Under the pieces are notes generated by a model, which saw only the letters and a program-made list of their open reading frames with translations, was not told where the DNA came from and made no database searches. A DNA stretch of 64,000 nucleotides from Archivesica marissinica (taxonomy: Eukaryota; Mollusca; Bivalvia; Venerida; Vesicomyidae), in assembly GCA_014843695.1 (NCBI GenBank), contig CM026403.1, positions 4,030,150-4,094,149 on the forward strand, given 5' to 3'. Position numbers and translations under genes: made by a program. Shown one piece after another: positions 1-64,000 of the stretch. Every line of letters starts with the position of its first letter. Positions within the stretch are counted from its first letter, which is position 1.

Positions 1-1887
1 CTATACTGCTGTGCTGCTGTGTTTATAATGTTTACAGATAATGCTACACTGCTGTGCTACTGTGTTCTTAATGTTTACATATAATGCTATACTGCTGTGC
101 TGCTGTGTTCTTAATGTTTACAGATAATGCTATACTGCTGTGCTGCTGGGTTCTTAATGTTTACAGATAATGCTACACTGATGTGCTGCTGTGTTTATAA
201 TGTTTACAGATAATGCTATACTGCTATACTGCTGTGCTGCTGTGCTGCTGTGCTGCTGTGCTGCTGTGCTGCTGTGCTGCTGTGTTTATAATGTTTACAG
301 ACAATGCTATACTGCTGTGCTGCTGGGTTCTTAATGTTTACAGATAATGCTATACTGCTATACTGCTGTGCTGCTGGGTTTATAATGTTTACAGATAATG
401 CTACACTGCTGTGCTGCTGTGCTGCTGTGCTGCTGTGCTGCTGTGTTTATAATGTTTACAGATAATGCTATACTTCTGTGCTGCTGGGTTCTTAATGTTT
501 ACAGATAATGCTACACTGCTGTGCTGCTGTGTTTATAATGTTTACAGATAATGCTATACTGCTGTGCTGCTTTGTTTATAATGTTTACAGATAATGTTAT
601 ACTGCTGTGCTGCTGGGTTTATAATGATTACAGATAATGCTATACTGCTGTGCTGCTGTGTTCTTAATGTTTACAGATAATGCTATACTGCTGTGCTGCT
701 GTGTTGATCATGTTTACAGATAATGCTATACTGCTGTGCTGCTGTGCTGCTGTGTTTATAATGTTTACAGATAATGCTATTCTGCTGTGCTGCTGTGTTC
801 TTAATGTTTACAGATAATGCTATACTGCTGTGCTGCTGGGTTTATAATGTTTACAGATAAGGCTACACTGCTGTGCTACTGTGTTCGTAATGTTTACAGA
901 TAATGCTACACTGCTGTGCTGCTGTGTTTATAATGATTACAGATAATGCTACACTGCTGTGCTGCTGTGTTTATAATGATTATAGATAATGCTATACTGC
1001 TGTGCTGCTGTGTTTATAATGTTTACAGATAATGCTATACTGCTGTGCTGCTGTGTTTATAATGTTTACAGATAATGCAATACTGCTGTGCTGCTGTGTT
1101 TATAATGTTTACATATAAGGCTACACTGCTGTGCTACTGTGTTCGTAATGTTTACAGATAATGCTACACTGCTGTGCTGCTGTGTTTATAATGATTACAG
1201 ATAATGCTATACTGCTGTGCTGCTGTGTTTATAATGTTTACAGATAATGCTATACTGCTGTGCTGCTGGGTTTATAATGTTTACAGATAATGCTATACCA
1301 CTGTGCTGCTGTGTTTATAATGTTTACAGATAATGCTATACTGCTGTGCTGCTGGGTTTATAATGTTTACAGATAATGCTATACTGCTGTGCTACTGTGG
1401 TCTTAATGTTTACATATAATGCTATACTGCTGTGCTGCTGTGTTTATATTGTTTACAGATAATGCTATACTGCTGTGCTGCTGTGTTCTTAATGTTTACA
1501 GATAATGCTATACTGCTGTGCTACTGTGTTCTTAATGTTTACAGATAATGCTATACTGCTGTGCTGCTGTGTTCTTAATGTTTACAGATAATGCTATACT
1601 GCTGTGCTGCTGTGTTTATATTGTTTACAGATAATGCTATACTGGTGTGCTGCTGTGTTTATATTGTTTACAGATAATGCTATACTGCTGTGCTACTGTG
1701 TTCTTAATGTTTACAGATAATGCTACACTGCTGTGCTGCTGTGTTCTTAATGTTTACAGATAATGCTATACTGCTGTGCTGCTGTGTTCTTAATGTTTAC
1801 AGATAATGCTATACTGCTGTGCTGCTGTGTTGCTGTGTTCTTAATGTTTACAGATAATGCTATACTGCTGTGCTGCTGTGTTTATAA
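1..1887. repeat. Satellite array, ~43-bp unit with nested 8-bp expansion
   Basis: The array enters from the left edge. Each unit combines a CTG/TGCTG-rich half (GCTGTGCTGCTG) with an AT-rich half (TTTATAATGTTTACAGATAA). Around 229-290 and 410-440 the CTG-rich half is expanded as an 8-bp subrepeat (GCTGTGCT). About 43 copies are present with scattered substitutions. The TTTACAG block resembles a 3' splice site, but no exon follows it. No gene is seen here. Confidence 0.95.
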
Positions 1888-1940
1888 CTTGAGTGAGGAT
1901 GTTATCAAATATTAGCATTCCCAAAGGGTAATGTTCATCG

Positions 1941-2002
1941 AGTGTGTGTGTGTGTGTGCGTGCGTGCGTGCGTGTGTGCGGGTGTGCGTGCGTGCGTGCG
2001 TG
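1941..2002. repeat. (TG)n/(CGTG)n microsatellite
   Basis: A purine-pyrimidine alternating tract of GTGTGTG runs followed by GCGTGCGTG runs. It is a typical candidate for Z-DNA. It lies 55 bp after the end of the first satellite, and a short (AAT)n tract follows at about 2078-2098. Confidence 0.9.
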
Positions 2003-2654
2003 TCATCACAGGCACTCAATACGCTAAATCTAAGCTATAATACATCTCAATTAGGTCAATCAAGAACACATATAAACAATAATAATAATAATAATAAAGT
2101 ATTTATTTTACGAGAGAACTCATTTAACAAAGTTAATCTACCATGAGGCCCTCAACATATATACACAATCAAATGCAATCAAAGATAGGACTATTAATAG
2201 TGAAAACGGCACATTGGGAATATATAGTAATGTTAAAGCTGAAAAGTAGAGAAACTTAGCTTGGAAACAGGCGTCGATATATTTTGCCTGGTCCGTCAAC
2301 AATATATATTTTAACACCGAGACTATTAATTGGGCCGTATTGAGTTTCTGCCAGAAAATAAAAAGTGACAAATCGACAGACTGGAACCCAGGCTAAGAGA
2401 ATCTATGAACGTACCATAACTTTTGTTTGTAGCTAAGACATCAGTGGCAACTAACAGAGAACACACGGACACGACGAGCACTTGCATGGAAGTCATGCTG
2501 TAAAAGAAACTAAGACAAATGAATACACATTTTCTTTGCTAATTTTAATATATGTGTGTTTATTACATACATGTTTATATAGCAATAAATATATAGAAAA
2601 TAAAACACAATGACTCTTAGTCCAACCCATAAACCAGCTTTATTATTTTTGATT
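2003..2654. other. Unique AT-rich DNA, no gene seen
   Basis: Apart from the (AAT)n tract near 2078-2098, this stretch shows no coding exon with splice signals and no element I recognise. Short open frames on both strands (for example 2138-2371, -) are uninformative and AT-biased. Confidence 0.5.
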
Positions 2655-2666
2655 TCAAAGCACACT

Positions 2667-2907
2667 TTTTTATACTTTATTTATTTTACAACGATTGCGA
2701 ACCAAGTTTTAACAACTTATATTAATCACTCTCGTTGGCTCGGATGAAAGCGTAAATATGGTCATTCGTGTGGGAGGAAACCGGAGTACCCGGAGAAAAC
2801 CCACCTGTCCAATCTGGCGACCACCGTACCATCTCACATACTTCCCTGTGCGAAGATCGAACCCGGGTCGCATTGGTGAGAAGCAAGCGCGCTAACCACT
2901 GCGCTAA
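2667..2907 (-). mobile_element. SINE family A copy 1 (tRNA-derived)
   Basis: Read on the - strand it starts with a tRNA-like head containing an A box (TTAGCGCAGTGGTTAGCGCG) and a B box (GGGTTCGATC). The body contains GGACAGGTGGGTTTTCTCCG, and the tail contains GTTCGCAATCG followed by AAATAAATAAAG. It is flanked by a 12-bp direct repeat, TCAAAGCACACT, at 2655-2666 and 2908-2919, the target-site duplication expected of LINE-mobilised SINEs. Three further copies are at 10199, 31560 and 44064. Confidence 0.9.
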
Positions 2908-2919
2908 TCAAAGCACACT

Positions 2920-3280
2920 CATATTTCTTTGGGTTTGCATCCATTTGCTGGCATACATCGATCACCGTATACATGCTCAGCCATGTGTTCAAATTTTATA
3001 TATATCGTCAGCGTTATTAATTTATATAGAATTGTTTTTATAAATTTATGATAGCTGCCTACCCAAAATACTTACCGTGATATAAAACACTATCGTGACG
3101 TCATACCTTTCTACTTCCAGTCCATTATTATTATTATTATTGGACTGCTGTCAAAGCGCCTGCGTATTATATTAAATCCTAAGCGTTCATGCACGAAATT
3201 AACAATTTTACTTAGTATGATCTTGCTATATAAGTGTGTGTGTTTTAACTTTTGAGTAAGATGTAAGCCTCAAGTGGTTG
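2920..3280. other. Unique AT-rich spacer, no gene seen
   Basis: Between two SINEs. It contains a short (ATT)n tract near 3124-3142. No exon or element was recognised. Confidence 0.5.
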
Positions 3281-3567
3281 TGGTTTACGTTTATTTATCG
3301 TCGCTACCGGTTGCCCTGAGCGACGCCTCCTGAAGAGATTAGTAATTTTAGATTTTTGGAGGATAGTGCAATGATACAGACAGAGACCCAATACAGAGTC
3401 TCCTCTGATTCTTTTACGTGCACGGTGCACAACACTGACACGAAACCTCGGTTTAAAGTCCCATCTGAAAGACTGTTAATTTTATTAGGGTCAGACGGGG
3501 GATCGATCCTGCGGTACCTGGATTACCAGTCCAACATGTTACCACTGAACTACAGATCCGCCTGTCT
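3281..3567 (-). mobile_element. SINE family C copy 1 (tRNA-derived)
   Basis: On the - strand the head reads as a tRNA-like sequence with anticodon-arm-like TGGACTGGTAATCCA and a B box GATCGATCCCCC. The body includes TTTCAGATGGGACTTTAAAC and a short inverted repeat (GTCGCT/AGCGAC), and the tail is GATAAATAAACGTAAAAC. Seven copies are present in the window; this one is mildly diverged. Confidence 0.88.
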
Positions 3568-3648
3568 CTTACTATGTCGTGGGTGAGAGAAGGACATGCA
3601 GGTGTATGTATCTTGCCTCAGGACAATACCACCGTTGTCATGGCGGTG

Positions 3649-5094
3649 TTAGAACTCACAACACATCGGTTACGGGGCGTCAAACTTACAACACATCGGT
3701 TACGGGGCGTCAAACGTACAACACATCGGCTACTAGGCGTCGAACTTACAACACATCGGTTACGGGACGTCAAACTTACAACACATCGGCTACTAGGCGT
3801 CGAACTTACAACACATCGGTTACGGGACGTCAAACGTACAACACATCGGTTACGGGACGTCAAACGTACAACACATCGGCTACTAGGCATCGAACTTACA
3901 ACACATCGGTTACGGGGCGTCAAACGTACAACACATCGGTTACGAGGCGTCAAACTTACAACACATCGGTTATGGGACGTCAAACTTACAACACATCGGT
4001 TACGAGGCGTCGAACTTACAACACATCGGTTACGGGACGTCAAACTTACAACACATCGGTTACGGGACGTCAAACGTACAACACATCGGTTACGGGACGT
4101 CAAACTTACAACACATCGGCTACTAGGCGTCAAACTTACAACACATCGGCTACTAGGCGTCAAACTTAAAACACATCGGTTACGGGACGTCAAACTTACA
4201 ACACATCGGTTACGGGACGTCAAACTTACAACACATCGGTTACGGGACGTCAAACTTACAACACATCGGCTACTAGGCGTCAAACCTACAACACATCGGT
4301 TACGGGACGTCAAACTTACAACACATCGGTTACGGGACGTCAAACTTACAACACATCGGTTACGGGACGTCAAACTTACAACACATCGGCTACGGGACGT
4401 CAAACGTACAACACATCGGTTACGAGGCGTCAAACTTACAACACATCGGCTACTTGGCGTCAAACGTACAACACATCGGTAACGGGGCGTCAAACGTACA
4501 ACACATCGGTTACGGGGCGTCAAACTTACAACACATCGGTTACGGGACGTCAATCGTACAACACATCGGTTACGGGACGTCAAACTTACAACACACCGGT
4601 TACGAGGCGTCAAACTTACAACACATCGGCTACTAGGCGTCAAACTTACAACACATCGGCTACTAGGCGTCAAACTTACAACACATCGGTTACGGGACGT
4701 CAAACTTACAACACATCGGTTACGGGACGTCAAACTTACAACACATCGGTTACGGGACGTCAAACTTACAACACATCGGTTACGGGACGTCAAACTTACA
4801 ACACATCGGTTACGGGACGTCAAACTTACAACACATCGGTTACGGGACGTCAAACGTACAACACATCGGCTACTAGGCGTCAAACGTACACCACATCGGT
4901 TACGGGGCATCAAACGTACAACACATCGGTTACGGGGCGTCAAACGTACAACACATCGGTTACGGGGCGTCAAACTTACAACACATCGGTTACGGGACGT
5001 CAAACGTACAACACATCGGTTACGGGGCGTCAAACGTACAACACATCGGTTACGGGACGTCAAACTTACAACACATCGGTTACGAGGCGTCAAA
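3649..5094. repeat. Satellite array, 30-bp unit
   Basis: About 48 copies of a 30-bp unit containing CACATCGGTTACGGGACGTC, with two main variants (GGTTACGGGACG and GGCTACTAGGCG). Because 30 is a multiple of three, frames stay open across the array on both strands; these are not genes. The array changes to the next satellite at 5094 with no spacer. Confidence 0.97.
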
Positions 5095-7073
5095 CATTTG
5101 TGTGTAAGCACGCGGAGTGATGCAATTCAGGCGATTGTCTGTGTGTAAGCACGCGGAGTGATGCAAGGCAGGCGATTGTTTGTGTGTAAGCACGCGGAGT
5201 GATACAAGGCAGACGATTGTCTGTGTGTAAGCACGCGGAGTGATGCAAGGCAGGCGATTGTTTGTGTGTAAGCACGCGGAGTGATACAAGGCAGACGATT
5301 GTTTGTGTGTAAGCACGCGGAGTGATACAAGGCAGACGATTGTTTGTGTGTAAGCACGCGGAGTGATGCAAGGCAGACGATTGTTTGTGTGTAAGCACGC
5401 AGAGTGATGCAAGGCAGACGATTGTTTGTGTGTAAGCACGCGGAGTGATGCAAGGCAGACGATTGTTTGTGTGTAAGCACGCAGAGTGATGCAAGGCAGA
5501 CGATTGTTTGTGTGTAAGCACGCGGAGTGATGCAAGGCAGACGATTGTTTGTGTGTAAGCATGCAGAGTGATGCAAGGCAGACGATTGTTTGTGTGTAAG
5601 CACGCGGAGTGATGCAAGGCAGACGATTGTTTGTGTGTAAGCACGCGGAGTGATGCAATTCAGGCGAGTGTTTGTGTGTAAGCACGCGGAGTGATGCAAG
5701 GCATGCGATTGTTTGTGTGTAAGTACGCGGAGTGATGCAATGCAGACGATTGTTTGTGTGTAAGCACGCAGAGTGATGCAAGGCAGACGATTGTTTGTGT
5801 GTAAGTACGCGGAGTGATGCAAGGCAGACGATTGTTTGTGTGTAAGCACGCAGAGTGATGCAAGGCAGACGATTGTGTGTGTGTGTAAGCACGCGGAGTG
5901 ATGCAAGGCAGACGATTGTTTGTGTGTAAGCACGCGGAGTGATGCAAGGCAGACGATTGTTTGTGTGTAAGTACGCGGAGTGATGCAAGGCAGACGATTG
6001 TTTGTGTGTAAGTACGCGGAGTGATGCAAGGCAGACGATTGTTTGTTTGTAAGCACGCGGAGTGATGCAAGGCAGACGATTGTTTGTGTGTAAGCACGCG
6101 GAGTGATGCAAGGCAGACGATTGTTTGTGTGTAATCACGCGGGGTGATGCAAGGCAGACGATTGTTTGTGTGTAAGCACGCGGAGTGATGCAAGGCAGAC
6201 GATTGTGTGTGTGTAAGTACGCGGAGTGATGCAAGACAGACGATTGTTTGTGTGTAAGTACGCGGAGTGATGCAAGGCAGACGATTGTCTGTGTGTAAGT
6301 ACGTGGAGTGATGCAAGGCAGACTATTGTTTGTGTGTAAGCACGCGGAGTGATGCAAGGCAGACGATTGTTTGTGTGTAAGTACGCGGAGTGATGCAAGG
6401 CAGACGATTGTTTGTTTGTAAGCACGCGGAGTGATGCAAGGCAGACGATTGTTTGTGTGTAAGCACGCGGAGTGATGCAAGGCAGACGATTGTTTGTGTG
6501 TAATCACGCGGGGTGATGCAAGGCAGACGATTGTTTGTGTGTAAGCACGCGGAGTGATGCAAGGCAGACGATTGTGTGTGTGTAAGTACGCGGAGTGATG
6601 CAAGACAGACGATTGTTTGTGTGTAAGTACGCGGAGTGATGCAAGGCAGACGATTGTCTGTGTGTAAGTACGCGGAGTGATGCAAGGCAGACGATTGTTT
6701 GTGTGTAAGCACGCGTAGTGATGCAAGGCAGACGATTGTTTGTGTGTAATCACGCGGGGTGATGCAAGGCAGACGATTGTGTGTGTGTAAGTACGCGGAG
6801 TGATGCAAGGCAGACGATTGTTTGTGTGTAAGCACGCAGAGTGATGCAAGGCAGACGATTGTTTGTGTGTAAGCACGCAGAGTGATGCAAGGCAGACGAT
6901 TGTATGTGTGTAAGCACGCAGAGTGATGCAAGGCAGACGATTGTTTGTGTGTAAGCACGCGGAGTGATGCAAGACAGACGATTGTTTGTGTGTAAGTACG
7001 CGGAGTGATGCAAGGCAGACGATTGTTTGTGTGTAAGCACGCGGAGTGATGCAAGGCAGACGATTGTTTGTGA
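5095..7073. repeat. Satellite array, 41-bp unit with ~370-bp higher-order block
   Basis: About 48 copies of a 41-bp unit containing GTAAGCACGCGGAGTGATGC and GGCAGACGATTG. A block of about nine units, recognisable by a GTTTGTTTG variant followed by TAATCACGCGGGG and GATTGTGTGTGTG variants, occurs at about 6042-6250 and again at about 6412-6620. Open frames on the - strand (up to 691 codons, 5080-7155) are repeat artefacts. Confidence 0.97.
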
Positions 7074-7260
7074 GTGCTGCTCCCGTCAGCCTCCGAGTTG
7101 TCGCTATGTCCGAACTGGGTTCACTAGTCCGAATCCCATTCTGATCAGAACTCATACGAGCAATGTTTGTTTTGAACAGTCAAAAACCACGCTTACACCA
7201 CGTGTTATTTACTTTTCTAAGTCGTGATACGAACATCATGCGAGGAATTGTATGTGTAGC
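7074..7260. other. Short unique stretch after the 41-bp satellite
   Basis: Non-repetitive DNA between the satellite end and a degenerate SINE. No exon recognised. Confidence 0.4.
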
Positions 7261-7475
7261 AGGCACTAAACCGAGAGGATGTGAGTTCGAGACCGTGTGG
7301 TGATGTCCTAAGTAGACAAGACACTCAGCAAATCCACATTTCCTCTTCTCGCCCGATTGATGGCGATGGATTCAATCAGGAATGAGGGCTCGAGAGCGAT
7401 TAATGAAATTAAATTGAAAGCGATTGTGAAAACTTATTTCGCAATCGAGCTAAAATAAATTTGTATAAAATACAC
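7261..7475 (+). mobile_element. Degenerate SINE family B copy 1
   Basis: It retains the body of family B (TGGCGATGGATTCAATCAGG and a CGAGAGCGATTAATG block) and the tail TTCGCAATCGAGCTAAAATA in + orientation. The tRNA-like head is poorly preserved but still has a GAGTTCGAGACC B-box relic. It lies head-on to copy 2 immediately to the right. Confidence 0.6.
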
Positions 7476-7520
7476 CATTATGTCAATAGGCTCTAATATT
7501 TGGATTTCTGTGATAAGTAA

Positions 7521-7750
7521 ATAATTTATACAATTTATTTGAGCTCGATTGCGAAACAAGTGCTTACAACTTATATTAATCACTCTCGAAACATCATTCC
7601 TGATAGAATCCATCGCCACGAGGGAGAGAAAATAGGCAACGTGGAATTTAAATGCCTATGGGCACAATCGTAATGGCTCCAGCGGGGCTCGAACCCCGGA
7701 CCTGTCACACCTGAAGCGAACGCGCTACTACTGCACTATCACTTCCGGTA
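7521..7750 (-). mobile_element. SINE family B copy 2 (tRNA-derived)
   Basis: On the - strand the head contains AGTAGTAGCGCGTTCGCTTC and a B box GGGGTTCGAGCCCC. The body is GGCATTTAAATTCCACGTTG followed by GATGGATTCTATCAGGAATG, and the tail contains TTAATATAAGTTGT and TTCGCAATCGAGC. A GTAAATAA direct repeat flanks it (7517-7524 and 7752-7759). Confidence 0.85.
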
Positions 7751-7860
7751 CGTAAATAAGTATGTTATACTTAATTTATAATGAAGATCATGTACCGTGT
7801 CATGGGAATTTATTATGTATATTTTCTGTATTGTGCATATATGAAACTATAATAAAAACC

Positions 7861-8145
7861 CAGGCCCGTAGCCACACTGAGGCACACCGAGGCCGCTGCC
7901 TCGGTTAAAATGTCCAAAGCCAAACAAATAAATGAAAAATTAAATAAATAAAATGCAAAAATCTCCCTTTGCTGTATAAAATGCTGACTGCTAGAGAGCT
8001 GAAAGGGCAGTACATATTATACGTCTAAACTCATTAAATCAGAAAACGCAGGAACTAGCTTGTATACCCCTAACAATTTTAAGGGGCAACATGTCCCGTA
8101 CCCCTAGATTGCCTCAATTGAAATTTGCCTCTGGCTATGGTACTG
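7861..8145. mobile_element. Degenerate hAT-like terminal-inverted-repeat element
   Basis: The left end begins CAGGCCCGTAGCCACACTGA. The right end, read in reverse complement, begins CAGTACCATAGCCAGAGGCA, giving an imperfect terminal inverted repeat around a CGTAGCCA-type core. Flanks share AACCC. No transposase is encoded. Family assignment rests on the CAG..CTG ends only, so it is tentative. Confidence 0.45.
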
Positions 8146-8159
8146 AACCCCATATATAA

Positions 8160-8412
8160 ACACTCAACAAAATTCCTATAATCGGTCACCGGGTGGTAAA
8201 CAGTATTTGGAGCAAACTTATAACCATATAATATCAATATTCATATCATCTTATTTGATTTTATTTCAGATTTGCATGCAATGAATTGCTGTATAATCAT
8301 CTGGAATAAAATGCATTCAATGACAACATGGAATTATTTATATTGTATTATTATTAGTTGGCTCCAAATATTATAAAACACGAGATGACCGATTAGGAAT
8401 GTTGTTGCGTGT
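8160..8412 (-). mobile_element. Foldback MITE family 2, intact copy (253 bp)
   Basis: The ends are inverted repeats: ACACTCAACAAAATTCCTAT on the left, and ACACGCAACAACATTCCTAA on the right in reverse complement, both continuing into ATCGGTCA. Its reverse complement matches the split copy at 9960-10701 along the whole length (shared landmarks TTAGTTTGCT and AATTCATTGCAT). It has no coding capacity. It abuts the next element at a shared TATA. Confidence 0.85.
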
Positions 8413-8415
8413 ATA

Positions 8416-9051
8416 CACTTAGGGCCACTTGTAACCCGACACTTAAATAAATCGGTATAATTGGATTATTTGTGAAGGGATTTCGTTCTAATTAGGACTA
8501 TGTATAAATCAACACATCATACGTACATACAAGAAATTTCTTTTGAATTGATGAACAAAAAGCTACACAATTTAACAAATAACAAACATCACTGTAAAAT
8601 CAAAATTCACAAAATAACACAGCGCAAGACCAGACACTTTTCAAATCATGGTTCAATATATTAATTTGAAATTATAGATTATGTTATTCAGCTACATTAT
8701 CTGAACAAAAATGATCATAACGTTCACCTGTGAGACAGAGGTGTGTGTACGTCGTAAGAGACATGGAAGGACACACTAGATATTAGTTTCTCGGACATAC
8801 AGATTGTATTGGGTGACTTTTCACATTGTTCGGATTTTGCGTTGTGTCATTATTTTGTGAATTTTGATAATACAGTGATGTTTGTTATTTGTTAAGTTTT
8901 ATACATTATTGTTGATGAATTAAAAAGAAATTTCTAGTATGTACGTATGACATGTTGATTTATTCTTGGTCCAAACGTGAACAAAATCCTTTCACAAATA
9001 ATGCAATAATACCGAATTATATAAGTGTCGGGTTACAAGTGGCCCTAAGTG
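8416..9051. mobile_element. 636-bp foldback element with TA target duplication
   Basis: Starts CACTTAGGGCCACTTGTAAC and ends with its reverse complement. TA dinucleotides flank it on both sides (8414-8415, 9052-9053), as expected for Tc1/mariner-type insertion. The inverted repeats extend about 200 bp inward, with short indels (for example the block with TCACTGTA in the left arm and TACAGTGA in the right arm). The central part (about 8640-8820) is unique. No transposase frame, so it is a non-autonomous element. Confidence 0.88.
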
Positions 9052-9053
9052 TA

Positions 9054-9957
9054 GTTAGTTAACTGAACTAAACTTACCTTATTTTGCAATTGACAGCTTA
9101 GTTATCCGTTAAAGTAATACAAACTACTGCGCCCTCGAAGACAGGCGATCAAGTATTTATAAGCATGGTCAAGACTAACACTTAAATAATACGTATTGTC
9201 ATTAGGAATATTTCCATACCGCGATGACATTTTTACGGCCATTTTTAATGGTTTCTGAAATTATTACAAATTATCAAAACGCAATACAAAATGTATATTT
9301 CGATGTTCGTTAGTCGTTATTAGGAAACATGAGTCATGAATTGTGTTGTTTACAGGGCTATGAAGCATTGTGTTCGTACTCGGCACGTTACACACTGACC
9401 GCATCCATGGCAATAATTACTGGACAGAAATGAAAGTTAACAAATACTTGCGCAATAAGTACTCGCTTCAAAGCATGTACTTGCCATTGTTAACATGACA
9501 TCCGTTGTAACCCTACCATGTAACGCTGTCAGTTCTGGTCGTTAATGTACTTATACCGCTGTATTATTATACTAAGATACATACAAATAACGATACAAAC
9601 ATATCCAATAATTTCCATGTTCCTTCCTCAGTGACAGAATTCCACCATTGTGTTCAATACATGTTAATTATGCATCCTGCACGTGTTATTGTGCACGTGT
9701 TACGATAACTGCCATAAGTTGTCGGTGTGGATTTAAACCCAACAAATACATCAAACATATTTTATATTCCTTTTGAAGCAAACATAACGTTCGTTCAGTT
9801 CAATTATTTTGAGATGTAAGGAAGTCAAAAAAGATACTTTTGGGGTCGATTTTGCATTGTTTCATTTTGGGTGGGGCGAGATTGTTCAATGTGGGGCGGG
9901 TATGTCGGGGGCGGGGGGGGGGGCAGTATACTCCATTTGGATGGCTGGTAAACCAAC
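9054..9957. other. Unique intergenic DNA with a poly-G tract
   Basis: No exon was recognised on either strand. Near 9876-9925 there is a G-rich segment (GGTGGGGCG, GTGGGGCGGG) ending in a G homopolymer around 9913-9923, a G-quadruplex candidate and a likely error-prone spot for sequencing. Confidence 0.5.
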
Positions 9958-10160
9958 ACACACTCGACCAAATTCCTAATCGGTCATCTGGTGCTTTATA
10001 ATAGTTGCCAACTAATAATCATACAAAATAAACACGTTCATATTATCATTTAATGAATTTGATTCCTGATGATTCTACAGTAATTCATTGCATAACGATC
10101 TGTATTAAAATGTATAAGAGATTATTGATATTATTTGGTTATTAGTTTGCTGGAAATACT

Positions 10161-10658
10161 TAGTTTAAACAAATATATTTAACTCGATTGCGAAACAATT
10201 TCTTACAACCGGCCGTCCGATTAGCGCAGTGGTTAGCGCGCTCGCTTCTCACTAATGCAAACCTGGTTCGATCCTCGGACCGGGGAGTATATGAGATGGT
10301 ACGGTGGTCGCCAGATCGGACAGGTGGGTTTTCTCCAGGTACTCCGGTTACCTCCCACACGAATGACCACATATACGCTTTATCCGCGCGAGTACTTATT
10401 ATAAGTTGTTAAAACTTGCTTCGCAATCGTTGTAAAATAAATAAAGTTTAAACATAAACAAATATAGTTATCACTCTCGAGACATCATTCCTGATGGAAT
10501 CCATCTACGAGAGAGAGAGAGAGCATAGAGAGAGAAAGAGAGAGAGAAGAGGCAACGTGGAATTTAGGGCACAATCGTAACGGCTCCAGCAGGGCTCGAA
10601 CTCCGGGTCTTTCGCACCTGAAGCGAACGCGCTACCACGCTGCGCTATCACGACTATA
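10161..10658 (-). mobile_element. SINE family B copy 3, itself interrupted
   Basis: The - strand head (GATAGCGCAGCGTGGTAGCG, then a B-box-like GTTCGAGCCC) is at the right end and the tail (TTTCGCAATCGAG) at the left end, 10161-10198. The middle is interrupted by a + strand SINE A (10199-10456). The body has an expanded (AG)n tract at about 10507-10552. The whole is bounded by the 11-bp duplication CTGGAAATACT. Confidence 0.85.
10199..10456 (+). mobile_element. SINE family A copy 2 (tRNA-derived)
   Basis: A box TTAGCGCAGTGGTTAGCGCG and B box GGTTCGATCC are both well preserved; the body contains GGACAGGTGGGTTTTCTCC and the tail GCTTCGCAATCG plus AAATAAATAAAG. It is inserted inside SINE B copy 3, between TTACAAC and ATCACTCTCG, which are nearly adjacent in an uninterrupted B copy. 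This is the best template for family A in the window. Confidence 0.9.
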
Positions 10659-10855
10659 CTGGAAATACTGCACTACCAGGTGAAGGCATTTTGTTGAGTG
10701 TACAATTTGTTGGATTTGTGAAAGAGATTTTGTAGCTTATTTTTAATTGCATTACATTATGAAATACATTGCAATAATTCACACAATGAAATACATTGAA
10801 TGCAATCTGAAAATCATAATTAGAGTCTAGCCTTGTAGTAAACTGTCTGTTCATA

Positions 10856-11147
10856 GAGGCATCTATAGTCCAGTGGTTAACACGTTGGACTGGTAATCCA
10901 GAAATCGCAGATTCGATCCCCCGGCTGACCCTAATAAAATTAATAGTCTTTCAGATGGGACATTAAACCGAGGTCTCGTGTCGGTGCTTTACACCGTGCA
11001 CGTAAAAGAACCAGAGGAAAATCTGGAATGGGTCTCTGTCTGTATCATTGCACTATCCTCCAACAATCTAAAATGACCAATCTCTTCAGGAGGCGTCGCT
11101 CATATGGGCAACCGGTAGCGACGATAAATAAATGTAAAACACACACA
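10856..11147 (+). mobile_element. SINE family C copy 2
   Basis: A full-length + strand copy: head AGTCCAGTGGTTAACACGTT and TTGGACTGGTAATCCAG, body TTTCAGATGGGACATTAAAC, hairpin arms GTCGCT and AGCGAC, tail GATAAATAAATGTAAAAC followed by (AC)n. Confidence 0.9.
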
Positions 11148-11597
11148 AAACGGTCTGATCCAAAAACACGAAATGTGTTGGGCTAAAAGTTATTGACAAC
11201 ATTATTTACACCCCGCATGAGTTGCTACGGATTTACTACATTTTAATACAAAACGTGCGCATATAAATGTAAATGAGTTGATTTAATGTAATAACTGTGA
11301 AGTTGAATGTTGGGCGAGTTTAATTTATGATGAGCAACACCTAGCTGGTTCCTTTCATCAAACTATGTTCAATATTTCCATTTAAATAGGATTACAGCAG
11401 GCAACCAGGCTATGCTAATATATTAGGCAAGGAAAGCAAATATTATATCAGTTTCTCACGGACTATCTTTTATTTTAGGTTCCACCTGTTTTTTTAAAAT
11501 GAAACTTTCAAACAAGAAGGGAAGGCGTTATTTTGTTTTCAATTAAAATATAGCAACAGTGAAAGACATTGATATTAATAAATTTGTCTTTGTCAGA
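11148..11597. other. Unique AT-rich spacer, no gene seen
   Basis: No splice-flanked frame and no recognised element between SINE C copy 2 and the C-rich satellite. Confidence 0.5.
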
Positions 11598-13811
11598 CCC
11601 CCCCCCCACACACACACCCCCGCCTCCCACATCCACCCCGCCTCCCACATCCACCCCGCCTCCCACATCCACCCTGCCTCCCACATCCACCCCCCGCCTC
11701 CCACATCCACCCTGCCTCCCACATCCACCCCGCCTCCCACATCCACCCGCCTCCCACATCCACCCCGCCTCCCACATCCACCCCGCCTCCCACATCCACC
11801 CCGCCTCCCACATCCACCCCCGCCTCCCACATCACATACACCCCCCCGCCTCCCACATCCACCCCCGCCTCCCACATCACACCACCCGCCTCCCACATCC
11901 ACCCCCGCCTCCCACATCCACCCCGCCTCCCACATCCACCCCCGCCTCCCACATCCACCCCCGCCTCCCACATCCACCCCGCCTCCCACATCCACCCCGC
12001 CTCCCACATCCACCCCGCCTCCCACATCACATACACCCCGCCTCCCACATCACCCCCGCCTCCCACATCCACCCCCGCCTCCCACATCACCCCGCCTCCC
12101 ACATCCACCCCGCCTCCCACATCCACCCCCGCCTCCCACATCACATCCACCCCCGCCTCCCACATCCACCCCCGCCTCCCACATCCACCCCCGCCTCCCA
12201 CATCCACCCCCGCCTCCCACATCCACCCCGCCTCCCACATCACATCCACCCCGCCTCCACATCCCCCCGCCTCCCACATCCACCCCGCCTCCCATCCACC
12301 CCCGCCTCCACCCCCGCCTCCCACATCCACCCCGCCTCCCACATCACATCCACCCCGCCTCCACATCCACCCCCGCCTCCCACATACACCCCCGCCTCCC
12401 ACATCACATCCACCCCGCCTCCCACATCCACCCCCGCCTCCCACATCACATCCACCCCGCCTCCCACATACACCCCCGCCTCCCACATCACATCCACCCG
12501 CCTCCCACATCCACCCCGCCTCCCACATCCACCCCGCCTCCCACATCCACCCCGCCTCCCACATCCACCCCGCCTCCCACATCCACCCTGCCTCCCACAT
12601 CCACCCTGCCTCCCACATCCACCCCGCCTCCCACATCCACCCCCGCCTCCCACATCCACCCCCCCCGCCTCCCACATCACATCCCCCCCGCCTCCCACAT
12701 CCACCCCGCCTCCCACATCCACCCCGCCTCCCACATCCACCCCGCCTCCCACATCCACCCCGCCTCCCACATCCACCCCGCCTCCACATCACATCCACCC
12801 CGCCTCCCACATCCACCCCGCCTCCCACATCCACCCCGCCTCCCACATCCACCCCGCCTCCCACATCCACCCCGCCGCCTCCCACATCCACCCGCCTCCC
12901 ACATCCACCCCCGCCTCCCACATCACATACACCCCGCCTCCCACATCCACCCCGCCTCCCACATCCACCCCGCCTCCCACATCCCACATCCACCCCGCCT
13001 CCCACATCCACCCCGCCTCCCACATCCACCCCGCCTCCCACATCCACCCCATCCACCCCGCCTCCCACATCCACCCCGCCTCCCACATCCACCCCCGCCT
13101 CCCACATCCACCCCCGCACCCCCGCCTCCCACATCACATACACCCGCCTCCCACATCCACCCCGCCTCCCACGCCTCCCCGCCTCCCACGCCTCCACCCC
13201 GCCTCCCACATCCACCCCGCCTCCCACATCCACCCCGCCTCCCACATCACATACACCCTGCCTCCCACACTCACATACACCCTGCCTCCCACATCCACCC
13301 TCGCCTCCCACATCACATACACCCTCGCCTCCCACATCACATACACCCCGCCTCCCACATCCACCCCGCCTCCCACATCACATACACCCTGCCTCCCACA
13401 TCCACCCTCGCCTCCCACATCCACCCCGCCTCCCACATCCACCCCGCCTCCCACATCACATCCACCCTCGCCTCCCACATCACATCCACCCTCGCCTCAC
13501 CTCTCCCACATCCACCCCGCCTCCCACATCCACCCCCGCCTCCCACATCCACCCCCGCCTCCCACACCACCCCGCCTCCCACATCCACCCCGCCTCCCAC
13601 ATCCACCGCCTCCCACATCCACCCCGCCTCCACACACCCCGCCTCACATCCACCCCCGCCTCCCACATCCACCCCGCCTCCCACATCCACCCCGCCTCCC
13701 ACATCCACCCCCGCCTCCCCATCCACCCCCGCCTCCCACATCCACCCCCCCCCGCCTCGCCTCCCACATCCACCCTCGCCTCCCACATCCACCCCCGCCT
13801 CCCACATCCAC
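11598..13811. repeat. C-rich/G-rich satellite, 18-19-bp unit, G-quadruplex-prone
   Basis: About 120 copies of a unit built on CCTCCCACATCCACCCCG, with frequent indels in the C runs and sporadic CACATCACATCCACC expansions. The + strand has G almost only in CG positions. The - strand carries GGGG, GGG and GG runs spaced so that four runs of at least three G occur within loops of 4-7 bases, fulfilling the usual G-quadruplex pattern over the whole array. Very long proline/histidine or glycine frames here are artefacts. Confidence 0.96.
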
Positions 13812-13839
13812 CTATTCCCATATTATATTTAAGATCATG

Positions 13840-14695
13840 TTTTATTGTTATTGTGCTTGGCTTTGTGTGGTTTGGTTTATTATGGTTTTGTGTGGTTTAG
13901 TTTTGTGTAGTTTAGTATGGTTTTGGTTTTGTGTAGTTTAGTATGGTTTGGTTTTGTGTAGTTTAGTATGGTTTGGTTTTGTGTAGGTTAGTATGGTTTG
14001 GTTTTGTGTAGTTTAGTATGGTTTGGTTTTGTGTAGTTTAGTATGGTTTGGGTTTGTGTTGTTTAGTATGGTTTGGTTTTGTGTAGGTTAGTATGGTTTG
14101 GGTTTGTGTTGTTTGGTTTTGTGTAGTTTAGTATGGTTTGGTTTTGTGTTGTTTAGTATGGTTTGGGTTTGTGTAGTTTAGTATGGTTTGGGTTTGTGTT
14201 GTTTAGTATGGTTTGGTTTTGTGTAGATTAGTATGGTTTGGCTTTGTGTTGTTTGGTTGTTTTGTGTGTTTTATTATGGTTTGGTGCGTTTTATTATGGT
14301 TTTTGTGTGGTTTACTATGGTTTTGTGTGGTTTATTATGGTTTTGTGTGGTTTATTATGGTTTGTGTGGTTTATTATGGTTTTGTGTGGTTTATTATGGT
14401 TTTGTGTGGTTTATTATGGTTTTGTGTGATTTATTATGGTTTTGTGTGGTTTACTATGGTTTTGTGTGATTTAGTATGGTTTTGTGTGGTTTATTATGAT
14501 TTTGTGTGATTTATTATGGTTTTGTGTGGTTTATTATGGTTTTGTGTGGTTTATTATGGGTTGGTATGGTATTGTGTGGTTTAGTATGGTTTTGTGTGGT
14601 TTATTGTGGTTTTAGTGTTTTAATATGATGTTATTGGTTTAATATGGGTTTAGTGGTTTAATATGGTTTAGTGGTTTGGTTGGGTTTGATTGGTT
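13840..14695. repeat. G/T-biased satellite, 25-bp then 20-bp units
   Basis: The first half uses a 25-bp unit (TTTAGTATGGTTTGGTTTTG core) and the second half a 20-bp derivative (GTGGTTTATTATGGTTTTGT). The + strand is almost free of C. Hydrophobic open frames at 14213-14509 are artefacts of the array. It ends about 235 bp upstream of the first exon of the galactosyltransferase gene. Confidence 0.93.
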
Positions 14696-14929
14696 AAGTG
14701 TGATATGATTGACCATGAGAAATAAACATTTCAATAGGTGTAGCCTAATTGCATAAAAGGCAAACAACTGTATAACTGGAGTACTTATTTATTTTCTATT
14801 TTCCGTCAACATTAAAAACATGAATAATCTGCATGTAATATGATTTAAAAATAAAAATAAACTAAGATAAGAAGGCATCAGTACCAACATTAACAAGTTG
14901 TTTTAAAATAGTTTGGATATAGCTGAAAC
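14696..14929 (+). promoter_or_regulatory. Presumed 5' flank / 5' UTR of the C1GALT1-like gene
   Basis: Unique AT-rich DNA between a satellite and the first coding exon. An in-frame TGA at 14924-14926 lies directly before the start codon, supporting that start. I see no clear TATA box or CpG island, so the transcription start cannot be placed. Confidence 0.35.
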
Positions 14930-15020
14930 ATGAAACGTGTACTTGTAAGAAAGCGACATGCAACTGTTATAATGCAATTCATGATGCAAGTTGGACTCTA
15001 TTGTTTTCTCGTAATTACAG
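14930..15020 (+). CDS. C1GALT1: C1GALT1-like exon 1 (signal anchor)
   Basis: ATG at 14930, preceded by in-frame TGA. It encodes 30 residues beginning MKRVLVRKRH and continuing into a hydrophobic run ending FLVIT, and leaves one base over. The donor is ACAG/GTAAGT at 15020/15021, a strong consensus. The spare G joins GT at the start of exon 2 to give Gly31. The exon is supported by signal-anchor composition and phase, not by similarity, since this part is poorly conserved in the family. Confidence 0.72.
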
Positions 15021-18000
15021 GTAAGTTGAGTTATATAGTTCTTTAGTTCTCAATGGTTAGTTAATTGGCATCCATACATCTTTAGTTCTCAATGGTAAGT
15101 TAATTGACCTCTATACGTCTTTAGTTCTCAATGGTAAGTTAATTGACCTCTATACGTCTTTAGTTCTCAATGGTAAGTTAATTGGCCTCCATACATCTTT
15201 TAGTTCTCAATGGTAAATTAATTGACCGCTATACGTCTTTAGTTCTCAATGGTAAGTTAATGGGCCTCCATACGTCTTTAGTTCTCAATGGTAAGTTAAT
15301 TGACCTATATACGTCTTTAGTTCTCAATGGTAAGTTAATGGGCCTCCATACGTCTTTAGTTCTCAATGGTAAGTTAATTGGCCTCTATACATCTTTAGTT
15401 CTCAATGGTTAGTTAATTGGCCTCTATACGTCTTTAGTTTTTAATGGTAAGTTAATTGGCCTCTATACATCTTTAGTTCTCAATGGTTAGTTAATTGGCC
15501 TATATACGTCTTTAGTTCCCAATGGTAAGTTAATGGACCTCTATACGTCTTTAGTTCTCAATGGTAAGTTAATTGGCCTCTATACGTCTTTAGTTCTCAA
15601 TGGTAAGTTGATTGGCCTCTATACGTCTTTATGTTGCTGAGAGTGTTGCAATCTGTATCACACCCTGTAGAGTGTTGTCAATCTGTATCATACTCTGTAA
15701 GAGTGTTGTCAATCTGTTTCATACCCTGTAAGGCTGAGAGTGTTGTCAATCTGTATCATGCCCTGTAAGGGTGTTGTCAATCTGTATCATGCCCTGTAAG
15801 GCTGAGAGTGTTGTCAATCTGTATTATGCCCTGTAAGGCTGAGAGTGTTGTCAATCTGTATCATGCCCTGTAAGGGTGTTGTCAATCTGTATCATGCCCT
15901 GTAAGGCTGAGAGTGTTGTGATCTGTATCATGCCCTGTAAGGGTGTTGTCAATCTGTATTATGCCCTGTAAGGCTGAGAGTGTTGTCAATCTGTATCATG
16001 CCCTGTAAGGTCTGTGCCTGCAGTATTGCTCTGAGGGGCACCCGGGGTCTTCCTCCACCATTAACAACTGTAGAGTTGCCGTATGAGCTGTTGGTACGAC
16101 TTTAAACACAAGAAATAAACTATTGATACTATATTGTATATGCTTTATATTTTGTGTAGGAAGTGTTCGCCATAACAAACTTATCATCTGATCTGGCCAC
16201 CCACCTGACCTTGTCTACGGACTTTGGTCTCAATGAGTCAACCACTGAAGCCAGCTGTGATCTACTAGCAACTACCGATATGGCACAACTCTCGATGGAG
16301 ATTGAGAAAGAGAGGTAATGTCACAGGTTACGATGGTCAATTAATAATAATGTAAACTAGCTAATTAGTGATGACGGGTCACAAATCTATACCTGTATTT
16401 ATATACAAAGCATCTGAGTGGTTATGGTCGTGGAAGTTTGTGTGCCGCCGCTTATCCGTGACCGGTTGGTTACCGTTGTGGACTTCAAATCACTTGTTCC
16501 TTCGCTTGTAGGTTCGAATCCCACTAGGGGTGTTGAATTATTTCAAGTGAGGAAGCTTATAGAAGGTTGGTGGTTCTACCCAGCTCCCGTCCGTTCCTGC
16601 AACAGTAATAGCCGGAGAGTAGGCATATTCCTGCACTACTGTTGGATCCGGGTCTTCCTCCAACAGTAATAGCCGGAGAGTAGGCATATTCCTGCACTAC
16701 TGTTGGATCCGGGTCTTCCTCCAACAGTAATAGCCGGAGAGCTCCCGTCCGTTCCTGCACTACTGTTGGATCCGGGTCTTCCTCCAACAGTAATAGCCGG
16801 AGAGCTCCCGTCCGTTCCTGCACTACTGTTGGATCCGGGTCTTCCTCCAACAGTAATAGCCGGAGAGCTCCCGTCCGTTCCTGCACTACTGTTGGATCCG
16901 GGTCTTCCTCCAACAGTAATAGCCGGAGAGTAGGCATATTACATATTAAACTGTTTGTGTGACATTAATTCCATCCAAAAACAAACAAACTTGATTTATG
17001 CAAATTTATTTTCACTCAATCATTTCCGTACAACTTTAGACTAATCATTGTGGAGCCTCCGTGGTGTAATGTATACGATATCCACCTTTCAATCTAGAGG
17101 TTTTGAGATCAACTCTATTTATATACAAATTTAGCTTAGCTCCATTGCAAAACAAGTTGTTACAAGTTTCACTGTGAGTGAAGAGGCAACATTGAATTTA
17201 AATGTCTTGCCTAAGAGCACAATCCTAACTGCTCCAGCCGGGCTCGAACACCGGGCCTTTCGCACCGGAAGCGAACGCGCTGCCACTGCTTATGTGAAGT
17301 TGCTATTTGTAACTTAACCTCCTTTTATGGTTATTTATTTGTAAAATACTGATAGCATTGTAATTGATGGTTTAATACACAGACATAAATTTGCATATGA
17401 ATTATATTTATATACAGTNNNNNNNNNNNNNNNNNNNNNNNNNNNNNNNNNNNNNNNNNNNNNNNNNNNNNNNNNNNNNNNNNNNNNNNNNNNNNNNNNN
17501 NNNNNNNNNNNNNNNNNNNNNNNNNNNNNNNNNNNNNNNNNNNNNNNNNNNNNNNNNNNNNNNNNNNNNNNNNNNNNNNNNNNNNNNNNNNNNNNNNNNN
17601 NNNNNNNNNNNNNNNNNNNNNNNNNNNNNNNNNNNNNNNNNNNNNNNNNNNNNNNNNNNNNNNNNNNNNNNNNNNNNNNNNNNNNNNNNNNNNNNNNNNN
17701 NNNNNNNNNNNNNNNNNNNNNNNNNNNNNNNNNNNNNNNNNNNNNNNNNNNNNNNNNNNNNNNNNNNNNNNNNNNNNNNNNNNNNNNNNNNNNNNNNNNN
17801 NNNNNNNNNNNNNNNNNNNNNNNNNNNNNNNNNNNNNNNNNNNNNNNNNNNNNNNNNNNNNNNNNNNNNNNNNNNNNNNNNNNNNNNNNNNNNNNNNNNN
17901 NNNNNNNNNNNNNNNNNNNNNNNNNNNNNNNNNNNNNNNNNNNNNNNNNNNNNNNNNNNNNNNNNNNNNNNNNNNNNNNNNNNNNNNNNNNNNNNNNNNN

Positions 18001-21000
18001 NNNNNNNNNNNNNNNNNNNNNNNNNNNNNNNNNNNNNNNNNNNNNNNNNNNNNNNNNNNNNNNNNNNNNNNNNNNNNNNNNNNNNNNNNNNNNNNNNNNN
18101 NNNNNNNNNNNNNNNNNNNNNNNNNNNNNNNNNNNNNNNNNNNNNNNNNNNNNNNNNNNNNNNNNNNNNNNNNNNNNNNNNNNNNNNNNNNNNNNNNNNN
18201 NNNNNNNNNNNNNNNNNNNNNNNNNNNNNNNNNNNNNNNNNNNNNNNNNNNNNNNNNNNNNNNNNNNNNNNNNNNNNNNNNNNNNNNNNNNNNNNNNNNN
18301 NNNNNNNNNNNNNNNNNNNNNNNNNNNNNNNNNNNNNNNNNNNNNNNNNNNNNNNNNNNNNNNNNNNNNNNNNNNNNNNNNNNNNNNNNNNNNNNNNNNN
18401 NNNNNNNNNNNNNNNNNNCATTGGCTACCAGTTCAAGAAAGAATAAAGTATAAAATACTGACTCACACATATAAAGCATTGAATGGAGAAGCACCGATTT
18501 ATATGAGAAACTTGCTTGAGGTTTATATACCAAGGAGAGACTTACGGTCTAAAAATGAAGCAGCTACTCTTGTGTTACCAAGAAGTCGGACTATCAAATA
18601 CGGAGATAGAAGTTTCATGACTGCTGCCCAAAACTTTGGAATTCTCTTCCATCAAATCTTAGAAGTGCAACAACATTGTGTTCTTTCAAAAAGGCTTTGA
18701 AGACACACCTTTACTGTGTCTGTGCTCAATCAGGATTAAGACTGCAAATGAACACATTTTATTTAATTATTACCTATATTTTAATTGTTATAATTTTAGA
18801 TCCGAATATTTTATAGCATATTTAGAATCCATTGTAATTGTGTTTGCTATTTTTGTCTTGTTTTATCTCATTGTATGTGGACGTTTTTATCAATATTTGT
18901 GATATTTAGGCTGTAAAGCGCTTTTGAACGTTTTATTTTTAGATGAAAAGAGCGCTATATAAGTTTGGTGTATAATAATAATAATAATGGTAAGTTAATT
19001 GGCCTCCATACGTCTTTAGTTCCCAATGGTTAGTTAATTGGCCTATATACGTCTTTAGTTCTCGATGGTAAGTTAATTGGCCTCCATACATCTTTAGTTC
19101 CCAATGGTTTGTTAATTGGCCTCTATACGTCTTTAGTTCTCAATGGTAAGTTAATTGGCCTCCATACATCTTTAGTTCCCATGGTTAGTTAATTGGCCTC
19201 TATGCGTCTTTAGTTCCCAATGGTTAGTTAATTGGCCTCTATACGTCTTTAGTTCTCAATGGTAAGTTAATTGGCCTCTATACGTCTTTAGTTCTCAATG
19301 GTAAGTTAATTGGCCTCTATACGTCTTTAGTTCTCAATGGTAAGTTAATTGGCCTCTATACGTCTTTAGTTCTCAATGGTAAGTTAATGAGCCTCTATAC
19401 GTCTTTAGTTCTCAATGGTAAGTTAATTGGCCTCCATACATCTTTAGTTCCTAATGGTTAGTTAATTGGCCTCTATACGTCTTTAGTTCTCAATGGTAAG
19501 TTAATTGGCCTCTATATGTCTTTAGTTCTCAATGGTAAGTTAATTGGCCTCTATACGTCTTTAGTTCTCAATGGTAAGTTAATGAGCCTCTATACGTCTT
19601 TAGTTCTCAATGGTAAGTTAATTGGCCTCCATACATTTTTAGTTCCCAATGGTTAGTTAATTGGCCTCTATACGTCTTTAGTTCTCAATGGTAAGTTAAT
19701 TGGCCTCTATACATCTTTAGTTCTCAATGGTAAGTTAATTGGCCTCTATACGTCTTTAGTTCTCAATGGTAAGTTAATTGGCCTCTATACGTCTTTAGTT
19801 CTCAATGGTAAGTTAATTGGCCTCTATACGTCTTTAGTTCTCAATGGTAAGTTAATGAGCCTCTATACGTCTTTAGTTCTCAATGGTAAGTTAATTGACC
19901 TCTATACGTCTTTAGTTCTCAATGGTAAGTTAATTGACCTCTATACGTCTTTAGTTCTCAATGGTAAGTTAATTGGCCTCTATACGTCTTTAGTTCTCAA
20001 TGGTAAGTTAATTGACCTCTATACGTCTTTAGTTCTCAATGGTAAGTTAATTGACCTCTATACGTCTTTAGTTCTCAATGGTAAGTTAATTGACCTCTAT
20101 ACGTCTTTAGTTCTCAATGGTAAGTTAATTGACCTCTATACGTCTTTAGTTCTCAATGGTAAGTTAATTGACCTCTATACGTCTTTAGTTCTCAATGGTA
20201 AGTTAATGGGCCTCTATACGTCTTTAGTTCTCAATGGTAAGTTAATTGACCTCTATACGTCTTTAGTTCTCAATGGTAAGTTAATTGACCTCTATACGTC
20301 TTTAGTTCTCAATGGTAAGTTAATGGGCCTCTATACGTCTTTAGTTCCCAATGGTAAGTTAATTGGCCTCTATACGTCTTTAGTTCCCAATGGTAAGTTA
20401 ATTTGCCTCTATACGTCTTTAGTTCTTTTAATTTGCCTCTATACGTCTTTAGTTCTCAATGGTAAGTTAATGGGCCTCTATACGTCTTTAGTTCCCAATG
20501 GTAAGTTAATTGGCCTCTATACGTCTTTAGTTCCCAATGGTAAGTTAATGAGCCTCTATACGTCTTTCGTTCTCAATGGTAAGTTAATTGACCTCTATAC
20601 GTCTTTAGTTCCCAATGGTAAGTTAATTGGCCTCTATACGTCTTTAGTTCCCAATGGTAAGTTAATTTGCCTCTATACGTCTTTAGTTCCCAATGGTAAG
20701 TTAATTGGCCTCTATACGTCTTTAGTTCCCAATGGTAAGTTAATTTGCCTCTATACGTCTTTAGTTCTTTTAATTGGCCTCTGTACGTCTTTCGTTCTCA
20801 ATGGTAAGTTAATGGGCCTCTATACGTCTTTCGTTCTCAATGGTAAGTTAATTGACCTCTATACATCTTTAGTTCTCAAAAGTAAGTTAATGGGCCTCTA
20901 TACGTCTTTAGTTCCTTTAGTTGGCCTCTATACGCCTTTAATTCCTTTAATTGGCCTCTATACGCCTTTAATTCCTTTAGTTGGCCTCTATACGCCTTTA

Positions 21001-24000
21001 ATTCCTTTAGTTGGCCTCTATACGCCTTTAATTCTTTTAATTGGCCTCTATACGCCTTTAATTCCTTTAATTGGCCTCTATATGCCTTTAATTCCTTTAG
21101 TTGGCCTCTATACGCCTTTAATTCCTTTAGTTGGCCTCTATACGCCTTTAATTCCTTTAATTGGCCTCTATACGTCTTTAGTTCCCAATGGTAAAGTTAA
21201 TTGGCCTCTATACGTCTTTAGTTCCCAATGGTAAAGTTAATTGATCTCTATACGTCTTTAGTTCTCAATGGTAAGTTAATTGGCCTCTATTCGTCTTTAG
21301 TTCCCAATGGTAAAGTTAATTGGCCTCCTTACGTCTTTAGTTCTCAATGGTAAGTTAATTGGCCTCCATACGTCTTTAGTTCTCAATGGTACGTTTATTG
21401 GCCTCCATACGTCTTTAATTCTCAATGGTAAGTGAATTGGCCTCCATACGTCTTTAGTTCTCAATTGTACGTTTATTGGCCTCCATACGTCTTTAGTTCT
21501 CAATGGTAAGTGAATTGGCCTCTATACGTCTTTAGTTCTCAATGGTTTTAGTTCGTCATTGGCTACCAGTTCAAGAAAGAATAAAGTATAAAATACTGAC
21601 TCACTCATATAAAGCATTGAATGTAGAAGCACCGATTTATATAAGAAACTTGCTTGAGGTTTATATACGAAGGAGAGACTTACGGTCTAAAAATGAAGCA
21701 GCTAATCTTGTGTTACCAAGAAGTCGGACTGTCACATACGGAGATAGAAGTTTCATGACTGCTGCCCCAAAACTTTGGAATTCTCTTCCATCAAATCTTA
21801 GAAGTGCAACAACATTGTGTTCTTTCAAAAAGGCTTTGAAGACACACCTTTTTAAATGTTCGTATGGAACATAAATATTGAATTGTGTCTGTGCTCAATC
21901 AGGATTAAGACTGCAAATGAACATATTTTATTTAATTATTACCTATAATTATTTTAATTGTTATAATTTTAGATCCGAATATTTTATAGCATATTTAGAA
22001 TCCATTGTAATTGTGTTTGCTATTTTTGTCTTGTTTGATCTCATTGTATGTGGACGTTTTTATCAATATTTGTGAATTTTAGGCTGTAAAACGCTTTTGA
22101 ACGTTTTATTTTTAGACGAAAAGAGCGCTATATAAGTTTGGTGTATAATAATAATAATAATGGTAAGTTAATTGGCCTCCATACGTCTTTAGTTCCCAAT
22201 GGTTAGTTAATTGGCCTATATACGTCTTTAGTTCTCGATGGTAAGTTAATTGGCCTCCATACATCTTTAGTTCCCAATGGTTAGTTAATTGGCCTCTATA
22301 CGTCTTTAGTTCTCAATGGTAAGTTAATTGGCCTCCATACATCTTTAGTTCCCAATGGTTAGTTAATTGGCCTCTATACGTCTTTAGTTCCCAATGGTTA
22401 GTTAATTGGCCTCTATACGTCTTTAGTTCTCAATGGTAAGTTAATTGGCCTCTATACGTCTTTAGTTCTCAATGGTAAGTTAATTGGCCTCTATACGTCT
22501 TTAGTTCTCAATGGTAAGTTAATTGGCCTCTATACGTCTTTAGTTCTCAATGGTAAGTTAATGAGCCTCTATACGTCTTTAGTTCTCAATGGTAAGTTAA
22601 TTGGCCTCCATACATCTTTAGTTCCTAATGGTTAGTTAATTGGCCTCTATACGTCTTTAGTTCTCAATGGTAAGTTAATTGGCCTCTATATGTCTTTAGT
22701 TCTCAATGGTAAGTTAATTGGCCTCTATACGTCTTTAGTTCTCAATGGTAAGTTAATGAGCCTCTATACGTCTTTAGTTCTCAATGGTAAGTTAATTGGC
22801 CTCCATACATTTTTAGTTCCCAATGGTTAGTTAATTGGCCTCTATACGTCTTTAGTTCTCAATGGTAAGTTAATTGGCCTCCATACATCTTTAGTTCCCA
22901 ATGGTTAGTTAATTGGCCTCTATACGTCTTTAGTTCTCAATGGTAAGTTAATTGGCCTCTATACGTCTTTAGTTCTCAATGGTAAGTTAATTGGCCTCTA
23001 TACGTCTTTAGTTCTCAATGGTAAGTTAATGAGCCTCTATACGTCTTTAGTTCTCAATGGTAAGTTAATTGGCCTCCATACATTTTTAGTTCCCAATGGT
23101 TAGTTAATTGGCCTCTATACGTCTTTAGTTCTCAATGGTAAGTTAATTGGCCTCTATACGTCTTTAGTTCTCAATGGTAAGTTAATTGACCTCTATACGT
23201 CTTTAGTTCTCAATGGTAAGTTAATGGGCCTCTATACGTCTTTAGTTCTCAATGGTAAGTTAATTGACCTCTATACGTCTTTAGTTCTCAATGGTAAGTT
23301 AATTGACCTCTATACGTCTTTAGTTCTCAATGGTAAGTTAATGGGCCTCTATACGTCTTTAGTTCTCAATGGTAAGTTAATTGACCTCTATACGTCTTTA
23401 GTTCTCAATGGTAAGTTAATTGACCTCTATACGTCTTTAGTTCTCAATGGTAAGTTAATGGGCCTCTATACGTCTTTAGTTCCCAATGGTAAGTTAATTG
23501 GCCTCTATACGTCTTTAGTTCCCAATGGTAAGTTAATTTGCCTCTATACGTCTTTAGTTCTTTTAATTTGCCTCTATACGTCTTTAGTTCTCAATGGTAA
23601 GTTAATGGGCCTCTATACGTCTTTAGTTCCCAATGGTAAGTTAATTGGCCTCTATACGTCTTTAGTTCCCAATGGTAAGTTAATGAGCCTCTATACGTCT
23701 TTCGTTCTCAATGGTAAGTTAATTGACCTCTATACGTCTTTAGTTCCCAATGGTAAGTTAATTGGCCTCTATACGTCTTTAGTTCCCAATGGTAAGTTAA
23801 TTTGCCTCTATACGTCTTTAGTTCTTTTAATTGGCCTCTGTACGTCTTTCGTTCTCAATGGTAAGTTAATGGGCCTCTATACGTCTTTCGTTCTCAATGG
23901 TAAGTTAATTGACCTCTATACATCTTTAGTTCTCAAAAGTAAGTTAATGGGCCTCTATACGTCTTTAGTTCCTTTAGTTGGCCTCTATACGCCTTTAATT

Positions 24001-27000
24001 CCTTTAATTGGCCTCTATACGCCTTTAATTCCTTTAGTTGGCCTCTATACGCCTTTAATTCCTTTAGTTGGCCTCTATACGCCTTTAATTCTTTTAATTG
24101 GCCTCTATACGCCTTTAATTCCTTTAATTGGCCTCTATATGCCTTTAATTCCTTTAGTTGGCCTCTATACGCCTTTAATTCCTTTAGTTGGCCTCTATAC
24201 GCCTTTAATTCCTTTAATTGGCCTCTATACGTCTTTAGTTCCCAATGGTAAAGTTAATTGGCCTCTATACGTCTTTAGTTCCCAATGGTAAAGTTAATTG
24301 ATCTCTATACGTCTTTAGTTCTCAATGGTAAGTTAATTGGCCTCTATTCGTCTTTAGTTCCCAATGGTAAAGTTAATTGGCCTCCTTACGTCTTTAGTTC
24401 TCAATGGTAAGTTAATTGGCCTCCATACGTCTTTAGTTCTCAATGGTACGTTTATTGGCCTCCATACGTCTTTAATTCTCAATGGTAAGTGAATTGGCCT
24501 CCATACGTCGTTAGTTCTCAATTGTACGTTTATTGGCCTCCATACGTCTTTAGTTCTCAATGGTAAGTGAATTGGCCTCTATACGTCTTTAGTTCTCAAT
24601 GGTTTTAGTTCGTCATTGGCTACCAGTTCAAGAAAGAATAAAGTATAAAATACTGACTCACTCATATAAAGCATTGAATGTAGAAGCACCGATTTATATA
24701 AGAAACTTGCTTGAGGTTTATATACGAAGGAGAGACTTACGGTCTAAAAATGAAGCAGCTAATCTTGTGTTACCAAGAAGTCGGACTGTCACATACGGAG
24801 ATAGAAGTTTCATGACTGCTGCCCCAAAACTTTGGAATTCTCTTCCATCAAATCTTAGAAGTGCAACAACATTGTGTTCTTTCAAAAAGGCTTTGAAGAC
24901 ACACCTTTTTAAATGTTCGTATGGAACATAAATATTGAATTGTGTCTGTGCTCAATCAGGATTAAGACTGCAAATGAACATATTTTATTTAATTATTACC
25001 TATAATTATTTTAATTGTTATAATTTTAGATCCGAATATTTTATAGCATATTTAGAATCCATTGTAATTGTGTTTGCTATTTTTGTCTTGTTTGATCTCA
25101 TTGTATGTGGACGTTTTTATCAATATTTGTGAATTTTAGGCTGTAAAACGCTTTTGAACGTTTTATTTTTAGACGAAAAGAGCGCTATATAAGTTTGGTG
25201 TATAATAATAATAATAATGGTAAGTTAATTGGCCTCCATACGTCTTTAGTTATTTTAGTTGGCCTCCATACGTCTTTAGTTCTCAATGGTAAGTTAATGA
25301 GCCTCTATACGTCTTTAGTTCTCAATGGTAAGTTAATTGGCCTCCATACATCTTTAGTTCCCAATGGTTAGTTAATTGGCCTCTATACGTCTTTAGTTCT
25401 CAATGGTAAGTTAATTGGCCTCTATACGTCTTTAGTTCTCAATGGTAAGTTAATTGGCCTCTATACGTCTTTAGTTCTCAATGGTAAGTTAATGAGTCTC
25501 TATACGTCTTTAGTTCTCAATGGTAAGTTAATTGGCCTCCATACATTTTTAGTTCCCAATGGTTAGTTAATTGGCCTCTATACGTCTTTAGTTCTCAATG
25601 GTAAGTTAATTGGCCTCCATACATCTTTAGTTCCCAATGGTTAGTTAATTGGCCTCTATACGTCTTTAGTTCTCAATGGTAAGTTAATTGGCCTCTATAC
25701 GTCTTTAGTTCTCAATGGTAAGTTAATTGGCCTCTATACGTCTTTAGTTCTCAATGGTAAGTTAATTGGCCTCTATACGTCTTTAGTTCTTTTAATTGGC
25801 CTCTGTACGTCTTTCGTTCTCAATGGTAAGTTAATGGGCCTCTATACGTCTTTCGTTCTCAATGGTAAGTTAATTGACCTCTATACATCTTTAGTTCTCA
25901 AAAGTAAGTTAATGGGCCTCTATACGTCTTTAGTTCCTTTAGTTGGCCTCTATACGCCTTTAATTCCTTTAATTGGCCTCTATCCGCCTTTAATTCCTTT
26001 AGTTGGCCTCTATACGCCTTTAATTCCTTTAGTTAGCCTCTATACGCCTTTAATTCTTTTAATGGGCCTCTATACGTCTTTAGTTCCTTTAGTTGGCCTC
26101 TATACGCCTTTAATTCCTTTAATTGGCCTCTATACGCCTTTAATTCCTTTAGTTGGCCTCTATACGCCTTTAATTCCTTTAGTTGGCCTCTATACGCCTT
26201 TAATTCTTTTAATTGACCTCTATACGTCTTTAGTTCTCAATGGTAAGTTAATTGACCTCTATACGTCTTTAGTTATTTTAGTTGGCCTCCATACGTCTTT
26301 AGTTCTCAATGGTAAGTTAATGGGCCTCTATACGTCTTTAGTTCTCAATGGTAAGTTAATTGACCTCTATACGTCTTTAGTTCTCAATGGTAAGTTAATT
26401 GGCCCCTATACGTCTTTAGTTCTCAATGGTAAGTTAATTAACCTCTATATGTCTTTCGTTCTCAATGGTTAGTTAATTGGCCTCTATACGTCTTTAGTTC
26501 TCCATGGTAAGTTAATTGGCCTCTATACGTCTTTAGTTCTCAATGGTAAGTTAATTGGCCTCTATACGTCTTTAGTTGTTTTAGTTGGCCTCTATACGTT
26601 TTTAGTTCTCAATGGTAAGTTAATTGGCCTCTATACGTCTTTAGTTCCCAATGGTAAGTTAATTGGCCTCTATACGTTTTTAGTTCTCAATGGTAAGTTT
26701 ATTGGAGCAGGAGCATTAGGTGCTTGATGCGTGCTGTGAAGCAGGAGCATTAGGTCATCGATGCGTGCTGTGAAACATGAGCATTAGGTCCTCGATGCGT
26801 GCTGTGAATTAGGAGCATTAGGTCATCGATGCGTGCTGTGAATCAGGAGCATTAGGTCCTCGATGGGTGCTGTGAATTAGGAGCATTAGGTCCTCGATGC
26901 GTGCTGTGAATCAGGAGCATTAGGTCCTCGATGCGTGCTGTGAATCAGGAGCATTAGGTCCTCGATGCGTGCTGTGAAACATGAGCATTAGGCCATCGAT

Positions 27001-30000
27001 GCGTGCTGTGAATTAGGAGCATTAGGTCCTCGATGCGTACTGTAAAACAGGAACATTAGGTCATCGATGCGTGCTGTGAATTAGGAGCATTAGGTCATCG
27101 ATGCGTGCTGTGAATCAGGAGCATTAGGTCATCGATGCGTGCTGTGAATCAGGAGCATTAGGTTCTCGATGCGTGCTGTGAAACAGGAGCATTAGGTCCT
27201 CGATGCGTACTGTAAAACAGGAGCACTAGGTCCTCGATGCGTGCTGTAAAACAGCAGGAGCATTAGGTCCTCGATGCGTGCTGTGAATCAGGAGCATTAG
27301 GTCTTCGATGCGTGCTGTGAAACAGGAGCATTAGGTCCTCGATACGTGCTGTGAATCAGGAGCATTAGGTCTTCGATGCGTGCTGTGAAACAGGAGCATT
27401 AGGTCCTCGATGCGTGCTGTGAAACAGGAGCATTAGGTCCTCGATGCGTGCTGTGAAACAGGAGCATTAGGTCCTCGATGCGTGCTGTGAATCAGGAGCA
27501 TTATGTCCTCGATGCGTGCTGTGAAACAGGAGCATTAGGCCATCGATGCGTGCTGTGAATTAGGAGCATTAGGTCCTCGATGCGTACTGTAAAACAGGAG
27601 CATTAGGTTCTCGGTGCGTGATATGAATCAGGAGCATTAGGTCCTCGATGCGTGCTGTGAAACAGGAGCATTAGGTCATCGATGCGTGATATGAAACAGG
27701 AGCATTAGGTCCTCGATGCGTGATATGAAACAGGAGCATTAGGTCATCGATGTGTGATATGAAACAGGAGCATTAGGTCATCGATGCGTGATATGAAACA
27801 GGAGCATTAGGTCCTCGCTGCGTGATATGAAACATGAGCATTAGGTCCTCGATGCGTGATATGAAACATGAGCATTAGGTCCTCGATGCGTGCTGTGAAA
27901 CAGGAGCATTAGGTCCTCGATGCGTGCTGTGAAACAGGAGCATTAGGTCCTCGATGCGTGCTGTAAAACAGCAGAAGCATTAGATCCTCGATGCGTGCTG
28001 TGAAGCAGGAGCATTAGGTCCTCGATGCGTACTGTAAAACAGGAGTATTAGGTCCTCGATGCGTGCTGTAAAACAGCAGAAGCATTAGATCCTCGATGCG
28101 TGCTGTGAATCAGGAGCATTAGATCCTCGATGCGTGCTGTGAAACAGGAGCATTAGGTCCTCGATGCGTACTGTAAAACAGGAGCATTAGATTCTCGATG
28201 CGTGCTGTGAAACAGGAGTATTAGGTCCTCGATGCGTGCTGTGAATCAGGAGCAGTAGGTCATCGCTGCGTGCTGTGAATCAGGTACATTAGTCCTCGAT
28301 GCGTGCTGTGAATCAGGTACATTAGGTCATCGCTGCGTGCTGTGAATCAGGTACATTAGGTCATCGCTGCGTGTTGTGAATCAGGAGCATTAGGTCCTCG
28401 ATGCGTGTTGTGAATCAGGAGCATTAGGTCATCGATGCGTGATATGAAACAGGAGCATTAGGTCCTCGATGCGTGCTGTGAAACAGGAGCATTAGGTCCT
28501 CGATGGTGATGTGAAACAGGAGCATTAGGTCCTCGATGCGTGCTGTGAAACAGGAGCATTAGGTCCTCGATGATGATGTGAAACAGGAGAATTAGGTCCT
28601 CGATGGTGATGTGAAACAGGAGCATTAGGTCCTCGATGGTGATGTGAAACAGGAGCAGTAGGTCCTCGATGGTGATGTGAAACAGGAGCATTAGGTCCTC
28701 GATGCGTGCTGTGAAACAGGAGCATTAGGTCCTCGATGGTGATGTGAAACAGGAGCATTAGGTCCTCGATGCGTACTGTGAAACAGGAGCATTAGGTTAT
28801 CGATGCGTGCTGTGAAACAGGAGCATTAGGTAAGCAGGAGCATTAGGTCATCGATGCGTGCTGTGAAACAGGAGCACTAGGTCATCGATGCGTGCTGTGA
28901 AACAGGAGCATTAGGTAAGCAGGAGCATTAGGTCATCGATGCGTGCTGTGAAACAGGAGCACTAGGTCATCGATGCGTGCTGTGAAACAGGTGCATTAGG
29001 TCCTCGATGCGTGATATGAAACAGGAGCATTAGGTCATCGATGCGTGATATGAAACAGGAGCACTAGGTCATCGATGCGTGCTGTGAAACAGGAGCATTA
29101 GGTCCTCGATGCGTGATATGAAACAGGAGCATTAGGTCCTCGATGCGTGATATGAAACAGGAGCACTAGGTCATCGATGCGTGCTGTGAAACAGGAGCAT
29201 TAGGTCATCGATGCGTGCTGTGAAACAGGAGCATTAGGTCCTCGATGCGTGATATGAAACAGGAGCATTAGGTCATCGATGCGTGCTGTGAAACAGGAGC
29301 ATTAGGTCATCGATGCGTGCTGTGAAACAGGAGCATTAGGTCATCGATGCGTGCTGTGAAACAGGAGCATTAGGTCATCGATGCGTGATATGAAACAGGA
29401 GCATTAGGTCATCGATGCGTGCTGTGAAACAGGAGCATTAGGTCATCGATGCGTGATATGAAACAGGAGCACTAGGTCATCGATGCGTGCTGTGAAAGAG
29501 GTACATTAGGTCCTCGATGCGTGCTGTGAAACAGGAGCATTAGGTCCTCGATGCGTGCTGTGAATCAGGAGCATTAGGTCCTCGATGCGTGATGTAAATC
29601 AGGAGCATTAGGTCCTCGATGCGTGTTGTGAATCAGGAGCATTAGGTCCTCGATGCGTGCTGTGAAACAGGAGCATTAGGTCCTCGATGCGTGCTGCGAA
29701 ACAGGAGCACTAGGCCATCGATGCGTGCTGTGAAACAGGAGCATTAGGCCATCGATGCGTGCTGTGAAACAGGAGCATTAGGTCATCGGTGTGTTCGTAC
29801 CCGTAAGTAATTTGACCGCGAAGTTCCGAGAGTTAATAGATGCATGCGATGTCGATAGTTCTATAAGGTTTGGAAATCAAAGATTGGAGTAAACGGTGTG
29901 AAATATAATATATTTCCAATGGAAGTTGTGTTAGAGGATGGATCTATTTCTAATGACATCGGTGTTGCTTTACCACGTTGGACCTCAGCTCTCTATTCAA

Positions 30001-33000
30001 AACGGCAAGTGATGTTTCAGCTACTAAAGATACAAGCAATATATCTGATGAGACTGCTAGATTTAAGAATCATATATCTGTGTTAGAAGTTCATAAGGCT
30101 ATTCATTCTGTAAATAAAGGCAAAGTATAGACAACATCCCTGTAGAAGTACTTATAATAAGGATGCAGTGCAGATCTTCACATTTTATTTAATATATGTT
30201 GATAATGTGGTATTGTTCGGGGGAAATGTATAATTAAGCACATACCGAAGTCGTGTACATTCGACCGAAGAGACCCGTTATCATACAGAGGTATTGCACT
30301 TGCCCTTGCAATGTATAAAGGATATTGTTCAATTTTAAGCTGCATATTAAGTATTTGGCAAATGATAAGGTCTCAGATGATCCGAATGTTTTTTAGAAAC
30401 GGATCAGATACTTGGGTGTAACTAATATAATCGATACAAGAATGAAGCTACGCTTAGTGCATTCATAGATTTTAGAAAGGCCTATGATACCATAAATAGA
30501 AGAATAGTATAGGTATATCTGGTAAAATGTTTAAAAATATTGAAACATTAATGCAGATGATTTGATGTCAAATACGGTTTACGTCAGGGGTGTATACTTT
30601 CACCTATTTTGTTTAATTTATACATAAATGACTTGTCACTTTATCTCAAAACACTTAGTATCGAATATCGAGTATCGGTATCATTATTGGGGATGAGAAC
30701 GTTTGTATTATGCTCTATGCAGATAATATTGTGTTACTAGTGGAGTCTGCTGGTGATTTACAAGTGCTATTGAATGCTTTAATTGATTTGTGTGTTCGAA
30801 ATGACATTGTCATTCCACGTACTCGGATGACAATAATATATGTATGCTTATATTTATTTCTTTGTCAGAAGGAACTAGTATTTGTTAATGGGCAAACGCA
30901 TGTATAAAGCTGAATTGCCGTAATAAACATTGAAACGTTGAAACTATCCGCCACGTGCTCTGAACTCTCTGTTTAATGGCATGGCCAATATTACACGTAG
31001 ACATTTGCTTCGCTACATACATGTATATTTATGTCTCTTTTTCGTGTATTTGCAGGTTTTCTTCTTGGATCAAAATTACCGTATAGTGACAGGGCAGATA
31101 CTATTTCCATTTATAACACCATAGCATTAGGAAAACAGGGTACGAATAGTTTACACATGTAATCACATCAGTCTGGCTTTCTGCATTGGTCAGTCAGCTC
31201 AAACTTGGCGCATACCGCTCGGACACAAGTGACCACTTTATAATTGTAATAGTCAGGTCCAGTGTCGGGTAATTCTATTGTGAAAAATATCACACACAAT
31301 CAGCTCGATGCTTTAAATGAACGACTGGAAAGTGGAATCTAGGACATACTGCAGGCTATAAATTACAGGCTTTGCTATGATCTCATACCATGCACAGTAA
31401 TGATATCCCCTGCTCTCCTCACCTCACACCGTGGATAATGGAAGACTATGCATATGCATTGGTTAACTATCATAACTATGTATCAGTGTTTACATGTTTT
31501 ATCATATTCAGGTTGAATAGACAATCCTGGAACACATTGATAAGCCTATGCATTATTTCATGGGATGTCCGATTAGAGCGCTCGCTTCTCACCAATGCAA
31601 CCCGGGTGCGATCCTCGGACCGGGAAGTATGTAAGATTGTACGGTAGTCCTCAGATCGGACAGGTGGGTTTTCTCCGGGTACTCTGGTTTCCTTTCATAC
31701 GAATGACCACATTTACGCTTTCACTCGCACCAACGAGAGTGATTAATATAAGTTGATAGAACTTGCTTCGCAATCGTTGTAAAATAAATAAAGTTTAAAC
31801 TTTAAACTAAACATTCTTTCATTCAGAACAAATCGACAGAACGAACATCAACACTATCAAAGTGCTTTGTTACGTGGTCACTTCACCAACATTTCTGTGG
31901 AAAAGAGCGATTCACGTAAAGAACACATGGGCTCAGAGGTGTGATAAAACATTGTTCTTCAGTTCTGAAAGGAGCGCTGGATTCCCAGCTATCGGGCTCA
32001 ATGCATCGGAAGGCCGGGAACACTTAACCGCCAAATCGCAGTTGGCATTTCGGTATATCTATGATAACTTCTATAATGATTATGACTGGTTCCTAAAAGC
32101 AGACGATAATACATACGTGATTGTTGAAAACCTAAAGTATTTTCTGTCATCAAAAGACAAGACTGCGCCATTTTTCTTTGGTCATCATTTCATGAGTATC
32201 ATAGACGGTGGCTATGCAAGTGGTGGCGCTGGATATGTTTTGAGTAAAGAAGCGCTCAGGCGATTGGCTGAAAAAGGACGTGATGAAGTCATGTGCAGAC
32301 AAGATGGTGGTGCAGAGGACGTTGAGATAGCTAAATGTTTGCACAATTTAGGAGTTACTGTAGGTGATTCATATGACGAAGATGGAAAAAGTGTATTCCA
32401 TTGTTTTGACCCAGCATCGCATCTTACGGGAAGTTTTCCATCCTGGTACTTCAAATTTGATGCCGCCGGCGCACAGAAGGTATGTAATGGTTTTCCATAC
32501 TCACGTGTACGTATTGTCTTTACTGAGAGATATAGGGCCTACATATAAATAACAATATCACATTAACTCTTTCAGCGCCGAATAAATTCAGAGCATGTGT
32601 AAAACAACATAGATCCAGATCAGCCGCGGCGTTTGATAAGCCGCGTCTGATCAGGATCTATGTTGTTTGCTATTCGGACATTTGCTTCAGCTCTACTGTC
32701 TGAAGAGTATTCAGTGTATAGCCTGATCAGTCAGCAAGTTCTGTTTTGTCTGATCGGGTTCTCTGATTTTTGCAGTCGCTTTTATGCGACATTGGCGGTG
32801 TAAGAGTTAAGCAAATTTATCTTACATGTTCATTCTCATATGATTTTTGTTTGCGGCAATGAAAACTAAAGAAATATTAAAGTGGAGCCGACTCAGCCAA
32901 GGGTATTCGGACACGGTTAACTGTATATTTTGCATAGTATGACTGTGTCACGTATGTGTGTGCGTAAATTATCTACACTTCCTACTGTGCATACAACTAA

Positions 33001-33198
33001 TAACTATAATTGGTTATTGCTCGCATATTACGATTCTAAGCAAACGTCACGTGGCCACACTAGTATATATTTATATTTCAGGGCAAGAGTTATATGAGTA
33101 AGAACGCTGTGTCGTTCCATTATGTGAAGCCAGAGGCCATGCATGTGTACGACTATTTCCTGTATCACGTCAAAGTACACAAACCTGACAACACTTAG
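14930..33198 (+). CDS. C1GALT1: C1GALT1-like core 1 beta-1,3-galactosyltransferase (GT31), four exons
   Basis: Joining 14930-15020, 31056-31139, 31827-32479 and 33082-33198 gives 945 nt, 314 residues plus TAG. Every junction is GT..AG and phases match (1/2, 1/2, 0/0). Layout: basic cytosolic N-terminus (about 1-13), signal anchor (about 14-36), short stem, then the GT31 domain with KNTWAQRCDK (about 90-99), FLKADDNTYV (about 147-156), GGYASGGAGYVLSKEALRRL (about 182-201), GAEDVEIAKC and the C-terminal VSFHYV. Family members transfer galactose from UDP-Gal to GalNAc-Ser/Thr in the Golgi, making core 1 (T antigen). The usual ADDDT metal site reads ADDNT, so activity is uncertain. Vertebrate C1GALT1 is about 360 residues; this is shorter mainly in the stem and C-terminus. 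Molluscan genomes often hold paralogues, so orthology is not claimed. Confidence 0.85.
15021..15632 (+). repeat. 39-bp satellite, block 1, starting at the exon 1 splice donor
   Basis: The first intron bases (GTAAGTTGAG, then CTTTAGTTCTCAATG) form a shortened 35-bp version of the satellite unit, followed by about 15 units of 39 bp. A typical unit runs GTAAGTTAATTGGCCTC, TATACGTCTTTAG, then TTCTCAATG. Most units therefore contain a 5' splice consensus (GGTAAGTTAA), with some GGTTAGTTAA variants. Because 39 is 13 codons, the frames stay open; they are not genes. Confidence 0.95.
15636..16014. repeat. Satellite array, 31/37-bp unit
   Basis: About eleven copies of a unit containing GTGTTGTCAATCTGTATCAT and GCCCTGTAAGG; some copies carry an extra CTGAGA, making 37 bp. 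It lies directly after block 1 of the 39-bp satellite, inside intron 1. Confidence 0.92.
16018..16112 (+). mobile_element. SINE family F, 3' body fragment
   Basis: Contains GGGGCACCCGGGGTCTTCCT followed by CCACCATTAACAACTG and GAGTTGCC, the body I associate with a widespread bivalve SINE. The tRNA-like head of the same kind of element is at 16430-16530. The fragment ends near GACTTTAAAC. Assignment is from memory of the family and is moderate. Confidence 0.5.
16160..16314 (+). CDS. Orphan exon-like sequence, product unknown
   Basis: A 155-bp stretch is bounded by an acceptor (TTTTGTGTAG before 16160) and a donor (GTAATG at 16315) and is fully open in one frame (phase 0 in, two bases over): it starts EVFAITNLSSDLATHL and ends AQLSMEIEKER. 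The composition looks like real protein, with no stop and an acidic, helical end. Spliced to exon 1 of the surrounding gene it would hit a stop after ten codons, so it does not belong to the main transcript. It may be an exon of a nested gene or a captured exon fragment. I do not recognise the protein. Confidence 0.45.
16430..16585 (+). mobile_element. SINE family F, 5' tRNA-like part
   Basis: A tRNA-like head (GACCGGTTGGTTACCG; B box GTAGGTTCGAATCCCACTAG) is followed by TTTCAAGTGAGGAAGC and GGTGGTTCTACCCAG. After this the element dissolves into a 63-bp tandem array. Confidence 0.65.
16586..16938. repeat. 63-bp tandem array derived from a SINE body
   Basis: About six copies containing GCACTACTGTTGGATCCGGG, TCTTCCTCCAACAGTAATAG and CCGGAGAG, with GCTCCCGTCCGTTCC or a GTAGGCATATTCC variant as linker. 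It continues directly from SINE F and its GGGTCTTCCTCCA core matches the SINE F body at 16018-16112, so the array most likely arose by duplication inside a SINE. Confidence 0.85.
17052..17112 (+). mobile_element. Possible tRNA-like SINE head fragment
   Basis: GCCTCCGTGGTGTAATG and a degraded B-box region (GAGGTTTTGAGATCAACTC) resemble a SINE head. It is short and diverged. Confidence 0.3.
17122..17292 (-). mobile_element. SINE family B copy 4
   Basis: The - strand head contains GCAGCGCGTTCGCTTCCGG and GGTGTTCGAGCCCGGCTGG, followed by GACATTTAAATTCAATGTTG. The middle of the element (the GATGGATTC block) is deleted and the tail is degraded. Confidence 0.75.
17419..18418. other. Assembly gap (1,000 N)
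   Basis: Exactly 1,000 unknown bases, a conventional fixed-size scaffold gap, so the true distance is not known. The right edge falls inside a LINE fragment whose left end should therefore lie in the gap. It is within intron 1 of the C1GALT1-like gene. Confidence 0.98.
18419..18986 (+). pseudogene. LINE 3' end, copy 1 (frameshifted)
   Basis: Encodes the C-terminal tail of a CR1/L2-like non-LTR retrotransposon protein: WLPVQERIKYKILTH, then APIYMRNLLEVYIPRRDLRS, LVLPRSRT and YGDRSFMTAA. A missing C in the run near 18628 (CTGCCC instead of CTGCCCC) shifts the frame compared with copies 2 and 3. The 3' UTR ends GCGCTATATAAGTTTGG plus a short (ATA)n tail. It runs directly into the 39-bp satellite. 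Confidence 0.8.
18987..21544 (+). repeat. 39-bp satellite, block 2
   Basis: About 65 units, mainly the 39-bp form with GGTAAGTTAA, some GGTTAGTTAA. At about 20905-21170 a 30-bp derivative (TTGGCCTCTATACGCCTTTA core) has lost the CAATGGTAAG part and therefore the donor motif. The order of variants is repeated in block 3. Confidence 0.95.
21545..22163 (+). pseudogene. LINE 3' end, copy 2 (frame intact)
   Basis: Encodes HWLPVQERIKYKILTHSY, then APIYIRNLLEVYIRRRDLRS, YGDRSFMTAAPKLWNSLP and SFKKALKTHLFKCSYGT before a TAA at 21872-21874. Sequences of the type APKLWNSLP..FKKALKTHLF are the usual C-terminus of CR1/L2-like LINE polyproteins. The open frame starts in the preceding satellite unit, so it is a 5'-truncated insertion, not a gene. 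The 3' tail has GCGCTATATAAGTTTGG and (ATA)n. Confidence 0.85.
22164..24601 (+). repeat. 39-bp satellite, block 3
   Basis: About 62 units with the same series of variants as block 2, including the stretch where TTTTAATTTGCC replaces a normal junction (about 20420 in block 2, about 23555 here) and the 30-bp derivative run at about 23965-24230. Together with LINE copy 3 it forms a 3,057-bp duplicate of the preceding DNA. Confidence 0.95.
24602..25220 (+). pseudogene. LINE 3' end, copy 3 (identical frame to copy 2)
   Basis: The same 110-codon frame as copy 2 with no amino-acid difference, at a distance of exactly 3,057 bp. It was therefore copied as part of the satellite-LINE block, not by a new retrotransposition. 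Confidence 0.85.
25221..26706 (+). repeat. 39-bp satellite, block 4
   Basis: About 38 units. The variant order agrees with blocks 2 and 3 in places, with an internal deletion. It again has a run of the 30-bp derivative (about 25930-26215). It ends where the 34-bp satellite begins, at about 26706. Confidence 0.94.
26707..29795. repeat. Satellite array, 34-bp unit
   Basis: About 90 copies of a unit containing AGGAGCATTAGGTCCTCGAT followed by GCGTGCTGTGAAAC. Variants at two positions (CTCGAT or ATCGAT; GCTGTG, GATATG or ACTGTA) are distributed in local patches, with GATATG mostly in the right half, indicating local homogenisation. A few units near 28500-28760 have GATGGTGATGTG. Confidence 0.96.
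29890..30830 (+). pseudogene. Degenerate LINE reverse transcriptase
   Basis: Recognisable pieces of a non-LTR reverse transcriptase, in several frames: a lead-in with LEVHKAIHSVNKGK (about 30090), DPLSYRGIALALAMYK (about 30270), motif A AFIDFRKAYDTINR (about 30463), motif B GLRQGCILSPILFNLY (about 30577) and motif C LYADNIVLLVES (about 30713). The catalytic YADD is YADN, and multiple stops and frameshifts break the frame. It lies in intron 1 of the C1GALT1-like gene, same strand. Confidence 0.85.
31056..31139 (+). CDS. C1GALT1: C1GALT1-like exon 2 (end of anchor and stem)
   Basis: Acceptor TGTATTTGCAG before 31056, donor GTACGA at 31140. In phase it encodes GFLLGSKLPYSDRADTIS and IYNTIALGKQ and leaves one G, which joins AA of exon 3 to give Glu59. 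FLLGSKL completes the membrane anchor of exon 1. The exon has no family similarity of its own; the case rests on splice signals, an open frame in only this phase and exact agreement with both neighbours. The donor is weak (GTACGA). Confidence 0.7.
31140..31559 (+). other. Intron 2, unique part
   Basis: No second exon or element recognised between the exon 2 donor and SINE A copy 3. Confidence 0.5.
31560..31803 (+). mobile_element. SINE family A copy 3, next to the exon 3 acceptor
   Basis: It lacks part of the A box (GATTAGAGCGCTCGCTTC), keeps a B-box-like GGGTGCGATCC and the body GGACAGGTGGGTTTTCTCCG, and ends AAATAAATAAAGTTTAAAC. The end lies only about 23 bp before exon 3, so the SINE tail may contribute to the branch-point region. 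Confidence 0.88.
31827..32479 (+). CDS. C1GALT1: C1GALT1-like exon 3 (catalytic domain)
   Basis: Acceptor TCTTTCATTCAG before 31827, donor GTATGT at 32480. It encodes residues 60-276, starting QIDRTNINTIKVLCYVVTS, with the GT31 landmarks WAQRCDK, FLKADDNTYV, SGGAGYVLSKEAL and AEDVEIAKCL. No stops or frameshifts. The third acidic residue of the DxD-type site is Asn153 (AAT at 32108-32110), one base from the usual Asp codon. Confidence 0.93.
32563..32810. mobile_element. TTAA-flanked palindromic element, type 2 (in intron 3)
   Basis: Begins TTAACTCTTTCAGCGCCG and ends, in reverse complement, TTAACTCTTACACCGCCA. An internal hairpin pairs ACATAGATCCAGATCAG with CTGATCAGGATCTATGT. Structure and ends are related to the type 1 elements at 39168, 40733, 43093, 47443 and 49248. 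No coding capacity. A piggyBac-like origin is suggested only by the TTAA. Confidence 0.75.
33082..33198 (+). CDS. C1GALT1: C1GALT1-like exon 4 (C-terminus)
   Basis: Acceptor TTTATATTTCAG before 33082. It encodes the last 38 residues: GKSYMSKNAVSFHYVKPEAM and then VYDYFLYHVKVHKPDNT, stop TAG at 33196-33198. VSFHYV and the following YxxxYLxYH-like pattern are typical of the C1GALT1 C-terminus. Confidence 0.92.
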   Translation, partial: GKSYMSKNAVSFHYVKPEAMHVYDYFLYHVKVHKPDNT

Positions 33199-33253
33199 AA
33201 GATAAGGAATCACTGCTGGAGCTTGTCTCGCCTTCATACTTCGGTGTGTCTCG

Positions 33254-33550
33254 ACAGACGGATATGTAGTCCAGTGGTAACACGCTGGACTGGTAACTAA
33301 TCCAGGGATCGCAGGTTCGATCCCCCGTCTGACCCTAATAAAATTAACAGTCTTTCAGATGGGACGTTAAACCAAGGTCTCGTGTCGGTGCTTTACACCG
33401 TGCACGTAAAAGAATCAGAGGATACTCTGGAATGGGTTTCTCTCTCTGTATCATTGCACTATCCTCCACACATCTAAAATGACTATCTCTTCAGGAGGCG
33501 TCGCTCATATGGGTAACCGGTAGCGACGATAAATAAACGTAAAACACACA
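33254..33550 (+). mobile_element. SINE family C copy 3, in the presumed 3' UTR
   Basis: Full-length, starting 55 bp after the stop codon and flanked by a perfect 12-bp duplication CGGTGTGTCTCG (33242-33253 and 33551-33562). It brings the first AATAAA after the stop codon (33337-33342) and a second one (33532-33537), so it may set the 3' end of the mRNA. Confidence 0.92.
33337..33342 (+). terminator. Candidate poly(A) signal inside SINE C
   Basis: First AATAAA downstream of the galactosyltransferase stop codon; part of the SINE body (CCCTAATAAAATTAAC). A second candidate is at 33532-33537. No transcript evidence is available here. Confidence 0.35.
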
Positions 33551-33562
33551 CGGTGTGTCTCG

Positions 33563-33828
33563 TGTAACGACCCACTCACCACTGACCGTATCACGGTATC
33601 TGTCACAAATATTGTTTACCCAATAACGACAGATACTGTAAACGGCTTTGATTCTCGAACAGTATCGCCCTATGCTTCTGGGATGGTTCGTCTGTGTACA
33701 CGAGTATTCGACACATTTGTACAGATCGTCATTTGTTGCACTGTGCGACGACGACGCTATATACGATCTGCTAACAGAACGCGACCGACTTGTTGTGCAC
33801 TAGCAGAGGTGAGACAGTGGCAGTGCAG
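33563..33828. other. Unique spacer, no gene seen
   Basis: Short unique DNA between two SINE C copies in opposite orientation. No exon recognised. Confidence 0.4.
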
Positions 33829-34075
33829 TGTTTTACGTTTATTTATCGTCGCTATCGGTTGTCCATATGAGCGACGCCTCCTGAAGATATTAGTCATTTT
33901 AGATGTAGGATAGTGCAATCAGGTCCATTCCAGTGTCCTCTGGTTATTTTACGGGCACGGTGTAGAGCACCGACACAAGACCTCGGAGTCAGCTAAGTAT
34001 GTTATAGCGGGGGATCGAACCTGCGAGCACCGGATTACAAGATTAGCGTGTTAACCACTGGGCCACTGATCTGCG
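33829..34075 (-). mobile_element. SINE family C copy 4 (diverged)
   Basis: On the - strand the head (CAGTGGTTAACACGCTAATC) has lost the usual TGGACTGG, and the body has small deletions. The hairpin arms GTCGCT and AGCGAC and the TTTATTTATC tail complement are intact. Confidence 0.82.
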
Positions 34076-34330
34076 ACAGTGATGTTTGAGACCAATATTT
34101 ATACTCTGCTGGCCGTCGGCATGCCAAGTACTGAGCCGTCACAGACGTCAATCTACTTGACGCTAAGAAGATTCGCTTCGGATGCAGCGACATCCTGAGG
34201 ACAGTGCATCTTATAAAACTGCCCAAGCATGTTCAAGAACACAAACTTGCAGCATATATGAGTGTTTTTATACCAGCGATTTTTGTACAACATTCTGGAA
34301 GTGGTGTACACACACTTTCAATTGCTATTA
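34076..34330. other. Unique spacer, no gene seen
   Basis: Non-repetitive. Short frames on both strands show no family similarity or splice structure. Confidence 0.4.
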
Positions 34331-34884
34331 TGGTTTGTTAGAGAAACGGAGCTATGAAGCGAGCCTATTGAAGTAAGACTAGGCTGGTTTGTTAGAGAAA
34401 CGGAGCTATGAAGCGAGCATATTGAAGTAAGACTAGGCAGGTTTGTTAGAGAAACGGAGCTATGAAGCGAGCATATTGAAGTAAGACTAGGCTGGTTTGT
34501 TAGAGAAACGGAGCTATGAAGCGAGCATATTGAAGTAAGACTAGGCTGGTTTGTTAGAGAAACGGAGCTATGAAGCGAGCATATTGATGTAAGACTAGGC
34601 AGGTTTGTTAGAGAAACGGAGCTACGAAGCGAGCCTATTGAAGTAAGACTAGGCTGGTTTGTTACAGAGAAACGGAGAGCTATGAAGCGAGCCTATTGTA
34701 GTAAGACTAGGCTGGTTTGTTACAGAGAAACGGAGCTACGAAGCGAGCCTATTGAAGTAAGACTAGGCTGGTTTGTTACAGAGAAACGGAGCTACGAAGC
34801 GAGCCTATTGAAGTAAGACTAGGCTGGTTTGTTACAGAGAAACGGAGCTACGAAGCGAGCCTATTGAAATAAGACTAGGCTGGT
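34331..34884. repeat. Satellite array, ~54-bp unit
   Basis: Ten copies containing GGTTTGTTAGAGAAACGGAG, CTATGAAGCGAGC and TATTGAAGTAAGACTAGGC. The right half carries a TTACAGAG variant. Each unit includes GTAAGA. Confidence 0.93.
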
Positions 34885-34983
34885 CAAAGCACAATTTATA
34901 ATATGCTTTTCAACAATGTACAAGTACATTAAAGTGGTAACATTGATAGATTTTATTAATGAAAAGCTGGGGTAATACTCTCG

Positions 34984-35415
34984 GAAAAATGCACACACCC
35001 TAGAGGGTAGCACACGGAGAGATGCACACACCCTAGAGGGTAGCACTCGTAGAGATGCACACACCCTAGAGGGTAGCACACGGAGAGATGCACACACCCT
35101 AGAGGGTAGCACTCGTAGAGATGCACACACCCTAGAGGGTAGCACTCGGAGAGATGCACACACCCTAGAGGGTAGCACACACCCTAGAGGGTAGCACTCG
35201 GAGAGATGCACACACCCTAGAGGGTAGCACTCGTAGAGATGCACACACCCTAGAGGGTAGCACTCGGAGAGATGCACACACCCTAGAGGGTAGCACTCGG
35301 AGAGATGCACACACCCTAGAGGGTAGCACTCGGAGAGATGCACACACCCAAGAGGGTAGCACTCGGAGAGATGCACACACCCTAGAGGGTAGCACTCGGA
35401 GAGATGCACACACCC
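34984..35415. repeat. Satellite array, 33-bp unit
   Basis: Thirteen copies containing GAGATGCACACACCCTAGAG and GGTAGCACTCGG. One partial unit lies near 35160. The 33-bp period keeps - strand frames open (34861-35511); these are artefacts. Confidence 0.94.
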
Positions 35416-35456
35416 ATGTTGGTATTTAACACGAGAATAAATGCTCGATTTCACAT

Positions 35457-35744
35457 ACAGACGGATCTGTAGTCCAGTGGTAACACGCTGGACTGGTAAT
35501 CCTGAGATCACAGGTTCGATCCCCCGTCTGACCCTAATAAAATTAACAGTCTTTCAGATGGGACTTTAAACCGAGGTCACGTGTCGGTGCTTTACACCGT
35601 GCACGTTAAAGAACCAGAGGAGACTCTGGAACGGGTCTCTGTATTATTGCACTATCCTCCAAAAATCTAAAATGACTAATCTCTTCAGGAGGCGTCGCTC
35701 ATATGGGCAACCGGTAGCGACGATAAATAAACGTAAAACACACA
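35457..35744 (+). mobile_element. SINE family C copy 5
   Basis: Full-length with a perfect 13-bp target duplication CTCGATTTCACAT (35444-35456 and 35745-35757). Head GTAGTCCAGTGGTAACACGC and tail GATAAATAAACGTAAAAC are intact, pointing to recent activity. Confidence 0.93.
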
Positions 35745-35923
35745 CTCGATTTCACATGACATTGAAAGGTTAGTCTCAAAGTCACGAGGAATGACTTATT
35801 TGAAAGGTCATATATGTAGGTATTCCATCGAGACCATATGCCACAGCTGCTTTGTGTTTCGAGTTACAAGCTTGAATAGTTTACTATAGCAGACAATGGG
35901 AGTAGTGGACACTACGCAGACCC

Positions 35924-37026
35924 TATTGACCACAGACATTAACCAATATTCAACAAACTAGATTGACCACAGGCATTAACCAATATTCAACAAACTAGAT
36001 TGACCACAGGCATTAACCAATATTCAACAAACTAGATTGACCACAGGCATTAACCAATATTCAACAAACTAGACTGACCACAGGCATTAACCAATATTCA
36101 ACAAACTAGACTGACCACAGACAACCAATATTCAACAAACTAGATTGACCACAGGCATTAACCAATATTCAACAGACTAGATTGACCACAGGCATTAACC
36201 AATATTCAACAGACTAGACTGACCACAGGCATTAACCAATATTCAACAAACTAGACTGACCACAGGCATTAACCAATATTCAACAAACTAGACTGACCAC
36301 AGACAACCAATATTCAACAAACTAGATTGACCACAGGCATTAACCAATATTCAACAAACTAGACTGACCACAGACAACCAATATTCAACAAACTAGATTG
36401 ACCACAGGCATTAACCAATATTCAACAAACTAGATTGACCACAGGCATTAACCAATATTCAACATACTAGATTGACCACAGGCATTAACCAATATTCAAC
36501 AAACTAGATTGACCACAGGCATTAACCAATATTCAACAAACTAGATTGACCACAGGCATTAACCAATATTCAACAGACTAGATTGACCACAGGCATTAAC
36601 CAATATTCAACAAACTAGATTGACCACAGGCATTAACCAATATTCAACAAACTAGATTGACCACAGGCATTAACCAATATTCAACAAACTAGATTGACCA
36701 CAGGCATTAACCAATATTCAACAGACTAGATTGACCACAGGCATTAACCAATATTCAACAAACTAGATTGACCACAGGCATTAACCAATATTCAACAAAC
36801 TAGACTGACCACAGGCATTAACCAATATTCAACAAACTAGATTGACCACAGGCATTAACCAATATTCAACAGACTAGATTGTCCACAGGCATTAACCAAT
36901 ATTCAACAAACTAGATTGTCCACAGGCATTAACCAATATTCAACAGACTAGATTGTCCACAGGCATTAACCAATATTCAACACACTAGATTGACCACAGG
37001 CATTAACCAATATTCAACAAACTAGA
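35924..37026. repeat. Satellite array, 37-bp unit
   Basis: About 30 copies containing ATTGACCACAGGCATTAACC and AATATTCAACAAACTAG. A few copies lack the GCATTA segment (ACAGACAACC). Confidence 0.95.
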
Positions 37027-37504
37027 ATGGCTTCCTCCTACACTAACCATTTATATATCCACACATTTCATCTACAACTGTTTTGAGTTCACAGACGTGG
37101 GTTAATACTATCATGTAAAGATAAGGTTACGAGTGGCATATGTAATCTAATACACTGAGTATGTTCACAATAGGATGACGAGTAATTTCGCTAACAACTC
37201 TCCAAGCAACATCATTGCAAGAGCTAAGGGCCCTTGAAATGTTCTCGAGTTCAGGATGCATGTCTGTCGACTACTGTTGCATGTTGGCATAACAACGGCT
37301 CTGTACCCAAGTGCCACTGACTACTCTTACGATAAACGAAGAGATTACATTTTGTACCAGTGTAGGTAAGCTCACTCAATCAATGGCCCATACAAATCAA
37401 CCGGACAATTTCACGAACGATATTGACGATTCCTATCCAGCCCTAACACGTTGATATAAGTATAAATATGTGTAGTGTACCTGTAAACAGTCCGTAATCT
37501 CCCC
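37027..37504. other. Unique stretch, no gene supported
   Basis: Checked on both strands. A donor-like GTAAGC at about 37376 follows a short open frame, but a stop lies 29 codons upstream and no acceptor is visible, so no exon is called. Confidence 0.4.
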
Positions 37505-38793
37505 CCAGTGCCTGTTGTAAATGTAGATGTATCTGTTCAGTGTGTTATCTTCACTACTGACTGTTGTAAATGTAGATGTATCTGTTCAGTGTGTTATCTT
37601 CCCCAGTGACTGTTGTAAATGTAGATGTATCTGTTCAGTGTGTTATCTTCCCCAGTGACTGTTGTAAATGTAGATGTATCTGTTCAGTGTGTTATCTTCC
37701 CCAGTGACTGTTGTAAATGTATCTGTTCAGTGCGTTATCGTCCCCAGTGGCTGTTGTAAATGTATCTGTTCAGTGCGTTATCGTCCCCAGTGACTGTTGT
37801 AAATGTATCTGTTCAGTGCGTTATCGTCCCCAGTGACTGTTGTAGATGTATCTGTTCAGTGCGTTATCGTCCCCAGTGACTGTTGTAAATGTAGATGTAT
37901 CTGTTCAGTGTGTTATCTTCCCCAGTGACTGTTGTAAATGTAGATGTATCTGTTCAGTGTGTTATCTTCCCCAGTGACTGTTGTAAATGTAGATGTATCT
38001 GTTCAGTGTGTTATCTTCCCCAGTGACTGTTGTAAATGTAGATGTATCTGTTCAGTGTGTTATCTTCCCCAGTGACTGTTGTAAATGTAGATGTATCTGT
38101 TCAGTGTGTTATCTTCCCCAGTGACTGTTGTAAATGTAGATGTATCTGTTCAGTGTGTTATCTTCCCCAGTGACTGTTGTAAATGTATCTGTTCAGTGTG
38201 TTATCTTCCCCAGTGACTGTTGTAAATGTAGATGTATCTGTTCAGTGTGTTATCTTCCCCAGTGACTGTTGTAAATGTATCTGTTCAGTGCGTTATCGTC
38301 CCCAGTGACTGTTGTAGATGTATCTGTTCAGTGTGTTATCTTCCCCAGTGACTGTTGTAGATGTATCTGTTCAGTGCGTTATCATCCCCAGTGACTGTTG
38401 TAAATGTATCTGTTCAGTGCGTTATCGTCCCCAGTGACTGTTGTAAATGTAGATGTATCTGTTCAGTGTGTTATCTTCCCCAGTGACAGTTGTAAATGTA
38501 GATGTATCTGTTCAATGCATTATCTTCCCCAGTGACTGTTGTAAATGTAGATGTATCTGTTCAGTGTGTTATCTTCCCCAGTGACTGTTGTAAATGTAGA
38601 TGTATCTGTTCAATGCGTTATCTTCCCCAGTGACTGTTGTAAATGTATCTGTTCAGTGTGTTATCTTCCCCAGTGACTGTTGTAGATGTATCTGTTCAGT
38701 GCGTTATCTTCCCCAGTGACTGTTGTAGATGTATCTGTTCAGTGCATTATCTTCCCCAGTGACTGTTGTAAATGTAGATGTATCTGTTCAGTG
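37505..38793. repeat. Satellite array, 50/44-bp unit
   Basis: About 27 copies built on CCAGTGACTGTTGTAAATG, TATCTGTTCAGTG and TTATCTTCCC. Two length classes differ by an AGATGT insertion and alternate in blocks (short class mainly near 37720-37860 and 38160-38460). Confidence 0.94.
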
Positions 38794-39106
38794 TTTCTGT
38801 TGTACATTTGTATTGATGGAATTTATACACTTATCACCGTGTTTCTGCTGTATTGATGGAATTTATACACTTATCACCGTGTTTCTGCTGTATTGATGGA
38901 ATTTATACACTTATCACCGTGTTTCTGCTGTATTGATGGAATTTATACACTTATCACCGTGTTTCTGCTGTATTGATGGAATTTATACACTTATCACCGT
39001 GTTTCTGCTGTATTGATGGAATTTATACACTTATCACCGTGTTTCTGTTGTATTGATGGAATGTATACACTTATCACCGTGTTTCTGCTGTATTGATGGA
39101 ATGTAT
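38794..39106. repeat. Satellite array, 40-bp unit
   Basis: Seven nearly identical copies containing GTATTGATGGAATTTATACA and CTTATCACCGTGTTTCTGCT. It follows the previous array with no spacer; the two units share only a short TGTTTCTGTTGT-like junction. Confidence 0.93.
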
Positions 39107-39167
39107 AAGGAACATGAGGTTAGCAAATGTTTATATTATGTATCAATATTCTACTTAATGCCAACTA

Positions 39168-39408
39168 TTAACCCTTTCAACACCAAGTAACTCAGATGGA
39201 CTGGTCCATGATATTCATAAACCAATAAATGAATCAGAAAATCACATTTGGACAAGTTCATTTATCAAAATGGGTAATTATGTCTAAAAATAGTCATATC
39301 ACTGGCAAAAAGTGCAGATCCTGATGAGACGGCTCGTTACGAGCCGGCTCATCTGGATCTACACTTTTTGTAAGCCTATTTAGAGGTCTGTGGTGTTGAA
39401 AGGGTTAA
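39168..39408 (-). mobile_element. TTAA-flanked palindromic element, type 1, copy 1
   Basis: The ends are perfect 18-bp inverted repeats, TTAACCCTTTCAACACCA and its complement. An internal near-palindrome (39307-39369) pairs AAAAAGTGCAGATCC with GGATCTACACTTTTT around CGGCTCGTTACGAGCCG, giving a stem of about 30 bp with three mismatches. No frame. Five copies of this type are in the window. Confidence 0.88.
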
Positions 39409-39598
39409 ATGAAGGTCACTACGGATTGTAAACATAAATTCACCAAGCCATCTCTACACATTTCTTTTAATATTCTATGTAATAATGAAACAAAACGATA
39501 ATGTCTCAAAGACCAACACTGTGGGGGGGGGGGGAGCGACTGCTCCCTACATATGTCAGGTAGCAAGTATTATTATGGGATATGTACGAAAGACAATG
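39409..39598. other. Unique spacer with a poly-G run
   Basis: A G homopolymer lies at about 39522-39534. Nothing else recognised. Confidence 0.4.
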
Positions 39599-39729
39599 GT
39601 GCCATTTGCTATTTCACAATTTCAGGTTCACAACTTCACGAATTTGATATAGTGAATTAATGAAGTTGAAATTCGTGATGCTGAAATAGTAAATTTGTGT
39701 AGAACAACTAATGAAATAGCGAATGCCAC
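39599..39729. mobile_element. Short foldback sequence (131 bp)
   Basis: Left end GTGCCATTTGCTATTTCA is complementary to the right end TGAAATAGCGAATGCCAC with two mismatches, and inner segments (CACGAATTTG, AATTCGTG) also pair. Probably a small MITE. The family is unknown. Confidence 0.6.
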
Positions 39730-39742
39730 AAGCGGACACATG

Positions 39743-40677
39743 TAGATACGGTATAGGCTACTATACTATGGTAGCATGTCACTGGTCCATACATGTTTCT
39801 AGATATATATACTAGTAGATCTCCAGCTGTAGATAAGGTATAGGCTACTATACTATGGTAGCATGTCACTGTTCCATACATGTTTCTAGATATATATACT
39901 AGTAGAACTCCAGCTGTAGATATATATACTAGTAGATCTCCAGCTGTAGATATATATACTAGTAGAACTCCAGCTGTAGATAAGGTATAGGCTACTATAC
40001 TATGGTAGCATGTCACTGTTCCATACATGTTTCTAGATATATATACTAGTAGATATCCAGCTGTAGATAAGGTATAGGCTACTATACTATGGTAGCATGT
40101 CACTGTTCCATACATGTTTCTAGATATATATATACTAGTAGAACTCCAGCTGTAGATATATATACTAGTAGATCTCCAGCTGTAGATATATATACTAGTA
40201 GATCTCCAGCTGTAGATAAGGTATAGGCTACTATACTATGGTAGCATGTCACTGTTCCATACATGTTTCTAGATATATATACTAGTATATCTCCAGCTGT
40301 AGATATATATACTAGTAGATCTCCAGCTGTAGATAAGGTATAGGCTACTATACTATGGTAGCATGTCACTGTTCCATACATGTTTCTAGATATATATACT
40401 AGTAGATCTCCAGCTGTAGATAAGGTATAGGCTACTATACTATGGTAGCATGTCACTGTTCCATACATGTTTCTAGATATATATACTAGTAGATCTCCAG
40501 CTGTAGATAAGGTATAGGCTACTATACTATGGTAGCATGTCACTGTTCCATACATGTTTCTAGATATATATACTAGTAGATCTCCAGCTGTAGATAAGGT
40601 ATAGGCTACTATACTATGGTAGCATGTCACTGTTCCATACATGTTTCTAGATATATATACTAGTAGATCTCCAGCTA
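39743..40677. repeat. Satellite array, 87-bp unit with 30-bp subunits
   Basis: Eight long units containing GGTATAGGCTACTATACTAT, GGTAGCATGTCACTGTTCC and ATACATGTTTCTAGATATAT, separated by one to three 30-bp pieces (ACTAGTAGATCTCCAGCTG). The 30-bp piece is part of the long unit, so this is a mixed-order array. It contains dyads such as TACTAGTA and AGATATAT. Confidence 0.93.
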
Positions 40678-40732
40678 AACATATGAAATATTCCAGGATA
40701 TAAATACAGATCAGACTCATTTCTAGGATCAA

Positions 40733-40975
40733 TAACCCTTTCAACACCACATACCTCTAAATTGGCTTACAAAAAAGTGTAGATCCAGATGAGCCGGCTC
40801 GTGACGAGCCGTCTCATCAGGATCTGCACTTTTTTCAAGTAAGATAACTATTTTTAGAAAAAAAATTACCCATTTTGATAAATGAACTGATCCAAATGTA
40901 ATTTTGTTATTAATTTATTGGTCTAAAAATATCATGGACCAGTCCATGTCAGTTACTTGGTGTTGAATGGGTTAA
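40733..40975 (+). mobile_element. TTAA-flanked palindromic element, type 1, copy 2
   Basis: Opposite orientation to copy 1. Left end AACCCTTTCAACACCA (preceded by ATAA, not TTAA), right end TGGTGTTGAATGGGTTAA, internal near-palindrome at about 40771-40835. Confidence 0.87.
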
Positions 40976-41344
40976 GGACGTTTTATATTAACAATGCATG
41001 TACCGTACTTACCCTATCTCTAGATAAGCCATTGAGCTCCAAAATCAATTGAAAATACTAGGGGTATTCCCATGATATGATTGATATTTGTAATACGTGA
41101 GAAATTAGATCACGGTGATACCGTAAATGCGCGAGACTCACGGAAAACCCGTGATACTCGATACTCTACAGGTATGCACAGAATACATCACGTAGATTAA
41201 ATAGCCATTACTTGATAATATTCACTGTATCATTGAATAACATTTCAGTATTTCAGTAAATAAACATTGAAAGTATAATTAAGCGAACATATTTTCTTTC
41301 TAAATAGCATCACCGATGCATGGATTTCAAGCACATTCACTGTG
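40976..41344. other. Unique AT-rich spacer, no gene seen
   Basis: No exon or element recognised. Confidence 0.4.
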
Positions 41345-42608
41345 ATTATAGAGGCCTCATCGTAGATGCCTCATTGGGGTTTCCCACACATCGTAGAGGC
41401 CTCATGGGGTTTCCCACACATCATAGAGGCCTCATGGGGTTTCCCACACATCGTAGAGGCCTCATGGGGTTTCCCACACATCGTAGAGGCCTAATGGGGT
41501 TTCCCACACATCGTAGAGGCCTCATGGGGTTTCCCACACATCGTAGAGGCCTCATGGGGTTTCCCACACATCGTAGAGGCCTCATGGGGTTTCCCACACA
41601 TCGTAGATGCCTCATTGGTGTTGCCCACACATCGTAGATGCCTCATGGGGTTTCCCACACATCGTAGAGGCCTCATGGGGTTTCCCACACATCATAGAGG
41701 CCTCATGGGTTTCCCACACATCGTAGAGGCCTCATGGGGTTTCCCACACATCGTAGAGGCCTCATGGGGTTTCCCACACATCGTAGAGGCCTCATGGGGT
41801 TTCCCACACATCGTAGAGGCCTCATGGGGTTTCCCAAACATCGTAGAGGCCTCATGGGTTTCCCACACATCGTAGATGCCTCATTGGTGTTTCCCACACA
41901 TCATAGATGCCTCATTGGTGTTTCCCACACATCGTAGATGCCTCATGGGGTTTCCCACACATCGTAGATGCCTCATTGGGGTTTCCCCACATCGTAGATG
42001 CCTCATGGGGTTTCCCACACATCGTAGATGCCTCATTGGGGTTTCCCACACATCGGAGAGGCCTCATTGGGTTTCCCCTACATCGGAGAGGCCTCATGGG
42101 GTTTCCCCCACATCGTAGAAGCCTCATGGGGTTTCCTCACATCGAGAGGCCTCATGGGGTTTCCCCACATCGTAGAGGCCTCATGGGGTTTCCCCCACAT
42201 CGTAGAGGCCTCATGGGGTTTCCCCCACATCGGAGAGGCCTCATGGGGTTTCCCCCACATCGTAGAAGCCTCATGGGGTTTCCTCACATCGAGAGGCCTC
42301 ATGGGGTTTCTGCACATCGGAGAGGCCTCATGGGATTTCCCGTCATCGGAGAGGCCTCATGGGGTTTCCCCACATCGTAGAGGCCTCATGGGGTTTCCCC
42401 ACATCGGAGAGGCCTCATGGGATTTCCCCACATCGTAGAGGCCTCATGGGATTTCCTGTCATCAGAGAGGCCTCATGGGATTTCCCCACATCGTAGAGGC
42501 CTCATGGGATTTCCCATCATCAGAGAGGCCTCATGGGATTTCCCATCATCAGAGGCCTCATGGGATTTCCCATCATCAGAGAGGCCTCATGGGATTTCCC
42601 GTCATCAG
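41345..42608. repeat. Satellite array, 30-bp unit with directional drift
   Basis: About 41 copies containing CGTAGAGGCCTCATGGGGTT and TCCCACACAT. From left to right the unit drifts: CGTAGAGGCC, then CGTAGATGCC in the middle, then CGGAGAGGCC, and finally ATCAGAGAGGCC with GGGATTTCC at the right end. Open frames on both strands are period-of-30 artefacts. Confidence 0.95.
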
Positions 42609-43092
42609 TTTGACGGACAGTCTTAAAGGAGAGGACAATCATAAGCTATACAGCTTTCTGTCCAATTCCTTATATCAGTTGTTGTAAATAATCATGTAGT
42701 GACAGAAAATAAATATGTTTAAACTAGTCACCTGATGATCAGTTGTACCAAATAATTTTCAATTCTGACAATCGGTTTTCAGATGAGATATTTTAAAATC
42801 TTGGCTATTGCTTATATAAGGAAACACTGCCCTACTCCCTGGAGGTCACAATTGTGTTATTCACAGTCTTCATTTTTATTGCTTTGGTAGCCGATCAACA
42901 GATGATAATTTGTACAAAATAAATCTTATTCTGACTGTTGGTTTCACACGAGAAATTGTATAAGTTTATAATTGTATCGGTATATGATAATCATGCCTAT
43001 CCCTGTGGGTTGCATTTTGTGAGGGACAAATTTTTTTACCATTTTGGTAAACAGTCACATGATCATTTCAGGACTACATGAATCCATTTACT
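42609..43092. other. Unique DNA with a diverged ~175-bp internal duplication
   Basis: Segments near 42720-42860 and 42895-43030 share the order ATGATCAGTTGTACCAAATA / ATGATAATTTGTACAAAATA, TTCTGAC, CGGTTTTCA / TTGGTTTCA and CCTGG / CCTGTGG. No exon recognised. Confidence 0.45.
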
Positions 43093-43197
43093 TGCAAAAA
43101 GTGCAGATCCTGATGAGACGGCTCGTCACGAGCCGGCTCATCTGGATCTACACTTTTTGTAAGCCTATATAGAGGTCTGTGGTGTTGAAAGGTTTAA
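43093..43197 (-). mobile_element. TTAA-flanked palindromic element, type 1, copy 3 (truncated)
   Basis: Only the hairpin half and one terminus remain: the near-palindrome AAAAAGTGCAGATCC to GGATCTACACTTTTT and the end TGGTGTTGAAAGG, TTTAA. It lies about 260 bp beyond the stop codon of the - strand gene, so it could be in that gene's 3' UTR. Confidence 0.8.
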
Positions 43198-43456
43198 GAG
43201 AGGGTCACACAAGGTGAGAACATTTATCAAAATCTGACTTTGTTGTGCCAGTAAAAATATCGTTTGACAAAATATGGAATTGTGGAGGTATGGAGGGATG
43301 ACTAGTCACCATAGCTAATAATGGAAAACTCAAATCCGACATACATAGCCTAACATTCATTAAAGCCGTCACCATATAAGAAGACTTCATATAAATACAA
43401 CAATAAAATTATATACAAAACTATAACAAAAAATAAAATCCTAAAACTCAACGTCA

Positions 43457-43980
43457 TCAACTTTTCTGTACATCAGTTGGACCTTCTCCAACGTCTGCCA
43501 CTTTTGTATCACTGACATCCGATTTGTCCGACGTTTTCTTTACCCCCAGACTGTCCTCTGAAACCTGAGACACATAAAATACACTCGGCTTCTTTTGACT
43601 GTTTGATCGACTAACAAGTTTGAAAGCAGACTGGTAACCGGCTGTTCCTGATCCCGATGAAGAAGAACCAGACTGGTTCCCAGTCACACCAGTATTTGCA
43701 TTCCGTGGGATTTGTTTAGAATCAGTCTGTTTTAAAGCTTGAGTCTGTGTTCCACCTTTCATTGGCTGACTAGAGGTCACATGACTACTGTCGGACTTCT
43801 GATTGGCTGATGAACTCATGTCTGGTTCAGCTTCAGCAGCAGATGGCTGCTCAGTTGTGGCACTATCAATCATGTAGCTTTTAACTTTATCAAGGAAGTC
43901 ACCTGGAGTGGATGCAGACATAGGGGATGATGGACCAGCACTGGAGTTACTGGAGGATGGTAGACTGGGACCGCTGAGAG
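43457..43980 (-). CDS. Last exon of an unidentified Ser/Thr-rich protein
   Basis: Reading on the - strand, acceptor ACATTTCAG precedes 43980, with two bases completing a codon from the previous exon. The product runs SLSGPSLPSSSNSSAGPSSP, then a short possible helix GDFLDKVKSYMI, then long low-complexity Ser/Thr/Gln/Gly-rich sequence and a C-terminus ending GPTDVQKS, stop at 43459-43457. The frame is open for 173 codons in a Ser-rich but non-repetitive sequence, unlike the satellite frames. Likely the disordered tail of a larger protein. I do not recognise it. Confidence 0.75.
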
Positions 43981-44769
43981 CTGAAATGTAATATTATCAT
44001 AACAAGGAGATACAAAAGGCTGATGAAAATTGAGCGAGTTTTAAAAATTGAATGAAGCAAAGCCAAGTTTTAACAACTTATATTAATCACTCTCGTTGGC
44101 GCGGATGAAGCGTGGAAGAAAATCCACCTGTCCGATCTGGCGACACCATACCATCTCACATACTTCCCGGTCCGAGGATCGAACCCGGGTTGCATTGGTG
44201 AGAAGCAAGGATAATACATAGTTTGTTGAGGAATTGAATTTTGAAAATCAAGTTTCCGCAATGCCATATCATCACATTCATTGCATACATGAAGGCTGTC
44301 ACTTTAGGGGGGATAAACCCTTGAATGGGTATAAAGTTCATTAAAATGAATTATATTTTCACCAAATTATAAAAAGCCACATAGAGAGCTCATACATGTA
44401 CTATGTTTTTATATAAGGATGTTAAAACATCCCCCTTGGAATGTGTGGTACGACTGTATCACTATTGGGCACTAGAAATGGTTCACATGTATCAGGGCTT
44501 CTAAAATCGCCGGTCTCCCGGTCTAGGACCGAATTTTAAACTGGCGGACCAGTTGTAGCAACCAGTCAAACCAGTCATTAAAAATCGGGCCAGAAAATTG
44601 TTGAAAAGGCCAAGAAATCAGTCAAATACATTTTTCTAACAAACCTAAGTGGGTAAATAAAAATAGTCATGTATACATTATGCTATTCTATTGCTTCATA
44701 AAGTTAAATGCTGGGATGCAGAAACAATTATAAAAAGGTGTTTAAATTCATTAAAAATGATCTGCTTAC
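43981..44769 (-). other. Intron of the unidentified gene
   Basis: Bounded by GTAAGC (donor, after 44770) and CAG (acceptor, before 43980) on the - strand. It contains SINE A copy 4. Confidence 0.65.
44064..44209 (-). mobile_element. SINE family A copy 4 (5'-truncated)
   Basis: It retains CTTGCTTCTCACCAATGCAA, the B box CCGGGTTCGATCC and the tail TTAATATAAGTTGTTAAAAC. The A-box region and part of the body are missing. Confidence 0.85.
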
Positions 44770-44961
44770 ATTTAGCTTTTGTTAATTCTGGGCATCTTGG
44801 GGACGGTAGAGGTGTTGGTCCATACATAGGTGAGGAAACTGGTGTGAAGAACTTGGTGGTGGTGGTTCGACTGAGGAACGAGTCCAGATCACGCATGGTC
44901 AGGTTGTTATGCAACGTCTCAAGCGGCTTCAGAGATGGGACCATGTTGAAACCGTCGAAGG
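44770..44961 (-). CDS. Penultimate exon of the unidentified Ser/Thr-rich protein
   Basis: Acceptor CTCTACCCCCAG precedes 44961; donor AAAT/GTAAGC after 44770. It encodes FDGFNMVPSLKPLETLHNNL, then TMRDLDSFLSRTTTTKF and FTPVSSPMYGPTPLPSPRCP before ELTKAK, leaving one T that joins CT of the last exon to give Ser. The phase match and the shared Ser/Pro-rich character support one gene. SP/TP dipeptides suggest proline-directed phosphorylation sites (inference). Upstream exons were not found; they may lie beyond the repeats or outside the window. Confidence 0.72.
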
Positions 44962-45470
44962 CTGGGGGTAGAGAATAAATAACATACTATGTTCTAACAT
45001 ACATGTTGGCATTCAATGTTTCGTGATTCAAATAGAATGGAAATCCCCCAACCACCTCCTCTCCTTAAACTTACTATGGTCATATAACCACAAATAATAC
45101 AACTGTTTGGGTTATACAGTGCATATATCACAATCTAAGTTAATATTAGTGTCTCAAACAAAACTATTTTAACTACAATTAAATTAAGAAGGTAATAAAT
45201 TCATTTTGCACCAATACTTTCATTCTCTCCTTCAGGACACATTTTGCACCAATACTTTCATTCTCTCCTTCAGGACACATTTTGCACCAATACTTTCATT
45301 CTCTCCTTCAGGACACATTTAAATTCATATATAATACAGTATAGTTAGAATGAAGACTCCATCCCATGTGTACTGTTTGATTAGTTCTCTCTGTGGTTAA
45401 TGAAATAAAATTCCAAAGTCAAAGAGCAAAAAGCAGGCAATTCCGGCATAAAAACTTGAAGCCCACATTT
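44962..45470. other. Unique DNA with a three-copy 38-bp repeat
   Basis: At about 45208-45320 a 38-bp unit (TTTTGCACCAATACTTTCAT, TCTCTCCTTCAGGACACA) is present three times. On the - strand this is upstream of the unidentified gene's exon and is probably intron. Confidence 0.6.
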
Positions 45471-46097
45471 GGACACTCCACATTTACAAACAAACCTAAC
45501 AGACACTCCATATTTACAAACAAACCTAACAGACACTCGACATTTACAAACAAACCTAATGGACACTCCACATTTACAAACAAACCTAATGGACACTCGA
45601 CATTTACAAACAAACCTAATGGACACTACATTTACAAACAAACCTAATGGACACTACATTTACAAACAAACCTAATGGACACTCCTCATTTACAAACAAA
45701 CCTAATGGACACTCCACATTTACAAACAAACCTAACGGACACTCCACATTTACAAACAAACCTAACAGACACTCTACATTTACAAACAAACCTAACAGAC
45801 ACTCTACATTTACAAACAAACCTAACAGACACTCCACATTTACAAACAAACCTAACAGACACTCAACATTTACAAACAAACCTAACAGACACTCTACATT
45901 TATAAACAAACCTAATGGACACTCCACATTTACAAAAAACAAACCTAACGGACACTCTACATTTACAAAAAACAAACCTAACGGACACTCTACATTTATA
46001 AACAAACCTAATGGACACTCCACATTTACAAACAAACCTAATGGACACTCCACATTTACAAACAAACCTAACAGACACTCTACATTTACAAACAATT
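45471..46097. repeat. Satellite array, 30-bp unit, left part
   Basis: About 21 copies of a unit with ACATTTACAAACAAACCTAA followed by an ACAGACACTC or TGGACACTCC end. The 30-bp period keeps frames open on both strands; these are artefacts. Interrupted by a SINE at 46098. Confidence 0.95.
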
Positions 46098-46358
46098 ATG
46101 TTATCTTTCGGGTTTTACGCCTGCATCAGCACCATTTTGGGCTATATCGCCGGCGGGCAGTTTACCTAACAACACCTTTCCTGGGCAGGCTCCAGCGGTT
46201 AACCAGTACTTGGGTGCACCAACCTCCGTAAGAAACTGCCAACTTTTTCATATAAATGAGACACGGTCTGAGCGGGGCTCGAACCCATGACCATCAGTGA
46301 TGATAGGTTACAGTGGTATACAAGTCATCGACCTTAACCACTCGACCACGGAGGCGGA
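46098..46358 (-). mobile_element. SINE family E (tRNA-Leu/Ser-like head) inside a satellite
   Basis: On the - strand: CCTCCGTGGTCGAGTGGTTA (A box), a long variable-arm-like segment, B box ATGGGTTCGAGCCCC, then a body with GGTTGGTGCACCCAAGTACT and a tail with GATGCAGGCGTAAAACCCG and GATAACAT. The same satellite continues on both sides, so the array is older than the insertion. Confidence 0.85.
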
Positions 46359-47076
46359 CTACATTTACAAACAAACCTAACAGACACTCTACATTTACAA
46401 ACAAACCTAACAGACACTCTACATTTATGAACAAACCTAATGGACACTCCACATTTACAAACAAACCTAATGAACACTCCACATTTATAAACAAACCTAA
46501 CTGATATTCCACATTTATAAACAAACCTAGCGGACACTCCACATTTACAAACAAACAACCTAATAGACACACCACATTTACAAACAAAGCTAACTGATAT
46601 TCCACATTTACAAACAAAGCTAACTGATATTCCACATTTACAAACAAACCTAAAGGACAATCCACATTTACAAACAAACCTAAAGGACACTCCACATTTA
46701 CAAACAAACATAACAGACAATCCACATTTACAAACAAACCTAATGGACACTCCACATTTACAAACAAACCTAACTGACACGTCACATTTACAAACAAACC
46801 TAACCGACACTCCACATTTACAAACAAACCTAACCGACACTCCACATTTACAAACAAACCTAACCGACACTCCACATTTACAAACAAACATAACCGACAC
46901 TCCACATTTACAAACAAACCTAACCGACACTCCACATTTACAAACAAACCTAACCGACACTCCACATTTACAAACAAACCTAACCGACACTCCACATTTA
47001 CAAACAAACCTAACCGACACGCCACATTTACAAACAAACCTAACCGACACTCCACATTTACAAACAAACCTAACAC
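46359..47076. repeat. Satellite array, 30-bp unit, right part
   Basis: About 24 copies continuing the left part. Most right-hand units read CCGACACTCCACATTTACAA and are almost identical to each other, while units near the SINE are diverse, so homogenisation has been local. Confidence 0.95.
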
Positions 47077-47119
47077 AAGTTTAGAAATGCAGGTTTACAT
47101 GGCACTCATCATTCTCACA

Positions 47120-47245
47120 ATTTGTTGCATTCTATGTTTAGTTTACTGTAGTTTCTGTTTACTGTAGTTTCTGTTTACTGTAGTTTCTGTTTACTGAAGT
47201 TTCTGTTACTGTAGTTTCTGTTTACTGTAATTTCTGTTTATTGTA
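47120..47245. repeat. Short tandem repeat, 16-bp unit
   Basis: Seven copies of GTAGTTTCTGTTTACT with minor changes, followed by unique DNA to about 47440 in which no exon was seen. Confidence 0.8.
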
Positions 47246-47442
47246 GGTTTTTTTGTTGTTTTTAGGACTAAATCCATTTTAGGAGACTGTGTCTGTTTGC
47301 AATTACAAACGTTTAAAAATCCCCTCCCCTTCCCACGACCCACAATAAAATCACCGCCATAGTTAAACTTACATGAGGATAATACCATAATAAAAGTATT
47401 AACAAAGATATAATTCAAGTTGTGAGTAATAAACGAGAATAT

Positions 47443-47663
47443 TTAACCCTTTCAACACCACATACCTCTATATAGGCTTACAAAAATTGTAGATCCAGAT
47501 GAGCCGTCTCATCAGGATCTGCACTTTTGCAAGTAGTATTACTAATTTTAGACAAAATTACCCATCTTGATGAACTGGTCGGAATGTAATTTTCTTATTC
47601 AATTATTGGTCTAAGAATATCATGGACCAGTCCATGTCAGTTACTTGGTGTTGAAAGAGTTAA
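47443..47663 (+). mobile_element. TTAA-flanked palindromic element, type 1, copy 4
   Basis: TTAACCCTTTCAACACCA to TGGTGTTGAAAGAGTTAA. The internal hairpin is shortened (the CGGCTCG centre is deleted), leaving GATCCAGATGAGCCG and TCTCATCAGGATC. Confidence 0.86.
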
Positions 47664-47805
47664 AGATGAACATTAGAATGGTAAGTTATAAAACCAACAT
47701 GTAGCTGTCCTGTCGAGTGAGGGCGAATCTACAACAACAACATTGACGCTTAAAGATATACGTTGAGACATTACTGAGGCAGTACCTCAATGTCAATAGC
47801 GTATC

Positions 47806-47901
47806 TTAACCTGTAACCTGCCAATCACGAATAAATTTGCTTTTGCAAACAGCATAGAGTTTCCGTCTGATCAGGCTCTATGCTGTTTGCTATTTGGTTA
47901 A
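47806..47901. mobile_element. Small TTAA-flanked palindrome (96 bp)
   Basis: TTAACC at the left and GGTTAA at the right. Inside, GCAAACAGCATAGAG pairs with CTCTATGCTGTTTGC around TTCCGTCTGATCAGG. The hairpin is almost perfect, and the GTCTGATCAGG centre recalls the type 2 element at 32563. Confidence 0.65.
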
Positions 47902-47989
47902 TACACACCACAAACTGCTTTAGAATTACAATTATTAAACACTTCTTTGACTGCAGTGACACGCCTCCAGATAGAAATCTGCCCACCAC

Positions 47990-48910
47990 ACTACTCAATT
48001 CTATATTTCAGGAAGTGAAACGGGACTCAATTCTATATTTCAGGAAGTGAAACGGGACTCAATTCTATATTTCAGGAAGTGAAACGGGACTCAATTCTAT
48101 ATTTCAGGAAGTGAAACGGGACTCAATTCTACATTTCAGGAAGTGAAATGGGACTCAATTCTATATTTCAGGAAGTGAAACAGGACTCAATTCTATATTT
48201 CAGGAAGTGAAACAGGACTCAATTCTATATTTCAGGAAGTGAAACGGGACTCAATTTTATATTTCAGGAAGTGAAACGGGACTCAATTCTATATTTCAGG
48301 AAGTGAAACGGGACTCAATTCTATATTTTAGAAAGTGAAACGGGACTCAATACCATATTTCAGGAAGTGAAACAGGACTATTTCGGGAAGTGAAACGGGT
48401 CTATTTCAAGAAGTGAAACGGGACTATTTCGGGAAGTGAAACGGGACTCAATTCTATATTTTAGAAAGTGAAACGGGACTCAATACCATATTTCAGGAAG
48501 TGAAACAGCACTATTTCGGGAAGTGAAACGGGACTATTTCAATAAGTGAAACGGGACTATTTCGGGAAGTGAAATGGGACTCAATTCTATATTTCAGGAA
48601 GTGAAACGGGACTCAATTCTATATCTCAGGAAGTGAAACGGGACTCAATTCTATATTTCAGGAAGTGAAACGGGACTCAATTCTATATTTCAGGAAGTGA
48701 AACGGGACTCAATTCTATATTTCAGGAAGTGAAATGGGACTATTTCGGGAAGTGAATCGGGACTATTTCGGGAAGTGAAACAGGACTATTTCGGAAAGTG
48801 AAACGGGTCTCAATACTATTTTTCAGGAAGTGAAATGGGACTCAATTCTATATTTCAGGAAGTGAAACGGGACTCAATACTATATTTCAGGAAGTGAAAT
48901 GGGACAACTA
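47990..48910. repeat. Satellite array, 32-bp unit with 23-bp derivative
   Basis: About 30 copies containing CTCAATTCTATATTTCAGGA and AGTGAAACGGGA. A shorter derivative (CTATTTCGGGAAGTGAAACG) occurs in two clusters near 48370-48560 and 48730-48800. Diverged relatives continue to about 49075. Confidence 0.93.
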
Positions 48911-49247
48911 TATTCCAGCTTTATGGATGTGAACCTGGACGGCTCAATTCTAGACATCGGGAAATGAAACTGGACCACTCAATAACAAAGTTAGGGAAGT
49001 GAAACTGCACGACTAAATTCTATCTTTATGGAAGTGAAACTGCACGACTAAATTCTATCTTTATGGAAGTGAAAAAAGATTTATATGTTGGGTAACATTT
49101 GTCTGTCATGAAAGGCGAACAAGGGTTATAAATCATTTCACAAGCAGCTGGTTGGTTCAGCTGATAGTAAAAATTCAGAATCAGCCAATCATAGCACTTG
49201 CTCTCGAGATTTGAATACTGTTTTATAACGTCCAGGACAGATGTTCT

Positions 49248-49490
49248 TTAACCCTTTCAACACCACAGACCTCTAAATAAGCTTACAAAAAGTGCAGATC
49301 CTAATGAGACGGCTCGTCATGAGACAGTCACAAGCTGTCTCATCAGGATCTGCACTTTTTGCCAGTAATAATACTATGTTTAGACAAAATTACCCCATTT
49401 TGATAAATAATGTAATTTTCTTATTACTTTATTGGTCTAAAAATATCATGCACCAGTCCATGTCAGTTACTTGGTGTTGAATTGGTTAAT
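49248..49490 (+). mobile_element. TTAA-flanked palindromic element, type 1, copy 5
   Basis: TTAACCCTTTCAACACCA to TGGTGTTGAATTGGTTAA. The internal hairpin has an extended centre (GTCATGAGACAGTCACAAGC). Its right end is the seed of the adjacent 46-bp array. Confidence 0.86.
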
Positions 49491-49857
49491 ATCATGCACC
49501 AGTCCATGTCAGTTACTTGGTGTTGAATGGGTTAATATCATGCACCAGTCCATATCAGTTACTTGGTGTTGAATGGGTTAATATCATGCACCAGTCCATG
49601 TCAGTTACTTGGTGTTGAATGGGTTAATATCATGCACCAGTCCATGTCAGTTACTTGGTGTTGAATGGGTTAATATCATGCACCAGTCCATGTCAGTTAC
49701 TTGGTGTTGAATTGGTTAATATCATGCACCAGTCCATGTCAGTTACTTGGTGTTGAATTGGTTAATAGCATGCACTAGTCCATGTCAGTTACTTGGTGTT
49801 GAATTGGTTAATATCATGGACCAGTCTATGTCTGTTACTTGGTGTTGAATGGGTTAA
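49491..49857 (+). repeat. 46-bp array made of the palindromic element's terminus
   Basis: Eight tandem copies of the last 46 bp of the type 1 element (ATCATGCACCAGTCCATGTC, AGTTACTTGGTGTTGAA, ending GGTTAA). Each unit ends at TTAA, so the repeat junction coincides with the element's boundary. Confidence 0.92.
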
Positions 49858-50106
49858 GAATGTCATGGATTCCTGTATATCTCAGTATTGCACTCATCCT
49901 CTAGGCATATTTAACTTACATATTTTATACACAAGACGGCACTGTTCAAGTAGTGTTCCTTGTGTATTTTCTAGTACAATGTATTTGCCTTATAGACTGG
50001 GAGGCTAAAATCATGCAATATCATTAATTTCAAGCTACTCTGCAAATCTCACAAAATCCTCTTTACTTATTTGATTAGGAAATCAATTATCCGACATGCA
50101 AATTAG
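49858..50106. other. Unique spacer
   Basis: No exon or element recognised. Confidence 0.4.
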
Positions 50107-50322
50107 TTTATACAAATTTAATTTTGCTCGATTGCGAGACAAGTTCTTACAACTTATATTAATCACTCTCGAGACCTCACTCCTGATGGAATCCATCGCC
50201 ATGAGCGAGAGAGAAGAGGCAATGTGGAATTTAAATGCCTTGTCTAAGGGCACAATCGTAACGGCTCAAGCAGGGTGCAAACTCTGGGCTACCACGGCGC
50301 TATCACGACTTCCACATACGAC
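50107..50322 (-). mobile_element. SINE family B copy 5
   Basis: The - strand head is partly deleted (GATAGCGCCGTGGTAGCC), with a degraded B box. The body (GGCATTTAAATTCCACATTG, GATGGATTCCATCAGGAGTG) and tail (TTAATATAAGTTGT, GTCTCGCAATCGAGC) are well preserved. Confidence 0.82.
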
Positions 50323-50442
50323 ATGCAATTTGACATTCTGAACACCACAAAATAGCACCATCCATTCCCATGCTTTATTTTGTATACAATAATAAGTGGA
50401 TACTTGTTTGTTTCAGTGTATGATCAAATTATATATGAATAA

Positions 50443-52816
50443 ACATGCAGCATTATCGAGTGATACTTACTGAATGAACATGTAGCATTATCTAGTGATA
50501 CTTACTGAATGAACATGCAGCATTATCTAGTGATACTTACTGAATGAACATGCAGCATTATCTAGTGATACTTACTGAATGAACATGCAGCATTATCTAG
50601 TGATACTTACTGAATGAACATGCAGCATTATCTAGTGATACTTACTGAATGAACATGCAGCATTATCTAGTGATACTTACTGAATGAACATGCAGCATTA
50701 TCTAGTGATACTTACTGAATGAACATGCAGCATTATCTAGTGATACTTACTGAATGAACATGCAGCATTATCTAGTGATACTTACTGAATGAACATGCAG
50801 CATTATCTAGTGATACTTACTGAATGAACATGCAGCATTATCTAGTGATACTTCATGCAGCATTATCTAGTGATACTTACTGAATGAACATGCAGCATTA
50901 TCTAGTGATACTTACTGCAGCATTATCGAGTGATACTTACTGAATGAACATGCAGCATTATTGAGTGGTACTTACTGCAGCATTATCTAGTGATACTTAC
51001 TGAATGAACATGCAGCATTATCTAGTGATACTTACTGCAGCATTATCTAGTGATACTTACTGAATGAACATGCATCATTATCGAGTGGTACTTACTGAAT
51101 GAACATGCAGCATTATCTAGTGATACTCACTGAATGAACATGCAGCATTATCGAGTGGTACTTACTGCAGCATTATCTAGTGATACTTACTGAATGAACA
51201 TGCAGCATTATCTAGTGATACTTACTGCAGCATTATCTAGTGATACTTACTGAATGAACATGCAGCATTATCTAGTGATACTCACTGAATGAACATGTAG
51301 CATTATCTAGTGATACTTACTGCAGCATTATCTAGTGATACTTACTGAATGAACATGCATCATTATCGAGTGGTACTTACTGAATGAACATGCAGCATTA
51401 TCGAGTGGTACTTACTGAATGAACATGCAGCATTATCTAGTGATACTTACTGCAGCATTATCGAGTGATACTTACTGCAGCATTATCTAGTGATACTTAC
51501 TGAATGAACATGCAGCATTATCTAGTGATACTTACTGAATGAACATGCAGCATTATCGTGTGGTACTTACTGAATGAACATGCAGCATTATCTAGTGATA
51601 CTTACTGCAGCATTATCGAGTGATACTTACTGAATGAACATGCAGCATTATCTAGTGATACTTACTGCAGCATTATCGAGTGATACTTACTGCAGCATTA
51701 TCTAGTGATACTTACTGAATGAACATGCAGCATTATTGAGTGGTACTTACTGAATGAACATGCAGCATTATCGAGTGATACTTACTGCAGCATTATCTAG
51801 TGATACTTACTGAATGAACATGCAGCATTATCTAGTGATACTTACTGAATGAACATGCAGCATTATCTAGTGATACTTACTGAATGAACATGTAGCATTA
51901 TCTAGTGATACTCACTGAATGAACATGCAGCATTATCGAGTGGTACTTACTGAATGAACATGCAGCATTATCGAGTGATACTTACTGAATGAACATGCAG
52001 CATTATCTAGTGATACTTACTGAATGAACATGCAGCATTATCGAGTGATACTTACTGCAGCATTATCCAGTGATACTTACTGAATGAACATGCAGCATTA
52101 TCTAGTGATACTTACTGAATGAACATGCAGCATTATCGAGTGATACTCACTGAATGAACATGCAGCATTATCGAGTGATACTCACTGAATGAACATGCAG
52201 CATTATCGAGTGATACTTATTGAATGAACATGTAGCATTATCTAGTGATACTTACTGAATGAACATGCAGCATTATCTAGTGATACTTACTGAATGAACA
52301 TGCAGCATTATCTAGTGATACTTACTGAATGAACATGCAGCGTTATCTAGTGATACTTACTGAATGAACATGCAGCATTATTGAGTGGTACTTACTGCAG
52401 CATTATCTAGTGATACTTACTGAATGAACATGCAGCATTATCTAGTGATACTTACTGAATGAACATGCAGCATTATCTAGTGATACTTACTGAATGAACA
52501 TGCAGCATTATTGAGTGGTACTTACTGAATGAACATGCAGCATTATCTAGTAATACTTACTGAATGAACATGTAGCATTATCTAGTGATACTTACTGAAT
52601 GAACATGCAGCATTATCTAGTGATACTTACTGCAGCATTATCTAGTGATACTTACTGAATGAACATGCAGCATTATCTAGTGATACTCACTGAATGAACA
52701 TGCAGCATTATCGAGTGGTACTTACTGCAGCATTATCTAGTGATACTTACTGAATGAACATGTAGCATTATCTAGTGATACTTACTGAATGAACATGCAG
52801 CATTATCGAGTGATAC
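50443..52816 (-). repeat. Satellite array, 35/25-bp unit, donor-like motif on - strand
   Basis: About 73 copies. On the - strand the unit reads GTAAGTATCACTAGATAATG, then CTGCATGTTCATTCA; a 25-bp class lacks ten bases around ATGTTCATTC. Almost every unit holds GTAAGTATC, a strong 5' splice consensus in the sense of the - strand gene at 43-45 kb. Long and short classes are interspersed except for a pure 35-bp run at about 50480-50850. Confidence 0.95.
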
Positions 52817-52850
52817 TAAGACTTTCTATGTACGCGTTAACAACATTTCA

Positions 52851-54213
52851 ACATTCAGCAGCTAGGTACCACACTTGCAGCAGCTAGGTACCACACTTGC
52901 AGCAGCTAGGTACCACACTTGCAGCAGCTAGGCACCACACTTGCAGCAGCTAGGTACCACACTTGCAGCAGCTAGGTACCCCACTTGCAGCAGCTAGGTA
53001 CCCCACTTGCAGCAGCTAGGTACCACACTTGCAGCAGCTAGGTACCACACTTGCAGCAGCTAGGTACCCCACTTGCAGCAGCTAGGTACCCCACTTGCAG
53101 CAGCTAGGCACCACACTTGCAGCAGCTAGGTACCACACTTGCAGCAGCTAGGTACCCCACTTGCAGCAGCTAGGTACCCCACTTGCAGCAGCTAGGTACC
53201 CCACTTGCAGCAGCTAGGTACCCCACTTGCAGCAGCTAGGTACCCCACTTGCAGCAGCTAGGTACCCCACTTGCAGCAGCTAGGTACCCCACTTGCAGCA
53301 GCTAGGCACCACACTTGCAGCAGCTAGGCACCACACTTGCAGCAGCTAGGCACCACACTTGCAGCAGCTAGGTACCACACTTGCAGCAGCTAGGTACCAC
53401 ACTTGCAGCAGCTAGGTACCCCACTTGCAGCAGCTAGGTACCCCACTTGCAGCAGCTAGGTACCACACTTGCAGCAGCTAGGCACCACACTTGCAGCAGC
53501 TAGGTACCACACTTGCAGCAGCTAGGTACCACACTTGCAGCAGCTAGGTACCACACTTGCAGCAGCTAGGTACCACACTTGCAGCAGCTAGGCACCACAC
53601 TTGCAGCAGCTAGGCACCACACTTGCAGCAGCTAGGTACCACACTTGCAGCAGCTAGGTACCACACTTGCAGCAGCTAGGTACCACACTTGCAGCAGCTA
53701 GGTACCCCATGTGCAGCAGTTAGGTACCACACTTGCAGCAGCTAGGCACCACACTTGCAGCAGCTAGGTACCCCACTTGCAGCAGCTAGGTACCCCACTT
53801 GCAGCAGCTAGGTACCCCACTTGCAGCAGCTAGGTACCACACTTGCAGCAGCTAGGTACCACACTTGCAGCAGCTAGGTACCACACTTGCAGCAGCTAAG
53901 TACCACACTTGCAGCAGCTAGGCACCACACGTGCAGCAGCTAGGCACCACACTTGCAGCAGCTAGGTACCACACTTGCAGCAGCTAGGTACCCCACTTGC
54001 AGCAGCTAGGTACCACACTTGCAGCAGCTAGGTACCACACTTGCAGCAGCTAGGCACCACACTTGCAGCAGCTAGGTACCACACTTGCAGCAGCTAGGTA
54101 CCCCACTTGCAGCAGCTATGTACCACACTTGCAGCAGCTAGGCACCACACTTGCAGCAGCTAGGTACCACACTTGCAGCAGCTAGGTACCACACTTGCAG
54201 CAGCTAGGTACTA
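52851..54213. repeat. Satellite array, 22-bp unit
   Basis: About 62 copies of TTGCAGCAGCTAGGTACCAC plus AC, with the variants TACCACAC, TACCCCAC and CACCACAC in short runs. It is unusually uniform in length, with no indels seen. It is separated from the 35-bp array by only about 35 bp. Confidence 0.96.
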
Positions 54214-54688
54214 GCTTTCAACCAATGCAATCACACATTATTATTTCACTGATAAATGTCTATATTTCATTGAAAAGCATAAAAGAATTATGTTCACAGG
54301 TTTTTATATACGTTTAAAGGCAAGTATGTGTAGGATGCAAATAATGTCTATGCATGCAGTACAGACAGCTACTATTAACAATGTTTATTGGAACTAAAGG
54401 AGTAGGGAATTTCTACAGAATACAGTTTTCCATGTTCCCAAACCATTTAAAAACCAGTAATTTGTTCAAAAATGGCAGAATGAATTGCATGCTGGACTAT
54501 TTGTTTTGCTTTGATAATGTTATTGCGTGCGGAAAGATGAACATATTGGAGGCTCCATCTATTTTCATTATTAGTCGGGATATATAAGAAGACTTCCTGT
54601 TAATCAGCCCCAAAAAACTAGATGGACTGAAGAATTAACTCTGCAGTAAATTAACAGTGATCAACAAGAGCAATTCGAGATAGCAAAC
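54214..54688. other. Unique DNA; a 77-codon frame without support
   Basis: A frame at 54354-54587 (+) has no similarity I recognise, no splice context and AT-rich composition. I do not call it a gene. Confidence 0.4.
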
Positions 54689-54832
54689 CGTGTGTTTGTA
54701 CGTTTATATACCGTCGCTACCGGTTGCCCATATGAGCGACGACTCCTGAAGAGATTAGTCATTTTAGATTTTTGGAGGATAGTGCAATGATACACAGAGA
54801 GACCCATTCCAGAGTTTTACGGTCAGACGGGG
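54689..54832 (-). mobile_element. SINE family C copy 6 (internally deleted)
   Basis: It keeps the GTCGCT/AGCGAC hairpin part and the CCCCCGTCTGACC junction but lacks the tRNA head. A 10-bp direct repeat GATAGCAAAC (54679-54688 and 54833-54842) flanks it, suggesting insertion of an already truncated copy. Confidence 0.82.
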
Positions 54833-54854
54833 GATAGCAAACGTCTGCCACGCT

Positions 54855-55038
54855 GAATATATAAATAATACAGCTCTCACATGCTATTGGCCTAATAAAT
54901 GAATATATAAATAATATAGCTCTCACACGCTATTGGCCTAATAAATGAATATATAAATAATATAGCTCTCACACGCTATTGGCCTAATAAATGAATATAT
55001 AAATAATACAGCTCTCACATGCTATTGGCCTAATAAAT
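54855..55038. repeat. Four-copy 46-bp tandem repeat
   Basis: Units contain GAATATATAAATAATACAGC, TCTCACATGC and TATTGGCCTAATAAAT. Confidence 0.9.
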
Positions 55039-55430
55039 GAAAGAAATTAGAAATATACTGTTTACAATCGTCTTTATATTTGTAAAATTAAAAGCACAAT
55101 AAATATATTATATTAAAATATATAGCAAACATAACCTCTATTGTGGAGATAGTAATTGGGTAGTACTGGGCAGAGTAAACTGTAAAGATTATTATTAATC
55201 CATATAAGATTCTAAGCACAATAACTGTGGTAGTCGCTAATGTCGCTTTCCACTGATGCTGCATCTAATCTTGTATCCAGTACATATTTAGTACATGTAT
55301 TTCATAAAATGTAAAAACTATCTTCTACAATATGTGAAAATAAAGTACAATATTGAATACCACTAATTAAAATACAAACTCTAGTTTTGATAGGGATTTC
55401 ATGTATGTAATGACTCGACTTATATTATAC
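55039..55430. other. Unique AT-rich spacer, no gene seen
   Basis: No exon or element recognised. Confidence 0.4.
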
Positions 55431-56265
55431 ATGCAATGTCATTACACCACCTGCAATGTATGGACAGCACCTGCAATGTCATTACACCACCTGCAATGTA
55501 TGGACAGCACCTGCAATGTCATTACACCACCTGCAATGTATGGACAGCACCTGCAATGTCATTACACCACCTGCAATGTATGGACAGCACCTGCAATGTC
55601 ATTACACCACCTGCAATGTATGGACAGCATCTACAATGTAACAATAGCATCTGCAATGCCATTACACCACCTGCAATGCAATAACACAACCTGCAATGCA
55701 ATAACACAACCTGCAATGTAATAACACCACCTGCAATGTAATAACACAACCTGCAATGTAATAACACAACCTGCAATGTAATAACACAACCTGCAATGCA
55801 ATAACACAACCTGTAATGTAATAACACAACCTGCAATGTAATAACACCACCTGCAATGTAATAACACAACCTGCAATGTAATAACACTGACTGCAATGTA
55901 ATAACACAACCTGCAATGTAATAACACAACCTGCAATGTAATAACACAACCTGTAATGTAATAACACTGACTGCAATGTAATAACACCACCTGTAATGTA
56001 ATAACACTGACTGCAATGTAATAACACAACCTGCAATGTAATAACACAACCTGCAATGTAATAACACAACCTGCAATGCAATAACACAACCTGCAATGTA
56101 ATAACACAACCTGCAATGCAATAACACAATCTGCAATGAAATAACACTGACTGCAATGTAATAACACTGACTGCAATGTAATAACACAACCTGTAATGTA
56201 ATAACACTGACTGCAATGTAATAACACAACCTGTAATGTAATAACACTGACTGCAATGTAATAAA
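55431..56265. repeat. Satellite array, 20-bp unit with 40-bp dimer section
   Basis: Left part (to about 55640) is a 40-bp dimer: ATTACACCACCTGCAATGT and ATGGACAGCACCTGCAATGT halves. Right part is a 20-bp monomer AATAACACAACCTGCAATGT with a CACTGACTG variant. The dimer is a higher-order form of the monomer. Confidence 0.94.
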
Positions 56266-56297
56266 CAAGAAATACCCTATACCTCCTGTAAAGAAGA

Positions 56298-56394
56298 TTA
56301 CCGTATATTCCTGGACATAAGTCAACATTTTCTCATCCAGAAATGTGATGCAACTTTAATAATGACCGAGATACCAGCAAAAATAAGAGCAATA
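56298..56394 (+). mobile_element. Possible left terminus of an unknown repeat element
   Basis: TTACCGTATATTCCTGGACA followed by TAAGTCAACA resembles the reverse complement of the sequence ending at 60950 (TTACCGTATATTCCCGACCA, then TAAGCCGA). The two could be ends of one 4.65-kb composite element or two fragments of a short repeat. Confidence 0.4.
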
Positions 56395-58618
56395 ACCGGG
56401 AAGTTGATACTACAGCCACAGCCTTCTCAAAGCAAGAACTGGGAAATTGATACTACAGACACAGCCTTCTCAAAGCAAGAACCGGGAAGTTGATACTACA
56501 GCCACAGCCTTCTCAAAGCAAGAACCGGGAAATTGATACTACAGCCACAGCCTTCTCAAAGCAATAACCGGGAAGTTGATACTACAGCCACAGCCTTCTC
56601 AAAGCAAGAACCGGGAAGTTGATACTACAGCCACAGCCTTCTCAAAGCAAGAACCGGGAAGTTGATACTACAGCCACAGCCTTCTCAAAGCAAGAACCGG
56701 GAAGTTGATACTACAGCCACAGCCTTCTCAAAGCAATAACCGGGAAGTTGATACTACAGCCACAGCCTTCTCAAAGCAAGAACCGGGAAGTTGATACTAC
56801 AGCCACAGCCTTCTCAAAGCAAGAACCGGGAAGTTGATACTACAGCCACAGCCTTCTCAAAGCAAGAACCGGGAAGTTGATAGTACAGCCACAGCCTTCT
56901 CAAAGCAAGAACCGGGAAGTTGATACTACAGCCACAGCCTTCTCAAAGCAATAACCGGGAAGTTGATACTACAGCCACAGCCTTCTCAAAGCAAGAACCG
57001 GGAGGTTGATAGTACAGCCACAGCCTTCTCAAAGCAAGAACCGGGAAGCTGAAAGTACTGCCATAGTCTTCTCAAAGCAAGAACCGGGAAGTTGATAGTA
57101 CAGTCATAGCCTTCTCAAAGCAATAACCGGGAAGTTGATAGTACAGCAACAGCCTTTTCAAAGCAAGAACCGGGAAGTTGATAGTACAGCAACAGCCTTC
57201 TCAAAGCAAGAATCGGGAAGTTGATAGTACAGCCACAGCCTTCTCAATGCAATAACCGGGAAGTTGATAGTACTGCCACAGCCTTCTCAAAGCAATAACC
57301 GGGAAGTTGATAGTACTGCCATAGCCTTCTCAAAGCAAGAACCGGGAAGCTGATAGTACTGCCATAGCCTTCTCAAAGCAAGAACCGGGAAGCCGATAGT
57401 ACTGCCATAGCCTTCTTAAAGCAAGAACCGGGAAGCTGATAGTACTGTCATAGCCTTCTCAAAGCAAGAACCGGGAAGCTGATAGTACTGCCATAGCCTT
57501 CTCAAAGCAAGAACCGGGAAGCTGATAGTACTGCCATAGCCTTCTCAAAGCAAGAACCGGGAAGCTGATAGTACTGCCATAGCCTTCTCAAAGCAATAAC
57601 CGGGAAGTTGATAGTACTGCCATAGCCTTCTCAAAGCAAGAACCGGGAAGCTGATAGTACTGCCATAGCCTTCTTAAAGGCTTGCTGCTGACAATTCTAC
57701 TACAAGAACCGGGAAGCCGATAGTACTGCCATAGCCTTCTTAAAGGCTTGCTGCTGACAATTCTACTACAAGAACCGGGAAGCCGATAGTACTGCCATAG
57801 CCTTCTCAAAGCAATAACCGGGAAGTTGATAGTACTGCCATAGCCTTCTCAAAGCAATAACCGGGAAGTTGATAGTACTGCCATAGCCTTCTCAAAGCAA
57901 TAACCGGGAAGTTGATAGTACTGCCATAGCCTTCTCAAAGCAATAACCGGGAAGTTGATAGTACTGCCATAGCCTTCTCAAAGCAAGAACCGGGAAGCTG
58001 ATAGTACTGCCATAGCCTTCTCAAAGCAATAACCGGGAAGTTGATAGTACTGCCATAGCCTTCTCAAAGCAAGAACCGGGAAGCCGATAGTACTGCCATA
58101 GCCTTCTTAAAGGCTTGCTGCTGACAATTCTACTACAAGAACCGGGAAGCCGATAGTACTGCCATAGCCTTCTCAAAGCAAGAACCGGGAAGCTGATAGT
58201 ACTGCCATAGCCTTCTTAAAGGCTTGCTGCTGACAATTCTACTACAAGAACCGGGAAGCCGATAGTACTGCCATAGCCTTCTTAAAGGCTTGCTGCTGAC
58301 AATTCTACTACAAGAACCGGGAAGCCGATAGTACTGCCATAGCCTTCTCAAAGCAATAACCGGGAAGTTGATAGTACTGCCATAGCCTTCTCAAAGCAAG
58401 AACCGGGAAGCTGATAGTACTGCCATAGCCTTCTCAAAGCAAGAACCGGGAAGCCGATAGTACTGCCATAGCCTTCTCAAAGGCTTGCTGCTGACAATTC
58501 TACTACAAGAACCGGGAAGCCGATAGTACTGCCATAGCCTTCTCAAAGGCTTGCTGCTGACAATTCTACTACAAGAACCGGGAAGCTGATAGTACTGCCA
58601 TAATCTTCTCAATGGCTT
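56395..58618 (-). repeat. 43/66-bp array grown from gypsy coding sequence
   Basis: About 48 units. The short unit contains AAGAACCGGGAAGCTGATAG, TACTGCCATAGCCTTCTC and AAAGC. The 66-bp unit adds GGCTTGCTGCTGACAATTC and TACTAC and is found mainly in the right part (57670-58570). Translated on the - strand the unit reads FEKAMAVLSASRFL, matching IEKIMAVLSASRFL in the gypsy fragment that begins at 58618. The longest and most source-like units adjoin the fragment; leftwards they become shorter and diverge (CCACAGCC variant). Confidence 0.93.
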
Positions 58619-59093
58619 GCTGACAACTCTCAGAGAAGACAAATTTAACATTTTTTTCAAGTAAATTAGTCAAAGGTGTAGCAAATGAAGAGAAATTTGG
58701 ACTGAATTTTCTAAAGAATCCAATAATTGCTAGAAATCTCATTAATTCTCTGTAAGCCATTTACAGGTTTTATCTGACCCACCATGACCCACCATGACCG
58801 ACAACATGGCCGACAACATGGCCTACGTATTCAACAGCAGCTTGACAAACCTCACTCTTTGATGAAGTATCATTAGAGATTACTACATCATTAATATATC
58901 CCGCTGTATCATTTAAATACGCAATCAGATGATTCAATATAAGTTGAAATGCTGCAGCAAAATGTTTCTTTTCATTACAAACGGCATGACTTTTATTGGA
59001 ATAACCCAAAGGGTGTGTAATAATAGCAAAGGATTCCTTAGTTCTGTCTGTAAATGGATGTTGCCAATAGTCTTTTATCAAATTTGCTAACAT
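58569..59093 (-). pseudogene. Broken Ty3/gypsy reverse transcriptase / RNase H fragment
   Basis: On the - strand, first a reverse-transcriptase part (LIKDYWQHPFTDRTKESFA, about 59078-59020; FQLILNHLIAYLNDTAGY and INDVVIS, about 58960-58880), where the catalytic YIDD-like motif reads YINDV; then, after loss of intervening sequence, the connection to RNase H (FLAIIGFFRKFSPNFSSFAT, PLTNLLEKNVKFVFSESCQQ). Similarity is to the pol region of gypsy-type LTR retrotransposons. No LTRs, integrase or gag are present. The 3' end runs into the 43/66-bp array. Confidence 0.85.
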
Positions 59094-59207
59094 ACTTTGC
59101 TTTCATAGGCTACATTTGTCTTAAAGCCAGTTATTTACATTATAACCCATATAAAAAGCTGATACACAAACATTCATAAATTAATTGCTGTGCAACAGTG
59201 CATTTCT

Positions 59208-59490
59208 GTGTGTGTTTTACGTTTATTTATCGTCGCTACCGGTTGCCCATATGAGCGACGCCTCCTAAAGAAACTAATTTTAGATTTTGGAGGATAGTGC
59301 AATGATACAGACAGAGACCCATTCCAGAGTCTCCGCTGGTTCTTTTATGTGCACGGTGTAAAGCACCGACACAAGACCTCGGTTTAATGTCCCATCTGAA
59401 AGACTGTTAATTTTATTAGGGTCAGACGGGAGATCAAACCTGCGATCCCTGGATTACCAGTTCAGCGTGTTACCACTGGACTACAGATCC
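59208..59490 (-). mobile_element. SINE family C copy 7
   Basis: Full-length on the - strand with an 11-bp target duplication AGTGCATTTCT (59197-59207 and 59491-59501). Head GATCTGTAGTCCAGTGGTAA, hairpin GTCGCT/AGCGAC and the tail are intact. Confidence 0.92.
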
Positions 59491-59516
59491 AGTGCATTTC
59501 TTTATGATTTATAATG

Positions 59517-60775
59517 GAATATGGTCAACCAGATATCACAGTCAACCAGATATCACAGCCAACCAGATATCACAGCCAACCAGATATCACAGCCAACCAG
59601 ATATCACAGTCAACCAGATATCACAGCCAACCAGATATCACAGCCAACCAGATATCACAGCCAACCAGATATCACAGTCAACCAGATATCACAGCCAACC
59701 AGATATCAGTCAACCAGATATCACAGCCAACCAGATATCACAGTCAACCAGATATCACAGTCAACTAGATATCACAGTCAACCAGATATCACAGTCAACC
59801 AGATATCACAGCCAACCAGATATCACAGCCAACCAGATATCACAGTCAACCAGATATCACAGTCAACCAGATATCACAGTCAACCAGATATCACAGTCAA
59901 CCAGATATCACAGTCAACCAGATATTACAGTCAACCAGATATCACAGTCAACCAGATATCACAGCCAAACAGATATCACAGCCAACCAGATATCACAGTC
60001 AACCAGATATCACAGACAACCAGATATCACAGCCAACCAGATATCACAGTCAACCAGATATCACAGCCAACCAGATATCACAGTCAACCAGATATCACAG
60101 TCAACCAGATATCACAGTCAACCAGATATCACAGCCAACCAGATATCACAGTCAACCAGATATCACAGCCAACCAGATATCACAGCCAACCAGATATCAC
60201 AGCCAACCAGATATCACAGCCAACCAGATATCACAGCCAACCAGATATCACAGTCAACCAGATATCACAGTCAACCAGATATCACAGCCAACCAGATATC
60301 ACAGCCAACCAGATATCACAGTCAACCAGATATCACAGCCAACCAGATATCACAGCCAACCAGATATCACAGCCAACCAGATATCACAGCCAACCAGATA
60401 TCACAGTCAACCAGATATCACAGCCAACCAGATATCACAGACAACCAGATATCACAGCCAACCAGATATCACAGCCAACCAGATATCACAGTCAACCAGA
60501 TATCACAGCCAACCAGATATCAGTCAACCAGATATCACAGTCAACCAGATATCACAGCCAACCAGATATCACAGACAACCAGATATCACAGCCAACCAGA
60601 TATCACAGTCAACCAGATATCACAGTCAACCAGATATCAGTCAACCAGATATCACAGACAACCAGATATCACAGCCAACCAGATATCACAGTCAACCAGA
60701 TATCACAGTCAACCAGATATCACAGTCAACCAGATATCAGTCAACCAGATATCACAGTCAACCAGATATCACATA
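59517..60775. repeat. Satellite array, 17-bp unit
   Basis: About 74 copies of ACCAGATATCACAGTCA or the ACAGCCA/ACAGACA variants; occasional 14-bp units lack ACA. GATATC is a 6-bp palindrome in every unit. Since three periods make 51 bp, frames are open in all three + frames; these are artefacts. Confidence 0.96.
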
Positions 60776-60785
60776 TTCAGCCCAG

Positions 60786-60950
60786 TTTCATTCAAAAATG
60801 AGAGAAAAAACCATTGTCATAACAAAATGTCATAAGTCGACAAAGTACCCTCGACTAATGGAAGGTTCCAGCTTAAAATCATCATTTCAAGCAAAAGTTT
60901 GACCCTCGATACACGGTCGAGATCGGCTTATGGTCGGGAATATACGGTAA
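60786..60950 (-). mobile_element. Possible terminus of an unknown repeat element
   Basis: On the - strand it begins TTACCGTATATTCCCGACCA and continues with GCCGATCTCGACCGTG. It mirrors the sequence at 56298. A more distant relative (CTACCGTATTTATCGACGTA) starts at 61622. Confidence 0.4.
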
Positions 60951-61721
60951 TTACCTTACAACAAACCTTTGATGTCACTGCAACAGTCTAATTTCAAGAA
61001 TGTTCATAAAAATGTTCAACGCTGTCAAAAAATCAGCACTATAGTGTACACTATAGTGTACAATAAGTAGCTTAATTCACATCACTACATTGCCAACTGG
61101 CCAATAAACATGGGTCACACAGGACTATAAAAATATCATATCAAACAGTAACCAATAATAACTTGCGGTTCACCCAAACATATCTGTGTAAAACAATAAA
61201 ACATTTCAGAAACAAAACGTCAATGGTATTAAGGGCTGATATGTGTCGCTCACCGGGGAATTGATCTGGCTTCTAAGTCTATAAATAGAATGTCTATGAT
61301 GTCTTCATACAATATCACATACGAGTGTCAGCCTGTGCATTACTGCCTAATTTCTCCTTCATTGCAATACCAGCCCCACCTGATTTGGTTCCATTTGCAT
61401 ACATCTCCATGAATGTTTCTTCATTGCACCAGGCTTATGAAATCCTAGCTCCCCAGGATGGGGCGAGGGCCTTTTATATGTCGCTTAACAGAGCCCAGGT
61501 AAGATTGCTCTGGAGGTAAATGGGCAGGATATTACCATCTCTGCATATAGTGCCATGTAATCAGCACACTAGCTGCAGAGGGTTTGGATGGTTTTCTTTA
61601 ATTTAGTCTGCAGTAAGTGAACTACCGTATTTATCGACGTACAACACGCTTGTCTATCATGTATAATGCACACCTACTTTTTCGCCTTATTTTTGTTTTT
61701 GACAATTTTGGGAAGGGGGGC
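60951..61721. other. Unique DNA, one exon-like stretch unresolved
   Basis: A 64-codon + frame at 61325-61519 and the region around GAGCCCAGGTAAG (about 61490-61503) look less AT-rich than their surroundings, but I found no acceptor plus frame combination on either strand that reads as a known protein. At 61622-61720 there is a terminus-like CTACCGTATTTATCGACGTA sequence. No gene called. Confidence 0.4.
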
Positions 61722-62090
61722 TATAAAGAATTGGGTTTGGCACCTACAGCATGTACTCGGCTATAAAGAATTGAGTTTGGCACCTATGTTCTCGGCTATA
61801 AAGAATTGGGTTTGGCACCTACAGCATGTACTCGGCTATAAAGAATTGGGTTTGGCACCTACAGCATGTACTAGGCTATAAAGAATTGAGTTTGGCACCT
61901 ATGTTCTCGGCTATAAAGAATTGGGTTTGGCACCTATGTTAACGGCTATAAAGAATTGGGTTTGGCACCTATGTACTCGGCTATAAAGAATTGGGTTTGG
62001 TACCTATGTTCTCGGCTATAAAGAATTGGGTTTGGTACCTATGTTCTCGGCTATAAAGAATTGGGTTTGGCACCTATGTACTAGGCAACA
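61722..62090. repeat. Satellite array, ~35/41-bp unit
   Basis: About ten copies containing GGCTATAAAGAATTGGGTTT and GGCACCTATGTTCTC; a longer class has CCTACAGCATGTACTC instead. It joins the next array at about 62090 without spacer. Confidence 0.92.
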
Positions 62091-64000
62091 GATACTGAGC
62101 GACAGACGTTGGATGCCAGATACCGCACAATGAGCGACAGACATTGGATGCCAGATACCGCACAATGAGCGACAGACACTGGATGCCAGATACCGCACAA
62201 TGAACGACAGACGTGGATGCCAGACACTGCACAATGAACGACAGACGTGGATGCCAGACACCTCACAATGAACGACAGACGTTGGATGCCAGATACCGCA
62301 CAATGAACGACAGACGTTGGATGCCAGATACCGCACAATGAGCGACAGATCTTGGATGCCAGACACCGCACAATGAGCGACAGACGTTGGATGCCAGATA
62401 CCGCACAATGAGCGACAGATCTTGGATGCCAGATACCGCACAATGAACGACAGACATTGGATGCCAGACATCGCACAATGAGCGACAGGTCTTGGATGCC
62501 AGATACTGCACAATGAACGACAGATCTTGGATGCCAGATACCGCACAATGAGCGACAGATCTTGGATGCCAGATACCGCACAATGAGCGACAGATCTTGG
62601 ATGCCAGATACCGCACAATGAGCGACAGACGTTGGATGCCAGATACCGCACAATGAGCGACAGATCTTGGATGCCAGACACCGCACAATGAGCGACAGAC
62701 GTTGGATGCCAGATACCGCACAATGAACGACAGACGTTGGATGCCAGATACCGCACAATGAGCGACAGATCTTGGATGCCAGACACCGCACAATGAGCGA
62801 CAGACGTTGGATGCCAGATACCGCACAATGAGCGACAGATCTTGGATGCCAGATACCGCACAATGAACGACAGACATTGGATGCCAGACATCGCACAATG
62901 AGCGACAGGTCTTGGATGCCAGATACTGCACAATGAACGACAGATCTTGGATGCCAGATACCGCACAATGAGCGACAGATCTTGGATGCCAGATACCGCA
63001 CAATGAGCGACAGATCTTGGATGCCAGATACAGCACAATGAGCGACAGATCTTGGATGCCAGATACCGCACAATGAGTGACAGGTCTTGGATGCCAGATA
63101 CAGCACAATGAGCGACAGATCTTGGATGCCAGATACCGCACAATGAGCGACAGGTCTTGGATGCCAGATACAGCACAATGAGCGACAGATCTTGGATGCC
63201 AGACACCGCACAATGAGCGACAGACGTTGGATGCCAGATACCGCACAATGAGCGACAGATCTTGGATGCCAGACACCGCACAATGAGCGACAGACGTTGG
63301 ATGCCAGATACCGCACAATGAGCGACAGATCTTGGATGCCAGATACCGCACAATGAACGACAGACATTGGATGCCAGACATCGCACAATGAGCGACAGAT
63401 CTTGGATGCCAGATACAGCACAATGAGCGACAGATCTTGGATGCCAGATACAGCACAATGAGCGACAGATCTTGGATGCCAGATACCGCACAATGAGCGA
63501 CAGGTCTTGGATGCCAGATACCGCACAATGAGCGACAGGTCTTGGATGCCAGATACTGCACAATGAACGACAGATCTTGGATGCCAGATACAGCACAATG
63601 AGCGACAGGTCTTGGATGCCAGATACCGCACAATGAGCGACAGACATTGGATGCCAGACATCGCACAATGAGCGACAGATCTTGGATGCCAGATACTGCA
63701 CAATGAACGACAGGTCTTGGATGCCAGATACCGCACAATGAACGACAGACATTGGATGCCAGACATCGCACAATGAGCGACAGGTCTTGGATGCCAGATA
63801 CTGCACAATGAACGACAGATCTTGGATGCCAGATACAGCACAATGAGCGACAGATCTTGGATGCCAGATACCGCACAATGAGCGACAGACGTGGGATGCC
63901 AGATACTGCACAATGAACGACAGACGTGGGATGCCAGATACGGCACAATGAGCAACAGATCTTGGATGCCAGACACCGCACAATGAACGACAGACGTGGG
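62091..64000. repeat. Satellite array, 35-bp unit, 420-bp higher-order repeat, open at window end
   Basis: About 54 copies containing CGACAGATCTTGGATGCCAG and ATACCGCACAATGAG. Variant series 62341-62580 reappears at 62761-63000 (offset 420 bp = 12 units). Three overlapping - strand frames of more than 570 codons are artefacts. The array continues past the window. Confidence 0.97.

Follow-up and report, generated by a model that had tools for sequence, protein, structure and literature searches.

Minisatellite-like tandem repeats of exon-intron boundaries, termed mirages, have been described in amphioxus in the Adh3, globin (BflGb6 and BflGb9) and troponin C genes, and PGBD5 has been likened to them (PMC3087553; PMC3902484). 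In the available text of these papers, the duplicated splice signals are reported without disturbed splicing, and length instability is reported as well. The satellite considered here, which lies in intron 1 of a C1GALT1-like gene of the bivalve Archivesica marissinica, resembles the amphioxus repeats, as far as that text describes them, in being a minisatellite-like tandem repeat at an exon-intron boundary with splice signals in many of its units. As in the available portion of the lancelet PGBD5 account, the first repeat directly abuts a 5' splice site (PMC3902484). Two features of the mirage class were found in the window (the whole stretch of 64,000 nucleotides analysed): the array contacts an exon-intron boundary, and its units carry copies of a splice signal. 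The reading we favour, at a probability of roughly 0.6, is that of a mirage-type minisatellite that arose by tandem duplication where exon 1 meets intron 1 and has grown to at least 8 kb.

The C1GALT1-like gene and the layout of intron 1

The C1GALT1-like gene is intact, with four exons that join into an open spliced model of 314 aa. In protein alignments, the model is identical to the relative P0002 at 226 of 307 positions (73.6%) and to the Mactra antiquata relative P0003 at 205 of 306 (67.0%). In tblastn searches, residues 7-33 of P0003 matched 14948-15028 (56%, E 4e-5), the match extending 8 nt beyond the donor. P0002 matched 31046-31135 with its residues 28-57 (57%, E 4e-5). The parts of the gene are as follows.

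14930..15020, + strand: C1GALT1-like exon 1, coding part, ending in MKRVLVRKRHATVIMQFMMQVGLYCFLVIT-G, phase 1 (tblastn with P0003; full-length model alignment to P0002 and P0003)
15021..15026, + strand: real donor of intron 1, CAG/GTAAGT (sequence; U1 duplex -12.1 kcal/mol; gap-free exon 1/2 junction)
31056..31139, + strand: C1GALT1-like exon 2 (P0002 residues 28-57 at 57%; model)
31827..32479, + strand: C1GALT1-like exon 3, catalytic domain (Pfam Fringe, E 2.1e-14; 747 proteins at E<=0.001; model)
33082..33198, + strand: C1GALT1-like exon 4, including the stop codon (aligned to the C-termini of P0002 and P0003)

Exon 1 ends with ...ATTACAG at 15020, and GTAAGT opens the intron at 15021. Because the exon 1/2 junction is free of gaps in the alignments to both P0002 and P0003 (the latter has a 3-residue gap a few residues 3' of the junction), homology identifies 15020/15021 as the real donor. 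The P0003 tblastn match and the gap-free junction likewise support, by homology, exon 1, on which the original prediction depended. The gene's other two donors reach U1 duplex energies of -5.0 and -8.4 kcal/mol. Read-through from exon 1 ends at ...GKLSYIVL-stop, and if exon 1 were spliced at a decoy instead, an in-frame stop would follow within nine codons.

The satellite had been described as one continuous array at 15021..26706; it instead forms two blocks, with other sequence between them.

15020..15054, + strand: first, degenerate array unit with the real donor, 35 nt (in-register alignment score 43)
15021..15632, + strand: block 1 of the array, a 39-bp minisatellite parsed into 16 units, partial ones counted
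15636..16010, + strand: minisatellite of another kind, about 37/68 bp, abutting block 1 (TRF)
16160..16315, + strand: single merlin/NF2-like exon within the apparent intron 1, open, with splice-like ends (81% over 52 aa to the Ruditapes merlin-like protein P0127; coordinates taken from the protein match)
16594..16930: 63-bp array between the blocks
17419..18418: assembly gap of 1000 N
18986..26705, + strand: array block 2, 39-bp units and 30-bp variants that lack the donor, interrupted by two LINE inserts
about 21546..22158, + strand: LINE 3' fragment in block 2 with a (TAA)n tail, ends approximate
about 24603..25215, + strand: second copy of the LINE 3' fragment in block 2, ends approximate

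TRF places the start of block 1 at 15040, and the unit at 15020-15054 was added from our own alignment. Parsing yielded 192 units, 184 of them full. The original prediction, that most of some 180 later units repeat the donor in register and end in CTTTAG, is confirmed by the motif counts, with the correction that the donor segment is absent from 36 of the 184 full units and 20 carry GTTAGT. Block 1 and block 2 contain, respectively, 10 and 103 copies of GGTAAGTTAA, 12 and 111 of GTAAGT (123 in total, including the real donor), and 14 and 148 of CTTTAG. With up to three mismatches allowed, the consensus unit occurs 128 times, on the + strand only, against a shuffle mean of 0.00.

The two LINE fragments of block 2, offset by about 3.06 kb, are identical at 604 of 604 aligned nucleotides, which implies recent turnover; a third LINE 3' end lies between the N gap and block 2. 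Other searches were negative: no strong RNA structure was found over 156 nt of array (z -0.56; 59 of 200 shuffles equally stable), a 24-nt piece of the unit gave 0 matches in viral_contigs, and ARAGORN reported 0 genes.

The merlin match speaks against 16160-16315 as an exon of the C1GALT1-like gene. Apart from this exon, searches with P0127 and P0128 (tblastn, E<=5) returned only a weak match (E 2.4) in the 12-kb low-complexity array. With the merlin exon and the N gap intervening, the joining of block 1 to block 2 is doubtful. It is a real possibility, at somewhat less than even odds, that the layout is partly an assembly artefact, with 15.6-18.4 kb misjoined or the merlin piece moved in, and the array longer than drawn. 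Two observations speak for such an error: the merlin exon is the only one recognised in the window, and to the right of the gap the sequence begins 11 nt into a LINE, just beyond the point at which the two other LINE copies border the array. Against it, exon 1, its donor and block 1 share one gap-free stretch, as do block 2 and exons 2-4, so that the satellite occurs with parts of the same gene on both. An artefact of this kind would alter the layout while leaving the relation between donor and unit intact, and is compatible with the main reading.

Origin of the array

The claim that the array starts at the first intron base, with the real 5' splice site as its first unit, holds as to register; the unit itself is degenerate and, at 35 nt, falls 4 nt under consensus length. 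Aligned to the 39-bp unit, it scores 43 at rotation 0 and 33 at the next best rotation, and with GGTAAGT held fixed and only the tail shuffled, 0 of 20,000 dinucleotide shuffles reach 43. It matches 30 of 39 consensus columns, whereas the 39-type units have a mean match of 0.957 and a minimum of 0.846.

It is scarcely credible that an unrelated minisatellite abuts the exon and merely happens to contain GGTAAGTT. Tandem arrays do make up about 63% of the window, and U1 sites of 7 bp or more occur in 2 of 29 array units where 0.45 would be expected (P 0.07). However, only one of the nine known exon borders in the window adjoins an array, and one or more exact contacts would arise by chance with a probability of 0.023 (0.044 for contact within 1 nt), taking 15021 as the array edge; an independent array is rejected above all on register, which no shuffle reproduced. 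A general rule that arrays of the window carry donors was not supported with single-base shuffles, either at the 7-bp threshold or at 6 bp or more (3 of 29, P 0.22); here, 29 units stand for 31 arrays, with the two blocks merged and 58136-58622 omitted as kin of 56388. A second donor-bearing array, at 50436-52817 on the minus strand, holds 64 CAGTAAGTA[TC] sites with the same orientation as a PPIP5K2-like gene and adjoins no recognised exon.

On the exon side, only the final G of exon 1 is clearly common to the unit, which counts against the favoured reading. For exon 1 tails of 12, 15, 18, 20 and 25 nt, the score against the unit was reached by 2800, 1092, 1437, 1478 and 736 of 3000 dinucleotide shuffles, and by 2447, 178, 160, 210 and 31 of 3784 window stretches, respectively. 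The resemblance is thus rarer against window stretches than against shuffles, and the unit's TTCTCAATG is at most a candidate for a shortened derivative of the end of exon 1.

The homology-backed exon, the position of the donor where it is expected and the in-register identity together make the donor region part of the array and, as far as sequence can indicate, probably its seed. Of the proposed origin, membership in the array is upheld; as to direction, the donor may have seeded the array or been captured by it. By capture, an array seeded deeper in the intron would have spread to the exon, its own GGTAAGTT replacing or converting the original donor. Conversion would leave the same in-register GGTAAGTT in donor and units, and the array has clearly expanded and rearranged. 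Capture is nevertheless unlikely: the splice position is where the relatives predict it, the junction has no gap, and the first unit diverges more than any 39-type unit, as expected of an old edge copy.

In the favoured reading, the array was seeded when GGTAAGTT of the donor misaligned with the similar GGTTAGTT (7 of 8 positions the same) 35 nt downstream, an event that would have duplicated the first ~35-39 nt of the intron. The tandem structure suggests that the unit then expanded by slippage or unequal exchange. A LINE would subsequently have arrived in the array, and array and LINE would have been re-duplicated as ~3-kb blocks, a step supported by the identical LINE copies. The exon-side copy, CAG/GTAAGT, would have been retained by selection as the working donor, while later units, with ATG/GTAAGT, would have become decoys that pair less well with U1 and are expected to be seldom used. 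If the donor region was the seed, the array-free intron 1 of a relative would start with a single-copy GTAAGTTGAGTTATATAG...CTTTAGTTCTCAATGG.

Decoy donors and U1

As the original prediction had it, intron 1 contains well over a hundred donor-like sites in the sense strand: 119 decoys with at least 7 U1 pairs lie in the two blocks, and 122 such sites occur across intron 1, with 0 antisense in either count. Most decoys have a U1 duplex energy of -9.1 kcal/mol (117 sites at -9.1 or better; best -9.9), and all are weaker than the real donor. The common decoy nonetheless outbinds two of the gene's three donors in duplex energy. From these modelled energies, U1 snRNP could probably bind the decoys. 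The array is probably tolerated because no decoy equals the real donor in its pairing with U1.

The donor columns are unremarkable in conservation. Of the 39 circular windows of six columns, 13 are at least as conserved when ranked by units, 17 when ranked by distinct types and 31 when ranked by allele number, and selection on the donor motif is not supported by such ordinary ranks. The CTTTAG columns are somewhat above average (8 of 39 windows at least as conserved by types, 9 of 39 by units). Because the donor columns are not specially conserved and 36 full units lack the donor, there is no sign of selection for the decoys, whose number and upkeep look neutral.

Telescripting has been described in metazoans, and the available text raises the possibility that cryptic 5' splice sites contribute to it in larger introns (PMC11489095). 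On this model, the decoys would be kept since U1 bound in intron 1 would suppress premature cleavage and polyadenylation. Strong sense U1 sites in a long intron, as expected of a telescripting element, are indeed present, and both the strand bias of 122 to 0 and the strength of the common decoy relative to the gene's donors fit the model. It is improbable all the same. The sense-only bias is automatic, because the array has a single orientation; the sites do not appear to be kept by selection, given the ordinary donor columns and the units with a missing or GTTAGT donor; and the sense AATAAA/ATTAAA hexamers of block 2 are only two, both in LINE inserts, so that the array itself offers little that would need suppressing.

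Each unit could also be read as a splice ladder, CTTTAG/TTCTCAATG/GTAAGT, in which the 9 nt would serve as an in-frame micro-exon or a point of recursive splicing, for stepwise removal of the intron or for Val-Leu-Asn repeats in the protein. Both 9 nt and 39 nt are divisible by 3, the frame stays open with one or two micro-exons added, the CTTTAG columns are somewhat better conserved than average, and human UBC uses tandem splice-site arrays, according to the available text (PMC10809524). The ladder is highly improbable, however, with the VLN insertion absent at the junction in P0002 and P0003. Moreover, a GT..AG stretch of 30 nt is very short for splicing. Very improbable too is a broader version, in which the gene now uses the array as a kilobase-scale U1-binding platform, for polymerase passage through the long intron or for stepwise removal via in-frame 9-nt micro-exons; were it true, repeat number would tune glycosyltransferase expression.

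Relation to known systems

Usable splice signals within repeat units are also described in the available text on human ITRs (PMC2812944), the dual-specific sites of VCX3A and UBC (PMC10809524) and Cryptococcus CNN00420 (PMC2395259). In those cases exons or introns are altered or created in the mRNA, whereas the units recognised here lie within the apparent intron 1. An introner or mini-intron array would have its units spliced out as introns, and each unit here offers a GT..AG stretch of 30 nt for this. The repeats in intron 1 of earthworm metallothionein genes (PMC12783039) and CeRep25B of C. elegans (PMC4039745) are, like the present array, invertebrate intronic minisatellites, the latter over-represented near alternatively spliced regions. 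Unlike here, the donor of an adjoining exon is not described as part of their units in the available portions of those papers. U1 telescripting, as far as its account goes (PMC11489095), would likewise use unspliced intronic U1 sites, and is here only a possible consequence. The available text on sea bream MSTN-2 intron 1 (PMC3045353) and chicken MUC2 (PMC3549977) has no bearing on the array. Our literature search, with most subscription papers outside its scope, found no donor-seeded array in a mollusc.

From the amphioxus mirages, as described in the available text, the present array differs in its host, a bivalve gene, and in size, with about 190 units over more than 8 kb compared with 3-6 units in two BflGb6 haplotypes. 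The amphioxus globin mirages span the boundary, whereas the unit here appears to be purely intronic. The present array further differs in its LINE inserts and in the ~3-kb blocks in which array and LINE recur together.

With about 190 units, this mollusc case would show how a splice donor can become the seed of a satellite, and its intron 1 naturally holds more than a hundred decoy donors in register. The way in which the spliceosome chooses the first among many near-identical 5' splice sites could be tested on it, as could the protection of long introns by arrays of U1 sites and the feeding of intron gain by boundary minisatellites. Mirages are already known from amphioxus; what is new here is the very large size and the mollusc host, and the array is a striking example of the same kind of thing.

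The C1GALT1-like gene and its first donor

The exon-3 reading frame matched the Pfam family Fringe (E 2.1e-14) and 747 proteins at E<=0.001; among the 120 matches listed, the named proteins are mostly molluscan C1GALT1-like proteins, with two unnamed sequences and one from Mactra antiquata ranking highest. When these 120 proteins were aligned to the window, exons 1 and 2 were located.

Segments of the C1GALT1-like gene
14948-15028, exon 1 protein match (P0003, from Mactra antiquata; E 4e-5)
31046-31135, exon 2 protein match (P0002, an unnamed relative; E 4e-5)
14930-15020, 31056-31139, 31827-32479 and 33082-33198, four segments of the spliced gene model, open over 314 residues

The 314-residue model is identical to P0002 at 226/307 positions and to P0003 at 205/306. 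Its exon 1/2 junction, VITG/FLLG, aligns gaplessly with VIMG/YLLG and VVTG/YLIG in these two proteins, a 3-residue gap in the P0003 alignment lying slightly downstream. By homology, the four-exon model and the gapless junction argue that exon 1 is real, with its donor at the position predicted from relatives. The segment at 31827-32479 carries the motif ADDNTYV, as do P0001-P0003; in other matches the motif is ADDDTYV (P0004, P0007) or ADDDTYF (P0005). The gene with ADDNTYV may be a clam paralogue that has diverged from C1GALT1.

The 39-bp array and its interruptions

Read directly, the boundary at 15020/15021 is ATTACAG/GTAAGTTGAG, and the original prediction that the array starts at this donor was borne out. 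The opening unit spans 35 nt starting at 15020 and agrees with the consensus in 30 of its 39 columns, below every 39-type unit; it lies in register (score 43, the next best rotation reaching 33), and 0/20,000 shuffled tails with GGTAAGT held fixed scored as well. The array therefore includes the real exon 1 donor. Seeding of the array by the exon 1 donor region is the best explanation, and the initial observation is both real and unusual.

Tandem Repeats Finder located the array at 15040-15631 and 18986-26705, and wrap-around alignment parsed 192 units, 184 of them full; 139 of the full units have at most three gaps and fall into 45 distinct types. The anticipated total of about 180 units, mostly donor-bearing, held in number and in the exact-string counts for blocks 1 and 2 (GTAAGT, 12 + 111; GGTAAGTTAA, 10 + 103), but 36 units form a 30-bp version without the donor segment and 20 carry GTTAGT. 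Parse counts deviate slightly from exact-string counts because the parse ignores insertions.

The single continuous array envisaged at 15021..26706 does not hold: block 1 ends mid-unit at 15632, and beyond it come, in order, a minisatellite with 37-bp units, a stretch resembling an exon, an array of 63-bp units and a run of 1000 N. The stretch that resembles an exon (16160-16315) is open and, over 52 aa, 81% identical to a merlin-like protein of Ruditapes. No further merlin exon was recognised in the window with two merlin proteins at E<=5, the sole other match being weak (E 2.4) and in a low-complexity array. A merlin/NF2-like exon inside the apparent C1GALT1 intron 1 would reflect a misjoin in the assembly, transposition of the exon, or two genes that interleave.

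To the right of the 1000-N gap, the sequence resumes 11 nt into a LINE fragment; the other two copies of this fragment directly adjoin array units. The array is thus the probable point at which the assembly broke, and it is probably longer than drawn. The LINE copies at 21.5 and 24.6 kb show no difference over 604 aligned nt, and the copy at 18.4 kb shows 97.5% identity to each. Because shorter within-array offsets match nearly as well as a 4682-nt self-match (92.2% identity, offset 3056 nt), the case for a block repeat rests mainly on these copies. AATGG flanks the LINE on both sides, which fits insertion into an already existing array, but its 3' occurrence merges into the (TAA)n tail.

U1 pairing and decoy sites

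The duplex energy with the U1 5' end was -12.1 at the real donor; among the decoys (donor-like copies in later units), the best 4 sites reach -9.9 and 113 more reach -9.1. The donors of exons 2 and 3 in the same gene give -5.0 and -8.4, respectively. Apart from the real donor, 122 sense sites in intron 1 form at least 7 U1 pairs and no antisense site does; 119 of the 122 fall within the two blocks, in agreement with the more than 100 sense donor-like sites foreseen. Sense AATAAA/ATTAAA occurs twice in block 2, both times within LINE inserts, and across the whole of intron 1 there are 7 sense and 70 antisense occurrences.

Translation indicated that decoy use from exon 1 would lead to a stop within nine codons; addition of the 9-nt TTCTCAATG keeps the frame open. 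Conservation of the donor columns is unremarkable, being equalled or exceeded in 13 (units), 17 (types) or 31 (alleles) of 39 windows, and the CTTTAG columns are slightly better conserved (9/39 windows at least equal for units, 8/39 for types). We infer that the predicted decoys are tolerated, not maintained.

Arrays, exon borders and amphioxus mirages

Tandem repeats make up approximately 63% of the window (31 main arrays tallied, block 2 LINE inserts included), so abutting arrays are normal here. Several arrays directly abut, for example at 5095/5097, 26705/26708 and 62086/62096. Only one of the nine known exon borders in the window touches an array, namely the C1GALT1-like exon 1 donor; the chance of at least one such contact is P 0.023 (exact) or 0.044 (within 1 nt). 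U1 sites of at least 7 bp are present in 2/29 array units (expected 0.45, P 0.07) and of at least 6 bp in 3/29 (expected 1.64, P 0.22).

Further features of the window
50436-52817, minus strand, other array with a 7-bp U1 site (35-bp unit; 64 CAGTAAGTA[TC] donor-like sites)
3487-3559, 35463-35535 and 59418-59490, three tRNA-like segments that reach the gathering score of Rfam RF00005

The donor-like sites at 50436-52817 share the orientation of a PPIP5K2-like gene (last two exons, 44961-44770 and 43980-43457), and no contact of this array with a recognised exon was found. In a 32-bp array at 47993-49074, the unit ATATTTCAG/GAAGTG resembles a splice acceptor, with no host exon recognised for it. 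ARAGORN called no tRNA genes at the three RF00005 matches, which are probably tRNA-derived SINEs.

The closest known counterpart of the 39-bp array is the amphioxus mirage. In the Adh3, globin and troponin C genes, mirages are exon-intron boundaries duplicated in tandem in the manner of a minisatellite; they are unstable in length, and the duplicated signals reportedly leave splicing undisturbed. Similar repeats are described in PGBD5 (PMC3087553; PMC3902484). The first PGBD5 repeat lies directly against a 5' splice site, the same geometry as in the C1GALT1-like array. The 39-bp array likewise contacts an exon-intron boundary and carries splice-signal copies in its units; of exon 1 itself, the unit clearly shares only the last base. 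By this analogy, it may be filed as a very large molluscan mirage, of a kind with precedent in amphioxus.
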